NCBI GenBank assembly: GCA_037200385.1
Contig: JBBCGL010000001.1
Span: forward strand, 1,550,001 to 1,614,000
Reading direction: 5' to 3'
Length of the DNA: 64,000 nucleotides
From: Rhizomicrobium sp.
Lineage (GTDB): Bacteria > Pseudomonadota > Alphaproteobacteria > Micropepsales > Micropepsaceae
Below are positions 1 to 64,000 of this stretch, in pieces. Both the position numbers and the translations under genes were made by a program. The notes below the pieces were generated by a model, which saw nothing but the letters and a program-made list of their open reading frames with translations, did not search any database and had not been told where the DNA came from. How positions within the stretch are numbered: position 1 is the stretch's first letter; each line of letters begins with the position of its first letter.

Positions 1-187
1 AGCCTTCCGCCGTGAGAAGCTGGTAGGCCAGCACCACCGTGTTGCGCGCGACGCCGAAATGCCGGGCAAGCTCCCGGGACGACGGCAGCCGCCGCTGGGG
101 GAGGGACATCCCCGAAAGGATCGCATCGACCGCGAGATGCGGTAGAGACGGGCCGCGTTTCGTTCTCTTTCGCGGCTTCGGATTCAT
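1..187 (-). CDS. GntR/MocR-family transcriptional regulator, N-terminal part only
   Basis: Partial gene running off the left edge; only the first 62 codons are present, from an ATG at 185-187. The visible protein carries a basic N-terminal tail and then a winged-helix segment reading LPSSRELARHFGVARNTVVL, which is the typical DNA-recognition stretch of GntR regulators of the MocR/PdxR type (known family feature: this domain is followed by an aminotransferase-like domain, which would lie outside the window). The neighbour, a TPR-sulfotransferase, is transcribed in the same leftward direction but belongs to the TonB receptor 1 unit. No target can be inferred. Confidence 0.75.
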   Translation of the reverse strand, partial: MNPKPRKRTKRGPSLPHLAVDAILSGMSLPQRRLPSSRELARHFGVARNTVVLAYQLLTAEG

Positions 188-228
188 GACGGGACGATGA
201 TAGCGGTTGCCGCGGCGGCGGCGCGCGG

Positions 229-2235
229 CTATTCGTCCCGATAGCGAAACAGGGCATCGCCCAGTGCGGCCTTGAGCGGTTCCAGCCAGGGCTCGTAGGC
301 TTTCCACTGCTCCAACCCGTCGCGGAAGATCGGCCGGCGAACCTGCTCGGAGCTCGGCGTGCGCACGCTGCGCCTCGTCTTGTGGAAGTCGACGCAGCCG
401 GGCTCGAACGGCAGGCCGCAGAAATCCAGCAGCCGCCGCACATTGCCTTCGAGGTCGGCGACGACGTCCTCGTGCTGCACACGCAGGACGCGGCCGGGCA
501 GCGTCTCATCCCAGTGCCGCATCAGATCCAGATAGGTGCGGTAGTAGCGCGCGATGTCCGCAATGCCGTAGCTGAACTCCTGTCCGTTGGCGAAGAGCTG
601 TTTCAGGTTGCTGAAGCAGCAGGACATCGGCTCGCGCCGGGCGTCGATGATGCGCGCATTCGGCAGCATCAGGTGGATCAGGCCGACATGCCGGAAATTG
701 TTCGGCATCTTGTCGATGAAGAAGGGCTTGTCCGTCCGGTAAACCTGCGTCTCCGTCAGATAGCGCCCACCCAGCCGTGCGAAATCCTCGCGCGTCATGT
801 CCTCGAGCGCCGCGGGATAACGCGGATTGTCGAGATCGGGATCGCGGCCCTGCAATTCCAGGACGATCCGCTGGATGTCGGCCAGCTCCTGCGTGCCCTC
901 GACTTGCGAATGCGAGGCGAGGATTTGCTCGAGCAGGGTCGAGCCGGATCGCGGCAGGCCGACGATGAAGATCGGATCGGGCCGCGGATCGCCCCAACCC
1001 ACGCGCCGCCGGAAGAAATCGCGCGTGCAGGTTTCGATCTGCTTCGCGGTGTTGGTCTCGAACACCTCGGGGCGATACCGGCTTTCCGAGCGCTTCAGCG
1101 CGTTGCCCTGCTCGTAGTGGCGCCAGGACTCTGCGATCTCGCCGCGATCCTCGAACGCCTTGCCGAGCGCGAAACACAGATGATAGCGATCGACCGGCGC
1201 GGTCGGCGCCGCCGCTTCCGCGGCGCGCATCGTTGCGATCTCGTCTTCGCTGAAGCGATAGAGCTTCAGGTTCGCCAGGCTCCAATACGCATCGCCGAAA
1301 TCGGCTCGCGCCGCGGCGGCCGCGCGGTAGGCCACGATCGCCTCCGGCACCTGCCCGACGGTCTTGAGGGCATGCGCCAGCCAGAGATTCACGTCCGGCG
1401 AATCCGGCACGGTCGCGAGCATGTCGCGGTAGAGCGCGATGGCTTCTTCGTTTCTGCCCAAGCCCATCGCGGCCGTGGCCGACAGCATGCGATAATCCGG
1501 ATTGGCGGGTTCGAGCGCCAGCAGCCGTGCGGCCTGCTCGCGCGCCTGCGGGTATTTGTGCCGCAGCACCAGCGTCTGCGCATAGTCGTAGCGCGCCGCG
1601 CGATGGTCGGGCGACAGCGTCAGGACGGCGCCCAGCAGGAGCTCCGCGTCGTCCAGGACGTCGCGCGCCATGGCAATCCTGGCCAGCAGCCGCATGGCTT
1701 CCGGATGATCGCCGTGGCGCAGGAGAAAGGCGCGGATGATCTGCTCCGCCGGCACGAGGTCCCCGTCGGAGAACAGCGACGTCGCGGTGACGACCTCCGG
1801 CGGCAGATGCTTGAGCGTCGCGACATGCGCGGCAGCCGTCGCGGCGTTCTGCATGTCCCCACTGATGCGATAGGTGCCCTCCAGCATGCGCCAGCTCAAG
1901 GGCAGCGCCGGGTTGATGTTCACGGCGCGCAGCAGGGCGTCGATGGCGCGCGGCGCGTCGCGGCGCGCGATATGGCACAGGCCGCGCTCCTGGTGCATCA
2001 GGCTGAAGCGCGGCCGAAGCGCTTCGAGGCGCGCCAGCGTCTCCAGCGCTTCCTCCAGGCGCCCGAGGTGCCGATGGCTGGCGGCGGCGATCAGCAGCAG
2101 ATCGCGATTTTCCGGCAGGCCGGACAACAGGGACTGGGCCTCGCGCAGGGCGTCTGCGTGCCGGCCGGCCTTCTGCAGGTCCTGCAGCCGGCGCACGTCC
2201 CGTTCGACGGGCGAGATGTCTGCAACAGCCGCCAT
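229..2235 (-). CDS. TPR-repeat protein with C-terminal sulfotransferase domain
   Basis: A 668-residue protein. The N-terminal ~380 residues are helical TPR repeats (recurring A..YR/G..EEAI-type units); the C-terminal part is a PAPS-dependent sulfotransferase, with the 5'-phosphosulfate loop GLPRSGSTLLEQIL near residue 425 and the 3'-phosphate segment DARREPMSCCFSN further on. It lies directly downstream of TonB receptor 1 on the same strand. I start at the ATG at 2233-2235, not the upstream in-frame GTG at 2280, because the 15 extra codons would translate the terminator-like hairpin behind the receptor gene. Pairing of TPR-sulfotransferases with TonB receptors is recurrent in alphaproteobacteria (known); the sulfated substrate is unknown. 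Confidence 0.88.
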   Translation of the reverse strand: MAAVADISPVERDVRRLQDLQKAGRHADALREAQSLLSGLPENRDLLLIAAASHRHLGRLEEALETLARLEALRPRFSLMHQERGLCHIARRDAPRAIDALLRAVNINPALPLSWRMLEGTYRISGDMQNAATAAAHVATLKHLPPEVVTATSLFSDGDLVPAEQIIRAFLLRHGDHPEAMRLLARIAMARDVLDDAELLLGAVLTLSPDHRAARYDYAQTLVLRHKYPQAREQAARLLALEPANPDYRMLSATAAMGLGRNEEAIALYRDMLATVPDSPDVNLWLAHALKTVGQVPEAIVAYRAAAAARADFGDAYWSLANLKLYRFSEDEIATMRAAEAAAPTAPVDRYHLCFALGKAFEDRGEIAESWRHYEQGNALKRSESRYRPEVFETNTAKQIETCTRDFFRRRVGWGDPRPDPIFIVGLPRSGSTLLEQILASHSQVEGTQELADIQRIVLELQGRDPDLDNPRYPAALEDMTREDFARLGGRYLTETQVYRTDKPFFIDKMPNNFRHVGLIHLMLPNARIIDARREPMSCCFSNLKQLFANGQEFSYGIADIARYYRTYLDLMRHWDETLPGRVLRVQHEDVVADLEGNVRRLLDFCGLPFEPGCVDFHKTRRSVRTPSSEQVRRPIFRDGLEQWKAYEPWLEPLKAALGDALFRYRDE

Positions 2236-2251
2236 GGAGTCCACAAACGAA

Positions 2252-2277
2252 ATAGGCGGGCGTTGCCGCCCGCCTAT
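2252..2277 (-). terminator. Strong hairpin after TonB receptor 1
   Basis: Perfect 10-bp inverted repeat ATAGGCGGGC / GCCCGCCTAT with a 6-nt loop, 21 bases past the receptor stop codon. The following leftward sequence is only mildly T-rich, so it may be a partial terminator or an attenuator that lowers transcription into the TPR-sulfotransferase gene. Confidence 0.55.
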
Positions 2278-2297
2278 CACCTTAGCAGAAAACGATC

Positions 2298-4961
2298 CTA
2301 GAGATTGTATCCGATCTTCACGCCGACCACCCGCGGGCGCAGCGGGACTTCGGACTTGATGAACTGCGCCGAAGACGTGAACTGGCTGGCGTGGCTGTCA
2401 CCCAGGTTCGTGCCGTAGATCTGCACGTACCACTTCTCCAGCGAGATCCCGAATGAGGCGTCGAAGGTCGTGAAGGCCGGCTGCAGGTAACGCAGGAACG
2501 TGGTGCTCGGCACGACGACGCCCACGCCCGACGTATAGGTCGCCGGCTGGTTGTACATGCTGCCGGTGTAGCTGGCGCCGACCATCGCGAACATGTTGTA
2601 GGTCCACGCCGTCCAGTCGTAGCGGAAGCGGATATTGCCCTGGAATTTCGGCGAGAAGGCGGGAACGGTGCCCGGTGCGCCGAAGGGGTTCGTGAAGGGC
2701 TGCAGCGTGCTGCCGCCCTTCGGGACGATCTCCGTGATGCAACTTCCGAAAGTCGGCGAGGCCGGATTGTTGCTGACGAGGCACGGCGAGCCGGCCTGCG
2801 TGTCGTCGTTGTACGAGCCCGAGCCTTCGACCGTGAGCCCGTCGGTGATCAGCGCCTCGATCTGCCCCTCGAGGCCCTTCACGTGATAGTCGGGACCGTT
2901 GATGCCGAAGGTCGTGTTGCCGAGATAGGGCGGGTTGAAGAACAGGAATTGCACGTTGTTCCACTGCATCAGGTAAGCCGAGAGGTTCACCTGCAGGCGG
3001 TTGTCCAGGAACGTGCCCTTCATGCCGATTTCCTGGTTCTGCAGGGAGTCGGGGCCGTAGCCGTTGGGCTTGATGAACTGCGGGATGTTGCCGGGACCGG
3101 TCGCGACCGCGCTGACCGAGCGGTTGAACGCCCCCGGACGGAAGCCTTGCGAGAAGGTGTAGTACGCCATGATGTCCGGCGTGATGTGCCAGGTGACGTT
3201 GGCGCGGCTCTTGAAGCCCGCATAGGTCTTCCGGTCGTTTGCATCGTCGATGTTGACCAGGCCGCCGGCGCATTGGCCGTTGGGCACGTTCAGGCAGCCC
3301 GTGCCGGTGCCGTACTGCGAGCCCACTTCGAACTCGCGGTACTGATACCAGCGCGTGCCGGCCGTCACCGTCAGCGTGTCGGGGATGACGTCGTAGTCGG
3401 CGGAGGCGAAGAACGCCGTCTGGTCGTAGCCGCGCTGCGTATCCTCGCCGAAGGCCGTCGCGTCGCTGCGGATGCCCGGGAAGTTCGCGGTCGAATCGGG
3501 CGCGGTGCGCACATTGGCCACACAGACCGGCCCGCCGCCGAGCGCCGCCGTGAGATTGGCCGGATTGCAGGACGGGATCGTCTTGTAGTTGAAGTTCATG
3601 TCGTCGTAGATGCGGAATTGCTCCCAATACGCACCGGCGATGAAGCGCAGGCGCCAGTCGTCCGGCGTGCTGATGCGGAATTCGTTGCTCAGATGCGTGC
3701 TGCTGATCGTGTCCTGCCAGTAGCCGACCGGCGAGTAGCAGCTCGGAGCGCCGGCGCCCCAGCCGGTCGAGCCGCCGACGCACTGGTAGTACATGCCGCC
3801 GCCCGAACGGGAGTAGTTCGTATAGTCTTCCTGCTGCGAGATGTGACGGTCGGTATAGCCGCCGGTATAGACGACCTTGAAGTCGGCGATCTTGCCGTTG
3901 ACGGTCCAGGCCGTGTTGGTATAGCGGTCCTTGACATAGGACGGCGCGAAGGACGTGACCTGCAGCGGCTGCAAGGGCTGGAAGTCCGAGCCGGTCGGGT
4001 ATTCGACCGACAGGCCGTCGGCGTCCAGATTGTCCAGGCTCTCTGCGATCAGGATGTTCCAGTCGTCGTTGATCTGGTACAGCGCGGACACCCGGCCGCC
4101 GCTATAGGTGGTCGGGTTGAAGTCCTTGCCCTGCACCGAGAAGTTGTTGGCCTGCGGAGCGTTCGGCAGGGTGCAATAGCTCGTCGGATCCGCGACGGCC
4201 TGGCCGTTGGGACAGGTGCCGCCGGTCGGATGGATGCCGAAATAGTGGTTGCCGAGATCCTGGTTGGAGCGCGTGAAGGTGCTCGGCACGTTGTCGATAT
4301 AGCCGCCCTGGCGCTCGTCATAGATCACGGCGCGGATCGCGAGCTTGCCGTCGATGATCGGCACGTTGATCATCGCATTCGCGCTGCTGTTGTCCGCGCC
4401 TTCGGCGGTGAGGCCATAGCCGGCCTCGGCCTTGCCCTCGAACGCATCGAGGTTGGGCTTGTTGGTGATGTAGCGGATGGCGCCCGCTTCGGCGCCGCCG
4501 CCGAACAGCGTGCCTTGCGGGCCTTCGAGCACCTCGATGCGGTTCATGTCGACCATGTAGATGTCGACGTTGCGCGCCGGGAACTGCATCGACTGGTCGT
4601 CGAGATAGATCGCGACGTTCGGGAAGTTGCCGATCGTGCCGCTGGACTGGTTGCCGCGGAAGCCGTTGCTCAGGCCGCGCATGATGATCTCGCCCTGCCC
4701 CGGGCCGTTGTTGCCGTATGTGACGTTGGGCGTGTAGCGCAGAAGCTCCTGGACGTTGACCACGTTGAGGTCGGCGAGGTCGTGCGCGGTGAACGCCTGC
4801 ACCGTCGAGGGGACGTCCTGCACGCTTTGGTCGCGGCGCTCGACGGTCACGACGACCGTTTCGATGCCGCCGCCCTGCGTGTTCGCGTCGGCCGCAAGGG
4901 CGCTGCTATATCCGCTGAGAAGCGCCGCGACGGCGCAGGAAAACTTGTATCTGGCTTTCAT
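2298..4961 (-). CDS. TonB-dependent receptor 1
   Basis: An 887-residue outer-membrane receptor. It starts at ATG 4959-4961, preceded by a GGGGG run in the leader; a signal peptide (MKARYKFSCAVAALLSG...SALAA) is followed by a TonB box ETVVVTVERR, a plug domain (SVQDVPSTVQAF ... IEVLEGPQGTLFGGGAEAG) and a long beta-barrel ending in an aromatic-poor IGYNL terminus. The translation could be read further upstream to 5027, but that would place 22 non-signal residues before the signal peptide. It is divergent from a LysR gene and followed by the TPR-sulfotransferase. The ligand is unknown; the large loops rich in Asn, Gly and Tyr fit carbohydrate or large organic substrates rather than a recognised siderophore class (inference). 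Confidence 0.92.
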   Translation of the reverse strand: MKARYKFSCAVAALLSGYSSALAADANTQGGGIETVVVTVERRDQSVQDVPSTVQAFTAHDLADLNVVNVQELLRYTPNVTYGNNGPGQGEIIMRGLSNGFRGNQSSGTIGNFPNVAIYLDDQSMQFPARNVDIYMVDMNRIEVLEGPQGTLFGGGAEAGAIRYITNKPNLDAFEGKAEAGYGLTAEGADNSSANAMINVPIIDGKLAIRAVIYDERQGGYIDNVPSTFTRSNQDLGNHYFGIHPTGGTCPNGQAVADPTSYCTLPNAPQANNFSVQGKDFNPTTYSGGRVSALYQINDDWNILIAESLDNLDADGLSVEYPTGSDFQPLQPLQVTSFAPSYVKDRYTNTAWTVNGKIADFKVVYTGGYTDRHISQQEDYTNYSRSGGGMYYQCVGGSTGWGAGAPSCYSPVGYWQDTISSTHLSNEFRISTPDDWRLRFIAGAYWEQFRIYDDMNFNYKTIPSCNPANLTAALGGGPVCVANVRTAPDSTANFPGIRSDATAFGEDTQRGYDQTAFFASADYDVIPDTLTVTAGTRWYQYREFEVGSQYGTGTGCLNVPNGQCAGGLVNIDDANDRKTYAGFKSRANVTWHITPDIMAYYTFSQGFRPGAFNRSVSAVATGPGNIPQFIKPNGYGPDSLQNQEIGMKGTFLDNRLQVNLSAYLMQWNNVQFLFFNPPYLGNTTFGINGPDYHVKGLEGQIEALITDGLTVEGSGSYNDDTQAGSPCLVSNNPASPTFGSCITEIVPKGGSTLQPFTNPFGAPGTVPAFSPKFQGNIRFRYDWTAWTYNMFAMVGASYTGSMYNQPATYTSGVGVVVPSTTFLRYLQPAFTTFDASFGISLEKWYVQIYGTNLGDSHASQFTSSAQFIKSEVPLRPRVVGVKIGYNL

Positions 4962-5057
4962 GAATTTAACCCCCGGGAAATCTCGCAGGAACGCCCAAAA
5001 ACCATCGCAACGCCGCGTCGATCCCAACGGTCGCGTGTTGCGGTGCGGGGATACATG

Positions 5058-5070
5058 CGTTCCGCGAACG
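5058..5070. promoter_or_regulatory. Inverted repeat in the TonB receptor 1 / LysR intergenic region
   Basis: CGTTC-CGC-GAACG, a perfect 5-3-5 inverted repeat about 100 bases upstream of the receptor start and 125 upstream of the LysR start. Position suits a shared operator, but LysR sites are usually T-N11-A, so assignment is tentative. Confidence 0.3.
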
Positions 5071-5194
5071 GCGGCTAATACTTCGCTTGAATGCGCGGCA
5101 TAGGCAGGACCTATGGCGCGCCGCGCGTCACAAAACCGTCGGCCTTGGCGCGTATGCTCCCGCGTTGGCCGGTCAATCGCGGGGCATTCGGCGC

Positions 5195-6163
5195 GTGAGC
5201 GTGAATCATCAGCATCTGCGCGCGTTTCACGTGATCGCGATCGAAGGCAGCATCAGCCGCGCGGCACGGCGGCTGAACGTGGCGCAGCCCACGCTTTCGC
5301 AACAGCTCAAGGCGCTCGAAGGGCGCCACCAGGCGGCGCTGTTCGACGGACGCAAGCCCCCGCTCCGGCTGACGGCCTTCGGTCAGCAATTGTTCGACCT
5401 GACGCGCAAGCTGTTCGTGGCCTCGCAGGACATCGACGACCTGCTGCGCGATCCTGAAGGACGCATGACAGCCGAGCTGCGTCTCGGATCGGACTCGCCG
5501 TTCTTTGCCGTGCGGCTAGCGGCCGCAATCCGCGCGCGGAATTCGGCGATCGCCATCCGCGTCCGTATCGGCAATGCGGTGGAAACCTTCTCCTGGCTAA
5601 AAGACGGGCAGATCGACGTCGGAATAGTCAGCGATCCGCCCGGCGACAACGCCTTCACCTATGACCCCTTGTTCAGCGACAGGCTCGTGATCGCGGTGCC
5701 CAAGGACCATCCGCTGGCCAGGCAATCCGTATTCCCGCTCGCCGCGCTCGCAAGCGAGCGCCTGCTGGTCCGCGAGTCGAATTCCCGGACGCGGCTGGCC
5801 ACGGAAGAGCTCCTGCAGGCCTTCGACATCGCGCCGGCCGAGGTGATGGAGCTGCATACGCGCGAAGCGATCCGTGAGGGCGTCGCGATCGGCCTGGGCC
5901 TCGGGATATTCTTCTCGCTCGACTGCCCGCCCGACAACCGGATCGGCCTTGTGCCGCTCGACGTCGATGTCGGCCTGTGCCGTCTCACCGGCTACGTCGT
6001 TTGCCTCAACGAACGACGGCGGACGCCGCTTTTGTGTTCGGTCGTGGACGCCGCCGCCGGGCTTCGTGCCATGAGCCCCCTGCCCGTGCATCCCGCAGGC
6101 GCCGTGGCGGTGCAGTCGGCGCGTCCCGCCGGAAGAGCCGAATTGCTGGCGGCCGCGCGCTGA
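5195..6163 (+). CDS. LysR-family transcriptional regulator
   Basis: About 322 residues from a GTG at 5195 (a second GTG at 5201 is equally possible). The HTH is clear: HLRAFHVIAIEGSISRAARR followed by QPTLSQQLKALE, then a LysR substrate-binding domain with the typical DVGIV and L(V)IAVPKDHPLA segments. An upstream TTG would add a 36-residue tail not seen in the family. It is divergent from TonB receptor 1 and convergent with the DUF5690 transporter gene, so receptor 1 plus sulfotransferase are the likely targets by the usual LysR divergence rule (inference). The effector is unknown; the ligand domain resembles amino-acid/phosphonate-metabolism LysR proteins only in a general way. Confidence 0.85.
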   Translation: MSVNHQHLRAFHVIAIEGSISRAARRLNVAQPTLSQQLKALEGRHQAALFDGRKPPLRLTAFGQQLFDLTRKLFVASQDIDDLLRDPEGRMTAELRLGSDSPFFAVRLAAAIRARNSAIAIRVRIGNAVETFSWLKDGQIDVGIVSDPPGDNAFTYDPLFSDRLVIAVPKDHPLARQSVFPLAALASERLLVRESNSRTRLATEELLQAFDIAPAEVMELHTREAIREGVAIGLGLGIFFSLDCPPDNRIGLVPLDVDVGLCRLTGYVVCLNERRRTPLLCSVVDAAAGLRAMSPLPVHPAGAVAVQSARPAGRAELLAAAR

Positions 6164-6181
6164 CGTTCGCCACGCAAGGCG

Positions 6182-7513
6182 TCAGGCGCTGCCGGCCGCG
6201 CCCGGCGGATCGCCCCGTACCAGGCGCCGGCGGAAATAGACCGCCGCGCCGACGATCAGCACGAGCCCCGCCGCCGCCGCGACATACGAAATACGGCACA
6301 GGAACGGGACCCATGGGATGTGCACGCCGACGAAATTGTAGAACAGCAGGAGCGCGACCGAGCTCAGATAGCCGCAGGCATCGGCGACGTAGATCAGGAA
6401 TCCGGCCGTGCCGCTGCGCCCGCTGGCGGCGATGAAGCGATCGAACAGCAAGGCGTTGAACGGCGTGTAGGCGAGATAGAGGCCGGCGCCCAGCGCGATC
6501 ATCCACGCGACCGGCCCGATCATATGGGCCTGAAAGGCCGCGGAGGACAGTCCGGCCAGCCCCAATCCCACCGCCACCAGGACGAGGTTGGCGAGGAAGG
6601 CGCGGCGGTTGTCGCGGATGAACATCAGAAGGGCGAGCGTGGCGAGGACGATGGCCGCCACCGGGAGCTCGGACAGCGTGAAGATCTCCGCGTCGTTCCG
6701 GAAGCCGAGATCGTTCCAGATCTCGGCCGCGAAATTGTCGCGGAAATCGCGCAAGGCCGTCAGCCCGACATAGATGACGATCAACGCGATCAGGCCGGGC
6801 GCGAAGGCCGCGAACATGGCGCGTCGCGACGCGCCGTCCATCGGCGCCCGCGCCACGCGCTGCGCCTCGTCCTGCGCGTTCGGCGGCGGCAGGGCGGCGA
6901 GACCGAACACGCAGACCAGCAGGAGCGGCGTGAACAGGAGCCCGGTCACCGCCGGCATCCAGTATTCGTTCGCCCAGCCATGCAGCATCACGCTTGCGCC
7001 GGCCGATTTGACCACGCCGGACGAGACGATGAAGCTGGCGCACAGCATCGCGCCGAGCACCTCGGACACCCGTCGTCCTTCCAGGAAGCCGAACACGAGA
7101 CCCCAGATCATCCCGAGCGCCAGGCCGTCGGCGAACAGGCAGGCGATGTTCCAAGGCGCGGGAATGAGGCCAAACAGCACGAGGGCGAGCTCGGCGGCCG
7201 CGATCAGGACCAGGATGGCGACGGCCCGCCGCTGCGGCGGCATTTCGGAGACCACCTTGATGCCCGCGACCTTGGACAAGGCGTAGCCGAACACCTGGGC
7301 GATCACCAGGGCGATCTTGTAGTCCATCAGGACCGGCGCGGCATCGGCGAAACTCGCCGCCGCAAAAGGCTTCCGGAACGCATACATGGCGAAGTAAGCA
7401 CCGAACGCCATCGTGCCGCCGTACAGCGCGAAAACCGGCGCCGGCGCGCGGGAAAGCCAGTCGCGCAAGCGCGCCATGATCGATAGCCTGCGAGAAGCCG
7501 ATGCCTGACTCAT
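6182..7513 (-). CDS. DUF5690 family MFS-like transporter
   Basis: A 443-residue inner-membrane protein with about 12 hydrophobic helices. The N-terminal signature MYAFRKPFAAASF and the segment GYALSKVAGIKVVSE are hallmarks of the DUF5690 family, a transporter-like group of unknown substrate. The start ATG (7511-7513) overlaps the phnX stop by 4 bp (ATGA), so it is translated with phnX. Being last in the operon after a phosphonate-type FAD oxidase and PhnX, it is a candidate importer of 2-aminoethylphosphonate or a related aminophosphonate (inference from context only; no phosphonate ABC transporter is present here). Confidence 0.8.
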   Translation of the reverse strand: MSQASASRRLSIMARLRDWLSRAPAPVFALYGGTMAFGAYFAMYAFRKPFAAASFADAAPVLMDYKIALVIAQVFGYALSKVAGIKVVSEMPPQRRAVAILVLIAAAELALVLFGLIPAPWNIACLFADGLALGMIWGLVFGFLEGRRVSEVLGAMLCASFIVSSGVVKSAGASVMLHGWANEYWMPAVTGLLFTPLLLVCVFGLAALPPPNAQDEAQRVARAPMDGASRRAMFAAFAPGLIALIVIYVGLTALRDFRDNFAAEIWNDLGFRNDAEIFTLSELPVAAIVLATLALLMFIRDNRRAFLANLVLVAVGLGLAGLSSAAFQAHMIGPVAWMIALGAGLYLAYTPFNALLFDRFIAASGRSGTAGFLIYVADACGYLSSVALLLFYNFVGVHIPWVPFLCRISYVAAAAGLVLIVGAAVYFRRRLVRGDPPGAAGSA

Positions 7514-8307
7514 GACGCGGCGATCCGGCGCGCGATCTCGTGGACCACGGGCAGGAGCAGCGACACGTCCTCGATGACGAAATCCGCGCCGGCAGCCTTC
7601 AGGGTGCGTTCGGCCTCGTCGAGTTTTGCCCGCCGCTCCGGCGGCGCCAGAGCCTCGAATGACTCGCGATCGAGCCCGACCTCGTTGCCCGAGGCGGACA
7701 AGCCGACCGTCCAGCATCCCGCCAGCCGGCCCTCCTCGATCCCGACGGGCGCGTCGTCCACCTTGATGCAGGCGCGCGCGGGCCACGCGTCGAGCGCGAT
7801 GAGCGCTTTCCAGGTCATCAGCGGCGCCGGCCTTCCGCTCGGCGTCTCGCCGGCGCAGACCACGATCTCCGGCGCATAGCCCTGCTCCACTGCGCGTGGC
7901 AGGATCTCCGCCATCATATCGCGCGTATAGCCGGTGCCGGAGCCGATACGGATGCCGAGCGCCCGCAATTCGTCTACGGCGCGGGCTGCACCGGGTATCA
8001 GAAGCGCGCTTTCGGCCGCCGCGCGCGTCATCGCCGGCACGAGCTCTTGATAGAGCCGGTCGACATCGGCCTCGGCCGGAGGACGGCCCTTCAACGCCGT
8101 CCAACGCGCGGCCACGGCCGGATTCGCCAGCAGCGCGCGCAGGTGGTCGAGCTTGGCCTTGCCCATGTCGCGCCGCGCCTCTTGCGCCGAAAGCGCCATC
8201 CCCGCGCCGGCGAACACATCGATCAGGGCGCGCACAGGCGCCATGCAGCCGAAATCGATCATCGTGCCGGCCCAGTCGAACACCACCGCCTTGACGGGAA
8301 AACTCAC
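7510..8307 (-). CDS. phnX: Phosphonoacetaldehyde hydrolase (phosphonatase)
   Basis: A 265-residue HAD-superfamily enzyme that cleaves phosphonoacetaldehyde to acetaldehyde and phosphate. The nucleophile Asp lies in VVFDWAGTMIDFG (D11) and the Schiff-base Lys in MGKAKLDHLRALL (K52), matching the D12/K53 pair known in the Bacillus enzyme; GSGTGYTRDMM supplies the HAD Ser/Thr motif. Length is normal. It starts with GTG overlapping the stop of the FAD oxidase gene (GTGA) and its stop overlaps the transporter start (ATGA). No phnW transaminase is visible; the upstream oxidase probably supplies the aldehyde. Confidence 0.93.
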   Translation of the reverse strand: MSFPVKAVVFDWAGTMIDFGCMAPVRALIDVFAGAGMALSAQEARRDMGKAKLDHLRALLANPAVAARWTALKGRPPAEADVDRLYQELVPAMTRAAAESALLIPGAARAVDELRALGIRIGSGTGYTRDMMAEILPRAVEQGYAPEIVVCAGETPSGRPAPLMTWKALIALDAWPARACIKVDDAPVGIEEGRLAGCWTVGLSASGNEVGLDRESFEALAPPERRAKLDEAERTLKAAGADFVIEDVSLLLPVVHEIARRIAAS

Positions 8308-9449
8308 GCCCTGCCCTCCACATCCAGGCCAAAGAGGTCGCCGACGACTCGCTCGGCGATGCCGAAGCCGGTCGAAGCGCCGGTCCCGCTGGTGACGATC
8401 ACCAGCCGCACGCCGGGCTCCGGCGTGTCGATCAGATAGGTGCGATCGTCGGCGACGGCATAGACGCCGGTCCAGCGCTCCCGCACCGCCGGCGGCTCAA
8501 GTCCGGTGGCGCGCGCAAATTCGCCCAGGATTTCCCGCTCTGCGCCCGCCGGCGCGAATGGTGCGGGCAGATCGTCGTAGTGATGGCTGTCGCCGACGAT
8601 CAGTCCGCCGTCCGCGCCTTGCGCGACGATCAGATGCACGCCGTGTTCGAAACATCCCGGATGCTCCGCGCGCAGCCTGGCTTCCAGCGCACGCGCCTCC
8701 GGCAGGGCGGAATAGCCGCGATAGCGCGTCAGGCCGAGGTCGGACATCAGCACATGCGGCAGCCTTATGCCGGGATCGGCAAGCTTGACCATCGAGAGAC
8801 GGCAGCGGCGCAGCGCATGGTGTGCGATCCGGTCGGGATAGAGCGTGACGAAGTCGTCGCCGGGACAGACCACCGCGGCGCCCGCCGCGATCACGCCGCG
8901 CGAGGTGCGCAGGCGCGGCGGCGCGGCCTCGAAAACCGCCGTCTCGTTGAAGAAGACGACGTTCTGCCTCTCTTTCAGCCAGGCCGTCAGGGCGGGGATC
9001 GCAGTCCGCGACTCGACGCGGATGTCGTGCGGACTGAAAAGCGCGCCCTTCAGCCCGGGACCGCCCAGCCCTCCCGCCGAACACCGATATTCGTCGGGCG
9101 TCAGCAGCCGGCATCCCTCGCCCATCTCCGTTGCGAGAAAGGCCGCGATCACGGCCATCGCCTCTTCCGAACGCGCGGTAAGGCAAAGGCCGCGCTGCTC
9201 GATCCGCACGCCGGCCTGCGGCGCCAGCTCCGCCCAGACGTCGCGCGTGCGGCGTGCGAGCCGCCAGCTGTCGCCACGTTCCTGGCCGGTGACGGTGATG
9301 AAGCCGAAATTGCGGATCGAGGCGCCGTCGGCACGGGCATTCCGCTCGATCACCGCGACCCGCTTGCCGGCCTTGGCCGCCATAAGGGCATGGGCAAGGC
9401 CGATCACGCCGCCGCCGACCACGGCCAGATCGAATATCTGGGAAGACAT
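8304..9449 (-). CDS. FAD-dependent oxidoreductase of the phosphonate-associated (TIGR03364) type
   Basis: A 381-residue DAO-family flavoprotein. The N-terminal Rossmann motif VVGGGVIGLAHALMAAKAG binds FAD and the C-terminal TSGTGASTGFGIAERV segment closes the FAD site. I start at the ATG at 9449, just after an in-frame GTG. This clade is known to travel with phosphonatases; members have been proposed to oxidise 2-aminoethylphosphonate or its N-methyl derivative to phosphonoacetaldehyde, which PhnX then cleaves. The 4-bp overlap with phnX supports that pairing. Glycine oxidase-like activity on another amine remains possible. Confidence 0.85.
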   Translation of the reverse strand: MSSQIFDLAVVGGGVIGLAHALMAAKAGKRVAVIERNARADGASIRNFGFITVTGQERGDSWRLARRTRDVWAELAPQAGVRIEQRGLCLTARSEEAMAVIAAFLATEMGEGCRLLTPDEYRCSAGGLGGPGLKGALFSPHDIRVESRTAIPALTAWLKERQNVVFFNETAVFEAAPPRLRTSRGVIAAGAAVVCPGDDFVTLYPDRIAHHALRRCRLSMVKLADPGIRLPHVLMSDLGLTRYRGYSALPEARALEARLRAEHPGCFEHGVHLIVAQGADGGLIVGDSHHYDDLPAPFAPAGAEREILGEFARATGLEPPAVRERWTGVYAVADDRTYLIDTPEPGVRLVIVTSGTGASTGFGIAERVVGDLFGLDVEGRA

Positions 9450-9493
9450 CACATCGACATTCGGGATGGGAGCTCATTTGCGAGCGCGGACTC

Positions 9494-9512
9494 TCGCGGG
9501 AGCGACCCGCGA
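9494..9512 (-). terminator. GC-rich hairpin between the PLP-enzyme and FAD-oxidase genes
   Basis: TCGCGGG-AGCGA-CCCGCGA, a 7-bp stem with a 5-nt loop in the only sizeable gap (138 bp) inside the long leftward operon. There is no T-run, so it may be an internal processing or attenuation signal rather than a full terminator. Confidence 0.3.
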
Positions 9513-9587
9513 AGCGGCCAAGCTACGCGGCCTTCATGACAGAATGGATACGGCTTCCGGATAAGCGATGGAAATGCGCCGCCCGTC

Positions 9588-10730
9588 CTATTGCGACGCA
9601 CCGCGCGCTTCGATCGGCCAGATCTCCACCAGCCTGCCGTCTCGTACGACATGGTAGTGCTCGTAGAGATTAACCGTCGGATCGCAATGCGGCACGATAC
9701 AGGTGAGCACCTGCCCCGGCGCAAGCCGATCTTTGTCCGACGCGAAGGTGACGCCGCCATGCTCGTCGCCGAAGAAGAAATATGCGGCTCCCGCCGGCGC
9801 GCCGGCGGCGATCGCCGGCGGGCCTGCATCGGTGGCGAACGCCTTGTAGCCGGCGTCCGTCGTCGCCAGGCCCGTCGCATTGGCGCTGATCACCGTCGTC
9901 TGCACGAAAAGCGCGGTTTCGAAGGGCGGCGTATCGCACGGCCCATGCCATACGTCGTTGTATTCCCGATCCATGAAGGCATAGGAGCCGGCCTGCAGCT
10001 CGGTCAGGACGTCGGCTGCCGGATCGATATCGAACGTGCCGGTGCCGCCCCCCGTCACGATGCGCGGCACAAGATTTCTCGCGGTCAGGACGTCCCGTAC
10101 CTCCCGGAGAAGCGACATGGACTCCAGCGAACGGGCACGCCGCTCCGCCCGATCCGCGACATGCATGAGATGGCCGGCATAGCCCTGGATGCCCGCGAAT
10201 TCGAACGCGGGGTTCGCGGCGATCTCCTCGGCCAGCGCGTAGGCCTCCGGCCCCGGAACGATGCCGGTGCGCCGCAGTCCGACATCGATATCGACAAGCA
10301 GCTTCAGACGCCGACCGGAACCTGCCAACGCCCTCGCCAGATCGGCCAATACCGGCCGGGAATCCACGACCAGCATCAAATCATCGGCGCGCGCGTTCAG
10401 TTGGACGAGCCGCGCGATGGCTTCGCGTGCGACGATCGGCGAGGTGATGAGGATGGACGAGATGCCCCCGTCGGTCAGCGCTTCGGCTTCGCCCAGCTTG
10501 GCGCAGCACTGGCCGATGGCGCCAGCCGCGATCTGACGCCGCGCGACGGCCACGGATTTGTGGCTCTTGGCATGCGGCCGCAGCGCGATGCCATGCGAGC
10601 GGCCATGCACCGCCATCGCCGCGAGGTTCCGCTCGAACGCATCAAGGTCGACGATCAACGCCGGTGTATTGAGGCGCCAGCGCCCACCTTCCACACCGAC
10701 GAGATGCGCATTCAGGCTGGGCTTCGTCAT
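9588..10730 (-). CDS. D-threonine aldolase / DSD1-type PLP enzyme
   Basis: A 380-residue alanine-racemase-fold PLP enzyme. PALIVDLDAFERNL begins the barrel, the PLP Lys is K55 in RPHAKSHKSV, and a C-terminal metal-binding HxC element appears in IVPHCDPTVNLYEHY, as in D-threonine aldolases and D-serine dehydratases, which use a divalent metal. It probably cleaves or deaminates a beta-hydroxy D-amino acid. Its start overlaps the surE stop (ATGA). Within this operon it supports breakdown of D-amino-acid-containing material, or of a hydroxylated aminophosphonate (inference). Confidence 0.87.
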   Translation of the reverse strand: MTKPSLNAHLVGVEGGRWRLNTPALIVDLDAFERNLAAMAVHGRSHGIALRPHAKSHKSVAVARRQIAAGAIGQCCAKLGEAEALTDGGISSILITSPIVAREAIARLVQLNARADDLMLVVDSRPVLADLARALAGSGRRLKLLVDIDVGLRRTGIVPGPEAYALAEEIAANPAFEFAGIQGYAGHLMHVADRAERRARSLESMSLLREVRDVLTARNLVPRIVTGGGTGTFDIDPAADVLTELQAGSYAFMDREYNDVWHGPCDTPPFETALFVQTTVISANATGLATTDAGYKAFATDAGPPAIAAGAPAGAAYFFFGDEHGGVTFASDKDRLAPGQVLTCIVPHCDPTVNLYEHYHVVRDGRLVEIWPIEARGASQ

Positions 10731-11614
10731 GGTCGTTCGCCGGACAAATTCCAGCTGCGAAGGGCCGCCAAGGCGCCATACGCCGTCCGGTCGAGCGCCA
10801 AAGGCGCGATCGTGATCCGGCCGCCGGCAAACATCGCCGTGTCGCTCTCCGCACCGGTTTGGGCGGCCGGCCGGAAATTCGGCCTGTAGAACAGGCCGCC
10901 TTGCGCCAGCGGCGTCGCGGTGAAGCCGGTCAGCGCGAGGCTGAGCCCGGCCGATGGCAGGATAAGGACTTCGCCGGTCGCCGGCTTGGGAATGTTGACG
11001 TTCAGCATGATGCCCTTGGGCAATCCGCTCTTGAGCACCCGGCGCACGAGCATACGTGCGAACGCCGCCGCGACGGTGTAGTCCGTCCCGAAAGCACCGG
11101 ACTGCGAAATCGCGATCGCGGGTACGCCGCGGACCAGGCCTTCCATCCCGGCGTTGACCGTTCCGGAATAGAGATTGGCAAGTCCGGTGTTCTCGCCGTT
11201 GTCGATACCGGACACGACGAGATCGAACGGCCTGTCCACGCCGAACTGTATCAAGCCAAGCGCCACGGCCTCGGCTGGCGTTCCGTCCACGGAATAGCCG
11301 ACCTTGTCGCCATCGACCTCGACCGGTCGCGCCGCGAAGCCCTGCCGCGCGTCGGGGATGGAATGGCTCGTTCCCGACCGGTCGACGGCCGGCGCGACGA
11401 CCAGCACCTCGCAGATATCTTTCAGGCTCCGATAGAGCGCGGCGATGCCGGGCGCACCGATCCCGTCGTCATTGGTGACCAGAATGCGGCAGGGTCTTGT
11501 GTCCTGCGCCGAAGCCGAAACGAGTCCGGCCGCTAGGAACGCCACGATGGCAAGCACGCGCGTCGTCCACGCTCCGGCCCAAGGCATCGTCGTTTGCCGC
11601 ATCATCGCGCGCAT
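10727..11614 (-). CDS. surE: SurE family 5'/3'-nucleotidase with signal peptide
   Basis: About 295 residues. After a hydrophobic leader (TRVLAIVAFLAAGLVSASA) comes the SurE core: ILVTNDDGIGAPGI with the metal-binding DD pair, then DRSGTSHSI and GIDNGENTG, all typical. Housekeeping SurE is cytoplasmic and lies beside pcm/nlpD; this copy has an export signal and sits in a catabolic operon, so it is probably a periplasmic phosphatase recruited to the pathway (inference). The start is either ATG 11614 or one of the ATGs just inside; the stop overlaps the next gene by 4 bp. Confidence 0.9.
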   Translation of the reverse strand: MRAMMRQTTMPWAGAWTTRVLAIVAFLAAGLVSASAQDTRPCRILVTNDDGIGAPGIAALYRSLKDICEVLVVAPAVDRSGTSHSIPDARQGFAARPVEVDGDKVGYSVDGTPAEAVALGLIQFGVDRPFDLVVSGIDNGENTGLANLYSGTVNAGMEGLVRGVPAIAISQSGAFGTDYTVAAAFARMLVRRVLKSGLPKGIMLNVNIPKPATGEVLILPSAGLSLALTGFTATPLAQGGLFYRPNFRPAAQTGAESDTAMFAGGRITIAPLALDRTAYGALAALRSWNLSGERP

Positions 11615-11686
11615 CTCCACATCTTCAGTTCCATACGAGGTCCGAAAAGAGCACTTCAGAACCCGCGACCTTCCGGCGTGGCGCGC

Positions 11687-12826
11687 TCATTGCGCGCGCT
11701 TCAGGTCGAACGTCCGGTATTCCGTCGAGCAGGGCGGGCCGGATGCGAGGTGCAGGCGCGGCGGCTCGCCGTAATCGTAGATCAGAGATCCCGCGGTGAA
11801 GCCGATGTAACTGCCATGGGTGTCGAGATAGGTGCGCGAGACCGGGTTCTCGGGATCGTCATGCGCGCTAAGCGCCGTCTTGACCGCCGCCAGGTCGACG
11901 AAGCGCCGCAGATCGCCCAGCCGCGTGCTTATCGAAGCATAGCGTTGCCGCGAATTGCTGAAATGAACCTGCTCGTCCGGCGGCAGCGCGGCCATCAGGG
12001 CCTGGAAATCCTGCTCGTCGTCGTTGGCGAGCGCGTGATTGGTGTGGCAGACCCGGCGGCCCGCGCCGTTGCCGAAGAACTCCACCACCTTGCCGGCGGA
12101 ACATTCGAGGCAATGCACGCTGTCGCGGCTGCTCAGGATGTAATTTTGCCCCGAGGCATGCGGGACCGTGCGCAGGAATCCTAGCGCCTCCTGCGGCGAA
12201 CGGCAGGCCAGCACATGACGCACGATGAACGCGACCGGCAGGCCGTCATTCGACGCACGGAGCTGGTTGAGCGTGTTGCAGGTGATGCCCAACGGCACGT
12301 CGCTCATGCCGGCGAGGCCGATGAGACCTGCATAGGTGAAGACATAGCTCGCGGCGCCCGTCTGCGCGTCGGCGATCCGCAGCAAGACCTGATGACCGTC
12401 GATATAGCGCGGCACATCCATGTTCTGTCCGGCATAGCCGGGCTGTCCGTCCTGCGGCAGCATGCCGAACGCGCTGCACTTCTGGCGCAGGACGACGGGC
12501 CGACGATGATAGAACCCGTAAGCCCATTCCTCGTCGATCAACTGATATTGCAGCATCGTCTCGAACGGCAGGTCCGCGCCTTCGGCGATGCCGCGCACTT
12601 CCTCGAGCAGGTCCGGCGTCCATCGGGCCAGTGCTTGCTCGAACGCCCCATAAGCCCGGAAGCTGCCCAGGTATTCGTCGGGATCGGCGCCGAAATACTC
12701 GCGCAGGAACTGCTCGTGCGCCGCGATCAGCGCACGGATGTGCTCGCGCATCGCCGCGCCGTGGATCCGCCCCCGCTCCCGCGGCGTTCCCGACAATTCG
12801 ATGACCGGCAATCGGCTGGTTAGCAT
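11687..12826 (-). CDS. C45-type Ntn-hydrolase (acyltransferase/amidohydrolase family)
   Basis: A 379-residue protein of the peptidase C45 / acyl-CoA:6-aminopenicillanate acyltransferase family. N-terminal IELSGTPRERGRIHG and the segment RQKCSAFGM are characteristic; Cys117 is the predicted nucleophile exposed by autocleavage at K116-C117, followed by GQNMD, the conserved Asn region, and CNTLNQLR. Family members hydrolyse or transfer acyl groups on amides. No signal peptide is seen, so it probably acts in the cytoplasm after import by the adjacent GPH transporter. It lies 14 bp downstream of that transporter gene in the same operon. Confidence 0.85.
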   Translation of the reverse strand: MLTSRLPVIELSGTPRERGRIHGAAMREHIRALIAAHEQFLREYFGADPDEYLGSFRAYGAFEQALARWTPDLLEEVRGIAEGADLPFETMLQYQLIDEEWAYGFYHRRPVVLRQKCSAFGMLPQDGQPGYAGQNMDVPRYIDGHQVLLRIADAQTGAASYVFTYAGLIGLAGMSDVPLGITCNTLNQLRASNDGLPVAFIVRHVLACRSPQEALGFLRTVPHASGQNYILSSRDSVHCLECSAGKVVEFFGNGAGRRVCHTNHALANDDEQDFQALMAALPPDEQVHFSNSRQRYASISTRLGDLRRFVDLAAVKTALSAHDDPENPVSRTYLDTHGSYIGFTAGSLIYDYGEPPRLHLASGPPCSTEYRTFDLKRAQ

Positions 12827-12840
12827 GGATTATACCATCG

Positions 12841-14235
12841 TCAAGCTTGTGCGAGGACATTGCGAGCGTTCCGCGCGGCGCGCTGCTCGATCCGGCGACG
12901 GATGATGTCCTGGCGGCGCTCGTCGAGCGGAAAGCGCCAGAGCACCAGGCCGGCGAGCAGGAACAGCAGCGCCGGAAGCCCAATGAAGATCGCGAGAAAT
13001 CCGCTCTTCTCCATCAGATCGTTGGCGTGACCGACCTGGTAGCCGACGAGCCCCAGCAGCAGGAGAGCGACGCCGCCGCCGATCGCGAAGTTGAGTTTGG
13101 CGACCAGAGTGAGGAAGGCGAAGTAGCTGCCGCTGCGGTTCACCCCGCTGCGCAGGATCTCATAATCCACGATGTCGCCCAGCAGCGCGTATGGCACCGC
13201 CTTGGTCGCTGCTTCGCCGACGCCGTAGATCACGCCGAACACGACCATGGGCAGGAAAGCCGCCGGCCCCGGCGCAACCGCCAGCATGACAAGCTGCAGT
13301 GCCGAGACGCAGAACCAGCTGAGCGCCAGCGAGCGATGCTGCCCGAGCCGGGCGATCGCATAGTTCCATGCCGGCAGCGCCACGAGATTCGCCATGGCGT
13401 TGAAGACATAGATCGTGGTGAACCTATCGCCGATCGCCAGGTAGGAATCGACATAGATGAACAGCACCGCGTTGAAGACGCCGTTCGCGAGCCCGCCGAA
13501 GATATAAGCCACTGCGAAGATCTGTAGCGGCTTGTTCTGGCCGACCGAGCGGAACACGTCGAGCGCCGACGACCGCGCCGGCGCCACATGCTTCCCTTCC
13601 GGAATCCGCGCCAAGGCGAGAAATGTCAGCACGGGCAGCAGCACGACGACGACAAGCGCCATGACGCGCATCGTGTCGGGCCCGATCTCGCGGTCCTTGA
13701 AGACCGGCAGCAGCGATACGCCCATGAAAAGGATGGTGCCGAGCGCACCCATCACCGCGATCTGGACGGAAATGCGCGAGCGCTCGGTGTAGCTGTGGGT
13801 AAGCTCCGCGCTCCAGGCGCGGTAGGGGATTTCGAGGACGGTCCAGCCCAGATAGAGCGCCATCGACGCCGTCAGGAGATAGAGCGGGCCGGCCGATGGC
13901 GCCGGCGTGAACAGCAGGTAGATCGACACGGCCGCGATCACCGTGCCGGCGGCGATCCACGGCTTGCGCTTGCCAAAATGGCTCCTCGTGCGGTCGCTCA
14001 GATAGCCGATGCCCGGATCGATCACGGCGTCGAAGATGCGCGAGAGCAGGAAGATGCCGCCGATGGCCGACAAGGTGACGGTGGTATGCTTGGCATAGAA
14101 CCCGGGGATCACCGCACCGACCGGGATGTGCATCATCGCGATCGGCAAGGCCGGCAGCGCGAAGATCAGGATCGTCCGGAGCGAAAGACGCCCGTCGTCC
14201 TGGGATGAGCCGTTGCGGCGCGATGGCGTTGTCAC
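12841..14235 (-). CDS. GPH-family (melibiose-carrier-like) MFS symporter
   Basis: A 464-residue inner-membrane transporter with about 12 helices. The loop 2-3 motif GYLSDRTRSHFGKRKPW is diagnostic of the glycoside-pentoside-hexuronide:cation symporter family (MFS_2). The start is the GTG at 14233-14235, which overlaps the stop of the serine hydrolase gene (GTGA). Family members usually carry glycosides, but in alphaproteobacterial catabolic loci they also accompany peptidases, so the substrate here may be the product of the periplasmic serine hydrolase (inference). Confidence 0.87.
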   Translation of the reverse strand: MTTPSRRNGSSQDDGRLSLRTILIFALPALPIAMMHIPVGAVIPGFYAKHTTVTLSAIGGIFLLSRIFDAVIDPGIGYLSDRTRSHFGKRKPWIAAGTVIAAVSIYLLFTPAPSAGPLYLLTASMALYLGWTVLEIPYRAWSAELTHSYTERSRISVQIAVMGALGTILFMGVSLLPVFKDREIGPDTMRVMALVVVVLLPVLTFLALARIPEGKHVAPARSSALDVFRSVGQNKPLQIFAVAYIFGGLANGVFNAVLFIYVDSYLAIGDRFTTIYVFNAMANLVALPAWNYAIARLGQHRSLALSWFCVSALQLVMLAVAPGPAAFLPMVVFGVIYGVGEAATKAVPYALLGDIVDYEILRSGVNRSGSYFAFLTLVAKLNFAIGGGVALLLLGLVGYQVGHANDLMEKSGFLAIFIGLPALLFLLAGLVLWRFPLDERRQDIIRRRIEQRAARNARNVLAQA

Positions 14236-16133
14236 GGGATCTGATAGCCGAGGAAGTTGAAATAGCCGAACAGCGGGATCAGCCCCAGCCCCGCCAACAG
14301 CACGACGCCGTAGTGCAGATGGCGCGCCGTCCCGGCGATCGAACGCGGCCCGCCGTTCCGCACGACGCAGACGACGGTGAGCGGCAGGAAGATCAAGGTC
14401 AGAAGCACCAGGAGATTGGTGAAGGTCGCGGTGACGATGTAGAGCGTCACGTTGCCGAAGCCGAACGACAGATAGGGATTGCCGACGATCATGAACCCCG
14501 CGATCAGCGAGACGGGCACGGCGATCGCAACGACGCCGATCGACACCGCAGCCCGTCTCGTCCAGCGTTCGACCCGTGTCGTCGCGCGCCAGAAGAACGC
14601 GCCGAGCCCCGTGGCACACAGCACCAGCAGGCCGGCAATGAGATAGAGTGCGGTCTGCGGCGCCAGGATCGCCGGCTTGTAGATGTCCATGCCCATATAG
14701 GGGACGGCACCGATCACGCGCCCGTTCTCGATCTTGAAGGCATAGAGATCCGAGCTCGCCTCGTCCGGCACGAAGGGAATGACGCCCGGCTTCCAGAACA
14801 CGCCCGCCGCAATCTCACGGTATCCGGGCCGTCCGTCGATGGTCAGCGTGTCCGGGCCGCCGGCCTCGACCTGCAGGCTGGTGCCCATGTTCATCATCGC
14901 CTCGACCGTGCCGTGCGGCCGGCGCTCGTTGCGATACAGGCCGGCGAATGCGCGCATCGGCAGGCCGGACGGCGGCCCCGCCTTCGGATGCAGCGGACCG
15001 AGATAGTAGTTCAGGAATTTCTCGCGCACCTCGAACATGTCCAGCGAGTTTCCCTGCGTCGCCGAATTGCCCATGATCATGACCAGGAAGCCCACATCGC
15101 TGTCCGGCAGCAGGATCAGCGTGGCCTGGAAGCCCGGGCCGGATCCGGCGTTCTCCGCGATGCGCTCGCCGTTCCACCGATGCGCGAAGAAGCTCATGCC
15201 GAAGCCCGTCGTGGCGGCGGCGTTGGCGGTGCCGCGGTCGTGCAGCAGATGCGCGCCCTTGACGCCGATCAGGTTCGGCTGCGCGCCATGCTCGGCCTTC
15301 AACTGGCCCAGCATGAACTTGCCCATGTCCTCGGCGGTGGAGACCAGCGATGTCGAGGGCGCGATGAAAGGGTGATAGGCCCATTTCTGCGAGATCGGCG
15401 AAAGGCTGCCGTCCGCCGCCACCGTCCCCGGCGTCGCGATGGGCTCCGATGGGCTGTAGCGGATATAGGATTTCGTCATGCCAAGCGGCTTGAGAATGTT
15501 ATTCCGGACATAGTCGCGATAGGTCAGGCCGCTGACGTCCTCGACCAGCATTCCCAGAACGCCATAGCCTGCGTTCGAATAGACCGAGATCTGGCCCGGC
15601 ATGCGAACGACCTTGGGCAGGCGCTTGAGGATGTCCTGCCCGCTGATCGGCACCGCCACGTCGTGCATCGTCGCCAGGCTGTAGACGGATTCGTCGAATC
15701 CGCCGCGATGATCCAGCAGGTTGCGGATCGTGATGTCGCGGCCGAAGGCGCGCGGCAGCTGGAAGCGGTGCAGGTAGCGGTTCGCCGGATCGTCGAGGGA
15801 GTGGATCCGGCCGCGCTCCAACAGCTGCGCGATGGCCGTCGCGGTGAACAGCTTGGTGATCGAACCCAGCGAGAACAATGTGTTCGAGGGGTCGACCCGC
15901 GTCTTGTCGCCCACGCCGGCCGGGCCGTAGCCGTTGAGATAGGAGATGCGGCCGCCACTGACGATCGCGATCGCCAGGCCGGACGCGCGATGCCCAGCGA
16001 GATCGCGCGCCAGCATGGCGTCGGCCCAATGCTCGAGCTCTCCCTGCGCCGGAGGCGGCGCGGCGCCGGCGAGGCCCGTCCCCGGCACGAAAAACGCCGC
16101 GACCAACACAAGGAGAACAAGAAAGCGTTTCAT
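14232..16133 (-). CDS. Serine hydrolase of the beta-lactamase/DD-peptidase family with C-terminal membrane domain
   Basis: A 633-residue protein from ATG 16131-16133. A signal peptide (MKRFLVLLVLVAAFFVPG) is followed by a class C beta-lactamase-like domain with the SxxK nucleophile motif SITK (S91, K94) and the YSN motif in ISVYSNAGYG. The last ~150 residues contain four or five hydrophobic helices, which anchor the periplasmic catalytic domain in the inner membrane. Such enzymes include D-aminopeptidases and esterases. It lies 22 bp behind TonB receptor 2 and overlaps the GPH transporter gene, which fits trimming of the imported compound in the periplasm before transport (inference). Confidence 0.88.
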   Translation of the reverse strand: MKRFLVLLVLVAAFFVPGTGLAGAAPPPAQGELEHWADAMLARDLAGHRASGLAIAIVSGGRISYLNGYGPAGVGDKTRVDPSNTLFSLGSITKLFTATAIAQLLERGRIHSLDDPANRYLHRFQLPRAFGRDITIRNLLDHRGGFDESVYSLATMHDVAVPISGQDILKRLPKVVRMPGQISVYSNAGYGVLGMLVEDVSGLTYRDYVRNNILKPLGMTKSYIRYSPSEPIATPGTVAADGSLSPISQKWAYHPFIAPSTSLVSTAEDMGKFMLGQLKAEHGAQPNLIGVKGAHLLHDRGTANAAATTGFGMSFFAHRWNGERIAENAGSGPGFQATLILLPDSDVGFLVMIMGNSATQGNSLDMFEVREKFLNYYLGPLHPKAGPPSGLPMRAFAGLYRNERRPHGTVEAMMNMGTSLQVEAGGPDTLTIDGRPGYREIAAGVFWKPGVIPFVPDEASSDLYAFKIENGRVIGAVPYMGMDIYKPAILAPQTALYLIAGLLVLCATGLGAFFWRATTRVERWTRRAAVSIGVVAIAVPVSLIAGFMIVGNPYLSFGFGNVTLYIVTATFTNLLVLLTLIFLPLTVVCVVRNGGPRSIAGTARHLHYGVVLLAGLGLIPLFGYFNFLGYQIP

Positions 16134-16155
16134 GTCATCAAACCGATCGTGAAGG

Positions 16156-18357
16156 TCAGAAATTGGTTGCAACGCGGAGGCCGAAGGTGCGAGGCGCGCC
16201 ATAGCTGGTGAAGGTCTGCCCCAGGATGCCGCCGAGGATCGGAACGCCGCGATCATTGGCATAGAGCTTGTCCGTCAGGTTTTTCCCCCACACCTCGAAG
16301 GTCCAGCGCCCATCTTCGGAATTCAGGCCGACACGCGCATCGAGCAGGCCGAAGCCCGAAAGCAGATGATCGGCGTCGTCGCTGGCATCGGTGAAGGAGA
16401 AGTCGCGATAGGCGTATTCGGCGCGGACGAAGGCGGTGCCCAGATCCAGGAGCTTGAAGTCGTATTCGCCCGCGACATTGCCCGTCCAATGCGGTGCGTT
16501 GGGCAGCGTGTTGCCTGTGTAATCGATGCCAAGTCCGCCGCCATTGGGGTAGGACGCGAAGGTGGCGTTCAGGTAGCCGAGCCCGCCGCTGAGCGCGAAG
16601 CCGGGAAACAAGTCCGCGACGCCGTCGAGTTCCGCGCCCCAGATATGGGCCTTGGCCGCATTGGAGATGACGAAGCCCGAAAACTGCTCGAAGCTCGAGA
16701 CCTGCAAATCGTCGTAGTCCATGTAGAACGCCGCGAGATTGAGCCGCAGATGGTCGGCGATCTGAGTCTTGAGGCCGATCTCGTAGTTGGTGACGGTCTC
16801 CGGCTTGAACTCCAGCTGGCTGCTGGCGACGAAGTCGGCATTGAAGCCGCCGGACTTGAAGCCCTCCGAGATCTTGGCATAGCCGTTGACCTCGTCGTTG
16901 AACGCGTAGGACAGCGAGACCATGGGCGAAAGGTTGGAATCGGAGATCGATCGCGTGGTGCTGAGGTCGATGATGTTGAACAGCGGCGACCCCACCAGGT
17001 TCATCCAGAGGTTCTTTTCCTCATAGGTGTAGCGCAGGCCGGCGCTCAGCCTGAGCGCGTCGGTGAACTTGTATTCGGCCTGCCCGAAGGCCGCATAGCT
17101 TCGCGTGTCGACGCTGCCGTCCAGCGTCACCGCGACGCTTGCTGGGCCGAGCAGCGTGAACGGCGGAATGACGGAGGCACGCCGCGTCCCGATACCCTGG
17201 GCGAAGAAGAACACGCCCGCGACATAGCTGAACCTGCCGTCGCTCGGCGACGCCAGGCGCACCTCCTGCGAGAACTGGTTCTGGTCGTCGATGAAGTTCG
17301 AGGTCAGGAAGGGCTCGGGCGACGCGTCGTCGTCCGACAGGAAATGGGTATCGGCCAGGCGATAGGCGCTGATGGCGGTCAGCGTCGAGCCGTCGTCGAA
17401 CTGCACGTTCGTCGTCAGGCTGGTGCCGAAGATCTGGCGCTTCTGGAAGACCGGCGCGTCGATGTTCACCGCGCGCGGGTCCTGGCCCGGGGCATAGCCG
17501 AAGCTGCCCGGCAGCACCTGGTTGACGTCGGGACGGTAATGCTCCGCCAGGCCGTCGACGGCCAGGGTGATGTCGGTGGACGCGGACGGCGTGAAGCGCA
17601 ATTTCGCCTGGCCGCCGAGCGAGTTCTCGTCGTATTCGCGCGAATGATCGAACAGGTTCTCCTCATAGCCGCCGCGGAAGCGGAAGAAGCCGCCGGCCTC
17701 CGCCGTGAGCTTGCCGTCCACCAGCGGCCCGCTGATCGTGCCGCGGCCGACGACCTGGTTGAAATTGCCGTACTCGAACTCGGCGGAGCCTTGCACGGTG
17801 TCGGTCGGCTGCCGCGTCGTGATGTTGAGCGCGCCCGCCGTCGTGTTCTTGCCGAACAGCGTGCCCTGCGGACCGCGCAGCACCTCGATCTGCTCGATGC
17901 CCAGCATGTCGGCGTTGAACGTGTCCGGCCGACCGGTATAGACCCCGTCGACATACATGCTGACGCCGCTTTCGAACCCGATATTGCGCGCGTCGCTGGA
18001 GATGCCGCGGATCGCCACTGTCGGCCCGATGCCGGTATCGACACCCTCGAAGGTCAGGTTGGGAACCGAGAATTCGAGCTGCCGCAGATTGTTGACGCCC
18101 TTCTTGCTGAGGTCTTGCGACGAAAGCACGGTCATCGAAAGCGGGACCTTCTGAAGATCCTCCGGCCGCTTTTCGGCGGTGACCACCACGGTCTCGATCG
18201 TCTGGTCCGCCTTGGCCGGCGCTACCTGTCCATAGGCCGCGCTGCCCAGCACCTGGGTCAGAAAAACCCCCGCTCCCACCGCACAGGACCGCCGCCACCC
18301 GCATGTCGACGATCCGGCCAACTCCATTACCTGCTTCTCGACGTTGAACCTACGCAT
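16156..18357 (-). CDS. TonB-dependent receptor 2
   Basis: A 733-residue outer-membrane receptor with a signal sequence (an extended Arg-containing N-region then VGAGVFLTQVLGSAAYG), a TonB box ETVVVTAEKR, a plug (KVPLSMTVLSSQDL ... IEVLRGPQGTLFGKNTTAG) and a beta-barrel finishing in FGLRVATNF, a good BAM signal. It lies 42 bp behind the M81 peptidase gene, with a TetR-operator-like repeat inside that gap (18386-18402). It is the probable entry gate for the compound degraded by the 6-20 kb operon. Confidence 0.93.
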   Translation of the reverse strand: MRRFNVEKQVMELAGSSTCGWRRSCAVGAGVFLTQVLGSAAYGQVAPAKADQTIETVVVTAEKRPEDLQKVPLSMTVLSSQDLSKKGVNNLRQLEFSVPNLTFEGVDTGIGPTVAIRGISSDARNIGFESGVSMYVDGVYTGRPDTFNADMLGIEQIEVLRGPQGTLFGKNTTAGALNITTRQPTDTVQGSAEFEYGNFNQVVGRGTISGPLVDGKLTAEAGGFFRFRGGYEENLFDHSREYDENSLGGQAKLRFTPSASTDITLAVDGLAEHYRPDVNQVLPGSFGYAPGQDPRAVNIDAPVFQKRQIFGTSLTTNVQFDDGSTLTAISAYRLADTHFLSDDDASPEPFLTSNFIDDQNQFSQEVRLASPSDGRFSYVAGVFFFAQGIGTRRASVIPPFTLLGPASVAVTLDGSVDTRSYAAFGQAEYKFTDALRLSAGLRYTYEEKNLWMNLVGSPLFNIIDLSTTRSISDSNLSPMVSLSYAFNDEVNGYAKISEGFKSGGFNADFVASSQLEFKPETVTNYEIGLKTQIADHLRLNLAAFYMDYDDLQVSSFEQFSGFVISNAAKAHIWGAELDGVADLFPGFALSGGLGYLNATFASYPNGGGLGIDYTGNTLPNAPHWTGNVAGEYDFKLLDLGTAFVRAEYAYRDFSFTDASDDADHLLSGFGLLDARVGLNSEDGRWTFEVWGKNLTDKLYANDRGVPILGGILGQTFTSYGAPRTFGLRVATNF

Positions 18358-18385
18358 ACTGCCCCCTTACTCGCTGGATTCATAC

Positions 18386-18402
18386 TGACTGACGATCATT
18401 CA
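18386..18402. promoter_or_regulatory. 17-bp TetR-operator-like inverted repeat, copy 1
   Basis: TGACTGA-CGA-TCATTCA, a 7-3-7 inverted repeat with one mismatch in the gap between the M81 gene and TonB receptor 2. Its reverse complement, TGAATGATCGTCAGTCA, matches the copies at 19941-19957 and 20748-20764. It overlaps the 3' end of the M81 coding region by three bases. Confidence 0.55.
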
Positions 18403-19914
18403 TATAGTGGACCGCAAAACGTCCCCCGCCGGAGCCGCGCCGAAGGGCTGTTCATCGAACGGCCATTTTGGCCGCGTCAGATGCCGGTACCGGTCCGGAT
18501 CGGCGCCGAGGAAGAGCGCGCCCGGCGAATCCACATAGCGGATCGCCACGGCGAACGGTGCATAGGCCGCAACGAAATGCTGCGCCGACTTCACGACGAT
18601 CACGTCCTGCCGCTCGGGCGCAAGTCCGACGACCGTGAAGATGTCCGTATTGATGCATTGCAGCCGCTCGGTCGTCACCACGAACGCCGTGCCTCCCGCT
18701 CGCAGGAGCGCCGTGTCGCCCATCGGCCAGGCCCAGCCGTCGATGACCTGATGTGCCGCCGGCACCAGCCGCTCCACGGTCACATCGAGATCGAGCGGCA
18801 CGCCCGAGAATGGCGAGCCCTTGCCGCCGATGCGCATGAATCCCCGCGCGCCCTCGCCGAGGGCAAAAGCGTTGCGCACCGCGAGCGGATCCCAGAAGGG
18901 GCCGCACGCCACGCCTTCGACGCCCCGCTCGATCAGCGCGCGCATCAGGAAGGTCGCATCGCCGGGCGCCCCGCCGCCCGGATTGTCGGCCACGTCCGCG
19001 AGCACGACCGGTCCCGTTCCGGTTCGCGCGGCGGTCAATTCCGACACCACTGCGGCGATGGACGACAATTCCGGCATGGTCCGGCCACGCAATTCGAAAA
19101 GCGCGCTGCCCAGTTCGCGCGCGCAACGTGCGCCCAGTTCGGGCTGCGCATCGCTGTAGACGAGCATTTTCGTTCCCATGGCCGGCGTGTCGCCCCAGGG
19201 AAAGCCGTGCACCAGCGAGACGGACAGGATGCCCGGCCGCGCCTCCCATCTGCGCATCGCCTTGACGAAGCCGAGCATCGGCTCGCTGTCGGTGAAATAG
19301 AAGGCGATCATGCGGCAATCGAAGACCGAGGCTTGTGGCCGCGCCTTCCCGGCAAGACATGCGCCCAGAAGTTCGATCAGTTCGACGGCGCTCTCGCGGA
19401 CGTCGGTGTGCGGGTATTCCTTGAAGAAGACCAGTGCCGTCGCGTTGTCGATCATCGCATCGCTCAGATGGGCGTGCGGATCCAGCACCGCTCCGACGAG
19501 GACGTCCGGGCCGACCATCGCGCGCACGCGGCGCAGGATGTCGCCTTCGCAATCGTCGCAATCCGAAGCGATCATCGCGCCATGCAGGCAGAGCGCCACG
19601 ATATTCACGGGGAGCGCGGCGGCGAGGTCCGCCAGCAGCCCGTCGCGCAGCCGCTCATAGACATCCTGCGGCACCGGACCCGCCGGCTCTGCGCCGACGC
19701 AGAGACCCTGCACCATCTGCCAGCCGTTCCGCCGGCAGCTTTGCCGAAAGCCTTCGAGCGGCAGCGGCCATGCCGCCTCGCCGTCGAAATCCAGCGTGCC
19801 GGCCCGGACGAAAAGATGCGATTCGAAGCTCGCCATGTCGGTGGTGATCGGCGAGAACACATTCGTCTCCGCCGAGATCGCGCCGGAAAACACCCTGATT
19901 TTACGCCCGCGCAC
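18400..19914 (-). CDS. M81 family metallopeptidase (MlrC/microcystinase C-like)
   Basis: About 504 residues. The N-terminus IRVFSGAISAETNVFSP, the metal-binding segment VLDPHAHLSDAM and the DNPGGGAPGDATFL motif identify the MlrC/M81 family, whose founding member hydrolyses linearised microcystin fragments. The start is uncertain: GTG 19914, TTG 19917 (a GAGG lies 9 bases upstream) or TTG 19935 are possible; family alignment favours one of the first two. It is divergent from the TetR gene with an operator-like repeat between them and is the first gene of the long leftward operon. Confidence 0.9.
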   Translation of the reverse strand: MRGRKIRVFSGAISAETNVFSPITTDMASFESHLFVRAGTLDFDGEAAWPLPLEGFRQSCRRNGWQMVQGLCVGAEPAGPVPQDVYERLRDGLLADLAAALPVNIVALCLHGAMIASDCDDCEGDILRRVRAMVGPDVLVGAVLDPHAHLSDAMIDNATALVFFKEYPHTDVRESAVELIELLGACLAGKARPQASVFDCRMIAFYFTDSEPMLGFVKAMRRWEARPGILSVSLVHGFPWGDTPAMGTKMLVYSDAQPELGARCARELGSALFELRGRTMPELSSIAAVVSELTAARTGTGPVVLADVADNPGGGAPGDATFLMRALIERGVEGVACGPFWDPLAVRNAFALGEGARGFMRIGGKGSPFSGVPLDLDVTVERLVPAAHQVIDGWAWPMGDTALLRAGGTAFVVTTERLQCINTDIFTVVGLAPERQDVIVVKSAQHFVAAYAPFAVAIRYVDSPGALFLGADPDRYRHLTRPKWPFDEQPFGAAPAGDVLRSTI

Positions 19915-19940
19915 CAATGAAACAGGCCTCTGCAAGAATA

Positions 19941-19957
19941 CGACTGATCGTCAGTCA
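19941..19957. promoter_or_regulatory. 17-bp TetR-operator-like inverted repeat, copy 2
   Basis: CGACTGA-TCG-TCAGTCA: GACTGA and TCAGTC form a perfect inverted repeat around TCG. It lies between the divergent M81 and TetR genes, close to the M81 start, the classic location for an autoregulated TetR operator. Confidence 0.6.
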
Positions 19958-20095
19958 TTTATTCTTGACGCGCCGTTTGGCTCCTGTCAATAGGACGTCA
20001 TGATTGGTACGCACGAAGAATCGGTTGGAGATCGTCGTGACCGCGAAGCGGCGGAGCATGGCGCGGCGAGGTCGCGCAAACGGAACGGGAAGAGC

Positions 20096-20710
20096 ATGAC
20101 GCGCACAAGGCCGGCCGAGGTCCGCAAGGAACAGCTCCTGAAGGCGGCGCGCGCCGTTCTGGCCAAGAAGGGATTCGCACAGATGCGGGTTTCCGACATC
20201 GTCGAAAAGGCCGGCATGAGCCAGGGTTCGTTCTATCTGCACTTCGCGTCGAAGGAAGCGGTCATTGCCGAGCTGTTCCGGAGCATGATCAACGACGCAC
20301 TCGCGATGATCGAAGCGACGCATTCGCCGGAACAGGACATGGAAACGGCGCTGCGCAACACCGTGATGTCCTACTATAAGGTCTGCTTTCAATATCGCGA
20401 CGTCCTGGAAAGCACCGATGGCGGCGCCGCGCATGGGATGGACCGCCAGGCGTGGAACGAGATGTATCGCCCGACGAACGAGTTCGCGCTGAATCTCGTG
20501 CGGACCTGGCAGAAGCGTGGCGACGTCAGTCCCGATGCGGATCCCAACGTCGTGTCCTGGCTGATCATCGACTCCGTCAACGGCGCCATGGGCCGCCTGT
20601 TCGGCCATTCCGGCAACCGCGTTTCCAAAGACTATGAAGCCTATGTGGTCGGCTGGATCCTCGCCGCCCTGCGCAGCTTTCAAGGGCCCTCGAAGAAATC
20701 CCGGTCTTGA
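20096..20710 (+). CDS. TetR/AcrR-family regulator 1
   Basis: A 204-residue protein from ATG 20096 with GGAAGAG just upstream; an in-frame ATG at 20000 would add an atypical 32-residue tail. The HTH is plain: LLKAARAVLAKKGFAQMRVS followed by IVEKAGMSQGSFYLHFASKE. The C-terminal ligand domain is divergent. It is divergent from the M81-led operon and upstream of the amidase gene, and three copies of a 17-bp inverted repeat lie before these units, so it most likely controls the whole island and is induced by its substrate (inference). Confidence 0.9.
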   Translation: MTRTRPAEVRKEQLLKAARAVLAKKGFAQMRVSDIVEKAGMSQGSFYLHFASKEAVIAELFRSMINDALAMIEATHSPEQDMETALRNTVMSYYKVCFQYRDVLESTDGGAAHGMDRQAWNEMYRPTNEFALNLVRTWQKRGDVSPDADPNVVSWLIIDSVNGAMGRLFGHSGNRVSKDYEAYVVGWILAALRSFQGPSKKSRS

Positions 20711-20747
20711 CGACGTGCCGGGACGTCCAGGGGCCTGCCCGACCCAA

Positions 20748-20764
20748 TGAATAACTGTCAGTCA
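20748..20764. promoter_or_regulatory. 17-bp TetR-operator-like repeat, copy 3
   Basis: TGAATAACTGTCAGTCA, 40 bases before the amidase start. It shares the TGAAT and TCAGTCA ends with copy 1 in reverse; the internal symmetry is weaker (two mismatches), so it may be a lower-affinity site. Confidence 0.45.
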
Positions 20765-20803
20765 GTGCGTCGCAAAGGTCTCGAACCGAGGAACGAGTCG
20801 CAA

Positions 20804-22234
20804 ATGAAACTGGTCGAATATGCACGATACGACGCCTTGGGCTTGGCGGAGCTGGTCCGCGCCAAGCAGGTCTCGCCCTCCGAATTGCGCGCCGCCGCAA
20901 CCGAGGCGAGCGCCCGGCTCAACGGCGAGCTCAACTTTCTGGTCGGCGAACCGGTTGCCCTCCCCTCGCCTGCCCCGACCGAGGACGTGCCTTTCGCGGG
21001 CGTGCCGACGCTCATCAAGGACATCGGCGCCGCGGTGGCCGGCCTGCCGCAGGAGATGGGCTGCGCGTTGGCGCAGGGCCTCACACCCGATCGCGATTCC
21101 GAACTGACGCGCCGTTTGCGCGCAGCGGGTTTGGTCATCATCGGCCGCTCGGCGACTCCCGAACTGGGCGGGACCTTCACGACGGAGCCGAAAACGACCG
21201 GCGCCACGAAAAATCCCTGGGATCTCACGCGCTCGGTCGGCGGCTCCAGCGGCGGCGCCGCGGCCGCCGTCGCGTCCGGCGCGGTGCCGGTCGCACATGC
21301 CGGCGACAGCGCAGGCTCCATCCGGGTGCCCGCACATTGCTGCGGCGTGTTCGGCCTGAAGCCCACCCGCGGCCGCAATCCGACGGGGCCGCAGGCCGGC
21401 GAGGTCAATGCCGGCCTCACGGTCGCGCACGTCCTCACGCGAACGGTGCGCGACTCGGCGGCCGTGCTCGACGCCACTGCCGGCCCCGATGCGGGATGCC
21501 GCTACGCCGCGCCGCCGTCCGGCGGCACGTTTCTTTCGGCGGCAAGGCGGGCTCCGGCCCGGCTGCGCATCGCCGTCTCGCTCGGCAGCCCGCTGGCCGA
21601 CCGCGTTTCAAGCGATGTCCGCGACGCGGCGCGCGCGACGGCGACGCTTTGCGCCCGGCTCGGACATCATGTCGAGGAGGCCGCTCCGTCCTTCGATCCG
21701 GAGACGTTCGTCGAAACGCTGGAGACCATCTGGTGCGCCAACATCCATCACAGCGTTCGCAAGCTCGAAGCGGCCACCGGGCGCAAAGCGGACCGCGACA
21801 CGCTCGAGGCGTCGACCCTGGCGATGACACGGCTCGGCGCGGAGATCTCGTCCAACGCCTATCTCGGCGCGCTGGACCGGATGAACGCGATCAGCCGGCA
21901 GATCGGCACGTTCTTCGAGACATACGACGTCCTGGTGACGCCGACCCTGTCCCAGGCGGCGCCGAAGCTCGGCGTGATCGACGCCGACGCGCCTGTGACC
22001 GACATGGCGCGCTATCTGCGTGATCTGCTCGGCCTGGCAGCGTTCACGGCGCAATACAACATGACCGGCCAGCCCGCGATGACCATGCCGCTCCATCAAA
22101 ACGCCGCCGGCCTGCCGATCGGCACGCAGATGGTCGGACGCTACGCCGCGGAAGAGGCTTTGTTCTCGCTCGCCGGCCAGCTCGAACAGGCGCTGCCGTG
22201 GCGCGACCGGCATCCCGCCATCGGCATCTTCTGA
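20804..22234 (+). CDS. Amidase (amidase-signature family)
   Basis: A 476-residue amidase-signature enzyme. The Ser-cisSer-Lys triad is visible: K72 in TLIKDIG, S148 in VGGSSGGAAAA and S172 in GDSAGSIRVPA. The start ATG at 20804 follows a GAGG-containing leader and fits the family N-terminus; an upstream in-frame start at 20747 would sit inside the operator-like repeat. It hydrolyses an amide in the cytoplasm; specificity cannot be read from sequence. It precedes the diaminopropionate ammonia-lyase gene by 12 bp, suggesting that it releases an amino acid for that enzyme (inference). Confidence 0.92.
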   Translation: MKLVEYARYDALGLAELVRAKQVSPSELRAAATEASARLNGELNFLVGEPVALPSPAPTEDVPFAGVPTLIKDIGAAVAGLPQEMGCALAQGLTPDRDSELTRRLRAAGLVIIGRSATPELGGTFTTEPKTTGATKNPWDLTRSVGGSSGGAAAAVASGAVPVAHAGDSAGSIRVPAHCCGVFGLKPTRGRNPTGPQAGEVNAGLTVAHVLTRTVRDSAAVLDATAGPDAGCRYAAPPSGGTFLSAARRAPARLRIAVSLGSPLADRVSSDVRDAARATATLCARLGHHVEEAAPSFDPETFVETLETIWCANIHHSVRKLEAATGRKADRDTLEASTLAMTRLGAEISSNAYLGALDRMNAISRQIGTFFETYDVLVTPTLSQAAPKLGVIDADAPVTDMARYLRDLLGLAAFTAQYNMTGQPAMTMPLHQNAAGLPIGTQMVGRYAAEEALFSLAGQLEQALPWRDRHPAIGIF

Positions 22235-22246
22235 CGGCCCCCTCAC

Positions 22247-23425
22247 ATGGAATTGCTTCACAATCCCCGAAAGCGCATGGCGAGCAACCCGATGCCGCCG
22301 GCGGTCGCGGCGCTCGGCATGGCTGCCGCACGCGAGGTGCTGGGTTTGCTCGCCTGCTGTCCTGTCTACAAGCCGACGCCGCTATGGCATCTGGATGCCT
22401 TGGCCGCGGAGCTCGGGCTGGGCGGTGTGTTCTTCAAGGACGAATCCTATCGGCTCGGGCTGAACAGTTTCAAAGCGCTGGGCGGCGTATACGCCATCGC
22501 CGAAATCCTCCGCGGCCGCGCCGAACGGGAAACCGGCCGCACGATATCGCCGCGCGATCTTCTTTCGGACGACGTTCGCGGGATCGCATCGGAGATGACC
22601 TTTGCTTGTGCGAGCGACGGCAATCACGGCCGCTCGGTGGCGGCCGGCGCCCGGCTGTTCGGCGCCAGATGCGTCGTGTTCCTGCACGAAGGCGTCAGCG
22701 CCGCCCGACGCGACTGGATCGCGCAGCTGGGCGCGGACATCCGCATCGTCCCCGGCACCTACGACCATTCCGTCGAGGAGGCGCGCCGCGAGTCATTGCA
22801 TCGCGGCTGGACGCTGGTGCCCGACACCGCGGAACAAAGCGACGCGGAGATTCCCCATCTGATCATGCGCGGCTACACGGTTCTGATCGACGAAGCGATC
22901 GCCCAATTGCCGCGACCGCCCACGCATGTGTTCGTCCAGGCCGGTGTCGGCGGTCTTGCCGCGGCCGTAACGGCCTATTGCGGAAACCGCTTCGGACACG
23001 ACGCGCCCCGCATCGTCGTGGTCGAGCCGGAGCGCGCCAATTGCCTGCTGGAGAGCTGCCGGTCCGGCGGGCTTCTGGAGATTCCGCAGACGGAACCGAC
23101 GATCTACGCGATGCTGGAATGCCTGCGTCCTTCGCAGCCCGCCTGGGACATCCTGGACACCGGCTGCGACGACTTCCTGGACGTCCCCGACGCGCTGGCC
23201 GTGCCGGCCATGCGGCGCCTGGCATTTCCGACGGCGCCGGACCCCGCGATCGTCAGCGGCGAGTCCGGCGCGACCGGTCTCGCCGGCCTGCTGGCCGTCT
23301 GCGCACGCGAGGTTTGGTTCGATGCCCTGGGGCTGTCGCGGGCCGCCACGGTGCTCCTCATCGGCACGGAGGGCGCGACCGACCCCGAGCAATATGAGCG
23401 CCTGGTCGGCAAGGCTCCGACCTGA
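22247..23425 (+). CDS. dpaL: Diaminopropionate ammonia-lyase-like PLP enzyme
   Basis: A 392-residue fold-type II PLP enzyme. The PLP lysine is K76 in NSFKALGG, the substrate loop is CASDGNHGRSVA and the phosphate cup is QAGVGGLAAA. The overall pattern, including FFKDESYRLGLNSFKALGG and GEFSG-like SGESGATGL, matches diaminopropionate ammonia-lyase, which converts 2,3-diaminopropionate (both D and L in the E. coli enzyme) to pyruvate and ammonia; a threonine/serine dehydratase-like activity is the alternative. It is the second gene of the amidase unit and is convergent with TetR 2. Confidence 0.85.
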   Translation: MELLHNPRKRMASNPMPPAVAALGMAAAREVLGLLACCPVYKPTPLWHLDALAAELGLGGVFFKDESYRLGLNSFKALGGVYAIAEILRGRAERETGRTISPRDLLSDDVRGIASEMTFACASDGNHGRSVAAGARLFGARCVVFLHEGVSAARRDWIAQLGADIRIVPGTYDHSVEEARRESLHRGWTLVPDTAEQSDAEIPHLIMRGYTVLIDEAIAQLPRPPTHVFVQAGVGGLAAAVTAYCGNRFGHDAPRIVVVEPERANCLLESCRSGGLLEIPQTEPTIYAMLECLRPSQPAWDILDTGCDDFLDVPDALAVPAMRRLAFPTAPDPAIVSGESGATGLAGLLAVCAREVWFDALGLSRAATVLLIGTEGATDPEQYERLVGKAPT

Positions 23426-23435
23426 CGCAGCCCGC

Positions 23436-24203
23436 TCAGCGCCTCTGGCCATCCTTGTGACGGGCATGGATCGCAAGGAAGCCCGCCGCCATGAAGGAGG
23501 CCATGCGGTCCTTGACGGCGACGAAGTCGTCCGACTTGCAAAGCCCGGCCGAGAGCTTGTCGATACGTCCCGTCCGCGCGAGCGTGAGCATCAGCGCGCC
23601 GGTGACGAAGTGATAGCCCCAGAAGATGTCTTCCTCCGCGCTGTCCGGAAGCGCCTTCTTCAGAAGTTCGATCAGCCGCAGCACCACCGGGTCGAAATGC
23701 TCGTCCATCAGTTCGGCGCCCCATTGCGGGGTGTTGGCGACCTGGGCGCCGAGCGCACCGTAATTCTTCCAGCTCTCGCCGCCTTGAATGTAGAGGTCGA
23801 GATCGGTGTCCAGGAACGCCCGGAGCGCGCCTTCGACGGTCGGCCGGCCTTTCGTCGCCGCGTCATAGGCGTTGAGCGCCTCCATGCGTCGCGTGCTCGT
23901 GACCGCCGCCCGGCGGGCGAAGACGGCATCGAACAGCTTCTTCTTGTCGTCGAAATAATAGTTCAGCAGCGTATGATGCGCGCCGACGAGCTTCGCCACG
24001 TCCTTGAGCGTCACGCCATGGAGGCCATGTCTCGAGAACAGCAATTCCGCGGCGTCGAGGATCTGCTCCATCTTATCCGCCCGCTGCTGCACCTTGGTGG
24101 GGCGGCGGCGGGATTTTCCGTCTTCAGGCGCGGCGCGGGTTTTGCGCGCCGGGGTGACGGCGTTGGGCGATCGCATGCTGGTCTCGTGTTCAATCGCCGC
24201 CAT
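23436..24203 (-). CDS. TetR/AcrR-family regulator 2
   Basis: A 255-residue regulator with a long basic N-terminal tail (SRRRPTKVQQRADKME) before the HTH: ILDAAELLFSRHGLHGVTLK then VAKLVGAHHTLLNYYFDDKK. The ligand domain is unassigned. The start at 24203 overlaps the acyl-CoA ligase gene by 14 bp; an ATG at 24176 would remove the overlap. Being the last gene of the receptor 3-MFS-esterase-ligase operon, it most likely autoregulates that operon in response to the imported acid or its CoA thioester (inference). Confidence 0.88.
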   Translation of the reverse strand: MAAIEHETSMRSPNAVTPARKTRAAPEDGKSRRRPTKVQQRADKMEQILDAAELLFSRHGLHGVTLKDVAKLVGAHHTLLNYYFDDKKKLFDAVFARRAAVTSTRRMEALNAYDAATKGRPTVEGALRAFLDTDLDLYIQGGESWKNYGALGAQVANTPQWGAELMDEHFDPVVLRLIELLKKALPDSAEEDIFWGYHFVTGALMLTLARTGRIDKLSAGLCKSDDFVAVKDRMASFMAAGFLAIHARHKDGQRR

Positions 24204-25776
24204 ATTCGGCCCTCAAGCGCATCTTGTCGACCTTGCCCGTGGGCGCCAGCGGCATGCGCGGAAGACGGATGATCGCGTCGGGAATCCACCACGACGCGAC
24301 TGCGCCGCGCAACGGCGCCAGCAACGCCTCGTCGCTGATCGCCTGCGCGCCGCGCGTCTCCACCAGCAGGATCGGCCGCTCGCCCCATTTGGGATCCGCG
24401 CGTCCGATGACCGCGGCGAGCGAGATCTCGGGAAGCGTGCTGACGATCGCTTCGATCTCGGCGGGGTTGATCCATTCGCCGCCCGACTTGATCAGATCCT
24501 TGGCGCGGCCGGTGATGATCAGATTGCCGTCCGGATCGATCCTCGCGAGATCGCCGGTCGCGAACCAGCCGCCGGAATCCGTCGCGCATGTCTCCTCGCC
24601 GAAATAGCGCGCGACGGCGGCCGCGCCGCGGACGCGCAGATGTCCCTCGACACCGCGCTGATCGGGCAGCGCGCGGCCTTCGGCATCGGTCAGCAGGAGA
24701 TCGACGCCGACCGCGGGACGGCCGGACGAGGCAGCGGACCGCACCGGCTCCCCCGGCGGCGAAATCGTGCCCAGCGGCGACAGCTCGGTCATGCCCCAGC
24801 TGGTCTGGACGGTCACGCCCAGCCGGCGTTCGATGCGCGCCATCAGGGCCGGCGGCAGCGCCGCGCCGCCCACGATGATGCGCCGGAGCGTCGCCACCTC
24901 GCCGCCGCCGGCCTCGAGATGCTCCAAGAGCCCGAGCCAGACGGTGGCGATGCCGACGCCGATCGTGACGCCTTCGGCATTGATCAGATGCGCCAGGCTC
25001 GCGCCGTCGCTCTGGCGGCCCGGCAACACCAGCTTCGCGCCCGCCGCAGGCACGGCGAAGGGAAGGCCCCAGGCATTGGCATGAAACATCGGCACGACCG
25101 CGAGCACGCTGTCCGCCGCGGTGATCGCCATCGCATCGGCCTGCAGCAGGCGCAGCGTGTGCAGGAAGCTCGACCGGTGCGTATAGCTGACGCCCTTGGG
25201 CGCCCCCGTGGTCCCCGAGGTGAAGCACAGCCCGGACGCCGTCGTCTCCGCGAACTCGCCCCAACGCACGCCGTCCTCGGCCGCGGCGATCAACGGCTCG
25301 AGTGCAGGCGCAGCCTCTGCACCCGGGGCGGCAACGTCTTGTGGCACATCGATGACGAGCAGCCGTTCGAGCGACGGCACGCGCGCAGCAATTTGCCGGG
25401 CAAGGGGCGCGAGGTCCGCGCTCGCGATCAGGATACGGGCCTCCGACTGCGCCACCATCGTGGCGAGCTGCGCATCGGTGAGGCGGGGATTGAGCGTGTG
25501 GCAGACCGCCCCCATCCCCATGACCGCGTACCACACCTCGACATGGGCCTGTGTGTTCCACGCCAGCGTCGCAACCCGGTCGCCCGCCCCGATCCCGAAA
25601 TTCCCGAGCACGCCCGAGACCTTCAGGCTGCGCGCCTTCAGCGCGGCATAGCCGATCCGCTCGATCCGGCCGCCTTCGCGCGCCGTCACGACCTCGGCGC
25701 TCGGATGCCATTTGGCGGCGTGCTCGAGGAATTTGTTGAGCGTGAGCGCAAACGGCTGCATGTCGCCGTCGATCAT
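24190..25776 (-). CDS. AMP-dependent acyl-CoA synthetase/ligase
   Basis: A 528-residue ANL-superfamily enzyme that activates a carboxylic acid with ATP and CoA. The P-loop TSGTTGAPKGVSYTH, the adenine motif SWGMTELSPLGT, the hinge GDLARIDPDGNLIITGRAKD and the catalytic Lys in PTGKVDKMRLR are all present. Sequence style resembles medium-/long-chain fatty acid or aromatic acid ligases. The start ATG (25774-25776) overlaps the carboxylesterase stop (ATGA). It probably activates the acid released by that esterase. Confidence 0.92.
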   Translation of the reverse strand: MIDGDMQPFALTLNKFLEHAAKWHPSAEVVTAREGGRIERIGYAALKARSLKVSGVLGNFGIGAGDRVATLAWNTQAHVEVWYAVMGMGAVCHTLNPRLTDAQLATMVAQSEARILIASADLAPLARQIAARVPSLERLLVIDVPQDVAAPGAEAAPALEPLIAAAEDGVRWGEFAETTASGLCFTSGTTGAPKGVSYTHRSSFLHTLRLLQADAMAITAADSVLAVVPMFHANAWGLPFAVPAAGAKLVLPGRQSDGASLAHLINAEGVTIGVGIATVWLGLLEHLEAGGGEVATLRRIIVGGAALPPALMARIERRLGVTVQTSWGMTELSPLGTISPPGEPVRSAASSGRPAVGVDLLLTDAEGRALPDQRGVEGHLRVRGAAAVARYFGEETCATDSGGWFATGDLARIDPDGNLIITGRAKDLIKSGGEWINPAEIEAIVSTLPEISLAAVIGRADPKWGERPILLVETRGAQAISDEALLAPLRGAVASWWIPDAIIRLPRMPLAPTGKVDKMRLRAEYGGD

Positions 25777-27419
25777 TGGCACTCCGGTGATGCGGCGGGA
25801 AGCGGCGGTGAAACGAGGCCGATATTCCAGTTCCAGGCGATGCCGCCCTGGACACGGCGCCGGCACACCACTTGTTCGTTCAACTCGTACATGCCGGGCA
25901 GAAGATGCGTGCCGGGCCGCGGCGCGTCTTCGAAAGCCATATAGGCGCGATCGCTGCCATAGGCCGCCCACTGCGGCTGGCCGGCCGCGCGCGGCGCGCC
26001 GTCGCGGGCGAATGCGGTCCAGTAGCCCAGAATGGCGTCCGTCAGGTTCGTCTCCGCGGCCGTCGCCGGGATCTTCGGCCAGAGCGGCGCGGTGCGGTCG
26101 GTATTGCCGAACACAAAAGGGAGCTCGCTGGCGTGGAAGGCATGAAGACCGGCATCATCGGCCGCGGGATATCCGTGATCGAAGTAATAGAGAAAAGCCG
26201 GCGCGCCCAGCGCGGCCTGCTTGGCGACGAGCCGCTCGGCGGTCCAGCCATAGAGCGCGTCCCGTGTCGTCCTCAGGATGCTCTCGTTCAGCGTGGCCGC
26301 GGGGTATTGCTGCAGGAAGTCGTGGGCGAGATCGCCGTAGCGGGCGCGGATCATGGCCGTATAGCTCGCCGGATCGGGCGGCGGCGGCGGCGCCAGGATG
26401 CGCAGCGAGCGGATCTCGCCGCTGTTGAAGCCGGCGAGGATCGGTACGCGCGCCTGCTCGCCCCGATCGAACGTCTCGACGAGCTGGCGCGGCAGGATTT
26501 TGCCGTCGACCGTCCCGAACGGCCCATACCCCGCTTGCGCCGCCGCATCGGTGAGCGCGACGGCGTCCATCGCGCGCAGCCCCGCGAGATCGGCCGCGCC
26601 CGCTTTCTTCGTGAGCCAGACGCCGACCGCCTCGGCCGGCGGATCGCCGAAGCGGCTGTCGCGGAGTTCGGGCGTCGAGATCGTATAGGCGCTTTCGGCG
26701 ATCGCCTTCGAGAACAGGCCGCGTGCCTCCGGAGAGGCCAGGAGATAGACGACACTGAGGCCGCCCGCCGACTCGCCGGCGATGGTCACGTTCGCGGGAT
26801 CGCCGCCGAAGGCGCCGATATTGTCCTTGATCCAGCGCAGCGCCGCGATCTGGTCGAGCAGGCCGTAATTGCCGGAGACGCCGAGCGGCGACTCGGCGCT
26901 GAGCGCCGGATGGGCAAGCCAGCCCAGGACGCCGAGCCGATAGTTGATCGTGACCACGATGACGCCGTGCGCGGCCAGGCGGGCGCCGTCATAGAGCGTC
27001 TCCCGGCTCGATCCGCCCCAAAACGCGCCGCCATGGATCCAGACGAAGACCGGCGCATTATGCGCGTCGGCGGGCGCCCAGACATTCAGCGTCAGGCAAT
27101 CCTCGCTCATCGGCACCGGATCTTCGGAGTAGATGGTCGAGAGTGCGCCTTTGGGTTGGACGCATTCGGGTCCGTATGCGGTCGCCGCTCTGACCCCCGT
27201 CCAGCGCGGCATCGGCGCGGGCGGCTTCCAGCGCAAGGCGCCCACCGGCGGCAAGGTATAGGGGATGCCCTTGAAGACATGCAGCGCGCCTTCGATCTGT
27301 CCCTTCAATGGACCGGCCGGCGCGTCCAGAACCGGTGTCTCGTCCGCGCGCGAGGGCGAGGCTATGGCAAGGCTGGCCACCGCGGCGACGCTGAGGATGA
27401 GACGACGCAAGGCGATCAT
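25773..27419 (-). CDS. Type B carboxylesterase, exported
   Basis: A 548-residue alpha/beta hydrolase of the carboxylesterase/cholinesterase family with a signal peptide (MIALRRLILSVAAVASLAIA). The oxyanion hole WIHGGAFWGG and the nucleophile elbow TIAGESAGG (Ser near residue 217) are intact, as are the EDCLTLNVW signature and a C-terminal His in HAFHASELPFVFGN. It should hydrolyse an ester in the periplasm. Its start overlaps the MFS gene stop and its stop overlaps the acyl-CoA ligase start (ATGA both times), giving a tightly coupled operon. Confidence 0.92.
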   Translation of the reverse strand: MIALRRLILSVAAVASLAIASPSRADETPVLDAPAGPLKGQIEGALHVFKGIPYTLPPVGALRWKPPAPMPRWTGVRAATAYGPECVQPKGALSTIYSEDPVPMSEDCLTLNVWAPADAHNAPVFVWIHGGAFWGGSSRETLYDGARLAAHGVIVVTINYRLGVLGWLAHPALSAESPLGVSGNYGLLDQIAALRWIKDNIGAFGGDPANVTIAGESAGGLSVVYLLASPEARGLFSKAIAESAYTISTPELRDSRFGDPPAEAVGVWLTKKAGAADLAGLRAMDAVALTDAAAQAGYGPFGTVDGKILPRQLVETFDRGEQARVPILAGFNSGEIRSLRILAPPPPPDPASYTAMIRARYGDLAHDFLQQYPAATLNESILRTTRDALYGWTAERLVAKQAALGAPAFLYYFDHGYPAADDAGLHAFHASELPFVFGNTDRTAPLWPKIPATAAETNLTDAILGYWTAFARDGAPRAAGQPQWAAYGSDRAYMAFEDAPRPGTHLLPGMYELNEQVVCRRRVQGGIAWNWNIGLVSPPLPAASPECQ

Positions 27420-28762
27420 CGCGGTGACTTTCCCATCGTGAGGTCTTCGTTGCGGAGCACGCGCGCCAGCCACAGGAACAGCACGATCGCAAGGACGTAG
27501 AACGGCACGAGCGCATAATAGGCGAGCTGAAGCGAATTGTGCGGATGGCTCGCATGGAAGAAATCGCTCGCCGCACCGACGAAGGTCGGGCCGACCCCCA
27601 TGCCGATCAGGTTCATGACCAGCAGCAGCAGCGCGCCGGACGTGACGCGCTGGTCGGGCCGCACTTCCTCCTGCACCAGCGTCACCGACGACGACAGGTA
27701 GAAGTAGTTGAGGAAATACGGGCCGATCATGAAGGCCAGCGCCAGCGGCCATGTCGGCGCCCGGATGAATCCGACGAAGAACGGGATGGCGAGCGTCAGC
27801 GACGCGGCGGGAATCAGGGCATAGGCCTGCCGGGAGCGTCGCGTGAACCGGTCGATCACCCGGCCCGAGACGATGATGCCGGCACTCATCGCGATCCCGA
27901 CGGCCAGCGCGGCATAGATCGCGACCTCGTGCAGCGTCATGCCCTTCTCGCGCATGAGAAACAGCGTCGAGAAGTTTCCCGCGCCATAGGTGATGATCTG
28001 CGTCGCGCCGCTCGCGAGCGCGGCGAGCACGAGCGCCGGCTTCGAGAAGAACATCACGATCGTCTGCCCGAAACCGGACGCCGCGGCGCCGACGGAGGGC
28101 GCATCGAGGCCGCCGCGCCGCGGCTCGCGAACGGACAGGATGACGAGCAAGGCCGCGAACAGGCCGACCGATCCCAGGACGACGAATGCCGCGCGCCAGC
28201 TATAAGCCGCGGCAATGGAGGCGCCGAAGGCGGTCCCCAGCGCCGCGCCGATAGGCGGACCCAGATTGTAGAGGCTGAGCGCCGTGCCGCGGCGGCCCGA
28301 CGGGAAATAGTCGGAGATGATCGCATAGGAGGGCGGCACGCCGCCCGCCTCGCCCACGCCGACCGTCATCCGTGCGGCAACGAGTTGGGGATAGGTCGCG
28401 GCGGCACCGCACGCCATCGTCGCCGCGCTCCACAGCGCACAGGCGATGGACAGGACCCAGACCCGGTTGGTCCTGTCGGCGATCCAGCCGACCGGAATCG
28501 AGATGAAGCAATAGAAGAGCGCGAAATAAAGACCGCCGATCAGGCCGAGCTGCCCGTCGGAGACGTGCAGGCTGTCCTGGATCGGCTTGGCCAGGATCGA
28601 CAGCAGCGACCGGTCCAGGAAATTCAGGACATAGACGAAACACAGGATGCCCAACACGATCCAGGCGCGCGCGCCGGGCCGCGCGGCCGAGACGGCCGAA
28701 GCGGTGCCCGGACGTCCAGCCGCATGGGGCGGTCTCGTTGCGGCGCGCATCTCAGAAATCAT
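27416..28762 (-). CDS. MFS transporter (spinster-like)
   Basis: A 448-residue, 12-helix inner-membrane transporter. LNFLDRSLLSILAKPIQ, GWIADRTNRVWVL and the VGEAGGVPPSYAIISDYFP segment are typical of the spinster-like MFS group common beside TonB receptors in sphingomonad-type genomes. The start is either 28762 or the ATG at 28750. It follows receptor 3 by 72 bp. Probable role: import of the acid or ester that receptor 3 brings into the periplasm. Confidence 0.88.
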   Translation of the reverse strand: MISEMRAATRPPHAAGRPGTASAVSAARPGARAWIVLGILCFVYVLNFLDRSLLSILAKPIQDSLHVSDGQLGLIGGLYFALFYCFISIPVGWIADRTNRVWVLSIACALWSAATMACGAAATYPQLVAARMTVGVGEAGGVPPSYAIISDYFPSGRRGTALSLYNLGPPIGAALGTAFGASIAAAYSWRAAFVVLGSVGLFAALLVILSVREPRRGGLDAPSVGAAASGFGQTIVMFFSKPALVLAALASGATQIITYGAGNFSTLFLMREKGMTLHEVAIYAALAVGIAMSAGIIVSGRVIDRFTRRSRQAYALIPAASLTLAIPFFVGFIRAPTWPLALAFMIGPYFLNYFYLSSSVTLVQEEVRPDQRVTSGALLLLVMNLIGMGVGPTFVGAASDFFHASHPHNSLQLAYYALVPFYVLAIVLFLWLARVLRNEDLTMGKSPR

Positions 28763-28834
28763 GGCCCATGCGGAATATGACCGGGAAAAGATTCGGCTGC
28801 CGACGGGTTGCGCCGGCAGCCGACAGTTCGGGGA

Positions 28835-31237
28835 TCAGAACACCTTCAGCAAGCGCACGCCGAACTGCCGCGGCGGGCCGGCGAAGTCGAGACCGGAGTT
28901 CATCGCCGCGACATAGTGCTGGTCCGTCAGGTTGGTGCCGTACAGCGTCCAGGTCCATTCGGCGGTCTTCCACTCCAATTGCGCACCCAGAAGATGGCGC
29001 GCATCGAGCAGGTCGCCTTCGAGCGGGTTGTCGAACAGCGACGCCCATTGCCCGCCCTGATAGGCGAAGCTCACCCGCGGCGTCAGCGTGTCGCCGCCGT
29101 CCAGATGGAACATGTATTGCACGCCGATGTCGCCCGACACGCTCGGTGCATAAGTCTGCGGATGTCCGCCGATATACACGCAATTGGGATTGCCCGGATT
29201 GCCCGCCACGGGATCGCAGGTCAAGCCGGTCTTCCACTCCCGGCTGTCGACGGCATAGAATCCGCCGAGCGACGAGTGCAGCAGGCCTATTCCGGCGCTG
29301 GCCGAAAAATCGCCGAACGCCGCTTCGATCTCGCCTTCCATGCCGTAGATGGAGGTCGTGTGCGGAACGTTGATTTCACGCCCGAAGGTCGGGATCAACG
29401 GATAGGCGATGGTGACCTGGAAGCCCTTGTACTGGTTGTAGTAGCCGTCGAGCGTCGTGCGGACATGGCCGTCGAACAGGGTCGCTTTCCAGCCGCCCTC
29501 GTATTCCGTGACACGCTCGGGACCGAACGGGAGAGCGGGATCGCCGACATAGGCAGGGAGGTTCAGGCCGCCGGGCTTGTAGCCGGTCGAGATGAAGGCA
29601 TAGAGGAAATTGTTCTCGTTGAGCTGCCAGTTCAGCGAGCCCTTGTAGTCCAGGCTGTTCGAGCTCGTCGCCTGATTGGCCGTCAGCAGCGTGCCGTACT
29701 GCGCGATGTCGACGACGTTGTGCGACCGGTTCGTCGACCAGCGGCCGCCGAATTGCACCTCGAACGAATCCGTCAGCTTGTAGCTGAGCTGACCGAACGC
29801 CGCCCAGGCGGCGTTTGCGTTGGTGCCCTGGAGCCCATAGGAACCGGTTTGTCCGGATGGCGCGGTGGGCGGCGAGGTGACGAAGTACGGGGTGCCGATC
29901 CAGAACTGATAGGGCTTCTCGAAGTTGTAGCTGTCCGACTGCCCGAACACGCCGAAGATCCATGTCAGGCGCTGGTTGTCGGGCGATATCAGGTTGAATT
30001 CCTGGGAATAGATGGTCTCGTCCACCCGATCGAAGAACGTGTAGTTGTTGGCCTGGACGCCGTAGATCGTCAGATTGGGCAGCCCGCCCATGTCCGTTCC
30101 GTCCAGGTCTGCCGTGTAGTTGGTGTTGCCCTGCTGGTAGCCGGAGACCGAGCGCAGCGTGATGCCGCCCGGCAACACGTAGTCGATCTTGAGAACCGAG
30201 CGCACGAGCCGGTCGAGAGCCGACTGCGGTGAATTGGCCGTGATGTGGAACAGGTCGTTCTGCTGCGGATTCGGCCGGAAGACGGTCGAGCTGGGGTCCG
30301 ACGCGCCATAGCCCAGCAGGACCGGCACCATGGTGCCGACCGGCAGGCGATCCGTGTACGGATCGGCCGGATAGGCGCCGTTGTCGAGATAGTCCACGTC
30401 GGTCTTGAACGAAACCGTCAGCGAGTCGGTGGGTGTCCACAGGACGCTGACGCGGCCGGCGCCCCAGCGCTGGTCGCCCGGATTGAAGCCCGGCTTGCAG
30501 CCCGCATATTTTGCCCCCGGGCAATTGTCCGGCGCGGAGGTGAAGTAGCCGGGCGCGGTGTTGGCGGTCGTGGTCCGGTCCTGGATGCTGTAGAAGCTGC
30601 TGCGGCTCTCGCCATTGGCGGCGACGCGGACCGCCAGCGTGTCGCTGATCGGGATGTTGAGCGCGCCCTGCAGGTCGACGTCGTTGTAGTTGCCGTATTG
30701 GGCGAAGCCGTAGCCGTCATAGCCGCCGCCGATCTGCGGATTGTTCGAGGTAACGAACACCGCGCCGCCGGTCGCGTTCTGGCCCACGAACGTGCCCTGG
30801 GGGCCGCGCAGCACTTCGACGCTCGCGATGTCGTAATAGGGCTCTTCCGTCAAATAGCCGGGGAAGGTCGGCACGCCGTCGCGATAGGTGATGACGCCCG
30901 TCAGGGTCTGGCTGTTGTGCTCGCCCTTGCCGATGCCGCGGATGTTGAAGTCGATGCCTTGGCCGAAATTGTTGATCGTCACGGCCGGCGAGACGAATTG
31001 CAGGTCGTCGACCTTGAGCACGCCTTTGTTCTTCAGCTCGTCTCCGGCGATGACGTCGGCGGAGATCGGCGAGCTCATCAGGTTTTCCGATCGGCGCTCC
31101 GCCGTCACGACCACGGTCTCGAGCTGCCCCGCCTGATCGGCACTGTCCCCGCCGCCCTGAGTTGTCTGTGCTCGCGCAGGCATGCACGGCGCCGACAGCG
31201 CGACGGCACAAGCCGACGCGAGAAGAATTGCCCTCAT
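28835..31237 (-). CDS. TonB-dependent receptor 3
   Basis: An 800-residue receptor from ATG 31235-31237 with a strong GGAGGG ribosome binding site; an in-frame start 20 codons upstream lacks one. Signal peptide (MRAILLASACAVALSAPCMP), TonB box ETVVVTAERR, plug with VEVLRGPQGTFVGQNATGG, and a barrel ending in FGVRLLKVF. It heads the operon receptor-MFS-esterase-ligase-TetR, so its ligand is likely an ester-containing organic compound (inference). Confidence 0.93.
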   Translation of the reverse strand: MRAILLASACAVALSAPCMPARAQTTQGGGDSADQAGQLETVVVTAERRSENLMSSPISADVIAGDELKNKGVLKVDDLQFVSPAVTINNFGQGIDFNIRGIGKGEHNSQTLTGVITYRDGVPTFPGYLTEEPYYDIASVEVLRGPQGTFVGQNATGGAVFVTSNNPQIGGGYDGYGFAQYGNYNDVDLQGALNIPISDTLAVRVAANGESRSSFYSIQDRTTTANTAPGYFTSAPDNCPGAKYAGCKPGFNPGDQRWGAGRVSVLWTPTDSLTVSFKTDVDYLDNGAYPADPYTDRLPVGTMVPVLLGYGASDPSSTVFRPNPQQNDLFHITANSPQSALDRLVRSVLKIDYVLPGGITLRSVSGYQQGNTNYTADLDGTDMGGLPNLTIYGVQANNYTFFDRVDETIYSQEFNLISPDNQRLTWIFGVFGQSDSYNFEKPYQFWIGTPYFVTSPPTAPSGQTGSYGLQGTNANAAWAAFGQLSYKLTDSFEVQFGGRWSTNRSHNVVDIAQYGTLLTANQATSSNSLDYKGSLNWQLNENNFLYAFISTGYKPGGLNLPAYVGDPALPFGPERVTEYEGGWKATLFDGHVRTTLDGYYNQYKGFQVTIAYPLIPTFGREINVPHTTSIYGMEGEIEAAFGDFSASAGIGLLHSSLGGFYAVDSREWKTGLTCDPVAGNPGNPNCVYIGGHPQTYAPSVSGDIGVQYMFHLDGGDTLTPRVSFAYQGGQWASLFDNPLEGDLLDARHLLGAQLEWKTAEWTWTLYGTNLTDQHYVAAMNSGLDFAGPPRQFGVRLLKVF

Positions 31238-31316
31238 CTGATTTCCCTCCCGAACGCGTCGATCATGAGTGCCGACGCTCCAACGTCGCGATGGCAACCC
31301 ATAACGCGGCCATTGT

Positions 31317-31330
31317 CAATACTCACTCAC
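31317..31330. promoter_or_regulatory. Possible TetR 2 operator upstream of TonB receptor 3
   Basis: TCAATACTCACTCAC about 80 bases upstream of the receptor 3 start resembles half of a TGAGTGAGTA-type TetR operator. Symmetry is poor, so this is a weak call. Confidence 0.25.
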
Positions 31331-31467
31331 ACGGGAGTTAATATCATTCCGACCCCGATAGCCTCGCGGATATAGACATAAGTACCGCCTGGAGCTTCGA
31401 CGTCCCACCTATTGCCGCGCTTGCGAGAATGTTGCTCCCGGTGCGCTTGCGCGCTTAGCATTCCGCG

Positions 31468-32286
31468 ATGCTGACGCGCCGCCACGGCAATCTGAAACTG
31501 CGTCGGGAGCCCGCGCCCGCGGCCTCCGAGCAGCTCGAGCGCAACGGCTATGCCCTGATCCGCAACGTGCTGGACGCCGAGAGCGTCGCGGCCCTGGCGG
31601 CCGAGATCGCGGCGGTGTTCGAGGCCTCCGGCACCGACCGCGAGCGCGATGCACGCGACGAATTCCGTTACGGCATGCTCAACCGCTCGGCGCTGGCACA
31701 GAAGGCCGTCGCGAGCCGCGCCATCCTCGACGCGGTCGAGCCGCTGCTCGGCGAGGATTGCCACGTCATCGCCAACACCGCGTGGCGCAACGCGCCGGGA
31801 CATCGGGGCGGACGCTGGCATGTCGATGCCGGGCCGCATGTGCCGCGGCCGGAGAACGTGCCGTGGCCGGACGCGATTCCCTATCCGGTGTTCGCCATCG
31901 GCGCGCATCTCTTCCTTGAAGACTGCACCGTCGCGCACGGCCCCACCGCGGTGCTGCCGGGCTCCCACCGCTCGGGCCGCGCGCCGCCGCGCGACCGCCA
32001 GGACGATCCCGACCTCACTTTCGAGAACAAGGCGCCGGTGCTGCTTCCCGCAAGGGCGGGCGACGCGATCCTGTTCGTCTCCGACGTCTGGCATCGCGGC
32101 ACGCCGGCCCAGGACGGACACCGCCGCTTCTTCCTCCAATGCCATTACGGCCGCCGCGACATCGCACAGCGCATCCGCACGACGGCAGAGGTCAATCACC
32201 TGATGCCCGAAGCGATCGCACGCGCCCGGACCGAGCGCGAACGCACGCTGATCGGCCTGCACCCGGCGTTCTTCTACGACGGCTGA
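31468..32286 (+). CDS. Phytanoyl-CoA dioxygenase (PhyH) family protein
   Basis: A 272-residue Fe(II)/2-oxoglutarate oxygenase of the PhyH family. The metal ligands are HVD in RWHVDAGPH and the distal His in VWHRGTPAQ, followed by RRFFLQCHYGRRD, which holds the 2-oxoglutarate Arg. It has no signal peptide. It is divergent from receptor 3 with a 230-bp gap and is followed by a small opposite-strand gene. The hydroxylated substrate is unknown; family members act on acyl-CoAs, ectoine, halogenated or phosphonate compounds. Confidence 0.87.
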   Translation: MLTRRHGNLKLRREPAPAASEQLERNGYALIRNVLDAESVAALAAEIAAVFEASGTDRERDARDEFRYGMLNRSALAQKAVASRAILDAVEPLLGEDCHVIANTAWRNAPGHRGGRWHVDAGPHVPRPENVPWPDAIPYPVFAIGAHLFLEDCTVAHGPTAVLPGSHRSGRAPPRDRQDDPDLTFENKAPVLLPARAGDAILFVSDVWHRGTPAQDGHRRFFLQCHYGRRDIAQRIRTTAEVNHLMPEAIARARTERERTLIGLHPAFFYDG

Positions 32287-32300
32287 TCGCCGTCGCCCGT

Positions 32301-32576
32301 TCAAATGTGGATCAGCTCGGAGCTGACGGTGCGGCGCACAGCCGATCTGCCCTCGAGCAATGCATTGAGTGCGGTCACGAGGCGGTGCAGCTGCAGGGTC
32401 TCGATGACGTCGTCGAGCGCGAGATAGATATCGAGTTCCGTCGCCTGCGCGACCACGCTCATCTCGCGGATCGGGCAATGGCTCCGCAGAGCCGTTTCGC
32501 TGCACTCGACATCGCCCTTGAGGGCGATCATCCGCGCCGCCTCGCGCTCTTCGACTTTCACGCGATAAAGAAACAT
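32301..32576 (-). CDS. Small hypothetical protein
   Basis: A 91-residue reading frame with a GAGG ribosome binding site upstream of ATG 32576. The composition is protein-like: MFLYRVKVEEREAARMI, a cysteine pair (ECSETALRSHC) and a helical C-terminal half with LDDVIETLQLHRLV. I recognise no family. It is convergent with the PhyH gene (14 bp apart) and divergent from the PilZ-methyltransferase gene across a 386-bp control region. Confidence 0.55.
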   Translation of the reverse strand: MFLYRVKVEEREAARMIALKGDVECSETALRSHCPIREMSVVAQATELDIYLALDDVIETLQLHRLVTALNALLEGRSAVRRTVSSELIHI

Positions 32577-32962
32577 CGCCGCCTCGCATCGACTGCGGGA
32601 CGATGTTATCGCCGCGCCCGCTAAGGATCGGCTATCGCGATACGAAGTATTTTACGCGTCGTACGGCCCCCGCGCCGGAAGTTCCCGCGCGTTAAGCGAC
32701 TCAAATTGCACAACCTTTTGAATCCCTTGGCACGAAATTTACCAAGGTTAACGGGTAACCCTACCCCTCCCCCAAAATAGGGGGTGCGCATCCGATTGAT
32801 TCCGCTGACTCTTTCGGCTATTAATGTTTCGTTAACGCTTTCACCGGTGACCGGACGACTCAACGGCCGGCGCCACGGGGTGATGGAAAAAGGCGTCCCG
32901 CAACAGGGGCGCCGCGGGGTGCCTTCAGGAGGAGACCGAGTTGTTCTCACAGAGGTGCCGCC
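32577..32962. promoter_or_regulatory. 386-bp control region with several candidate elements
   Basis: AT-richer gap between divergent genes. It holds CCTTGG-N11-CCAAGG (32725-32747), which embeds TTGGCACG-N4-TTAC, a sigma-54-like -24/-12 element whose -12 GC is AC; a GGTTA-N5-TAACC repeat (about 32746-32760); a CCCCC-AAAATA-GGGGG hairpin near 32770-32785; and the CtrA-like site described separately. An AGGAGGAG stretch at about 32926 is followed by a 30-base leader before the PilZ gene start. Confidence 0.4.
32821..32835 (+). promoter_or_regulatory. CtrA-type binding site
   Basis: TTAATGTTTCGTTAA matches the full alphaproteobacterial CtrA consensus TTAA-N7-TTAA and is followed by C, as in Caulobacter sites. 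It lies 128 bases upstream of the PilZ-methyltransferase start, suggesting cell-cycle or motility-linked control (inference). Confidence 0.6.
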
Positions 32963-34408
32963 ATGCTTGCGTATGAAGAGCTCAAGGGATCGACGGGACG
33001 TCAGATCCGTTTCCGCCCGCCGCGCTACGACGCGCGCCGGATGTTTCCGAATCTGGCGCCGCGCGTGCGCGTGCGCTCGTCGGCCTTTCGTCTGCACGAC
33101 ATCAGCCTCGGCGGCCTCGCCGCGCTGTCGAAGCAGAGCCATGACGACCTGCCCGAGGTCGGCGAGACCGTCGCGCTGTCCATCCAGCAATCGGGCCTGC
33201 CGATCTTCGAGAGCACGGCGCGGGTCTGCCGTTCCGAGAGCACGGTGTTCGGCTCCAAGCTCGCCTTCAACTTCGTCGACCGCTTCGTCGAGTTCGACAA
33301 GCTGCTGACCCGCAACACCCAGGCGCAGATCGCGGCCCGGGCGCCGGCCTTCGCTTCGGAGTCCGTGCAGCTCGTGCCGCTGGAATACCGCGCCTTCTGT
33401 GCCGACGTGCTGAAGCTGCTGCGCTCCTATCGGATGGTGCTGGAATCCAATTCGGCGGTGGCGAACGAATTCCGCCACGGCCTCGACCAGGTCGAGGCGT
33501 TCGAGACCTGCGAGCCGCGCCTGATCCAGCAATGGCGCGCGCTGTGGCGCACCGGCAACGACCTCACCCTGCCGCTGATCAACGACCGCGAAGTCCGCGA
33601 GGCGGCGAAGGAGTTCACCGAGCTCGTGCTGACGCCCGAATTGCGCAAGGGCGCGATCTGGGACCGCTCCTACGCCAAGCCGCTCGGCTATCCCGGCGAC
33701 TTCGAGATCATGAACCAGGTCTATGACTGGGAACGCCTCGGCACCGACGCCTATGAGATGCTGATGCATCGCGTCGGCCTCGAAGTCGCCGAGTGCATTC
33801 GCACCCGCATGGAGGTCGTGCGCACCCATATCGCCGACGTGGTGCGCGAGCGCGGCCACGACCGGCCGGCGCGCATCACCAGCCTGGGCAGCGGCCCGGC
33901 GCGCGAGGTGGGCTCCTATCTGAGCAGCCACAGCGCGGGCGGCCATCGCGTCGAGTTCTCGCTGATCGACCAGGAAGAATCGGCGCTGCTCTATGCGCAT
34001 GAGTCGACCTATCCCTATGTGCTGAACTCCGACGGGCGGATCAAGGTGCAGGGACTCAACATCTCCTTCACCGACATCCTGCGCGGCAACGAGGCTTTCG
34101 CCGGCCTGCCGCCCCAGGATCTGGTCTATTCGGTCGGTCTGCTCGACTACCTGACCGACCACCGCGCCAAAGCGCTGGTCGGCCAGCTGTTCGACCTCTT
34201 GGCGCCGGGCGGCCTGCTGATCATCGGCAACATGAACGAATGCCCGCTCAGCAATTACTGGCCGATGGAATACATCACCGACTGGACGCTGCATTATCGC
34301 GACGATGCCTGCATGACCGCTTGGGCCGACGGCCTCAACGCGGCCAAGGCGTGGACCGAGACGGAGCGGACGGGACGCGTGCGGATGCTGTTCATACGCA
34401 AGGCTTGA
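32963..34408 (+). CDS. PilZ domain fused to a class I SAM-dependent methyltransferase-like domain
   Basis: A 481-residue cytoplasmic protein. Residues ~15-115 form a PilZ domain: an RxxxR element (RYDAR) and the HDISLGGL motif, which bind cyclic di-GMP in the family. Residues ~250-480 are methyltransferase-like: a conserved AKPLGYPGDFEIMNQVYD block, the SAM loop ITSLGSGPAREVG, an acidic FSLIDQEE strand end and LLAPGGLLIIGNMNE. The GY-GDF block and overall pattern resemble proteins annotated as 3-hydroxypalmitate methyl ester (PhcB-type signal) synthases. It is convergent with a histidine kinase gene. Direct inference: c-di-GMP may control a methyltransferase making a signal; activity is unproven. 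Confidence 0.8.
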   Translation: MLAYEELKGSTGRQIRFRPPRYDARRMFPNLAPRVRVRSSAFRLHDISLGGLAALSKQSHDDLPEVGETVALSIQQSGLPIFESTARVCRSESTVFGSKLAFNFVDRFVEFDKLLTRNTQAQIAARAPAFASESVQLVPLEYRAFCADVLKLLRSYRMVLESNSAVANEFRHGLDQVEAFETCEPRLIQQWRALWRTGNDLTLPLINDREVREAAKEFTELVLTPELRKGAIWDRSYAKPLGYPGDFEIMNQVYDWERLGTDAYEMLMHRVGLEVAECIRTRMEVVRTHIADVVRERGHDRPARITSLGSGPAREVGSYLSSHSAGGHRVEFSLIDQEESALLYAHESTYPYVLNSDGRIKVQGLNISFTDILRGNEAFAGLPPQDLVYSVGLLDYLTDHRAKALVGQLFDLLAPGGLLIIGNMNECPLSNYWPMEYITDWTLHYRDDACMTAWADGLNAAKAWTETERTGRVRMLFIRKA

Positions 34409-34414
34409 GGCGGC

Positions 34415-34465
34415 CCTCGACAGGCTCGGATTGAGGGACCCGCTCAAGCCTGAGCTTGTCGAAGG
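34415..34465. repeat. REP-like imperfect palindrome between convergent genes
   Basis: Two arms, CCTCGACAGGCTCGGATTGAG and a right arm ending in CAAGCCTGAGCTTGTCGAAGG-like sequence, pair imperfectly. The CCTTCGACAAGCTCAGG core is a very common dispersed repeat in alphaproteobacteria. It sits between the ends of the PilZ-methyltransferase and kinase genes and may act as a two-way terminator. Confidence 0.65.
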
Positions 34466-34485
34466 ATGAGCCCGTCCCCTGCGGT

Positions 34486-35919
34486 CTATACCGCCTTCAG
34501 CATGCGCTTGATCGGCGGGGCGCGCAGGCGCTCGGGCGGCAGCCGGACCGTGACGGTGGTGCCCTGCGAGACCTGGCTGGTGATCGTGAGCTCGCCGCCG
34601 TGCAGTTCGGTGAGCTTGGCCGTCAGCGGCAGGCCCAGGCCGGTGCCGCCATGGGTGCGGGACAGCACGTTCTCCACCTGCTCGAACGGGCGGATGACGC
34701 GGGCGATGTCGTCCGGCGCGATGCCGATGCCGGTATCGGTGACGCGGATGTAGATCCCGCTGCCCGGCTCCGCCGCGACGCCGAGCGTGACGCGGCCGCC
34801 TTCGCGGGTGAACTTGATCGCGTTGGTCAGCAGGTTGAGCACGATCTGGCGCACGACGCGCTCGTCGACGCTGGCATAGAGCTGTTCGCCGCCGCCGGTG
34901 AAGGAGAGCTCGACGCCGCCCGCCGCGGCGCGTCCGCGGCACATGCGCATGGCATCCTCGAGGCAGCGCACCAGGTCGATCTCGTCCTCCTGCAGCGTCA
35001 GCTTGCCGGCCTCCGCCTTGGCGAGATCCAGGATGTCGTTGATGATCGCGAGCAGGTGGTTGCCGCTGTCGTTGATGTCGCCGACATATTCGACATAGCG
35101 CTCGTTGCCGATCGGCCCGAAGAGCTGCTTCTTGAGGATGTCGGAGAAGCCGATGATGGCGTTGAGCGGCGTGCGCAGCTCATGGCTCATATTGGCGAGG
35201 AACTCGCTCTTGGCGCGGTTCGCCTTGTCGGCCTCCAGCAGCAGGACGTTGGCGGCGGCGTTCTTGGCTTCGATCACCTTCTGCGCGCGATAGGAGCGGC
35301 GGACATACGTCTCCTGGATGTAGCCCGAGAACAGCCCGACCGCCGTCGCCATCACCAGGAAGAAGTTGTTGTTGAGGTAGTCCTTGAACGGGATCGGATT
35401 GATGACCAGCGAGACGACCTGGTAGAGGCCGACCAGCGTCAGCGAGATGATCACCGAATTGATGAAGCGCAGGCGCACCAGCGAACTGCCGTAGATCACC
35501 ACCATGATGAGGCCGGCATAGTAGAGGCTGTTGAACGGGGCCGGCATGATCGCCGTCATCACCACCACGCCGAGCCCCGGCGTGATCATGGCGGTCGAGA
35601 TGACCCGCTGGGAGAACGTCTCGAAGGACGGCACATAGGTCAGCGCCGCCGAACCCAGCAGGATCGGGCAGACCACGGCGTAGCGGATGAACCAGAGGAT
35701 GCCCACCAGCGAGCCGCCGACCACCGCATCCAGCACCCCGAAGGTCAGGTACAGCATCGCCGCGGCGACGAGATAGGTGCGGATCAGGGGGCGGGATTCA
35801 TTTATGCTCTCGACGCGGAAGCGCTCCTCGATCGCCGGATCGCCGAAGCGCAGACGCAACCGGTCCAGATCGTAACCGCTGTCGGCCGATCTCGAAGTAT
35901 CTTGTGTCGGCGCCTGCAT
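34486..35919 (-). CDS. Membrane sensor histidine kinase with six-helix N-terminal domain
   Basis: A 477-residue kinase. Residues ~48-205 contain about six transmembrane helices with short loops and no large periplasmic sensor; then a coiled linker, a HisKA domain with H246 in ANMSHELRTPLNAI, and a HATPase domain with N (NLLTNAIKF), G1 (DTGIGIAPDD) and G2 (GGTGLGLPL) boxes. There is no receiver domain or cognate regulator nearby. The membrane architecture resembles kinases sensing lipophilic signals or membrane state; its convergent partner is the PilZ-methyltransferase gene, so a signal synthase/sensor pair of PhcB-PhcS style is possible (inference). Confidence 0.88.
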   Translation of the reverse strand: MQAPTQDTSRSADSGYDLDRLRLRFGDPAIEERFRVESINESRPLIRTYLVAAAMLYLTFGVLDAVVGGSLVGILWFIRYAVVCPILLGSAALTYVPSFETFSQRVISTAMITPGLGVVVMTAIMPAPFNSLYYAGLIMVVIYGSSLVRLRFINSVIISLTLVGLYQVVSLVINPIPFKDYLNNNFFLVMATAVGLFSGYIQETYVRRSYRAQKVIEAKNAAANVLLLEADKANRAKSEFLANMSHELRTPLNAIIGFSDILKKQLFGPIGNERYVEYVGDINDSGNHLLAIINDILDLAKAEAGKLTLQEDEIDLVRCLEDAMRMCRGRAAAGGVELSFTGGGEQLYASVDERVVRQIVLNLLTNAIKFTREGGRVTLGVAAEPGSGIYIRVTDTGIGIAPDDIARVIRPFEQVENVLSRTHGGTGLGLPLTAKLTELHGGELTITSQVSQGTTVTVRLPPERLRAPPIKRMLKAV

Positions 35920-36047
35920 CCGGATAACCAGCGGACCTGATTATGGTGTTCCCGCCGTATCATCCCCAGCCCGAGTAAAGATTTGCATAGCGCTCAGGGT
36001 TAACGGAAATTTGCCCCGTTCACGCAATTTCAACCCTTGGCGCTTCG

Positions 36048-36350
36048 CTAGCCGGCGGCCGGCGTCAGATGCACCGCGCCATGCGCGGCCAGGTCGCGCA
36101 GGAACGCAACGACCTCCGCTTCGACGACGTCGCGCGGCGCGTCGTATTCGGCTTCCAGGGCATCGCAAAGCGGCGCCAGCGCCAGCGGCTCGGCCAGGAG
36201 TTCCCAGATGCGGCTGCCTGTTTCGGTCAAGCCGATATAGCGGCCCGTGCTGCCGCTCATCATGATCAGCTCGTCGCCGACCCGCGCCGTGAGCCAGCCC
36301 TCGGCGCGTGCGATCCGCGTCCGCGGCGTCAGGTCCATGTCGTCGCTCAT
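36048..36350 (-). CDS. PqqD family peptide carrier (RiPP recognition element)
   Basis: A 100-residue PqqD-like protein with a short N-terminal extension: GWLTARVGDELIMMSGSTGR forms the beta-strand part and YIGLTETGSRIWELLAEPLA the helix that follows, the classical PqqD pattern. Family members bind leader peptides of ribosomally made, modified peptides and hand them to modifying enzymes. It is the last gene of an operon with a sulfotransferase and an HprK-like kinase (4-bp overlaps), and it is the best candidate to bind the peptide encoded at 41207-41380. Confidence 0.85.
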   Translation of the reverse strand: MSDDMDLTPRTRIARAEGWLTARVGDELIMMSGSTGRYIGLTETGSRIWELLAEPLALAPLCDALEAEYDAPRDVVEAEVVAFLRDLAAHGAVHLTPAAG

Positions 36351-37243
36351 CCGCCCATTCCCCCCTGCTGCAGGAATTTATAGCCCAGCCGGCGCATCAT
36401 GGCTGCATGGTCGGCCTCGATCCGCGCGATCTGCGGCGGCGACAATTCTTCGCGCCAGGCCTCCGCCTCGCCGCGGCGGAAGAACAGGCCGCCATGAGGC
36501 GAAGTCCATTCGCGGAATCCCTTGGCGCGCTCCTGCGCCTGCAGCCGCGCGAAATCGGCGAGGCGCGCCGCCTGCCCGGCTTCGGCCGGCGTGATGTCGC
36601 GGCCCGCAAAGGCCAGCGCGGCGCGCAGAACCCCCGGCGTGTCGGCCTTGAGCGCCTCATAGCGCACGAGATGCACCGGCACATCGCTCTGGTCGAGCCA
36701 GCTCGCGACATGCGAGCTCCAGCTCAGCAGCTTCTGCCGCAGCTGGACGCCCAGCCGGCCCGAGACGCCGCCGAACACGTTGTTCTCCGAGCCCAGCGTC
36801 TCGATCGCCGCGTCGATGCTGCAGCCCAGATGGTTGGCGAGCGACGGCGCCACCGCCCGCGGATCGCGCACGATCACGATGGCCCCCTGCGCGGCGCCGA
36901 GCAGCGGCCGGCCGTCGGCGTTGCGCGTGTAGGCGTCGTGGACTTTCATGATGCGCGGCCACGGACCGTTCGCGATCTCGCGCGAGGCCGAATAGTCGCG
37001 ATAGTCGCCGCCGGCGATGGTCTCGAACACGCTGGGGCGCAGGAGATCGACCTCGTCCGGCGTCAGCAGGCTCGAATCGAGCATCGTGATGTCGTCGAAA
37101 GGGTAGCGCGCGCTCGCCACCGACATGTCCTCGTTCGGATCGTTGATGTCCGTCTCGCCCTGCCCCGCCAGGTTCGACAGCAGCAGCCGGAACCAGGTGT
37201 TGCCCGATTTGGGATAGGAGGCGAGCCAGACCAGACCGCTCAC
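36347..37243 (-). CDS. PAPS-dependent sulfotransferase
   Basis: A 298-residue cytosolic-type sulfotransferase. The phosphosulfate loop is ASYPKSGNTWFRLLL (residues 8-22 from the GTG at 37241-37243), and the 3'-phosphate region is IVIVRDPRAVAPSLANHLG. The GTG overlaps the HprK gene stop (GTGA), and the stop overlaps the PqqD start (ATGA). An ATG 11 codons upstream is possible but would overlap more. Its position between PqqD and the kinase suggests tailoring of a peptide, with the Tyr, Ser or Thr hydroxyls of the 57-residue peptide as candidate acceptors (inference). Confidence 0.87.
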   Translation of the reverse strand: MSGLVWLASYPKSGNTWFRLLLSNLAGQGETDINDPNEDMSVASARYPFDDITMLDSSLLTPDEVDLLRPSVFETIAGGDYRDYSASREIANGPWPRIMKVHDAYTRNADGRPLLGAAQGAIVIVRDPRAVAPSLANHLGCSIDAAIETLGSENNVFGGVSGRLGVQLRQKLLSWSSHVASWLDQSDVPVHLVRYEALKADTPGVLRAALAFAGRDITPAEAGQAARLADFARLQAQERAKGFREWTSPHGGLFFRRGEAEAWREELSPPQIARIEADHAAMMRRLGYKFLQQGGMGG

Positions 37244-38169
37244 CGCGCCGTCTCCAGCAATCCGAGCCGGCGCCAATGCGCCGCGAGCATGTCCGCCACC
37301 TCCGGCATCATGGCGAAATCGAGCGGCCGGGTGAGCCGGAACAGGCCCGCGTGGCGCTGCAGCGACGAGGATTCCCGGAAGAAGCGATCGGCGAGGCCCA
37401 TGATCCGCATCAGGCGCGGGCGATAGGCGTTGCGGCGCAGCAGGATCGCGGCATCGAGCGGCGAAAGCGGCTCGATGCCGCGCGCCAGCGACGGCCGCTC
37501 GCGCCGCAGCATGTAGATCGCGCCGATCGGCAGCGCGTCCTCGACCGCCGCCGACGACGGCTCGACATAGAACTTCTCCATCTGCGAGCGCACCGCCGCG
37601 CCCTTGTGCTCCGCCACGTCGAGGCGCTCCACCGCGTCGGCCCAGAGCTTCAGCATCCTGCCGTCGGGCACGATGGTGGGCCGGCCGTCGGCATCCGAGC
37701 CGAGGCAGCAGACATCGTCATTGACATGCGCGAACCCCCGCGCCCCCAGCGCCGCGGCGATGGTCGACTTGCCGGCGCCCGAGGGGCCGCAGAACAGCAC
37801 GGCTTTTCCGCTCACCGACACGGCGCTGGCATGCAGCACCATCTGCCCGCGCTGGTGCAGCAAGATCCCGAACGCGCTGCCGAGCAGGAAGATCGCGGCA
37901 TCGGCCTCGCTGGTGCCGCCTTCGGTCTCGAACAGGATCTCGCGGCCTTGCGCGATCAGGAAGCGGGCCACGCCGGGAACACGCAGCATGAAGCGGTCGT
38001 CCGTCATCGCCCAATTGGGACCGCGGTGAGAGGCCTCGCCAAGGGTGGCGGGGACCGCGCCGCGGCGCACCCGCACGTCCGGTGCCGCACCGGGGGGCGG
38101 CGCGGCGATAGCGCCCGGGAGATCGAGATCGGAGACCACGGTGTAACCGCACACCCGGTAATGATGCAT
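37240..38169 (-). CDS. HprK-related P-loop kinase
   Basis: A 309-residue protein related to the kinase domain of HPr kinase. The P-loop GPSGAGKST is at residues 128-136, preceded by LHASAVSVSGKAVLFC and followed by HVNDDVCCL (D151/D152), as in HprK-like proteins of peptide gene clusters. It lacks the N-terminal HprK sensor domain; residues 1-105 are a different lead-in. In lasso-peptide clusters such kinases phosphorylate the C-terminal Ser of the precursor (known for paeninodin-type systems). The local peptide does end in Ser. First gene of a three-gene leftward operon. Confidence 0.85.
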   Translation of the reverse strand: MHHYRVCGYTVVSDLDLPGAIAAPPPGAAPDVRVRRGAVPATLGEASHRGPNWAMTDDRFMLRVPGVARFLIAQGREILFETEGGTSEADAAIFLLGSAFGILLHQRGQMVLHASAVSVSGKAVLFCGPSGAGKSTIAAALGARGFAHVNDDVCCLGSDADGRPTIVPDGRMLKLWADAVERLDVAEHKGAAVRSQMEKFYVEPSSAAVEDALPIGAIYMLRRERPSLARGIEPLSPLDAAILLRRNAYRPRLMRIMGLADRFFRESSSLQRHAGLFRLTRPLDFAMMPEVADMLAAHWRRLGLLETAR

Positions 38170-38284
38170 GCCGCCTTTGCCTTGTCCCCAACGTGTTTGG
38201 GCTAAACGAACCTTGCCATATTTACAAGTTGCGCGTGGACGGCGAAAATTCGGCGCAGATGTCGAAGCGGTAATCGGGGCTGTA

Positions 38285-38578
38285 ATGCAGGCTTATTCCT
38301 ATGAGTTCTTTGCGGGCCATCTGCGCGAAATCTTCTCGATCGCGCTGGGCGAATCGTCGGTCGACATGACCCTGGTCGAGGCCCGGCGGCGGCCGCCGCG
38401 GGTGGTCGCGGGCCTGCGGGCCGAGCCTTTTACGCTCTATTTCAAATGCGCCAATCCGATCCTGCTGCCGCAGAAGACCTACCCGTTCACCAACCCGGGG
38501 ACCGGCAAGCTCGACATCTTCATCGTGCCGATCGGGCGCGAGCGCGACGGCGTCGTATACGAGGCGATCTTCAACTAA
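38285..38578 (+). CDS. DUF6916 family protein
   Basis: A 97-residue protein from ATG 38285 (an earlier in-frame start at 38168 would overlap the kinase start region). It begins SYEFFAGHLREIF and contains GLRAEPFTLYFKCANPILLP then TYPFTNPGTGKLDIFIVPIG, a compact all-beta pattern I associate with DUF6916. Members are typically found next to tail-collar proteins; the function is unknown. It is divergent from the kinase-sulfotransferase-PqqD operon with a 115-bp shared control region and convergent with the acetyltransferase gene. Confidence 0.75.
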   Translation: MQAYSYEFFAGHLREIFSIALGESSVDMTLVEARRRPPRVVAGLRAEPFTLYFKCANPILLPQKTYPFTNPGTGKLDIFIVPIGRERDGVVYEAIFN

Positions 38579-38594
38579 GCGCGATCCGGTCGGA

Positions 38595-39107
38595 TCACGG
38601 CCCGGCCTTCCACACCATCGCGGCATGGAGCCCGCCCGGCTCGAGGTTGCCGTCTTCCACGAAGCCCAGGCGCTCATAGAGCCGGCGCGCCGGGTTGCCG
38701 AACTCGACCTGGAGCACGAAGGTCCTGGCGCCGGCGTCCTTCAGCGAAGCCTGGACCCAGCGCAGCAGCCCCTCTCCCAGCCCGCGGCCGCGGAAGGGCG
38801 GCAGGAAACCGATATCGATGAGCGACCATTCGCTCGGGCCACGGTCCAGGATCAGCCGGCCGATGGGCGTGCCATGCTGCGCGATCACCAGGAAGTCCGC
38901 CTTCGGATAGAAGCGGCGGAAATGGAGGTCCTGGAGGCGGAACTGGTCGTCGAGAAAAGGCTCGCGCTGGGCCTCCGGCCATTGCGCCAGGGCGGCCGCA
39001 TCCATGCGCAGCGTGGCGAACAGGGCGCGCAGGAAGGGCTGGTCGCGCTTCCTGGACGGGCGCAGCGCGATGCCGTCGCGCGTCAGGCGTTCAGGCAGCG
39101 CAAGCAT
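38595..39107 (-). CDS. GNAT family N-acetyltransferase
   Basis: About 170 residues from ATG 39107; in-frame ATGs at 39134 and 39167 lie inside a palindromic repeat and are less likely. The acetyl-CoA loop is PPFRGRGLGEGLLRWV, preceded by LIDIGFLP and followed by LQVEFGNPARRLYERLGFV, a complete GNAT core. Substrate unknown. It is downstream of the three tail-collar genes on the same strand, with a REP-like palindrome in the gap, so it may be expressed with them at a reduced level. Confidence 0.88.
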   Translation of the reverse strand: MLALPERLTRDGIALRPSRKRDQPFLRALFATLRMDAAALAQWPEAQREPFLDDQFRLQDLHFRRFYPKADFLVIAQHGTPIGRLILDRGPSEWSLIDIGFLPPFRGRGLGEGLLRWVQASLKDAGARTFVLQVEFGNPARRLYERLGFVEDGNLEPGGLHAAMVWKAGP

Positions 39108-39127
39108 GGCGATCCCGCAAAACGATG

Positions 39128-39165
39128 GGAGCATGACCCGATTCCATGGGGTCGGATCATGCTCC
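39128..39165. repeat. REP-like palindrome
   Basis: Arms GGAGCATGACCCGA and TCGGATCATGCTCC (14 nt, one mismatch) around a 10-nt loop, followed by CAAAAC. The GAGCATGATCC core is a well-known dispersed alphaproteobacterial palindrome. It lies between the tail-collar operon and the acetyltransferase gene. Confidence 0.7.
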
Positions 39166-39203
39166 AAAACCGGCGCCCGTGGCGCGCTTTTGCGGACCCG
39201 CGG

Positions 39204-39737
39204 CTAGTTGCGCGACGGGAAGATGCCGTAGAGCGCGATGCAATAGTTCATGCCCAGGATCGGCTGCTCGTTCTCATGCGGCTGGCTGCCGCCGCTGGGC
39301 TGCAGGGCATTGACCCCCAGCGTGTTGCCCGTCGGGGTCGGCGCGAAGATCCTGCCGGGCTGGCCGCGGTCGCCGAACCAGCCGTTCTGCGTCGGCACCA
39401 GGCCGTAATCCGTGGTGGCGCCGGGCTGGGTGCCATAGACCAGATGGTTGTGCTGCGGCAACTGGCTCTGGCTCAGCGTCACCGAGGTCTGGCCCGAGGT
39501 CTGGCCCAGGTCGTAGTTCGACAGGCTCGGCCCCTGGCCCCAGCTCATCACGGAGCGGTCCATCAGGTTCGGCAGGGAGAAGGTCGTCACCCCGTTGCCG
39601 CCATAGGTGGTCCCGATGATCGAGAACAGCGCCTCGTTCTGCGAGATCGCGATCTGCTGGCCCTGGCAGAACGCGAAATTGATCGGCGCGAAGTTGAAGC
39701 CGTAAAGCATGACCTGACCGATATACTGCATCGACAT
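39204..39737 (-). CDS. Tail-collar domain protein 1
   Basis: A 177-residue protein with the phage tail collar (Collar) fold used by microcystin-dependent-protein-like (MdpB) family members: QVMLYGFNFAPINFAFCQGQ at the N-terminus, GTTYGGNGVTTFSLPNLMDR in the middle and a C-terminal GMNYCIALYGIFPSRN. There is no signal peptide. It is the third of three tandem paralogues, 32 bp behind the second. The central ~70 residues differ strongly from the paralogues. Other tail genes (tube, sheath, baseplate) are absent, so this is not a recognisable prophage or tailocin. Confidence 0.88.
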   Translation of the reverse strand: MSMQYIGQVMLYGFNFAPINFAFCQGQQIAISQNEALFSIIGTTYGGNGVTTFSLPNLMDRSVMSWGQGPSLSNYDLGQTSGQTSVTLSQSQLPQHNHLVYGTQPGATTDYGLVPTQNGWFGDRGQPGRIFAPTPTGNTLGVNALQPSGGSQPHENEQPILGMNYCIALYGIFPSRN

Positions 39738-39769
39738 AGTTTTGGTCTCCCGCGAGGGGTTGAATTGGA

Positions 39770-40312
39770 TTAGTTGCGGCTCGGGAAGATGCCCGACAGC
39801 GCGACGATGTAGGTGAGCGCCATCGCGGGCATGCGGTTCTCGTGCGGCAGGTTGTTGCCGGTGAAGCCGACCGCGCTCGCCGAGAACTGGATCGGGGAGC
39901 CGGTCTGCTTGCCGTTCGCGATCCAGTAGCCCGTCCAGGGCGGGTTCGCGAGCGTCGCGGGATAATTGCCCTGCGGCGTGTTCACGTTCGCCGTGCCGAC
40001 CGTTGTCGCGGTCGGCGGATGGTTGTGCATCGGCATCTGCTGGGTCGTCAGCGTCACCGCCTCCGTGCCCTGCTGCTCACCCATGGTCCAGTTCTGCAGG
40101 CCCGGACCCTGGCCCTGGCCGACCGCGAGACGGCCGCGCAGATCCGGCAGTCCGAACGTCGTCGTGCCGTTGCCGCCGTAATAGGTGCCGTAGAGCGAGA
40201 ATAGCGCGCTGTTCTGCTGGATGCTGATGATCTGGCCCCAGGCCATCGCATTGTTCTTGGGTGCGAAGTTGCCCGCAAACATCCGGACTTCGCCGAGATA
40301 GGGATTGGTCAT
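39770..40312 (-). CDS. Tail-collar domain protein 2
   Basis: A 180-residue paralogue: EVRMFAGNFAPKNNAMAWGQ, GTYYGGNGTTTFGLPDLRGR and a C-terminal ALTYIVALSGIFPSRN. An AAAGAGGAAA ribosome binding site precedes the ATG. The variable middle is rich in Asn, Thr and Pro (PMHNHPPTATTVG). It is the middle gene of the three-gene tandem, 23 bp behind the first. MdpB-like triplets of this kind are common in bacterial genomes, but their function is unsettled; host-attachment or extracellular fibre roles are guesses. Confidence 0.88.
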   Translation of the reverse strand: MTNPYLGEVRMFAGNFAPKNNAMAWGQIISIQQNSALFSLYGTYYGGNGTTTFGLPDLRGRLAVGQGQGPGLQNWTMGEQQGTEAVTLTTQQMPMHNHPPTATTVGTANVNTPQGNYPATLANPPWTGYWIANGKQTGSPIQFSASAVGFTGNNLPHENRMPAMALTYIVALSGIFPSRN

Positions 40313-40335
40313 GTGTGGTTTCCTCTTTCCAGGCG

Positions 40336-40857
40336 CTAATTACGGGCCGGATAATAGCCGGTGGTCGCGATACAGAAGTTCAGACCGAGACTCGGCTGGA
40401 TGTTGTTGTGAGCCTGACTGCCGCCGGCCACGCTGCACTGCTGCGGGTTGAGGACGACGTTCGGCCCGGTCGCGAAATAGAAGTTCTCCGCGGCGCCCGT
40501 CTTGCCGTTGACCGGCGCGGCGAACACGCCGTCCTGCAGGCCCGCCTGGGTGCCCGGGCTGTTGTTCGCCATGAACGCATGCGAGTGATACGGCATCTCG
40601 GTGATCAGGAGCGTCACGCTCTCCGTGCCGGTCATCTCGCCCATCGACGTCAGCTGACCGAACGCCATCGGCGTGCGGCCGCGCAGGTCCGGCAGGCCGA
40701 AGGTCGTCTGGCCGTTGCCGCCATAGGTCGTGCCCAGCAGCGAATAGAGCGCCGTGTTCTGCGCCAGCGGGATGATGTCTCCCTTGGCAAGCGCCCAGCC
40801 GCGCGGATTGAAGTTGAACCCGTAAATGCCGATCTGGCCCAGGTAATAGTTGGTCAT
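40336..40857 (-). CDS. Tail-collar domain protein 3
   Basis: A 173-residue paralogue and first gene of the tandem: QIGIYGFNFNPRGWALAKGD, GTTYGGNGQTTFGLPDLRGR and C-terminal GLNFCIATTGYYPARN. A GAGGAG ribosome binding site lies a few bases upstream of ATG 40857. The shared pattern with the other two (collar signature conserved, middle diverged) points to duplication followed by specialisation. The promoter is in the AT-rich gap shared with the putative peptide gene. Confidence 0.88.
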   Translation of the reverse strand: MTNYYLGQIGIYGFNFNPRGWALAKGDIIPLAQNTALYSLLGTTYGGNGQTTFGLPDLRGRTPMAFGQLTSMGEMTGTESVTLLITEMPYHSHAFMANNSPGTQAGLQDGVFAAPVNGKTGAAENFYFATGPNVVLNPQQCSVAGGSQAHNNIQPSLGLNFCIATTGYYPARN

Positions 40858-41206
40858 GAGAACTCCTCAAGAGAGGGGAAGTAGACAGGAGGGATTCCGG
40901 CGTTTCGCCAGAGAATAGGAATCGACAGCACGAGAAACTTAACTAGCGAGTCGCGATTGTTCAAATGAATTGTTAGAACAGCCGAAGTACATTTTGGAAT
41001 GATAAAATCGTTGTGGTTGCGCGCCCAGATATCGCAATACCAAGAGGCGATTTCGCGTGTGCGAAAACTACGTGACGCAAATGGTACGCCGCCGCCGAAC
41101 CGCACTGCATGGCGGTTGTGATCGCGGAGGAAGTTCGGTACCATCCTGACGGTGCGTCCGGCGTGTGCTAAAGCCGGTTCCTGATCGATTCTACAGCGGG
41201 GATGGT
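40858..41206. promoter_or_regulatory. AT-rich divergent control region
   Basis: 349 bp between the tail-collar operon and the peptide gene, clearly lower in GC than its surroundings, as expected for promoters or for acquired DNA. It contains direct repeats ATTGTT about 13 bp apart within a TGTTC...GAACA frame (about 40957-40980). A 96-codon leftward frame across it looks spurious. I see no RNA gene in it. Confidence 0.4.
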
Positions 41207-41380
41207 ATGAACGGCGCCGGTAAGTCTCGGGAAATCAAAGACATTGCGTCCGGTGGCGCGGTGCAGCGCAAGCCGTGGTTGACGCCGCGCGTCGTGCACG
41301 GCACGGGGCTGGAGGATTCCGCCAACTCCTACCAGTTGCACCAGGACTCCAACCCACATGCTTCCAACGACGCGTCCTAA
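41207..41380 (+). CDS. Putative RiPP precursor peptide
   Basis: A 57-residue peptide from ATG 41207 with a GGGG-type ribosome binding site just upstream (an in-frame GTG at 41165 lacks one). Residues 22-29 read KPWLTPRV, close to the aromatic-xx-Pro-x-hydrophobic leader motif that lasso and related leaders present to PqqD-like proteins, followed by a GTG turn at 32-34. The rest, rich in Asn, Asp, Ser, His and Gln with one Tyr (Y42), ends in Ser57. No canonical lasso core (T at -2, then D/E at 7-9) is obvious, although D47 could close a 7-9-residue ring if cleavage falls after residues 38-40. It is immediately followed, in the same frame, by the asparagine-synthetase-like gene. Precursor status is inference. 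Confidence 0.6.
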   Translation: MNGAGKSREIKDIASGGAVQRKPWLTPRVVHGTGLEDSANSYQLHQDSNPHASNDAS

Positions 41381-41401
41381 GCCCTGAGCGCATTTGCCGG
41401 G

Positions 41402-43324
41402 TTGATCCGCTTCACCGGTCCGCCGGTGGGCGTGCGCGATGTCGAGCGTCTGGCGCGCGGCCTTCCCGCATTCGATGGATTGCGTGAGACCCAGTGGTCA
41501 TCGCCCCGCGCCGCCCTCGTCCATCGCCTCTTCGTCATCACGCCGGAGGACCGGCTTGAGCGCCAGCCGCTGAGTGGTCACGGCCGAGACAGCCGTTTCG
41601 TCTTCGCCGGCCGGCTCGACAACCGCGAGGAGATTGCCGCCGCGCTCGGCGTCGGCGCCGCGACATTGCGCGAAACCCCGGACGGCGCACTCTGCCTGAT
41701 GGCCTTCGAGCGCTTCGGGCCCGAAGCCGCCCCGCGCCTGGAAGGCGGCTTTGCGTTCGCCCTATGGAACGACACGCAACGGACTCTGCTGCTCGGACGC
41801 GACAAGATGGGCGGGCGGCCGCTCTTCTACCACTGCGGCGACGGCTTCCTCGCCTTCGCGACGAGCTTCAACGCGCTCTTCATGCTGCCGCAAATCCCGC
41901 GCGCGCTGGACGAGACCGTGCTCGGCGACATCCTCGCCCTCAACATGTTCGAGCAGAGCCGCACGATCTATCGCGGCGTGCTGCGCGTGCCCTCCGGCAG
42001 CCTCGCGCAGTGCGACGCGAACGGCATCCGCGTATCGTCCTATTGGACGCCGCGGCGCCGCGACCTGGGCCTGAAGCGGCATGCGGACTATGTCGAGGCC
42101 GCGCGCGAACACCTCGACCGCGCCGTGGCGCCGATGCTGCGCAGCGAGCGGCCCGTCGCGGTGCAATGCAGCGCGGGGCTCGACTCTCCGGCGGTGGCCG
42201 CAACGGCGGCGCGGCTGCTGGCGCCGCGGCATCTCACCGTCATCGCGCGCGTGCCGCCCGCGGCGCTGCGCCGGCCCGACAACGACCGGCAGTGTTTCGA
42301 CGAGGGCCCCGGGGTGCGCGCCCTGGCCGCGATGCACCCCAATATCGACCTGGTCGAGGCGGACGACGCCGATCTGCATGCGGTCGACCTCAATCCCGCG
42401 CTGCGTTTCGCGATCAACGGCATGCCGGTGTTCAACCCGCTCAACCATGGCTGGCTCTCCGCCACCATCGACCGGGCCGTGGCGGGCGGCCATCGCGTCC
42501 TGCTGGATGGGCTCTGGGGGAATTTCACCCTCACCTGGGGCGCCAACAGCAGCCTGCACTGGCACCTGCTGCACGGCGCGCCGCTCACCTTCCTGCGCGA
42601 GCTCCACGCCAATTGGCGGGTCAGCGGCCGGCCGTTCCACAAGGTCCTGCGCCACCGCCTGCTGCGGCGCCTGGAGCCCGAAGCGTTGCGCGCCTGGCGG
42701 CGGCGGCGGCGCGGCTTGGGCGTGGGGCTTGAGCATGGCGGCTTCGTCGCGCCCGACTTCCTCGCCGCGCACGACCTCAAGGCGCGGATCCGGGAGATCG
42801 GCGGCTGGCAGGAAGGGCGCACCGATGCCGATCCCTTCGCCGCGCGGGTCAAATGGCTGGTGCGCAGCAACGAGATCGGGCTGGACTGGACCGGCCAGGC
42901 ACCGGCCTTCATGGGACTCGAGAAACGCAGCCCACTGGGCGATCCGCGCCTGATCGAGTTCTGCCTCAACGTGCCCGAGGAGCATTATCTGCGCGGCGGC
43001 TGGCCACGCGCGCTGGCGCGCGATGCGCTGGCCGACCGCCTGCCGCCGCAGATCCTGCGCAACCAGAAGGCCGGCATCCAGACGCCCGAATGGTTCGCGC
43101 GCCTGAAGCTGCAGCGCGGCGCGATCGAGGCGGACATCGCGCGCATCGCCGCCTCGCCGCTGGCCTCGCGCCTGATCGATCTCAAGCGCCTGCGCGCCGC
43201 GATGGCCGACTGGCCGGAGGATGCGGACGCCGCAGAACCGCGCAAGGCCGAGCTCGCCGCCGGCCTGACGCGCGCGGTGCACATCGGACGCTTCGTCTGC
43301 TGGTTCGAAGGCGGCAACGCCTAG
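41402..43324 (+). CDS. Asparagine-synthetase-like (lasso-cyclase-type) enzyme without glutaminase Cys
   Basis: A 640-residue protein from TTG 41402, 21 nt and in the same frame after the peptide stop, so translation is probably coupled. The N-terminal ~190 residues keep the class II amidotransferase fold (FAGRLDNREEIAAALG, FGFALWN-type FAFALWNDTQR, LLLGRDKMGGRPLFY) but residue 2 is Ile, not the catalytic Cys, so glutamine hydrolysis is not expected. The synthetase half has the ATP-pyrophosphatase motif CSAGLDS (256-262). This is the profile of macrolactam-forming lasso cyclases, which adenylate a side-chain carboxylate. The stop codon is the IS target duplication. Confidence 0.85.
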   Translation: MIRFTGPPVGVRDVERLARGLPAFDGLRETQWSSPRAALVHRLFVITPEDRLERQPLSGHGRDSRFVFAGRLDNREEIAAALGVGAATLRETPDGALCLMAFERFGPEAAPRLEGGFAFALWNDTQRTLLLGRDKMGGRPLFYHCGDGFLAFATSFNALFMLPQIPRALDETVLGDILALNMFEQSRTIYRGVLRVPSGSLAQCDANGIRVSSYWTPRRRDLGLKRHADYVEAAREHLDRAVAPMLRSERPVAVQCSAGLDSPAVAATAARLLAPRHLTVIARVPPAALRRPDNDRQCFDEGPGVRALAAMHPNIDLVEADDADLHAVDLNPALRFAINGMPVFNPLNHGWLSATIDRAVAGGHRVLLDGLWGNFTLTWGANSSLHWHLLHGAPLTFLRELHANWRVSGRPFHKVLRHRLLRRLEPEALRAWRRRRRGLGVGLEHGGFVAPDFLAAHDLKARIREIGGWQEGRTDADPFAARVKWLVRSNEIGLDWTGQAPAFMGLEKRSPLGDPRLIEFCLNVPEEHYLRGGWPRALARDALADRLPPQILRNQKAGIQTPEWFARLKLQRGAIEADIARIAASPLASRLIDLKRLRAAMADWPEDADAAEPRKAELAAGLTRAVHIGRFVCWFEGGNA

Positions 43325-43635
43325 CAGGCTGTTGAAGAAGTCTTTTGCCGACGGGCGATGAAGGGGATGTCGTCGCCGTTTTGGAGGGAGATTTCGCCTT
43401 CGAGGGAGTCGTCGGTTTTGATCTCGGCCCATCCCTCGCCGGAAGCTTCGTCCATTTCGTCGTTTCCTGACCATTCGAACTCGATGGCATCGCTTGCGCA
43501 GGCGCCCTGGAAGGAACCGGTGAGGCAATCCAGGGCGAACTCGCCCCCATCCTTATCGAACAGGATGTAGGAGCCCGGCCCGGCCATGTCATATCCCGGC
43601 GTCTCGACGACGCGCCATTTGCCCTTCAGCGTCAT
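43321..43635 (-). CDS. IS passenger protein, unknown function
   Basis: A 104-residue acidic protein whose ATG (43633-43635) overlaps the transposase stop (ATGA). It starts MTLKGKWRVVETPGYDMAGP and is rich in Asp, Glu and Gly; no family is recognised by me beyond its repeated association with such transposases. The last six codons and the stop run through the IS terminal repeat and into the target duplication, so its C-terminus depends on the insertion site. Confidence 0.65.
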   Translation of the reverse strand: MTLKGKWRVVETPGYDMAGPGSYILFDKDGGEFALDCLTGSFQGACASDAIEFEWSGNDEMDEASGEGWAEIKTDDSLEGEISLQNGDDIPFIARRQKTSSTAC

Positions 43636-44817
43636 GCCGGCACCGCCAGGAGTTTGGGCAGGCGGATGAGGTTGTAGGCGGACAAGGCCATGACGAAGGT
43701 GGCATTGACACGCGCCAGCCCACGGACCTTGACCTTGGCCAAGCCGGCCGATGCCTTGATCCAACCGAACACCTCTTCGATGCGCTTGCGGCAGACTTGG
43801 CTCACGGCATAACCGCAATGGCGCAGCGTCCGGTTGTCGATGGCCGTCTTGCGCGGCTTGCCGGTCTTGCTCAAATGCCCATCGATGGCGACGTGCGGCG
43901 TGATCGCGCGCGCCCTAAGCGCCTCGACGAAGGCCTCCACGTCATAGGCCTTGTCGGCGCCTAGCGTGATCCGCCGTCGTCGCCGGGGACGATGGCGATC
44001 CACCAGCGTCAGCGCTTGGTCCCGTTCGGCCATGCCGTTGGCTTGGCTCGCCTGGCCTAAGACCGCCAGGCCGTGGCGGTTCTCCATCAGCGCATGCCCC
44101 ATGTAGCAGAGCTTGGCCGGCTGGCCATCGCCCTTCTTGTAGAGCTTGGCCTCAGGATCGGTCGTGCTCTCATGGGTCTCGTTGGAGCGTTTCTCCTTGT
44201 GGAAGCTGCGCTCGGCGTTGCGGCCCGGACCATCCTGGTCGTTGTCGGCGCCGTCCTTCCTGCGGAAGCTCTTGAGCGAAGCCCACGCCTCGATCAGCGT
44301 CCCATCCACCGAGAAGTGCTCGCTCGACAGAAGCCGCTTCACTCGAGGCTGAGCCAGGATCGCGTTCAGGAACTTGGCCGCGATGTCACCTTGAAGCAGC
44401 CGATCCCGGTTCTTCGAGAACACCGAGTGGTCCCATGCCGGATCATCCACCCCAAGCCCGACGAACCAGCGGAACAGAAGGTCAAACTCTATCCGTTCCA
44501 TCAGCAGCCGCTCCGAGCGCACACCGTAGAACGCCTGCAACAGCGTCGCCCGCAACAGCTTCTCCGGCGCGATCGAGGGACGGCCAAAGTCCGTGTAGAG
44601 CTCGTCGAAGTCCTTCGACAGATCCATCAACGCCGCGTTCGCAATTTCCCGGATCACCCGCAGAGGATGGTCATGGCGAACCCGGGACTCCAAATCCACG
44701 TAACTGAACAGCGCCCCGGACCGCTCGTCGCTTCCACGCATCGTCCATCCCTCGGCCGACCCGCCCAAAGGGAATCACGATCCCAAACGCGCCGCCAGAG
44801 ACTTCTTCAACAGCCTG
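43325..44817 (-). mobile_element. IS5-family insertion sequence with passenger gene
   Basis: A 1493-bp element bounded by perfect inverted repeats starting CAGGCTGTTGAAGAAGTCT (43325-43343 and 44799-44817). CTAG flanks both ends (43321-43324 and 44818-44821), a 4-bp duplication fitting the YTAR target of the IS5 subgroup. It carries a transposase and a small overlapping gene. Intact ends and frame suggest a recent, potentially active copy. The pre-insertion site would read directly from the end of the asparagine-synthetase-like gene into the REP-like palindromes. Confidence 0.92.
43632..44741 (-). CDS. IS5-family transposase
   Basis: A 369-residue DDE transposase starting at ATG 44741 with a GAGGGA ribosome binding site. 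The N-terminal DUF772-like part (DFDELYTDFGRPSIAPEKLL, LLMERIEFDLLFRWFVGL) precedes the catalytic core: FSVDGTLIEAWAS (first Asp), TLGADKAYD (second Asp) and RKRIEEVFGWIKASAGL (Glu). The frame is intact. It lies between perfect inverted repeats with the passenger gene overlapping its stop codon. Confidence 0.93.
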   Translation of the reverse strand: MRGSDERSGALFSYVDLESRVRHDHPLRVIREIANAALMDLSKDFDELYTDFGRPSIAPEKLLRATLLQAFYGVRSERLLMERIEFDLLFRWFVGLGVDDPAWDHSVFSKNRDRLLQGDIAAKFLNAILAQPRVKRLLSSEHFSVDGTLIEAWASLKSFRRKDGADNDQDGPGRNAERSFHKEKRSNETHESTTDPEAKLYKKGDGQPAKLCYMGHALMENRHGLAVLGQASQANGMAERDQALTLVDRHRPRRRRRITLGADKAYDVEAFVEALRARAITPHVAIDGHLSKTGKPRKTAIDNRTLRHCGYAVSQVCRKRIEEVFGWIKASAGLAKVKVRGLARVNATFVMALSAYNLIRLPKLLAVPA

Positions 44818-44822
44818 CTAGA

Positions 44823-44866
44823 GCAATTCCGGGAAAAGCGCGAAGCGGTTTTCCGCCCGGAATTGC
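44823..44866. repeat. REP-like palindrome next to the IS
   Basis: Arms GCAATTCCGGG and CCCGGAATTGC (perfect, 11 bp) with an inner GAAAA/TTTTC stem. The GAAAAG...GAAGCGGTTTTC core is a typical dispersed alphaproteobacterial repeat. Before the IS inserted, it began 2 bp after the stop of the asparagine-synthetase-like gene. Confidence 0.7.
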
Positions 44867-44883
44867 GACCAGCCAATACCTTG

Positions 44884-44920
44884 GAGCGGATCACCGATTC
44901 CGTGAAACGGTGATCCGCTC
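44884..44920. repeat. REP-like palindrome overlapping the Stf0 gene end
   Basis: Arms GAGCGGATCACCG and CGGTGATCCGCTC, perfect over 13 bp with an 11-nt loop. Its last base is the first base of the Stf0 sulfotransferase stop codon (read leftward), so the element may have defined or shortened the end of that gene. Confidence 0.7.
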
Positions 44921-45741
44921 TAAGGGACGCCGCGGGCGTGGAAATCGCGCAGGAAGCGTTCGGTGAGCGCGGCAATTGCCGCGTCATCGCCCTGCTTGTG
45001 GAGGCGCGGCGGGACGACGGGCGCGTCCGCACGCCCGAGGGCATCGAGCAGGCGGCGGATGGCGGCTTGGTAGTCCTGTTCCATATCCTCGTAGACGATC
45101 TCGTGCGGCACGAGGGCGTTGGCGGCGAAGAAATTCCGCCAATGGGCGTTGCTGCGCAGGATGCGGCGGTGCAGACCGAGGATCGCGTCGAAATCGTAAG
45201 GCGGCGGCGGCGCGTCGCGCGCCGAGAGCCGCCGCCAGCCGCCGGTCCGCCAGGCCGCGTAGTTCGAGATCGCCTGCCGCACCGTGTCGCGGCGGTGCAG
45301 GAAGAGGAATTCCGCATGCGGCAGACGCGGCGCGATGTGTGCGAAGAGACCGCGATAGAAATCCGCCGGCGTGGCGGCGGGACGCATGCGGTCTTCATCC
45401 GCGACGTTGTCGGGCGCGATCTCTTCCGCCAGGGCGACGAGATCGCGCCAGAACAGCTTGATCGACAAGACGCCGGACGGATCGGTGCGGCGGCGCCACA
45501 GATTCGCGACATAGCCGTCGAGCTCCGAGGCCTGCCAGCGCGCCTGGAACGCGGGACGAAACCCCTCGTGGAAATACTCGAGCGGACAGCCGAGGCCGCG
45601 CGCGAAGGTGAGGGCCTCGCCGAGCAGCGTGCTGCCGGAGCGCTGCTGGGTGCAGAGGACGAGACAGCGGCGCGGTGGGCCCGTCCAATCCGGATAATCG
45701 GCCGACGCCAGCGTGAGATCGTAGACCTCAGCCCGCGCCAC
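44920..45741 (-). CDS. Stf0-family sulfotransferase
   Basis: A 273-residue PAPS-dependent enzyme. CLVLCTQQRSGSTLLGEAL (phosphosulfate loop, residues 26-44) followed by GCPLEYFHEG is the signature of the Stf0 (trehalose 2-sulfotransferase) family; FLFLHRRDTVRQAISNY is the 3'-phosphate site. Its start overlaps the upstream sulfotransferase gene by 14 bp, so the two are co-translated. The substrate could be a sugar or another hydroxyl compound; family membership alone does not fix it. Confidence 0.87.
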   Translation of the reverse strand: MARAEVYDLTLASADYPDWTGPPRRCLVLCTQQRSGSTLLGEALTFARGLGCPLEYFHEGFRPAFQARWQASELDGYVANLWRRRTDPSGVLSIKLFWRDLVALAEEIAPDNVADEDRMRPAATPADFYRGLFAHIAPRLPHAEFLFLHRRDTVRQAISNYAAWRTGGWRRLSARDAPPPPYDFDAILGLHRRILRSNAHWRNFFAANALVPHEIVYEDMEQDYQAAIRRLLDALGRADAPVVPPRLHKQGDDAAIAALTERFLRDFHARGVP

Positions 45742-46927
45742 GGAGCCGCTCCAGCTCGCGATAGACCGGCATCATATGCGCCTGGGCATGGGCGCGCAGC
45801 GCGGCGTCGATCACTTCCGCCTTGGCCGCCTCCCGCGTCTCGAACGGTATGCCCGGCGTTTTCGCGTGGAACCGCGTCAGCACGCTCATCGCGGCGCGGA
45901 CCTCGTCGCCGACCGTCACCCCGAAATGCGGCAGGATTTTCGTGAACACCGCATCCGGCAGCTCGCGATAATTCACCAGCAGCCCGCCACCCGCCTTGAA
46001 CGGCTCCAGCACCGCCGTGCAGGTCGCCGCCAGCAGCTTGGCGCAATAGATCGTCGAGTCCTCCGCATCCTCGTCGCGGAGGCCATAGACCGCGGGCGGC
46101 ATGAATTCGGGCAGCGTCTGCATCCCGCGCTCCAGCACCTGCGAGGCCAGCACCTCGACCGGCTCGCGATAGATGAAGACCCAGGGCACATCCGGAAACG
46201 CCTTGGTCAGCAGCGGCAGCGCCATGCTGTGCCAGCTGTCCGTCTTGAAGATCACCCGCTCCTGCCCCGGCACGCGCTTCTGCCCCAGCACGCCCGCCAT
46301 GGCGCGCAGCAGCGCGATATGCACATCCTCGCTGAGCCCCTGCACCATGCGGTCGAGCTGCAGTACGGAGTCGAACGGCGCCGCTTCCGACAGCACCAGG
46401 TTGCGCGGCTCGGCCGCCAGCATCTGCGACACCAGCGTCGAGCCGCAGCGCGACATGTGGAAGATGAAGGCCGCCGGCGTCAGCACCGGCAGCTGCGCCG
46501 TCAATCCCGGCAGATTGCCCAGCAGCGTGCGCGTCGGCATCATCCGCGACAACGGCCGTCCCAGTGCATAGCGGATCGAGGCTTCATAGAACGGGTCGTC
46601 GAACGGCCTTGCCCCGAACCAGGCCCAGTCGACGCAGACCTGACCGTACATCGGAGCGACGGAGACCGGCAGCCAGCCCGGCGGCGGCACGTCCAGCGTC
46701 GGCGGCCCGCCTGTGTAGCGTTCCATCCCCACCGGCGCCGGGCGCAGCGCGTCGCGCAGCGCTTCGGTGCTCAGCGAGAAGCCGAGCGCCTGTGCCCGCG
46801 GCACCGCGACGGGCAGGAACGATGTGAGCTCCTCGAAACCGGCGAATTCCGCCTGCAGCGCGGGATCGGCGCGCACCGCCGCGAAAAATGCCTGGACCGC
46901 GTCCGCCTCTGTGCCTGCTTCGCTCAT
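45728..46927 (-). CDS. Sulfotransferase with N-terminal Nif11-like domain
   Basis: A 399-residue protein from ATG 46925-46927. Residues ~8-62 (AVQAFFAAVRADPALQAEF ... ALGFSLSTEALRDAL) have the two-helix layout of Nif11-type leader domains, seen at the N-terminus of certain RiPP precursors and here fused to an enzyme. The sulfotransferase part has its phosphosulfate loop FIFHMSRCGSTLVSQML (residues 154-170) and a 3'-phosphate segment WVFIYREPVEVLASQVL. It is divergent from the beta-hydroxylase gene (44 bp) and overlaps the Stf0 gene. The Nif11 assignment is by eye. Confidence 0.8.
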   Translation of the reverse strand: MSEAGTEADAVQAFFAAVRADPALQAEFAGFEELTSFLPVAVPRAQALGFSLSTEALRDALRPAPVGMERYTGGPPTLDVPPPGWLPVSVAPMYGQVCVDWAWFGARPFDDPFYEASIRYALGRPLSRMMPTRTLLGNLPGLTAQLPVLTPAAFIFHMSRCGSTLVSQMLAAEPRNLVLSEAAPFDSVLQLDRMVQGLSEDVHIALLRAMAGVLGQKRVPGQERVIFKTDSWHSMALPLLTKAFPDVPWVFIYREPVEVLASQVLERGMQTLPEFMPPAVYGLRDEDAEDSTIYCAKLLAATCTAVLEPFKAGGGLLVNYRELPDAVFTKILPHFGVTVGDEVRAAMSVLTRFHAKTPGIPFETREAAKAEVIDAALRAHAQAHMMPVYRELERLRGAG

Positions 46928-46971
46928 GCCGTCCGCTTGTCCGCCGCCCGGCGCCACAATATCGTGGCGCG

Positions 46972-47571
46972 ATGAGTTTACCAGACCGCCTGCGCCTGCC
47001 TTTCGCGTTCGACGCGCAGGCGCTCGAGCGCGACCTGGCGGGCCTTGCCGGCGACGAATGGATCGCGCATTTCGTCCAGCAGAACTATGACGGCGACTGG
47101 AGCGTGCTGCCCCTGCGCGGCACCAAGGGCGCGAGCCATCCGGTGATGCAGATCTATTCCGACCCCAACGCGACCGAATTCGAGGACACCGCCTTCCTCG
47201 CCCGCTGTCCCTACTTCCAAGACGTGCTGTCGCGCTTCCGCTGCGAACTTTTATCCGTGCGCCTGATGCGCCTGACGCCCGGCTCCACGATCAAGGAGCA
47301 TCGCGACCTCGATCTCGACGCCGACAGCGGCACGGTCCGCATCCATATTCCCGTGACGACCAATCCCGGCGTGGTGTTCGAGCTCAACCGCCGCCGCGTG
47401 CTGCTCGAGCCCGGCAGCGCCTGGTATCTGCGGCTCTCCGATCCCCATCGCGTCGCGAACACCGGCGCCACCGACCGCGTGCATCTGGTGATCGACGCGG
47501 CAGTGAACGGCTGGCTGCACGACCTGCTCGCGCGCGCCTCTCAGGATTCGGCGGCCGCGGCCGGCGCATAG
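46972..47571 (+). CDS. Aspartyl/asparaginyl beta-hydroxylase family protein
   Basis: A 199-residue AspH-type Fe(II)/2-oxoglutarate oxygenase from ATG 46972. LMRLTPGSTIKEHRDLDLD holds the first metal His (H110), IHIPVTTNPGVVFELN the core strands, and LSDPHRVANTG the second His (H159); R169 in TDRVHLVID suits 2-oxoglutarate binding. Members hydroxylate Asp or Asn in peptides, or free amino-acid-like substrates. It is divergent from the Nif11-sulfotransferase gene and its 3' end overlaps the MFS gene by 31 bp. Asn/Asp-rich local peptide makes it a candidate tailoring enzyme (inference). Confidence 0.85.
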   Translation: MSLPDRLRLPFAFDAQALERDLAGLAGDEWIAHFVQQNYDGDWSVLPLRGTKGASHPVMQIYSDPNATEFEDTAFLARCPYFQDVLSRFRCELLSVRLMRLTPGSTIKEHRDLDLDADSGTVRIHIPVTTNPGVVFELNRRRVLLEPGSAWYLRLSDPHRVANTGATDRVHLVIDAAVNGWLHDLLARASQDSAAAAGA

Positions 47572-48827
47572 CGCGGCACCAGCAGGTGCACCGCCGCCAG
47601 CGCCACGAGATAGGCGCAGGACGCGACCACGAAGATCGGCGTGTAGCTGCCCAGGGTCTGCAGCACCCAGCCGGAATATTTCGCCATCAGGGCGCCGCCC
47701 AGGGCGCCCGACGCGCCGCCCAGCCCGACCACCGAACTGGCGGCCCAGCGCGGGAAAAGGTCCGAGGGCAGCGCATAGAGGTTTGCCGAGAAGCCCTGAT
47801 GCCCGGCGCAGGCGACACCGATCAGCGCCACCGCGATCCAGATATTCGCCGCCTGCACCGCGAACGCCACCGGCACGACGGCCAGGGCACAGACGAGCAT
47901 CGCGACCTTGCGCGAGACATTGAGGTCGAAGCCGCGGCCGAGCAGCGTCGACGAGCCCCAGCCGCCCGCGATGGAGCCGAGATCGGCCAGCACATAGATC
48001 GCCACCAGCGGCGGGCCGTAATTCTTGAGGTCCAGGTGGTACTGCTTGCCGAAGAAATCCGGTAGCCAGAACAGGAAGGTCCACCAGATCGGATCGATCA
48101 GGAAGCGGCCCGCCATATAGGCCCAGGTCTGGCGCCGGGCGAAGAGCTGCCGCCAGGGGATCGTCGCATGCGTCTCCGGCGCGCGGTCGGATTCGATATA
48201 GGCGAGCTCCGTCGCCGAGACGCCGCGATGATCGCGCGGGCTGCGGTAGAACCACAGCCACACCGCCAGCCAGACGACGGTGAGCAATCCCGTCAGCACG
48301 AAGGCCATGCGCCAGCCGAAGGCGAGGGTCACGAACGGCACGATCAGCGGCGCCAGGATCGCGCCGATGTTGGAGCCTGCGTTGAACAGGCCGATCGCCA
48401 GGGTGCGCTCGCGGGTGGGAAACCACTCGGCCACCGCCGCCAGTGAGGCGGGAAAGGCGCCGGATTCGCCCAGCGCCAGCGGGATGCGCATCAGCGCGAA
48501 GCCGCGCGTGGTGGTGACCAGCGCATGGCCGATATGGCCGATGGTCCACAGCGTGACGGCAAGCGCATAGCCGAAGCGCGCCCCGATCCTGTCGACGATC
48601 CGCCCGAACGCGATATAGCCGGCGCCATAGGCGATCTGGAACCAGAACACCACGTCGCCATAGCCCTGCTCTTCCCAGCCGTATTTCTGCTGCAGCGTGG
48701 GCTTGAGCACGCTGAGGACCTGGCGGTCGATATAGCTGAGCGCGACGGCGGCGAAGAGCAGCGCGCAGACGATCCAGCGCGTCGCGCCCAGCGGGGCCGG
48801 CGCGGGGCTTTCCGCCGCGGCGCTCAC
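47541..48827 (-). CDS. MFS transporter, hexuronate (ExuT)-like, copy 1
   Basis: A 428-residue, 12-helix anion:cation symporter family member. LSYIDRQVLSVLKPTLQ, the GALGESGAFPASLAAVAEWFP-type segment and FWLPDFFGKQYHLDLK are typical of hexuronate/aldonate transporters such as ExuT. It starts 1 bp after the GH3 gene, so the two form a unit. In this locus it probably imports glucuronate or an acidic xylo-oligosaccharide fragment released by the alpha-glucuronidases. Confidence 0.87.
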   Translation of the reverse strand: MSAAAESPAPAPLGATRWIVCALLFAAVALSYIDRQVLSVLKPTLQQKYGWEEQGYGDVVFWFQIAYGAGYIAFGRIVDRIGARFGYALAVTLWTIGHIGHALVTTTRGFALMRIPLALGESGAFPASLAAVAEWFPTRERTLAIGLFNAGSNIGAILAPLIVPFVTLAFGWRMAFVLTGLLTVVWLAVWLWFYRSPRDHRGVSATELAYIESDRAPETHATIPWRQLFARRQTWAYMAGRFLIDPIWWTFLFWLPDFFGKQYHLDLKNYGPPLVAIYVLADLGSIAGGWGSSTLLGRGFDLNVSRKVAMLVCALAVVPVAFAVQAANIWIAVALIGVACAGHQGFSANLYALPSDLFPRWAASSVVGLGGASGALGGALMAKYSGWVLQTLGSYTPIFVVASCAYLVALAAVHLLVPRYAPAAAAES

Positions 48828-48828
48828 G

Positions 48829-51228
48829 CTAATTCGCGACCGTCAGCACGGCGGTCTTGAGGTCGGGCGTCGCCGAGCTGCCGCCGACCATCACGTCGAA
48901 GGCGCCCGGCTCGACCACCCGCTTCATATCCTGGTTGTACATCCTGAGCTCATGCGGCCCGAGCGCGAAGCGCAGCGTGCGGCTCTCGCCCGGCGCCAGC
49001 GTGACGCGCTGGAAGCCCTTCAGCTCCTTCACCGGCCGCGTCACCGACGCGACCTGCTGGTGGAGATAGAGCTGCACGACCTGGTCGCCGGCGCGCGCGC
49101 CGGTGTTCTTCACGTCCACCGTGACCGTCACTGCGCCGTCGGGCTTGATCGTGGCCGCCGACAGCCGCGGTGCCGAGATCTCGAACGTCGTGTAGCTGAG
49201 GCCATAGCCGAACGGGAACAGCGGCGCCGTGGTGTCGAACAGATAGCCGCGATGCGCGCTGGGCTTGTAGTTGTAGAACATCGGCAGCTGTCCCACCGAA
49301 TGCGGGATGGTCACCGGCAGGTGGCCGCCCGGATTGGCGTCGCCGAACAGCACGTCGGCCATCGCGGTGCCGGTCTCCTGGCCCAGATACCAGCCCTCGA
49401 CCAGCGCATTCGCCTTGGCCGCGACATTGTTGACGGAGAGCGGCCGTCCGTTGATCAGCACCACCACGACCGGCTTGCCCAGCGCGAAGAGCGCGTCCGC
49501 TAGCTCGTCCTGCTGCCCCACGAGATCGAGACTGTCGCGGTCGCCCAGATGGTTGTCGGCCCAGGCCTCGCGGCTGGTCTGTTCGGTGTCGCCGATCACC
49601 AGCACGATGGTGTCGGCCTTGCGCGCGACCGCGACGGCGTCGGCGATGCGCTTGCGGTTCTCCGCCGGGTCGGCGAGCTTGACGTCGTCGGCGCCCCATT
49701 CGCTGCTCTCGGTGATCCGCACGCCTTCGGCCGTCACGACATTGACGTTCGGCCCGAGCTTGGCGCGGATACCGTCCAGGATGTTCACCGTCTTGCGCGG
49801 AATGCCGGAATAGCCGCCCAGATGGATCGTGGCCGCGTTCGGCCCGATCACCGCCAGCGTCTTCCCGCTCTTCGACAGCGGCAGCGTTCCGTCGTTCTTC
49901 AGCAGCACGATGGCGCGCCGCGCCGCTTCCGCCGCCAGCGCGTCCGCCTCGGCATTGCCGGTCAGCGCATTGGCCGCTTCGGCATCGTGATAGGGATGCT
50001 CGAACAGCCCGGCCTCGAATTTCAGCGTCAGGAACCGGCGCACCGCCGCGTCGATCTCCTTCTCGCCCAGCTTGCCGGCGCGCACGGAGGCGACCAGCGT
50101 GCCGAACGACGCGCCGTTCGGATTGTCGAGGTCGACGCCGGCGCGCAGCGAGCGGATCGCCGCCGCGGCGTGGTCCGGCACCACGTGATGGATGTCGGCG
50201 AGCTGCTCGATGGCGAAATAATCGCTCACCACCGCGCCCTTGAAGCCCCATTCGCCGCGCAGCACGCCGCTCAGCAGCCAGGTGTTCACATGGCTCGGCA
50301 CGCCGTCGATCTCGTTGTAGGACGCCATCACCGTCTGGATCTTCGTGCGGCGCACCACCTCCTCGAAGGGCGGGAAGAAATTCTCGCGCAGCGTGCGCTC
50401 GCCATAGGGCGCGGGGCCGACATTGGTGCCGCTCTCGGGCTGGCCGTGTCCCGTCATGTGCTTGAGGGTCGCGAACACCTTGTCGGAGGCCAGCGGCAGC
50501 GTATCGCCCTGCAGCCCTTGCACCGCCGCCACGCCCATCTCGCCGACGAGATAGGGATCCTCGCCGAAGGTCTCCTCGATGCGGCCCCAGCGCGGATCGC
50601 GCGCCACGTCGACCACGGGCGACAGCACCTCGTTGACGCCGCGCGCCGCGAGCTCGCGGCCCGTCACCGCATTGACCCGGCGGACGAGATCGGGGTCCCA
50701 GCTGCTCGCGAGCGCGATGGCCTGCGGAAAGCTCGTGCCGTCGACCACGACCGCGCCATGCAGGCCCTCTTCGTGGAAGAACACCGGGATGCCGAGCCGC
50801 GTCTTCTCCACCGCCCAATGCTGGATGTCGTTGATCAGCGCGGTCGCCTCGCGCGTGTCGCGGCTGCGGCCGGTGCGCTTGGTGCCTTCGAGGTCGCCGG
50901 GCCGCGCGATCTGGCCGACGCCATAAGGCAGCTGCGCGCCCGCCTTGGCGGGATCGAACTTGCCGTCGGGGGTGAGGATGGAGTCCTTGTTGTTCCAGAT
51001 CGTGCCGATCTGCGCGACCTTCTCCTCCAGCGTCATGCGCTTGAGCAGGTCTTCGACCCGCGCCGGGATCGGCGCCGACGCGTCCTTGTAAAGCGGCGCC
51101 GCGGCGGCCTGCGCTGCGGGTTTCGTCGGCGCGGGCTTCTTCGTCGGCGCCGCATCGGTGAGCGCGACAAGCGCCGTCAGCGCGGCGGCAAGGACAAGCG
51201 TGCTGGAAACCGCCCGTTGGAGCGTCAT
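48829..51228 (-). CDS. Glycoside hydrolase family 3 (beta-glucosidase/beta-xylosidase)
   Basis: A 799-residue exported GH3 enzyme with signal peptide, an A/P/K-rich linker (residues ~27-45), the (beta/alpha)8 domain, the C-terminal sandwich and a fibronectin III-like tail. The nucleophile Asp is in VVSDYFAIEQL (about residue 336), after DPRWGRIEETFGEDPYL and GYSGIPRKTVN motifs. Location among xylanases favours beta-xylosidase activity, but BglX-type beta-glucosidase is not excluded. A LacI-operator-like sequence lies 50 bases upstream (51277-51290), giving it its own promoter. Confidence 0.92.
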   Translation of the reverse strand: MTLQRAVSSTLVLAAALTALVALTDAAPTKKPAPTKPAAQAAAAPLYKDASAPIPARVEDLLKRMTLEEKVAQIGTIWNNKDSILTPDGKFDPAKAGAQLPYGVGQIARPGDLEGTKRTGRSRDTREATALINDIQHWAVEKTRLGIPVFFHEEGLHGAVVVDGTSFPQAIALASSWDPDLVRRVNAVTGRELAARGVNEVLSPVVDVARDPRWGRIEETFGEDPYLVGEMGVAAVQGLQGDTLPLASDKVFATLKHMTGHGQPESGTNVGPAPYGERTLRENFFPPFEEVVRRTKIQTVMASYNEIDGVPSHVNTWLLSGVLRGEWGFKGAVVSDYFAIEQLADIHHVVPDHAAAAIRSLRAGVDLDNPNGASFGTLVASVRAGKLGEKEIDAAVRRFLTLKFEAGLFEHPYHDAEAANALTGNAEADALAAEAARRAIVLLKNDGTLPLSKSGKTLAVIGPNAATIHLGGYSGIPRKTVNILDGIRAKLGPNVNVVTAEGVRITESSEWGADDVKLADPAENRKRIADAVAVARKADTIVLVIGDTEQTSREAWADNHLGDRDSLDLVGQQDELADALFALGKPVVVVLINGRPLSVNNVAAKANALVEGWYLGQETGTAMADVLFGDANPGGHLPVTIPHSVGQLPMFYNYKPSAHRGYLFDTTAPLFPFGYGLSYTTFEISAPRLSAATIKPDGAVTVTVDVKNTGARAGDQVVQLYLHQQVASVTRPVKELKGFQRVTLAPGESRTLRFALGPHELRMYNQDMKRVVEPGAFDVMVGGSSATPDLKTAVLTVAN

Positions 51229-51276
51229 GGCGTTCGATCCCTCTCCTGCGCCGCCGGTCGCGCCGGCGATTATTAT

Positions 51277-51290
51277 TGGTAACGCTATCA
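51277..51290. promoter_or_regulatory. LacI-type operator-like site upstream of GH3
   Basis: TGGTAACGCTATCA, an imperfect even palindrome centred on CG of the kind bound by LacI-family sugar regulators. Its first 11 bases, TGGTAACGCTA, recur at 55695-55705 upstream of the CE15/GH115 pair. Confidence 0.5.
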
Positions 51291-51327
51291 GACTAGGTAT
51301 TGCAGGCCTTTTTGTAAAGCAGCCCGC

Positions 51328-52968
51328 TCACGGCAACACGCTTATATAGTCGCGCTCGCGGTAGTCGAACCAGTCGAAATCTGCCGGATGACCGGTGCCG
51401 GCCGTGTCCTGGCAGGCCATGCCGACGAACGCACCGGTGAAGTTCGGATTGCCCGGCGCGGTCGCTTCATCCGACAAGATGCTGGCATCGAAAACTTGCG
51501 GCAGCCGAATCCATGCCGCGCCGCCGACGCGATAGGAGAACACCAGCCGCTCATAGTCGACATCGACCCGCAATTCTGTCCGCGTGCCGGGCGGGATCGG
51601 GATCGGTGCGGTGAAGGCATCGGCCTGCGGCTGATCGGGCAGCGCCGACATCACGCGGATATGCTTGCCATGCGTCTCGTCATGGCTGACGTGCAGGTAG
51701 TGGAATTTCACGCCGCTGTAATAACAGACCAGGCCCGCGGCCTGCTGGTAATGCTGCGGCTCGAAATCGAGTGCCGCCGTGGCGGTATAGCAGAAGGCCT
51801 GCTGCCGCCGCGCGACCAGCGCCTGGGTGAACAGGCTGCCGATGCTCTCGCGCCCGAACAGCCGCAGATGGCCCGGCCGCGCCGCCAGGCTGAACAGGGC
51901 ATCCGGATCGGGCGAGCGCAGCCATTGGAAGGCGAGTGGCAGGCCGGGCCCGTCGAAATCCTCGCGCTCCGGCGCGGCGGCGAAAGGGTGCGGCGGCAGG
52001 CCGGGCCCGCGAACCTCCGTATGCGGAATACCTTGCCCGTCGGCGCTGCGCAGCCAGCCGTCCGGCCCCCAAACCATCGGCTCGATCGCGGTCTCGCGCC
52101 CCAGCACGCAGCGCCCGCGATTGGGCAGCGGCCGGCCGCAGAGATAGACCATGTAGGTCTCGCCGCCCTGCGTCTCGACGAGATCGCCATGGCCGGCGCG
52201 CTGCAAGGGCGCATCGGGCCGCGTCCGCGCACTCAGGATATGGGTGTCGGGATGCAGTTCGTAGGGACCGTCGATGCTGCGCGACCGCGCCATTGTCACC
52301 GCATGGTTCCAGCCCGTGCCGCCCTCGGCGGTGATCAGGTAATACCAGCCGCCGCGCTTGTAGAGATGCGGCGCCTCGGTGAGGCCCAGCGGCGTGCCGG
52401 TGAAGATCAGCCGCCGCGCGCCGACCAGGCGCTGCGCGTCATGCGCATATTCCTGCAGCACGATGCCCGCGAAGCGGTTGTTGCCGGGGCGGTGGTCCCA
52501 CAGCATGTTGACGAAATATTTCCGGCCATCGTCGTCGTGGAACAGCGACGGATCGAAGCCGCTCGAATTCAGGAAGACCGGATCGGACCACTCGCCGTCG
52601 ATCCGCTCCGCCGTGACGAGATAGTTGTGGAAGTCGCGCAGGCTCGCGCCCGACGCGCCGCCCACGCTGGTGCGGCCGTAGCGCTTCACATCGGTGTAGA
52701 TCAGCCAGAACCGACCGTCGGCATGGCTCAGGCACGGCGCCCAGACGCCGCCGGAATCCGGATCGCCGCGCAGGTCGAGCTGGCGCGCCCGCCGCAGCGG
52801 CCGCGTCAGCAGGCGCCAGTGCTGCAAGTCGCGCGAGTGGTGAATCTGCACCCCGGGAAACCATTCGAAAGTCGAGGTCGCGATGTAGTAGTCGTCACCG
52901 ACGCGGACGATCGACGGATCGGGGTTGAAGCCGCGCAAGATGGGATTGCGGATCGTGTTACCGGACAT
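51328..52968 (-). CDS. Glycoside hydrolase family 43 beta-xylosidase
   Basis: A 546-residue GH43 enzyme: five-bladed propeller followed by the C-terminal beta-sandwich (GH43_C2-like) typical of XynB-type xylosidases. The general base is D17 in GFNPDPSI; SSGFDPSLFHDDDG holds the middle Asp and LGLTEAPHLYK the acid Glu. No signal peptide is apparent, so it acts in the cytoplasm on imported xylo-oligosaccharides. The start ATG (52966-52968) overlaps the MFS gene by 11 bp. Confidence 0.92.
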   Translation of the reverse strand: MSGNTIRNPILRGFNPDPSIVRVGDDYYIATSTFEWFPGVQIHHSRDLQHWRLLTRPLRRARQLDLRGDPDSGGVWAPCLSHADGRFWLIYTDVKRYGRTSVGGASGASLRDFHNYLVTAERIDGEWSDPVFLNSSGFDPSLFHDDDGRKYFVNMLWDHRPGNNRFAGIVLQEYAHDAQRLVGARRLIFTGTPLGLTEAPHLYKRGGWYYLITAEGGTGWNHAVTMARSRSIDGPYELHPDTHILSARTRPDAPLQRAGHGDLVETQGGETYMVYLCGRPLPNRGRCVLGRETAIEPMVWGPDGWLRSADGQGIPHTEVRGPGLPPHPFAAAPEREDFDGPGLPLAFQWLRSPDPDALFSLAARPGHLRLFGRESIGSLFTQALVARRQQAFCYTATAALDFEPQHYQQAAGLVCYYSGVKFHYLHVSHDETHGKHIRVMSALPDQPQADAFTAPIPIPPGTRTELRVDVDYERLVFSYRVGGAAWIRLPQVFDASILSDEATAPGNPNFTGAFVGMACQDTAGTGHPADFDWFDYRERDYISVLP

Positions 52969-54205
52969 GGCGCTCCCGCACGAAAGACCAAAGGACGACG
53001 GCACCGACGATGTCGAGCACCGCGAGGGCCACGAAGAAGGGCGAATAGCCCACCAGCGCGACCAGCCCGCCGACCATCGTGTTGAAGATGAGCGCACCGG
53101 TATTGCCGAAGGTCCCCGCCATGCCGGCCACCGTCGCGACCTCGCCGCGGCGGAAGAGATCGGTCGCCATGGTGATGACGGTCACCGACAGCGTCTGATG
53201 CGCGAAAGCCCCAAGACAGAGCAGCGCGATCGCCGCATAGGGATCGGCGACGAAGCCGGTGAAGGCGATGCCGGTCATCATCGCGGCGCCCAGCGTGAAG
53301 GCGCCGCGCCGCGCATCGATCAACCCGACGCCGAATTTCTGCAGCGCCAGCACCACCAGCGGCCCGAACAGGCTGCCCAGATCGGCGGCGAGGAAGGGCA
53401 GCCAGGCGAACAGCGCGATATGCCGAAGGTCGAAATGATGCGCCTTCACCAGGTAGAGCGGCAGCCAGAAGGTCAGCGCCGCCCAGGTCGGATCGGCGAG
53501 GAAGCGCGGCAGCGCGATGCCCCAGAAATTGCGCTGTTGCAGAAGGGAAAGAAGCGACGGCCGCGCCAACTGCGCGGTCAGATGCGGCTCCTGCCCCGCT
53601 TCGATATAAGCGCGCTCGCTGCCGGTCAGCGCCTTGTGGTCCTCGCGCGGCCGGTACAACAGAAGCCATAGCACGACCCAGGCCAAGCCCAGCGCGCCGG
53701 TGATGACGAACGCCATCTGCCAGTCATAAGCGATGATCGCCCAGGCCACGAGCGGCGGCGCCAGCATCGAGCCGACCGAGGCGCCGATATTGTAGATCCC
53801 GCCGGCGATGCCGCGCTCGCGTGCCGGGAACCACTCCGACACCACTTTCATCCCGGCCGGATTGGCCGAGCCTTCGGCAAAGCCGAGCAGGCCGCGCAAT
53901 CCCGCCAGGGTCTGCCAGTTGTGCGCCAAGCCATGCGCCATGCACACCACCGACCACGCCGCGGCACAGATCGCCATGCCGATCCGCAGGCCGACCGTGT
54001 CGAGGAAGAAGCCGACCGCCGGCTGCGCCATGATCGCGAGCTGGAAGGCGAGCAGGACCCAGGAATATTCCCGCTCGCCGATATGCAGATCCGCCAGCAC
54101 GGTCGGCGCCGCGACCGACAGCGTGCTGCGCGTCAGGAAATTGAGCGTCGCACCCAGCATGATGAGGCCGATGGTCCACCAGCGCAGGCCGACGATCTTT
54201 CCCAT
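52958..54205 (-). CDS. MFS transporter, hexuronate (ExuT)-like, copy 2
   Basis: A 415-residue, 12-helix transporter of the same family as copy 1: ATLNFLTRSTLSVAAPTVLA, FAEGSANPAGMKVVSEWFPA and FWLPLYLVKAHHFDLRHI. It starts 1 bp after the CE15 gene and overlaps GH43, so CE15-MFS-GH43 form one operon. With copy 1 it gives the locus two related importers, perhaps for different uronates or aldobiouronic acids (inference). Confidence 0.88.
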   Translation of the reverse strand: MGKIVGLRWWTIGLIMLGATLNFLTRSTLSVAAPTVLADLHIGEREYSWVLLAFQLAIMAQPAVGFFLDTVGLRIGMAICAAAWSVVCMAHGLAHNWQTLAGLRGLLGFAEGSANPAGMKVVSEWFPARERGIAGGIYNIGASVGSMLAPPLVAWAIIAYDWQMAFVITGALGLAWVVLWLLLYRPREDHKALTGSERAYIEAGQEPHLTAQLARPSLLSLLQQRNFWGIALPRFLADPTWAALTFWLPLYLVKAHHFDLRHIALFAWLPFLAADLGSLFGPLVVLALQKFGVGLIDARRGAFTLGAAMMTGIAFTGFVADPYAAIALLCLGAFAHQTLSVTVITMATDLFRRGEVATVAGMAGTFGNTGALIFNTMVGGLVALVGYSPFFVALAVLDIVGAVVLWSFVRERHVR

Positions 54206-54206
54206 C

Positions 54207-55487
54207 TCACCCCTTCTTCGGTGCCGGCCGCAGATAGCGCTGCGCGAAGGCGAGGAAGGCCGGCCAGTTCGGCTCCGGCGTGTGCCCCTCCGCATGCTGG
54301 CGGAAGGCTAGCTCGCCGCCGGTCAGCCCCTTGCCGACCGGCGGCATGGTGGCCGTCTCCAGGCCCTTCTTGCCGAGCAGCGCATAGACCGGTCCGGCCG
54401 CCACCTCGGCCATGAACATGCCGCGTGGATCGACCCAATTGTCGCCCTTCGCGCCCGCGCCGACGAAGATGGGTCGCGGCGCCGCCAGCGCGAACAGCTC
54501 ATGCGCGTCGACCGGCAGGTCGGCCGCCGTCTTCGGCCCGGCATATTGCAGGAATTCGCCGGCGAACCAGTGATACTCGCCGGTGCCCGCGAGATTCTCG
54601 ATCCGCTCGCCGAAATTGCGCCGCAGCAGCGCCGCGCCGCCCGCGCCGGAGGACGAGATGTAGGCCACGGCATAGCGTGCATCATAGGCCATCGCGATCA
54701 GCGCCGCCTTGCCATAGCGCGAATGTCCCGCGATGCCGACATGCGCGGAATCGATCGCGGCGTCCTCCTCGAAATAATCCATCGCGCGACTGGCGCCCCA
54801 GGCCCAGGCGCGCAACACGCCCCAGTCGTGCAGGTCGCGCGGCTTGCCGGCGTTGACCAATCCGATCACGCCCTTGACCAGGTCCGCGCCGTCGTCCGGC
54901 TGCACGCTCGTGACGTCCAGCTCCGCCGCGCCCCAGCCCCTGGCCAGCACCTGCGCGCGCCAGGTCGACGGCCGGCCCGCTTTCGCGCCGCCCGAAAGCA
55001 GCAGGACCACCGGCACCGGCGCCTTGGCGCTCGCCGGCAGGCTCACCGTCATCGTGATGTCGAACGCGGCGGGGCTCAGCCCGCCCGGATGAGCCACGAG
55101 ATGGCGCGTCGTCGCCGCCACCTTGCCGATCGTCTCCGGCGCGGTGCCCGCCACGACCCATTTGAGGATCGGTGCAGCCGCCGGCAGCTTGCCGTAGACT
55201 TCGGCCTCGTAGTCTGTGGCGATCTCCTCGCGGCGGTGCTGCCACCACATGTCGCGCGACGTGACCGGCGTGCCGTCCCTGAGCTTCAGCGGATCGGGCA
55301 GGTCGGGCGCCGGGTTCGCCTTGGCCTCGTCGTAATTGGCCGCGTTCGGCGCCCTGGCATCGCCGTCGACGCCGGGGCGCAGCGTGGTGATATGGAGTTC
55401 GTCCAGAATACGTTGGTGGTCCTGCTCCGCCGTCAGCGGCACGGTTGCCGCCAGCGCGGCCGCCATCGCGAAGATCGCCAGCCGCAT
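54207..55487 (-). CDS. Glucuronoyl esterase (CE15 family)
   Basis: A 426-residue exported alpha/beta hydrolase (signal peptide MRLAIFAMAAALAATVPLTA). The nucleophile elbow GIAGHSRYGKAALIA (Ser near residue 256) matches the G-x-S-R-x-G-K motif of CE15; the WAWGASRAMDYFEED segment and a late His (HAEGH) complete the picture. CE15 enzymes cut the ester between 4-O-methylglucuronate side chains and lignin. The gene is divergent from GH115, with LacI-like and palindromic elements between them. Confidence 0.88.
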   Translation of the reverse strand: MRLAIFAMAAALAATVPLTAEQDHQRILDELHITTLRPGVDGDARAPNAANYDEAKANPAPDLPDPLKLRDGTPVTSRDMWWQHRREEIATDYEAEVYGKLPAAAPILKWVVAGTAPETIGKVAATTRHLVAHPGGLSPAAFDITMTVSLPASAKAPVPVVLLLSGGAKAGRPSTWRAQVLARGWGAAELDVTSVQPDDGADLVKGVIGLVNAGKPRDLHDWGVLRAWAWGASRAMDYFEEDAAIDSAHVGIAGHSRYGKAALIAMAYDARYAVAYISSSGAGGAALLRRNFGERIENLAGTGEYHWFAGEFLQYAGPKTAADLPVDAHELFALAAPRPIFVGAGAKGDNWVDPRGMFMAEVAAGPVYALLGKKGLETATMPPVGKGLTGGELAFRQHAEGHTPEPNWPAFLAFAQRYLRPAPKKG

Positions 55488-55694
55488 CAGCCGCGCTCCG
55501 CGTCCGGCACCGTGTGCCCGGTCGTGCTCCGCATCTTCATGCCATCGCCTCCAGAATGATTTCCGCGGTCAAACTGCATGCTGACCGTGACGGTCGCAAC
55601 GGTGTACCTGTCCGGCGCTTCATTCGCTTCAGCCTCGCTGCCCCCTTCTTTCTCGTCTTGGCGCGCAGACCACATTGAGCAGGGCGCGATGAAG

Positions 55695-55708
55695 TGGTAA
55701 CGCTACCT
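55695..55708. promoter_or_regulatory. LacI-type operator-like site between CE15 and GH115 genes
   Basis: TGGTAACGCTACCT, halves GGTAAC and GCTACC pairing with one mismatch. It shares TGGTAACGCTA with the site before GH3, so one LacI-family regulator (not in this window) may control both leftward units and the GH115 unit. Confidence 0.5.
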
Positions 55709-55725
55709 TTGGCGGGCGCCAAAGG
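55706..55725. promoter_or_regulatory. Perfect 9-bp inverted repeat overlapping the operator-like site
   Basis: CCTTTGGCGGGCGCCAAAGG: 9-bp arms around GG, about 55 bases upstream of the GH115 start. It could be a second regulator site or an mRNA 5' hairpin. Confidence 0.45.
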
Positions 55726-55778
55726 AAAAATCCAACAATCGACGCTGCGCTGCGAAATCGAATTTGGTGCGCTGCAAT

Positions 55779-58637
55779 ATGTGGGACGCATTGCAGAAAC
55801 TCGGCTGGAGCATCGCCTTGGCGCTGCTCGCAACCCTGCCGGCGCGGGCCGGGAGTGTCACTCTATATAGCGATGCTCAGGTCGCGAGCATCGTCACCGA
55901 CGGCGCCGCCAGCCGGCCGCTGAACAAGGCGGCCGCCCTGCTGGCGCACGACCTGACCGCGCTGACCGGCCATGCACCGAAAATCGCGACCGGTCCGGGC
56001 GGCGTCGACGGCACGGCGGTGATCGTCGGCCGGATCGACCAGCCCTGGATCGCCAGCCTGCTCAGAGCCAACCGCCTCGACACCGCCCCCATCGCCGGCA
56101 AGTGGGAGACCTATGGCCGCGCCGTCGTTCCCGCGCCATGGAATCCGAAGCAGCGGGCGCTTCTGATCTTCGGCTCCGACACGCGCGGCGCGATCTATGG
56201 CGTGATCGACCTGACGCGCGAACTGGGCGTCTCGGCCTGGGAATGGTGGGCGGACGTGACGATCCGCAAGGTCGCGACCCTCACGGTCGACGCCGCGCTG
56301 CGCTATTCCCGGGAGCCGTCCGTCCGCTATCGCGCCATCTTCCTCAACGACGAGGATTTCGGGCTGAAGCCCTGGGCGGCGAAGACCTATGAGCCCGAGG
56401 CCGGCACCGTCGGTCCGCGCACCTATGCCCGTATCTTCGAGCTGATGTGGCGGCTGAAGGCCGACACGATCTGGCCCGCCATGCACAAGGGCACGGTGGC
56501 GTTCGACGACGTGCCCGGCAATGCCCAAACCGCCGACGACTACGCCATCATCCACGCGACCAGCCATGCCGAGCCCATGCTGCGCAACAACGACCGGGAA
56601 TGGGATCCGGCCAGGCGCGGACCGTTCAACTGGCAGACCAATCGCCAGGCCCTGCTCGACTACTGGGACGAGGCCGTCGACGGCCACAAGCAGTATGAGA
56701 ACATCTACACGCTGGGCCTGCGCGGCGTCGGCGACTACCCGATGCTGGGCGCCGATGGGCCGGAGCAGATGCGCGACATCCTCACGGACGTCTTCGGCCG
56801 GCAGCGCGCCATCCTCGCGCATCGCCTCGGGCGGCCGGCGAACACGATCCCGCAGGTCTTCACGCCTTACAAGGAAGTGCTGCCGGCCTACGACACCGGG
56901 CTCAAAGTGCCCGACGACGTCACGCTCACCTGGCCGGACGACAATTTCGGCTATATCCGCCGCCTCTCGAATCCGCAGGAGCGCGGGCGTAGCGGCGGCT
57001 CGGGCGTCTATTATCACATCTCCTATTGGGGCGGGCCGATGTCCTATCTCTGGCTCGCCTCGGCGCATCCCGCGCTGATGTGGGAGGAGATGCGCAAGGC
57101 CTATCTGTTCGACGCACGGCGCATCTGGGTGCTCAATGTCGGCGACATCAAGCCGGGCGAGTATCTCAGCCAGCTCTTCCTCGACATGGCGTGGGACGAC
57201 GACGCCTTCGCCGACATCGCGAGCGTGCGGGCGCATCTGCACGCCTTCGCCGCGGCCCAGTTCGGCGCAGAGCATGCCGATGCGATCACCGATATCCTGT
57301 GGCGCTATTACGACCTCGCCTTCTCGCGCAAGCCCGAGTTCATGGGCTTCAACACGCACTACCCGACCACCGCACCGCGCCAGACCGACTTCGACATGAT
57401 CGACTTCGGCGACGAGAACGCGCGCCGCCTCGAGGCCTATCGCGACATCGCGGCCCGCGCCGCCGCCCTGCGCACGACGCTGCCGAGCGACCGGTGGGAT
57501 GCGTTCGATCAGCTGGTCTTCTATCCGGTCGGCGCCGCCGCCGCGATCAACGAACGCGCCCTCGATCTCGACAAGGCCATCGCCTATGGCCTGCAGCGCC
57601 GCGCCAGTGCCAATGCCTACGCGCTGCGGGCGCGTGACGCGCATGCGGCGCTGCTCGCCGGCGCGGCCGCCTACAACGCGATGGGCGGCGGCAAATGGCG
57701 CGGCATGATGGACATCGCGCCGGCGAAGCTGCCGCAATACGACCAGCCCGACTATCCGTACTGGAGCAACAGCGGCGACGCGAGCTGCGCGCTGCAGGCT
57801 GAGGGCGGAAGCTATTACGACAGGGGTGGCGCCACGCCGGCCCTGCCGCCCTTCCATCGCGAATTGCCGCGCACGCGCTACATCGATCTTTTCCTGAAGG
57901 CGCCGGCGCTGGCGCACTGGACGGCGACTCCGAGCGCGCCGTGGATCAGGCTCGACCGCCTCCGGGGCGCTTTCGACGCCCGGACCGCGGAACAGCGCCT
58001 GCACGTCTCCATCGACTGGGAGGCCGCGCCCGACGGCGGGCAAGGCAGCATCGCGCTGACCTGCGACGGCACAGTGACGACGCTCGCCGTGACCGTCCGC
58101 CTCGCGCCGCGCAACACCGTGAAGGATGTTTCGTTCCTCGAAGAGGATCGCATCGTCTCGATCTATGCGACTCATCCCGACATGATGACCGGCGCCTGGG
58201 AGGTTCTGAACGGCCTCGGCCATACCGGCGCCAGCCTGCGCAGCGCGCTGAACACGGAATCGTCCGAAACAAGCGGCCCCAGCGCAACCTACCGCTTCGC
58301 CACCACCACGGCCGACGATCGGGCGACGCTGCGGGTGATCGCGCTTCCCGTGCTCCCTATCACATCGCGGAACGGCATGCGGGTCGCGGTTGCGATCGAC
58401 GGCGGCGCGCCGGTCGTGCTCGATTTCAAGACCGCCGAATTCAGCGCCGCCTGGCGGCAGAACGTGCTCGGCAACAGCGCGGTGGGCGAAGTGAACGCCC
58501 TGCGGCTCGCGCCCGGGGCGCACACGCTGCGCGTCACCGCGCTCGACCCCGGCGTGATCCTCGACCGTTTCGAGATCGCCTTCGACGGCGCACCCCGCGC
58601 CTATGACCCGGTGCCCGAAACGAGGATCGTGAAATGA
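55779..58637 (+). CDS. Glycoside hydrolase family 115 xylan alpha-1,2-glucuronidase
   Basis: A 952-residue exported enzyme (start ATG 55779 after a TTG/GTG pair; signal peptide MWDALQKLGWSIALALLATL). The order is typical of GH115: an N-terminal GH20-like alpha/beta domain (NKAAALLAHDLTALTGHAPK), a large barrel with RYRAIFLNDEDFGLKPW and LKADTIWPAMHKGTVAF, VFTPYKEVLPAYDTG and WPDDNFGYIRRLS, then helical and C-terminal beta domains. GH115 removes 4-O-methylglucuronate from internal positions of xylan. The stop overlaps the GH10 start (ATGA). Confidence 0.92.
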   Translation: MWDALQKLGWSIALALLATLPARAGSVTLYSDAQVASIVTDGAASRPLNKAAALLAHDLTALTGHAPKIATGPGGVDGTAVIVGRIDQPWIASLLRANRLDTAPIAGKWETYGRAVVPAPWNPKQRALLIFGSDTRGAIYGVIDLTRELGVSAWEWWADVTIRKVATLTVDAALRYSREPSVRYRAIFLNDEDFGLKPWAAKTYEPEAGTVGPRTYARIFELMWRLKADTIWPAMHKGTVAFDDVPGNAQTADDYAIIHATSHAEPMLRNNDREWDPARRGPFNWQTNRQALLDYWDEAVDGHKQYENIYTLGLRGVGDYPMLGADGPEQMRDILTDVFGRQRAILAHRLGRPANTIPQVFTPYKEVLPAYDTGLKVPDDVTLTWPDDNFGYIRRLSNPQERGRSGGSGVYYHISYWGGPMSYLWLASAHPALMWEEMRKAYLFDARRIWVLNVGDIKPGEYLSQLFLDMAWDDDAFADIASVRAHLHAFAAAQFGAEHADAITDILWRYYDLAFSRKPEFMGFNTHYPTTAPRQTDFDMIDFGDENARRLEAYRDIAARAAALRTTLPSDRWDAFDQLVFYPVGAAAAINERALDLDKAIAYGLQRRASANAYALRARDAHAALLAGAAAYNAMGGGKWRGMMDIAPAKLPQYDQPDYPYWSNSGDASCALQAEGGSYYDRGGATPALPPFHRELPRTRYIDLFLKAPALAHWTATPSAPWIRLDRLRGAFDARTAEQRLHVSIDWEAAPDGGQGSIALTCDGTVTTLAVTVRLAPRNTVKDVSFLEEDRIVSIYATHPDMMTGAWEVLNGLGHTGASLRSALNTESSETSGPSATYRFATTTADDRATLRVIALPVLPITSRNGMRVAVAIDGGAPVVLDFKTAEFSAAWRQNVLGNSAVGEVNALRLAPGAHTLRVTALDPGVILDRFEIAFDGAPRAYDPVPETRIVK

Positions 58638-59809
58638 GCGAATTGTCCCGCCGCGAACTGCTCGCCCTGTCGGCCGCCGCGCTGATGCCCGGCTTCGCGC
58701 GGGCTTCGGCGGCCGGACCCGCCTCGCTCAACGCGCTCGCCGCCGCGAAGGGCCTGCGCTTCGGGTCCTGTCTCGGCACCGGACCGAGCGGCGCGCCGCA
58801 TCCCGGCAGCTTCGACGGCAAGCGCGCCAATTCCTACGACGATCCTCAGGTGCGCGAAATCTTCCTGCGCGAATGCGGCATCCTGGTGCCGGAGAACGAG
58901 CTCAAATGGTACACGCTGCGGCCGGCGCCGGACGTGTTCGATTTCAGCCGCGCCGACCGGCTGATCGCCTTCGCCGATGCCAACAACCTCCTGATGCGCG
59001 GTCACACGCTGCTATGGCACAACATGCAATGGTTTCCCGCCTGGGTCGCGAACTACGACTTCGGACCCCGCCCCGCGACCGAAGCCGAGCGCCTGCTGCG
59101 CGCGCACATCGCAACGGTCTGCGGCAAGTACGGCGACCGCATCTTCGCCTGGGACGTCGTCAACGAGACGATCGATCCCGACACCGGCGGGATGCGCGAG
59201 ACGGTGTTCACGCGCTATCTCGGCGACCGCGTGATCGACATCGCCTTCGACGCGGCGCGCACCGCGCTGCCGCATGCCCAGCTCGTCTACAACGACTATA
59301 TGAGCTGGGGACCCGGCAATGCGAAGCATCGCGCCGGCGTCGTCGCGCTGCTCGAGCGTCTGAAGAAGAACGGTACACCGATCGACGCGCTGGGCGTGCA
59401 GGCCCATATCGGCCCCGGCGCCTCGGCGACCACGCCGACCCTCGGACCCGGCGACGAGCGCGAATGGCGCGGCTTCCTCGACGCCGCGACGGGGCTCGGC
59501 CTTGACCTCGTGATCACCGAGTTCGACGAAGGCGACCAGAACCTGCCGGCCGACATCGCGTTGCGCGACGCCGCAGTGGCCGACCTGGCGCGGCGCTATT
59601 TCGACGTCATGCTGAGCTATCCGCAGCTGCGCTATGTCATGGCCTGGGGCCTGGTCGACAAATATTCCTGGCTGCGCGAACGCTGGCCGCGCCCCGACGG
59701 CCTGCCCAAGCGGCCGAGCCTCTATGACGACGACTACCGGCCCAAGCCGATGCGCGATGCCATCGCCGGCGCCTTCCGCGCCGCGCCGCAACGGAACTGG
59801 CTGCTGTGA
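58634..59809 (+). CDS. Glycoside hydrolase family 10 endo-1,4-beta-xylanase
   Basis: A 391-residue xylanase with a Tat-like signal (SRRELLALSAAALMPG). The acid/base is E178 in FAWDVVNETID and the nucleophile E296 in LVITEFDEGD; LLWHNMQWFPAW and GVQAHIGPG are also conserved GH10 blocks. No carbohydrate-binding module is attached. It overlaps GH115 at its start and the serine hydrolase gene at its stop (GTGA), so the three are one translation-coupled operon. It makes the oligosaccharides that GH67 and GH43 process. Confidence 0.95.
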   Translation: MSELSRRELLALSAAALMPGFARASAAGPASLNALAAAKGLRFGSCLGTGPSGAPHPGSFDGKRANSYDDPQVREIFLRECGILVPENELKWYTLRPAPDVFDFSRADRLIAFADANNLLMRGHTLLWHNMQWFPAWVANYDFGPRPATEAERLLRAHIATVCGKYGDRIFAWDVVNETIDPDTGGMRETVFTRYLGDRVIDIAFDAARTALPHAQLVYNDYMSWGPGNAKHRAGVVALLERLKKNGTPIDALGVQAHIGPGASATTPTLGPGDEREWRGFLDAATGLGLDLVITEFDEGDQNLPADIALRDAAVADLARRYFDVMLSYPQLRYVMAWGLVDKYSWLRERWPRPDGLPKRPSLYDDDYRPKPMRDAIAGAFRAAPQRNWLL

Positions 59810-61110
59810 GGCCGGCCGTCCTCGCGCTGGCGGCGACGGCCGTGCTCTCGGCCTGCAGCACACTTGCACCGCCGCCGCCGGTCGCGCCGCCTCCGCCGGT
59901 CGCAGTCGCACCGCCGGGTGCCGGCATCGTCACCGCCATCGATCCCGCGCGCATCGACGCAGCGCTGAAGGGCTTCGTCGATCGCGGCCAGCTCGTCGGC
60001 GTCTCCGCCCTCGTCTTCAAGGACGGCAAGGAGGTCTATTTCGGCGCCTTCGGCGCGGCCGACCGCGAGATGTCCGTGCCGATGCGGCGCGACACGCTGG
60101 TGCAGATCTTCTCCATGACCAAGCCGGTCACGGGCGCGGCGTTGATGCAGCTCTACGAGCGCGGTCTGTTCCGGCTCGACGATCCGGTGGCGAAATACAT
60201 CCCGGAGCTCGCGGGCGTGAAGGTCTTCGCCGGGCTCGATCCCGCCGGCAAGCCGATCCTCGTGGCGCCGCATCGCGCGATGACCATCCTGGACCTGATG
60301 CGCCACACCGCCGGCATGACGACCGGCTATTCCGGCATCGCCTATGTCGAGAACGAGATGACGCGTCTCGATCCCGGCAACAAGGCCCACACGCTCGCCG
60401 AGGAGGCGCGGCTGCTGGGCCAGGTGCCGCTCGCCTATCATCCCGGCGAGCACTGGCTCTACAGCCCCGCGGTCGACATGCAGGCCCTGCTGGTCGAGCG
60501 TCTTTCGGGCCAGCGCTTCGACCTCTATCTGCAGGATCACATCTTCGCGCCGCTGAAGATGACGCAGACGGGCTATCATGTCGGCCCCGAACGCCGCGCC
60601 CGCCTGGCGGCGCTCTACGACTGGCATGAGGACGGTTCGCTGACGCGCGCCCCCGACGACCGCGCCTTCGCCTTCAACACCGGCGATTGGCCGCTGACGC
60701 CCGGAAGCTATGGCCTCACCGCGACGCTTGACGACTATATGCGCTTCGCCCGCATGCTGGAGAACGAGGGCGAGCTCGATGGCGCGCGCGTCCTGAAGCG
60801 CGAGACCGTCCGCCTGATGTCCACCAACCAGCTTCCGGCCGAGATCGCCGACCGCTCCTGGCTGCCGAGCAAGGGCCGCGTCGGCTTCGGGCTCGACTTC
60901 GCGGTGCGCACCGCCCAGCCCCAGGGCGACGAGGCCGCAGGTACCGTCGGCGAGTTCTTCTGGGACGGCGCCGCCGACACGCTGTTCTGGGTCGATCCCG
61001 TCAACCGCATCACCGCCGTGCTGTTCACGCAATACATGCCGTTCGGCAAGGTGCCGCTGCACAAGGCTTTCCGCGACGCCGTCTACGGCGCCCCCTCCTC
61101 GTCACGATAA
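59806..61110 (+). CDS. Serine hydrolase lipoprotein of the beta-lactamase family
   Basis: A 434-residue protein starting with GTG overlapping the GH10 stop. A lipobox LSAC (Cys17) and a Pro/Val-rich spacer (residues ~22-37) place it on the outer membrane. The SxxK motif is SMTK, followed by MRHTAGMTTGYSG and YSPAVDMQ in place of YxN; length and pattern match EstB-like carboxylesterases rather than true beta-lactamases. Its position between GH10 and GH67 suggests an esterase acting on xylan acetyl or aromatic ester groups, which is inference. Confidence 0.87.
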   Translation: MRPAVLALAATAVLSACSTLAPPPPVAPPPPVAVAPPGAGIVTAIDPARIDAALKGFVDRGQLVGVSALVFKDGKEVYFGAFGAADREMSVPMRRDTLVQIFSMTKPVTGAALMQLYERGLFRLDDPVAKYIPELAGVKVFAGLDPAGKPILVAPHRAMTILDLMRHTAGMTTGYSGIAYVENEMTRLDPGNKAHTLAEEARLLGQVPLAYHPGEHWLYSPAVDMQALLVERLSGQRFDLYLQDHIFAPLKMTQTGYHVGPERRARLAALYDWHEDGSLTRAPDDRAFAFNTGDWPLTPGSYGLTATLDDYMRFARMLENEGELDGARVLKRETVRLMSTNQLPAEIADRSWLPSKGRVGFGLDFAVRTAQPQGDEAAGTVGEFFWDGAADTLFWVDPVNRITAVLFTQYMPFGKVPLHKAFRDAVYGAPSSSR

Positions 61111-61120
61111 AGGTGTCCTC

Positions 61121-63280
61121 ATGCGATCCCTCCTCCGCCTGATTGTCGCTCTTGCCGCGCTTGCAATGCCGACCTTCGCCCATGCCGAGGACGGCTACGA
61201 TCTGTGGCTGCGCTATCGCCAGATCGCGCCTTCGCCGCTGCGGGTCTATCGCAGCCAGCTTGCGACCATCGTGCCCAGCGGCCGCGAGACCTCGCCGACC
61301 ATCGCGGCCGCGACCGAGGAGCTGCGGCGCGACCTGAGCGGCTTGCTCGGACGCCCGTTCACGGTGACGCGCGCCATCGCCCGCGACGGCACCATCGTGC
61401 TCGGCACGCCCACGAGCTCGCCGCTGATCCGGACCCTGGCGCCGGCGCTGAACGGGCTCGGCGACGAAGGCTATCTCATCCGCACCACCGTCGCGGAGGG
61501 CCGCAAGGTCACGGTGATCGCGGGCAACAGCGACGCCGGCGTGCTCTACGGCGTGTTCGCCTATCTGCGGCTGCTGCAGACCTGGCAGCCGATCGACATG
61601 CTCGACATCGCCTCGGCGCCGCGCCTCAAGGTCCGCATCCTCGATCATTGGGACAATCTCGACCGCACCCAGGAACGCGGCTATGCCGGCTTCTCCATCT
61701 GGGACTGGCACAAGATGCCGGACTACATGGACCCGCGCTACACGGACTACGCGCGCGCCGATGCCTCGCTGGGGATCAACGGCGCGGTGCTGAACAACGT
61801 CGCGGCGAGCGCGCAGATTCTCACGCCGCTCTATCTCGCCAAGGTGAAGGCGCTGGCCGATCTGTTCCGCCCCTGGCACATCAAGGTCTATCTCTCCGCC
61901 CGCTTCAGCGCGCCGATCGAGATCGGCGGCCTCAAGACCGCCGATCCGCTCGACCCCGCGGTGCAGGCCTGGTGGAACGCCAAGGCGGACGAGATCTACC
62001 GCTACGTACCCGATTTCGGCGGCTTCCTGGTCAAGGCCAATTCCGAGGGCCAGCCGGGACCGGGCGACTATCACCGCAGCCACGCCGACGGCGCGAACAT
62101 GCTGGCGGATGCGCTGAAACCCCACGGCGGCATCGTGATGTGGCGCGCCTTCGTCTATGCGGCGGAGAATCCGGAAGACCGCGCCAAGCAGGCCTATGGC
62201 GAGTTCGTGCCGCTCGACGGCAAGTTCCGCGACAATGTCGTCGTGCAGGCCAAGAACGGCGCAATCGATTTCCAGCCGCGCGAGCCCTTCCATCCGCTGT
62301 TCGGCGCCCTGCCGCACACCAACCTGTTCCTCGAAGTGCAGCTCACCAAGGAATATCTCGGATTGGCGACCAGCCTCGCCTATCTCGGGCCGCTCTATGA
62401 GGAAGTACTGCACGCCGACACCTACGCGAAGGGGCCGGGCTCGACCGTGGAGAAAGTCGTCGACGGCTCGCTGTTCGGCAACACGCTGACCGGCATGGCC
62501 GGCGTGTCCAACATGGGCGACGACCGCAACTGGACCGGCTCGGAGTTCAACCAGGCGAACTGGTACGTCTTCGGCCGCCTCGCCTGGGATCCGTCGCTCT
62601 CGTCGCGCGCCATCGCCGAGGAATGGGCGCGGCAGACCTTCAGCAACGATTCGCATTTCCTGGGACCGGTGGTCGACATGATGATGGCCTCGCGCGAGGC
62701 GACGGTCGATTACATGACGCCGCTCGGCCTGCATCACCTGATGGCGACCGGGCATCATTACGGCCCGGGCCCCTGGGTCGACGATCTCAAGCGGCCCGAC
62801 TGGAATCCGGTCTACTACCATCGCGCCGACGCCGCGGGCCTCGGCTTCGACCGCACCGCGGCGACCGGCAGCGGCGCCACCTCGCAATACGCGCCGCCGG
62901 TGGCAAAGCAATTCGAGGACATCGACACGACGCCGGAGAAATTCCTCCTCTGGTTCCATCACGTGCCCTGGGACCGCAAGATGAAGTCGGGCCGCACCCT
63001 GTGGGACGAGCTGGTGGTGCGCTATGACGACGGTGTCGACGCGACGGCGCGGGCGCGCGCGACCTGGAGCCGGATGAAGCCCTGGGTCGATGCCCAGCGC
63101 TTCAACGAAGAGGCCGCCTATCTCGCGATCGAGGAGAAGGAGGCGCAGTGGTGGCGCGATGCCTGCCTCGCCTATTTCGCGACCTTCTCGAAGCGGCCCT
63201 TCCCGGCCGGGCACGCCGCACCGCCGCACGACGTCGCCTATTACAAGGCGATCAACTTCCCCTTCGTGCCGGGGCATTGA
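61121..63280 (+). CDS. aguA: Glycoside hydrolase family 67 alpha-glucuronidase
   Basis: A 719-residue exported GH67 enzyme (signal peptide MRSLLRLIVALAALAMPTFA). It removes 4-O-methylglucuronate from the non-reducing end of aldouronic oligosaccharides. Family blocks are clear: LDHWDNLDRTQERGYAGFSI, FLVKANSEGQPGPGDY (E309, acid), GAIDFQPREPFHPLFGALP (D383) and LEVQLTKEYLG (E411), the last two at the 28-residue spacing known for the catalytic Asp/Glu pair. It lies 10 bp behind the lipoprotein gene. Having both GH67 and GH115 covers terminal and internal glucuronates. Confidence 0.95.
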   Translation: MRSLLRLIVALAALAMPTFAHAEDGYDLWLRYRQIAPSPLRVYRSQLATIVPSGRETSPTIAAATEELRRDLSGLLGRPFTVTRAIARDGTIVLGTPTSSPLIRTLAPALNGLGDEGYLIRTTVAEGRKVTVIAGNSDAGVLYGVFAYLRLLQTWQPIDMLDIASAPRLKVRILDHWDNLDRTQERGYAGFSIWDWHKMPDYMDPRYTDYARADASLGINGAVLNNVAASAQILTPLYLAKVKALADLFRPWHIKVYLSARFSAPIEIGGLKTADPLDPAVQAWWNAKADEIYRYVPDFGGFLVKANSEGQPGPGDYHRSHADGANMLADALKPHGGIVMWRAFVYAAENPEDRAKQAYGEFVPLDGKFRDNVVVQAKNGAIDFQPREPFHPLFGALPHTNLFLEVQLTKEYLGLATSLAYLGPLYEEVLHADTYAKGPGSTVEKVVDGSLFGNTLTGMAGVSNMGDDRNWTGSEFNQANWYVFGRLAWDPSLSSRAIAEEWARQTFSNDSHFLGPVVDMMMASREATVDYMTPLGLHHLMATGHHYGPGPWVDDLKRPDWNPVYYHRADAAGLGFDRTAATGSGATSQYAPPVAKQFEDIDTTPEKFLLWFHHVPWDRKMKSGRTLWDELVVRYDDGVDATARARATWSRMKPWVDAQRFNEEAAYLAIEEKEAQWWRDACLAYFATFSKRPFPAGHAAPPHDVAYYKAINFPFVPGH

Positions 63281-63369
63281 CGACGGGCGACATTCATCCG
63301 TTCATCGCCGGTTCAGTCGCGGCACGATATCTTGCAGCTTGGCGCCGTCGCGTCAGGGAGGACCCGCCC

Positions 63370-63711
63370 ATGAGACCATCCTGCATCGTATTGGCCGCGC
63401 TGCTGGCCGCCCCGGCCGCCCTCGCCGCGCCGCCGCCCGGCAAGATCTGCATCGATCCCCGGAGGAGTTACCAGGCGCTGTATCTGGAAGGCCACGACAT
63501 CGTTGCCAGGCAGACCATCGGCCGCGACCATCGCCAGCTGCGCCTCAGCACGACTTGCATCGGCCTGCGCTCGGCCGACATGATCCGGCTGTCGAGCGAT
63601 TTCAACTGCGTCGGGATGGGCGACGACGTGATCGCCGGCACGATCGACGGCCATCGCCAGACCTGCCGCATCAGCCACGCCGAGCCTTATACGCCGCCGG
63701 CGGCGCCGTAG
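63370..63711 (+). CDS. Small exported protein, DUF6491-like
   Basis: A 113-residue protein from ATG 63370 with a GGGAGG ribosome binding site. It has a signal peptide (MRPSCIVLAALLAAPAALA) and a mature domain with four Cys (CIDP, TTCIGL, FNCVG, QTCRIS), fitting a periplasmic disulfide-bonded fold like DUF6491. The 89-bp gap after GH67 leaves co-transcription open. Function unknown. Confidence 0.75.
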   Translation: MRPSCIVLAALLAAPAALAAPPPGKICIDPRRSYQALYLEGHDIVARQTIGRDHRQLRLSTTCIGLRSADMIRLSSDFNCVGMGDDVIAGTIDGHRQTCRISHAEPYTPPAAP

Positions 63712-63910
63712 AGCGATTTGATCTCAAGCTGATGTCATAGCCCGCGGGCCACCCAGTTCGGTTCTGCACGATGTCAAAAGGCGCGCGGGTATTTCTTCTT
63801 CCAAAGCAGGCACAAATGTCGCCTGGGTGGCCCGCATTCGCGCGCCATGACGGATTTCTTGAGCCCATCTGATTGCGACAGGTCCGGAGCAATTCCCGGC
63901 GCACGTCCCA

Positions 63911-63951
63911 TAAAAAAATCGAGCGGCGCATCCTTGGGACGGGCCGCTCGA
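63911..63951 (-). terminator. Rho-independent terminator for a leftward gene beyond the right edge
   Basis: On the minus strand TCGAGCGGC and GCCGCTCGA form a perfect 9-bp stem (15-nt loop) followed directly by seven T. It ends a transcript coming from the right of the window. Confidence 0.85.
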
Positions 63952-63974
63952 GTTATTGGGGAATCCAATCACAC

Positions 63975-64000
63975 TCAGATCCGCCGCCGTTCCTCGTCGA
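63975..64000 (-). CDS. Possible C-terminal end of a leftward gene
   Basis: Upstream of the terminator, one minus-strand frame ends DEERRRI-stop (stop at 63975-63977); another ends with a TAA at about 63953. Too little is present to choose or to name the gene; the terminator is the main support that a gene ends here. Confidence 0.3.

Follow-up and report, generated by a model that had tools for sequence, protein, structure and literature searches.

What kind of product is encoded by a locus that combines a PqqD-like protein, an HprK-like kinase, a sulfotransferase, a small peptide and an asparagine-synthetase-like enzyme with a GNAT acetyltransferase and Collar-domain proteins? All of these genes lie where the first-pass annotation of this DNA (64,000 nucleotides from Rhizomicrobium sp., hereafter the window) had placed them. 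That annotation saw a kinship with kinase-type lasso clusters, which the cyclase, B1 and kinase assignments support, and suggested a new RiPP class. The gene set recurs in relatives and is more than a chance grouping. The cluster most likely represents a kinase-type lasso-peptide pathway, whose product, a small knotted peptide of the lasso type, would carry phosphate and probably also sulfate. The full proposal, a lasso pathway with a dedicated collar accessory module, is advanced with high confidence.

The gene at 41402..43324 (plus strand) encodes a predicted lasso cyclase (C) of the asparagine-synthetase family, with PF00733 and PF13537 domains and the PP-loop CSAGLDSP. Its best NCBIfam match is the lasso cyclase model NF033535 (E 1.2e-75), although the score of 255 bits is below the cut-off of 525, as are those of the cyclases in the B2-bearing loci L016 and L017 (328 and 279 of 525 bits). 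Read from its TTG start, which is uncertain, the enzyme has no Cys at position 2, in agreement with the first-pass annotation. This glutaminase-dead site is not a special feature, because Cys occupies position 2 in none of 40 relatives and only in the AsnB-like L021. Of the 40 sequences, 23 show the usual start motif; the called starts of the other 17 and of the window have no such motif and are uncertain. The cyclase of a sister locus, L023, is 51% identical to that of the window. A scan of genome contigs with the single cyclase gave one locus.

The small peptide of 57 residues encoded just upstream (41207..41380, plus strand; a start at 41165 is also possible) is very probably the lasso precursor (A), as judged by translation, a motif scan and a core test over relatives. 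Its leader contains RKPWLTPRVV, in which W-L-T-P-R-V fits the pattern Y/W-x-x-P-x-hydrophobic. The proposed cut, DSA|N, would release the core NSYQLHQDSNPHASNDAS, which ends in Ser, as in kinase-type clusters, and has Asp8 within the expected Asp/Glu range of positions 7-9, given a cut that was itself picked to fit. The strict T(-2) rule is broken, because Ser rather than Thr is situated at -2. Thr(-2) is not universal, however, since Ile(-2) is described for a lasso precursor in the available part of PMC10368454. The precursor of L023 is of textbook form, with T(-2), Asp at position 8 and the core start VSSQIGTD. Among 46 candidate precursors, which were filtered for a last residue of S, T or A and include a few chance-like frames (L026 6495, L042 8572), 25 combine T(-2) with Asp/Glu at 7-9, against a mean of 4.3 (sd 1.9, maximum 14) in 2000 shuffles. 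The same combination is found in 11 of 13 later candidates (shuffle mean 1.57, maximum 6), these being 12 of 15 listed frames plus L063; the frames L069 5326, L074 15233 and L078 8437 were dropped as unlike precursors and, counted as misses, give 11/16. C-terminal Ser is present in 37 of 45 candidates with a basic residue before the motif, a set in which the last residue was unfiltered. Because the parts are those of lasso peptides (a lasso-type precursor, B1/PqqD, the cyclase and, in L023, B2) and the core signature is far above the shuffles, a new RiPP class is unsupported; rather than being unlike every known class, the precursors bear the lasso signature.

A candidate precursor is present in 35 of 41 cyclase-bearing loci. 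We also examined 18 further kinase-match loci, comprising all kinase matches beyond the earlier loci except two. No cyclase was seen in 15 of them, some of which stop at contig ends. In eight of these 15 (L079, L080, L085, L086, L089, L090, L091 and L093) neither the strict nor the looser scan found a precursor; six of the eight have both kinase and sulfotransferase, and L079 and L091 (the latter ending at a contig end) have PqqD in addition. The looser scan gave one frame in L081 and two in L083, all chance-like by eye, and L092, a kinase fragment, was left out. Peptide and cyclase therefore travel together, and kinase-sulfotransferase pairs also stand alone. Loci with PqqD, kinase and sulfotransferase but neither peptide nor cyclase had been named beforehand as evidence against the proposed cluster, and L079 and L091 fit that description; the absence of a conserved leader, named likewise, was not found, the leaders of the candidate precursors being conserved.

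The B1 component, a PqqD-like RRE protein (36048..36350, minus strand), matches PF05402 with 64.9 bits (cut-off 23.4). Its best NCBIfam match, the lasso PqqD model NF033536, is below cut-off, as that model is in B2-bearing loci too. The putative precursor kinase K (37240..38169, minus strand; best match TIGR04352, E 2e-9, below its cut-off) has the His, GPSGAGKS and Asp-Asp motifs of the HprK-like kinases, the list of motifs (His, P-loop, Asp-Asp) being taken from the available text of PMC10368454, and is 49% identical to the kinase of L023. Between the two genes is a PAPS-type sulfotransferase (36347..37243, or to 37276 from a longer TTG start, minus strand; PF00685, 66.8 bits, cut-off 22) with a YPKSGNTW loop. 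Paeninodin/SyanA-type clusters (PadeK, ThcoK, SyanK) resemble the window in the C-terminal Ser of the precursor, the HprK-like kinase, the split B1 and the lasso cyclase. By comparison, the window has no local B2 or ABC exporter, has W in place of Y in the leader motif, and adds the collar module, a second sulfotransferase and an Asp hydroxylase-like gene. In the parts available of PMC9266682 and PMC8498205, the target of characterised lasso kinases is the C-terminal Ser of the precursor. In Bradymonas BsfA/BsfK (PMC10368454, available part), the kinase likewise works with B1 on a precursor and a residue other than Thr, namely Ile, is accepted at -2, but the kinase modifies Ser3 and not the C-terminus; the word sulfotransferase is absent from that text. 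Some paeninodin/SyanA-type clusters are noted to include a putative gene for a sulfotransferase (PMC8498205, PMC4289311, available parts). No description of a sulfated lasso peptide was found in the available text of the literature searched, and the words sulfotransferase and sulfat- do not occur in that of a review of lasso modifications (PMC9266682).

In the proposed pathway, the PqqD-like protein would hold the leader of the 57-residue precursor through the W-x-x-P-x-V motif, the kinase would phosphorylate the C-terminal Ser, and the sulfotransferase would put a sulfate on a precursor hydroxyl (Ser or Tyr). A B2 peptidase from another genomic locus would cut after Ser(-2)-Ala(-1), and the cyclase would activate Asp8 and join it to Asn1; the resulting lasso would have 18 residues, eight of them in the ring, and would end in a modified Ser. 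The genes and motifs, the way they recur, and the missing B2 at a place where L023 has one are seen directly in the sequences. Phosphorylation, leader cutting and cyclization are proposed by analogy with characterised relatives; we infer sulfation, its site and the supply of B2 in trans.

The lack of B2 was correctly reported: none is encoded in the 64-kb window (best chance match E 0.05), and no ABC exporter is within 8 kb of the cyclase. The sister locus L023 does have a B2 (NF033537, 86.5 bits, cut-off 33), 56% identical to that of L017 and adjacent to a gene taken, from its size and place, for an MFS gene. The genome of the window contains two B2 genes (by Pfam and our own alignment) against nine full-length lasso-type cyclases. 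Since the window has no B2 and the genome has two for nine cyclases, B2 may act in trans, as one of the enzymes common to scattered lasso loci of one genome. Supply in trans is the version used in the main proposal and seems somewhat more probable than its opposite. Two sister loci in one genome (G028), L023 for the window and L030 for L011, each have a B2, and another genome (G039) splits cyclase and precursor (L025), kinase, sulfotransferase and PqqD (L079), and collars, B2 and ABC (L058) over three places. However, these three places may be unrelated and need not form one system, because L035 and L047 are further lasso loci in G039, and loci that have no B2 may be decaying. Among the 17 cyclase genes linked to collars, 7 have no B2 in the surrounding 8 kb, and the same is true of 22 of the other 34, some of these loci ending at contig ends. 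The numbers of B2 and cyclase genes suggest that many loci may share lasso enzymes, and cluster-by-cluster mining could mistake enzyme-sharing loci for orphans or for new classes, a misreading made in the first-pass annotation.

The unexpected element is a lasso locus repeatedly packaged with three phage-tail-collar-like genes. In operon order, the Collar-domain proteins are encoded at 40336..40857, 39770..40312 and 39204..39737 (minus strand; PF07484, 84, 79 and 82 bits); the module also has the GNAT acetyltransferase (38595..39107 or 39167, minus strand; PF00583) and a DUF6916 protein (38285..38578, plus strand; PF21880, 83.9 bits). The DUF6916 gene was absent from the earlier gene list. This module adjoins 17 of 51 cyclase genes, with GNAT in 15/17 collar loci and 0/34 others and DUF6916 in 12/17 and 0/34; the genes of relatives were identified with our own codon-usage caller and phmmer labels, so that these counts may miss genes, and some loci end at contig ends (e.g. 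L028, L084, L085, L090, L091). The kinase is present in all 17 collar loci, that of L046 having been overlooked by the gene caller and recovered by tblastn, with which L046, L031 and L058 were rechecked. The order of the Collar proteins is kept in 13 of 16 loci, and an ABC exporter is found in 4 of the 17. The loci with the collar partner come from seven family codes, all within a single class, and from one MAG (L022). Cyclases are undercounted in the 289-genome sample, which overlaps the first 100 genomes, because scoring was limited to four candidates in each genome (the cyclases of L068 and L071 either escaped it or were sub-threshold). All three proteins share the phage tail collar domain, here in a bacterial triplet with GNAT and DUF6916. 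A collar structure predicted from a six-row alignment had a mean pLDDT of 33, too low for a comparison of folds. Searches of the literature, made largely outside subscription papers, found no report pairing a lasso peptide with a tail collar and no papers for tail collar with RiPP, for DUF6916, or for tail collar with microcystin dependent protein.

The three Collar proteins, GNAT and DUF6916 would form a module serving the lasso peptide. We infer that the Collar proteins probably make a heterotrimer and that the module most likely serves the peptide as a surface or export partner. More tentatively, the triplet might form a bacterial heterotrimer akin to phage tail fibres, either secreted or placed at the cell surface, that would carry or display the phosphorylated and sulfated lasso peptide or act as its receiver, the peptide being a working part of an appendage rather than a free antibiotic and its enzymes being shared in trans. 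Most lasso peptides have, to our knowledge, no established role in nature, and a conserved protein partner could be a handle on this question. Alternatively, the collar module and the lasso genes might be neighbours merely through carriage in the same islands. Collar triplets do occur apart from lasso genes, beside cadherin-like giants, L061 and L063 have collars but no cyclase called within their 20 kb, and genome size and kinship confound co-occurrence at the genome level. On a quick cyclase tree of 42 rows, however, the association changed at least seven times. In addition, the gene set is conserved, and the collars diverge in step with the cyclase to about the same degree as the kinase; mere co-carriage is considered rather unlikely.

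A decaying locus, which lost B2, gained an insertion sequence and no longer makes its product, is unlikely. B2 is missing where L023 has one, and a recent insertion sequence sits at the cyclase stop codon (43321..44821, minus strand), with 28-bp inverted ends beginning CTAG, a transposase (43632-44741 or 44768) and a small ORF (43321-43635). Against decay, the insertion sequence has broken neither the reading frame of the cyclase nor its stop codon, the other frames are open, and the kinase and sulfotransferase motifs are intact. A leader-retaining variant, in which phosphate and sulfate would be added to the uncut precursor without B2 and the cyclase would form a lactam without leader removal or none at all, would suit the missing B2, here and near many other cyclase genes, and the absence of T(-2), but it is improbable given that B2-free loci such as L014, L025, L042 and L046 keep the cut-site signature of B2-bearing ones and that two B2 genes are still in the genome.

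The insertion sequence has eight near-identical copies in the genome, that of the window included. It is unsupported as the cause of the B2 loss, because it is situated at the cyclase stop whereas the B2 of L023 lies beyond the hydroxylase. Past it are a third sulfotransferase of Stf0 type (44920..45741, minus strand; PF09037), which is not recurrent (1/17 collar loci, 1/34 others), a second of Sulfotransfer_3 type (45728..46927, minus strand; PF13469; 8/17 against 3/34) and an aspartyl/asparaginyl beta-hydroxylase-like gene (46972..47571, plus strand; PF05118; 6/17 against 0/34). Much of this enzyme set reappears in Pontixanthobacter and relatives, where the available part of a table of gene clusters co-occurring with salt tolerance, given there without interpretation, has B2, nucleotidyltransferase, sulfotransferase, Asp beta-hydroxylase, sulfotransferase, PqqD and asparagine synthase under neighbouring cluster numbers, a numbering that suggests adjacency (PMC10040529).

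The window, bases 1550001-1614000 of a 5.0-Mb genome in a single contig, carries between its positions 36048 and 43324 genes for PqqD, a sulfotransferase, an HprK-like kinase, DUF6916, a GNAT protein, three phage tail collar proteins (Collar, PF07484), a 57-aa peptide and a lasso-type cyclase. The PqqD, HprK-like kinase, sulfotransferase, small peptide and asparagine-synthetase-like cyclase of the first-pass annotation are all found in this interval. Downstream of the cyclase lies an insertion sequence (43321-44821), whose 8 near-identical copies in the genome indicate recent activity, followed by two further sulfotransferases and an Asp/Asn hydroxylase-like gene. This is a kinase-type lasso-peptide locus with sulfotransferases, joined to a recurrent collar module (three Collar proteins, GNAT and DUF6916).

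The kinase retains the His, GPSGAGKS and Asp-Asp residues, which are listed for lasso kinases in excerpts of PMC10368454. Characterized lasso kinases target the C-terminal Ser of the precursor, according to portions of PMC9266682 and PMC8498205, and one targets Ser3 instead (PMC10368454, in part). The sulfotransferase retains YPKSGNTW; sulfotransferase genes within lasso clusters have already been noticed, and the passages of PMC8498205 and PMC4289311 that treat them describe no sulfated lasso product. The cyclase as read does lack the N-terminal Cys, as reported earlier, yet so do 40 of 40 relatives; among the proteins compared, Cys at position 2 is present only in the AsnB-like L021.

The window peptide reads MNGAGKSREIKDIASGGAVQ-RKPWLTPRVVHGTGLEDSA up to the proposed cleavage point and NSYQLHQDSNPHASNDAS beyond it. 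A scan for aromatic-x-x-P motifs in short reading frames up to 3 kb from 43 cyclase genes (41 loci) gave a candidate precursor in 35 of the 41 loci and 46 distinct peptides overall. Of the 46, 25 carry a strict signature (Thr at -2, 14-16 leader residues past the aromatic residue and Asp/Glu at core 7-9); 2000 tail shuffles gave 4.3 on average (sd 1.9) and 14 at most. Among later candidates the signature occurs in 11 of 13 (shuffles: mean 1.57, sd 1.15, maximum 6), or 11 of 16 if three dropped frames are entered as misses. The window peptide has Asp at 8 and fails the signature through Ser at -2; the peptide of its sister locus L023, RKPWVRPQAEFSEIRATN followed by VSSQIGTD, satisfies it, and the two cyclases are 51% identical. 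A HRIGADEAETGIQFGPEILILLS stretch is identical among the precursors of lasso loci L011, L030 and L034, from three genomes, despite differing leader starts.

The reported lack of a visible B2 leader peptidase extends to the whole window, where no B2, fragments included, was found. In L023, B2 lies directly past the hydroxylase gene (NF033537, 86.5 bits where the cut-off is 33). L011 likewise has no B2, and its relatives L030 and L034 have one. The window's own genome has two B2 genes, found by Pfam and by an alignment of ten B2 proteins, and nine full-length lasso-type cyclases, a tenth, partial match at 2615270 being L021. Genome G039 distributes such genes over three places, namely precursor and cyclase (L025), kinase, sulfotransferase and PqqD (L079), and collars, GNAT, DUF6916, B2, ABC, sulfotransferase and a kinase-like gene without P-loop (L058), and carries further lasso loci. 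The simplest reading, and the most likely one, is a putative supply of B2 to the window locus in trans. Two lasso loci of the window's genome, L015 and L016 (G000:C1:4205000-4237000), lie about 11 kb apart with B2 in only one; their close relatives adjoin each other in G029 (L032).

At least two collars lie within 8 kb of 17 of 51 cyclase genes; the remaining 34 have none. GNAT accompanies 15/17 collar-linked cyclase genes against 0/34 others, DUF6916 12/17 against 0/34, and Asp hydroxylase 6/17 against 0/34. The corresponding counts were also taken for the second sulfotransferase (8/17, 3/34), the first (14/17, 13/34), PqqD (15/17, 24/34), B2 (10/17, 12/34) and ABC (4/17, 2/34). Five collar-linked loci (L067-L071) had been chosen on the basis of their collars; once these are set aside, both GNAT and DUF6916 stand at 10/12 against 0/34. 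The three-collar order is identical in 13 of 16 loci. Literature searches on lasso peptides, tail collar and DUF6916 found no earlier paper on the link.

With cyclases called per genome at E 1e-40 and 500 residues, 100 relatives comprise 13 with both cyclase and collar triplet, 1 with cyclase only, 5 with triplet only and 81 with neither (Fisher 2e-11; at E 1e-30, 13, 2, 5 and 80, 1e-10), and a 289-genome class sample comprises 10, 4, 4 and 271 (1e-12; at E 1e-30, 10, 7, 4 and 268, 2e-11); these counts were taken from the lists by hand, some genomes belong to both samples, and neither kinship nor genome size is corrected for in the tests. A quick tree was built from 42 cyclases, of which 12 have collars. 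On it the collar label must change 7 times, and branches with SH-aLRT of at least 95 force every one of these changes; even so, its clustering exceeds that of shuffled labels, which need 10.6 changes on average (5/500 as low). Across 13-16 of the 17 collar loci, L069 excluded, pairwise cyclase distances correlate with those of collars (r 0.45-0.51), kinase (0.42) and sulfotransferase (0.50) (Mantel p 0.0005-0.0035), a correlation that stems partly from species kinship.

Other observations speak against a tight unit. By hand count the 100 relatives hold 22 collar triplets, 11 of them no more than 10 kb from a full-length cyclase gene and the other half without one nearby. Five cyclase-free triplets (L053-L057) adjoin proteins of 1796-2291 aa, with cadherin, Ig and RTX domains in the two scanned (L053, L057), as well as a weak GNAT match and small genes, DUF6916 being confirmed in L053; the collar module therefore also exists without lasso genes. 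Among 18 additional kinase loci, 3 have a cyclase match (L087, L088, L096) and 15 have none. Neither scan found a precursor at 8 of these 15 (L079, L080, L085, L086, L089, L090, L091, L093). Others combine a kinase with candidate precursors and lack a cyclase. L095 (G091:C6:45000-64900), for instance, has three tandem lasso-like precursors (7592-8710) adjoining kinase and sulfotransferase, and its 20 kb contain no cyclase match; L084, which ends close to a contig end, has one candidate precursor and a kinase, and no cyclase.

Elsewhere in the window's genome, L013 (G000:C1:67000-86000) holds a lasso-type cyclase and precursor (1071-8812) beside tryptophan-halogenase-like (by eye) and TonB-receptor-like genes; neither kinase nor PqqD nor B2 lies within 8 kb. 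The lasso loci L017 and L018 adjoin genes resembling, by eye, type II secretion genes and pseudopilins. Three PqqD-like genes and a radical-SAM-like gene (by eye) in L020 (G000:C1:4662000-4681000, 7236-13402) may represent another RiPP locus.
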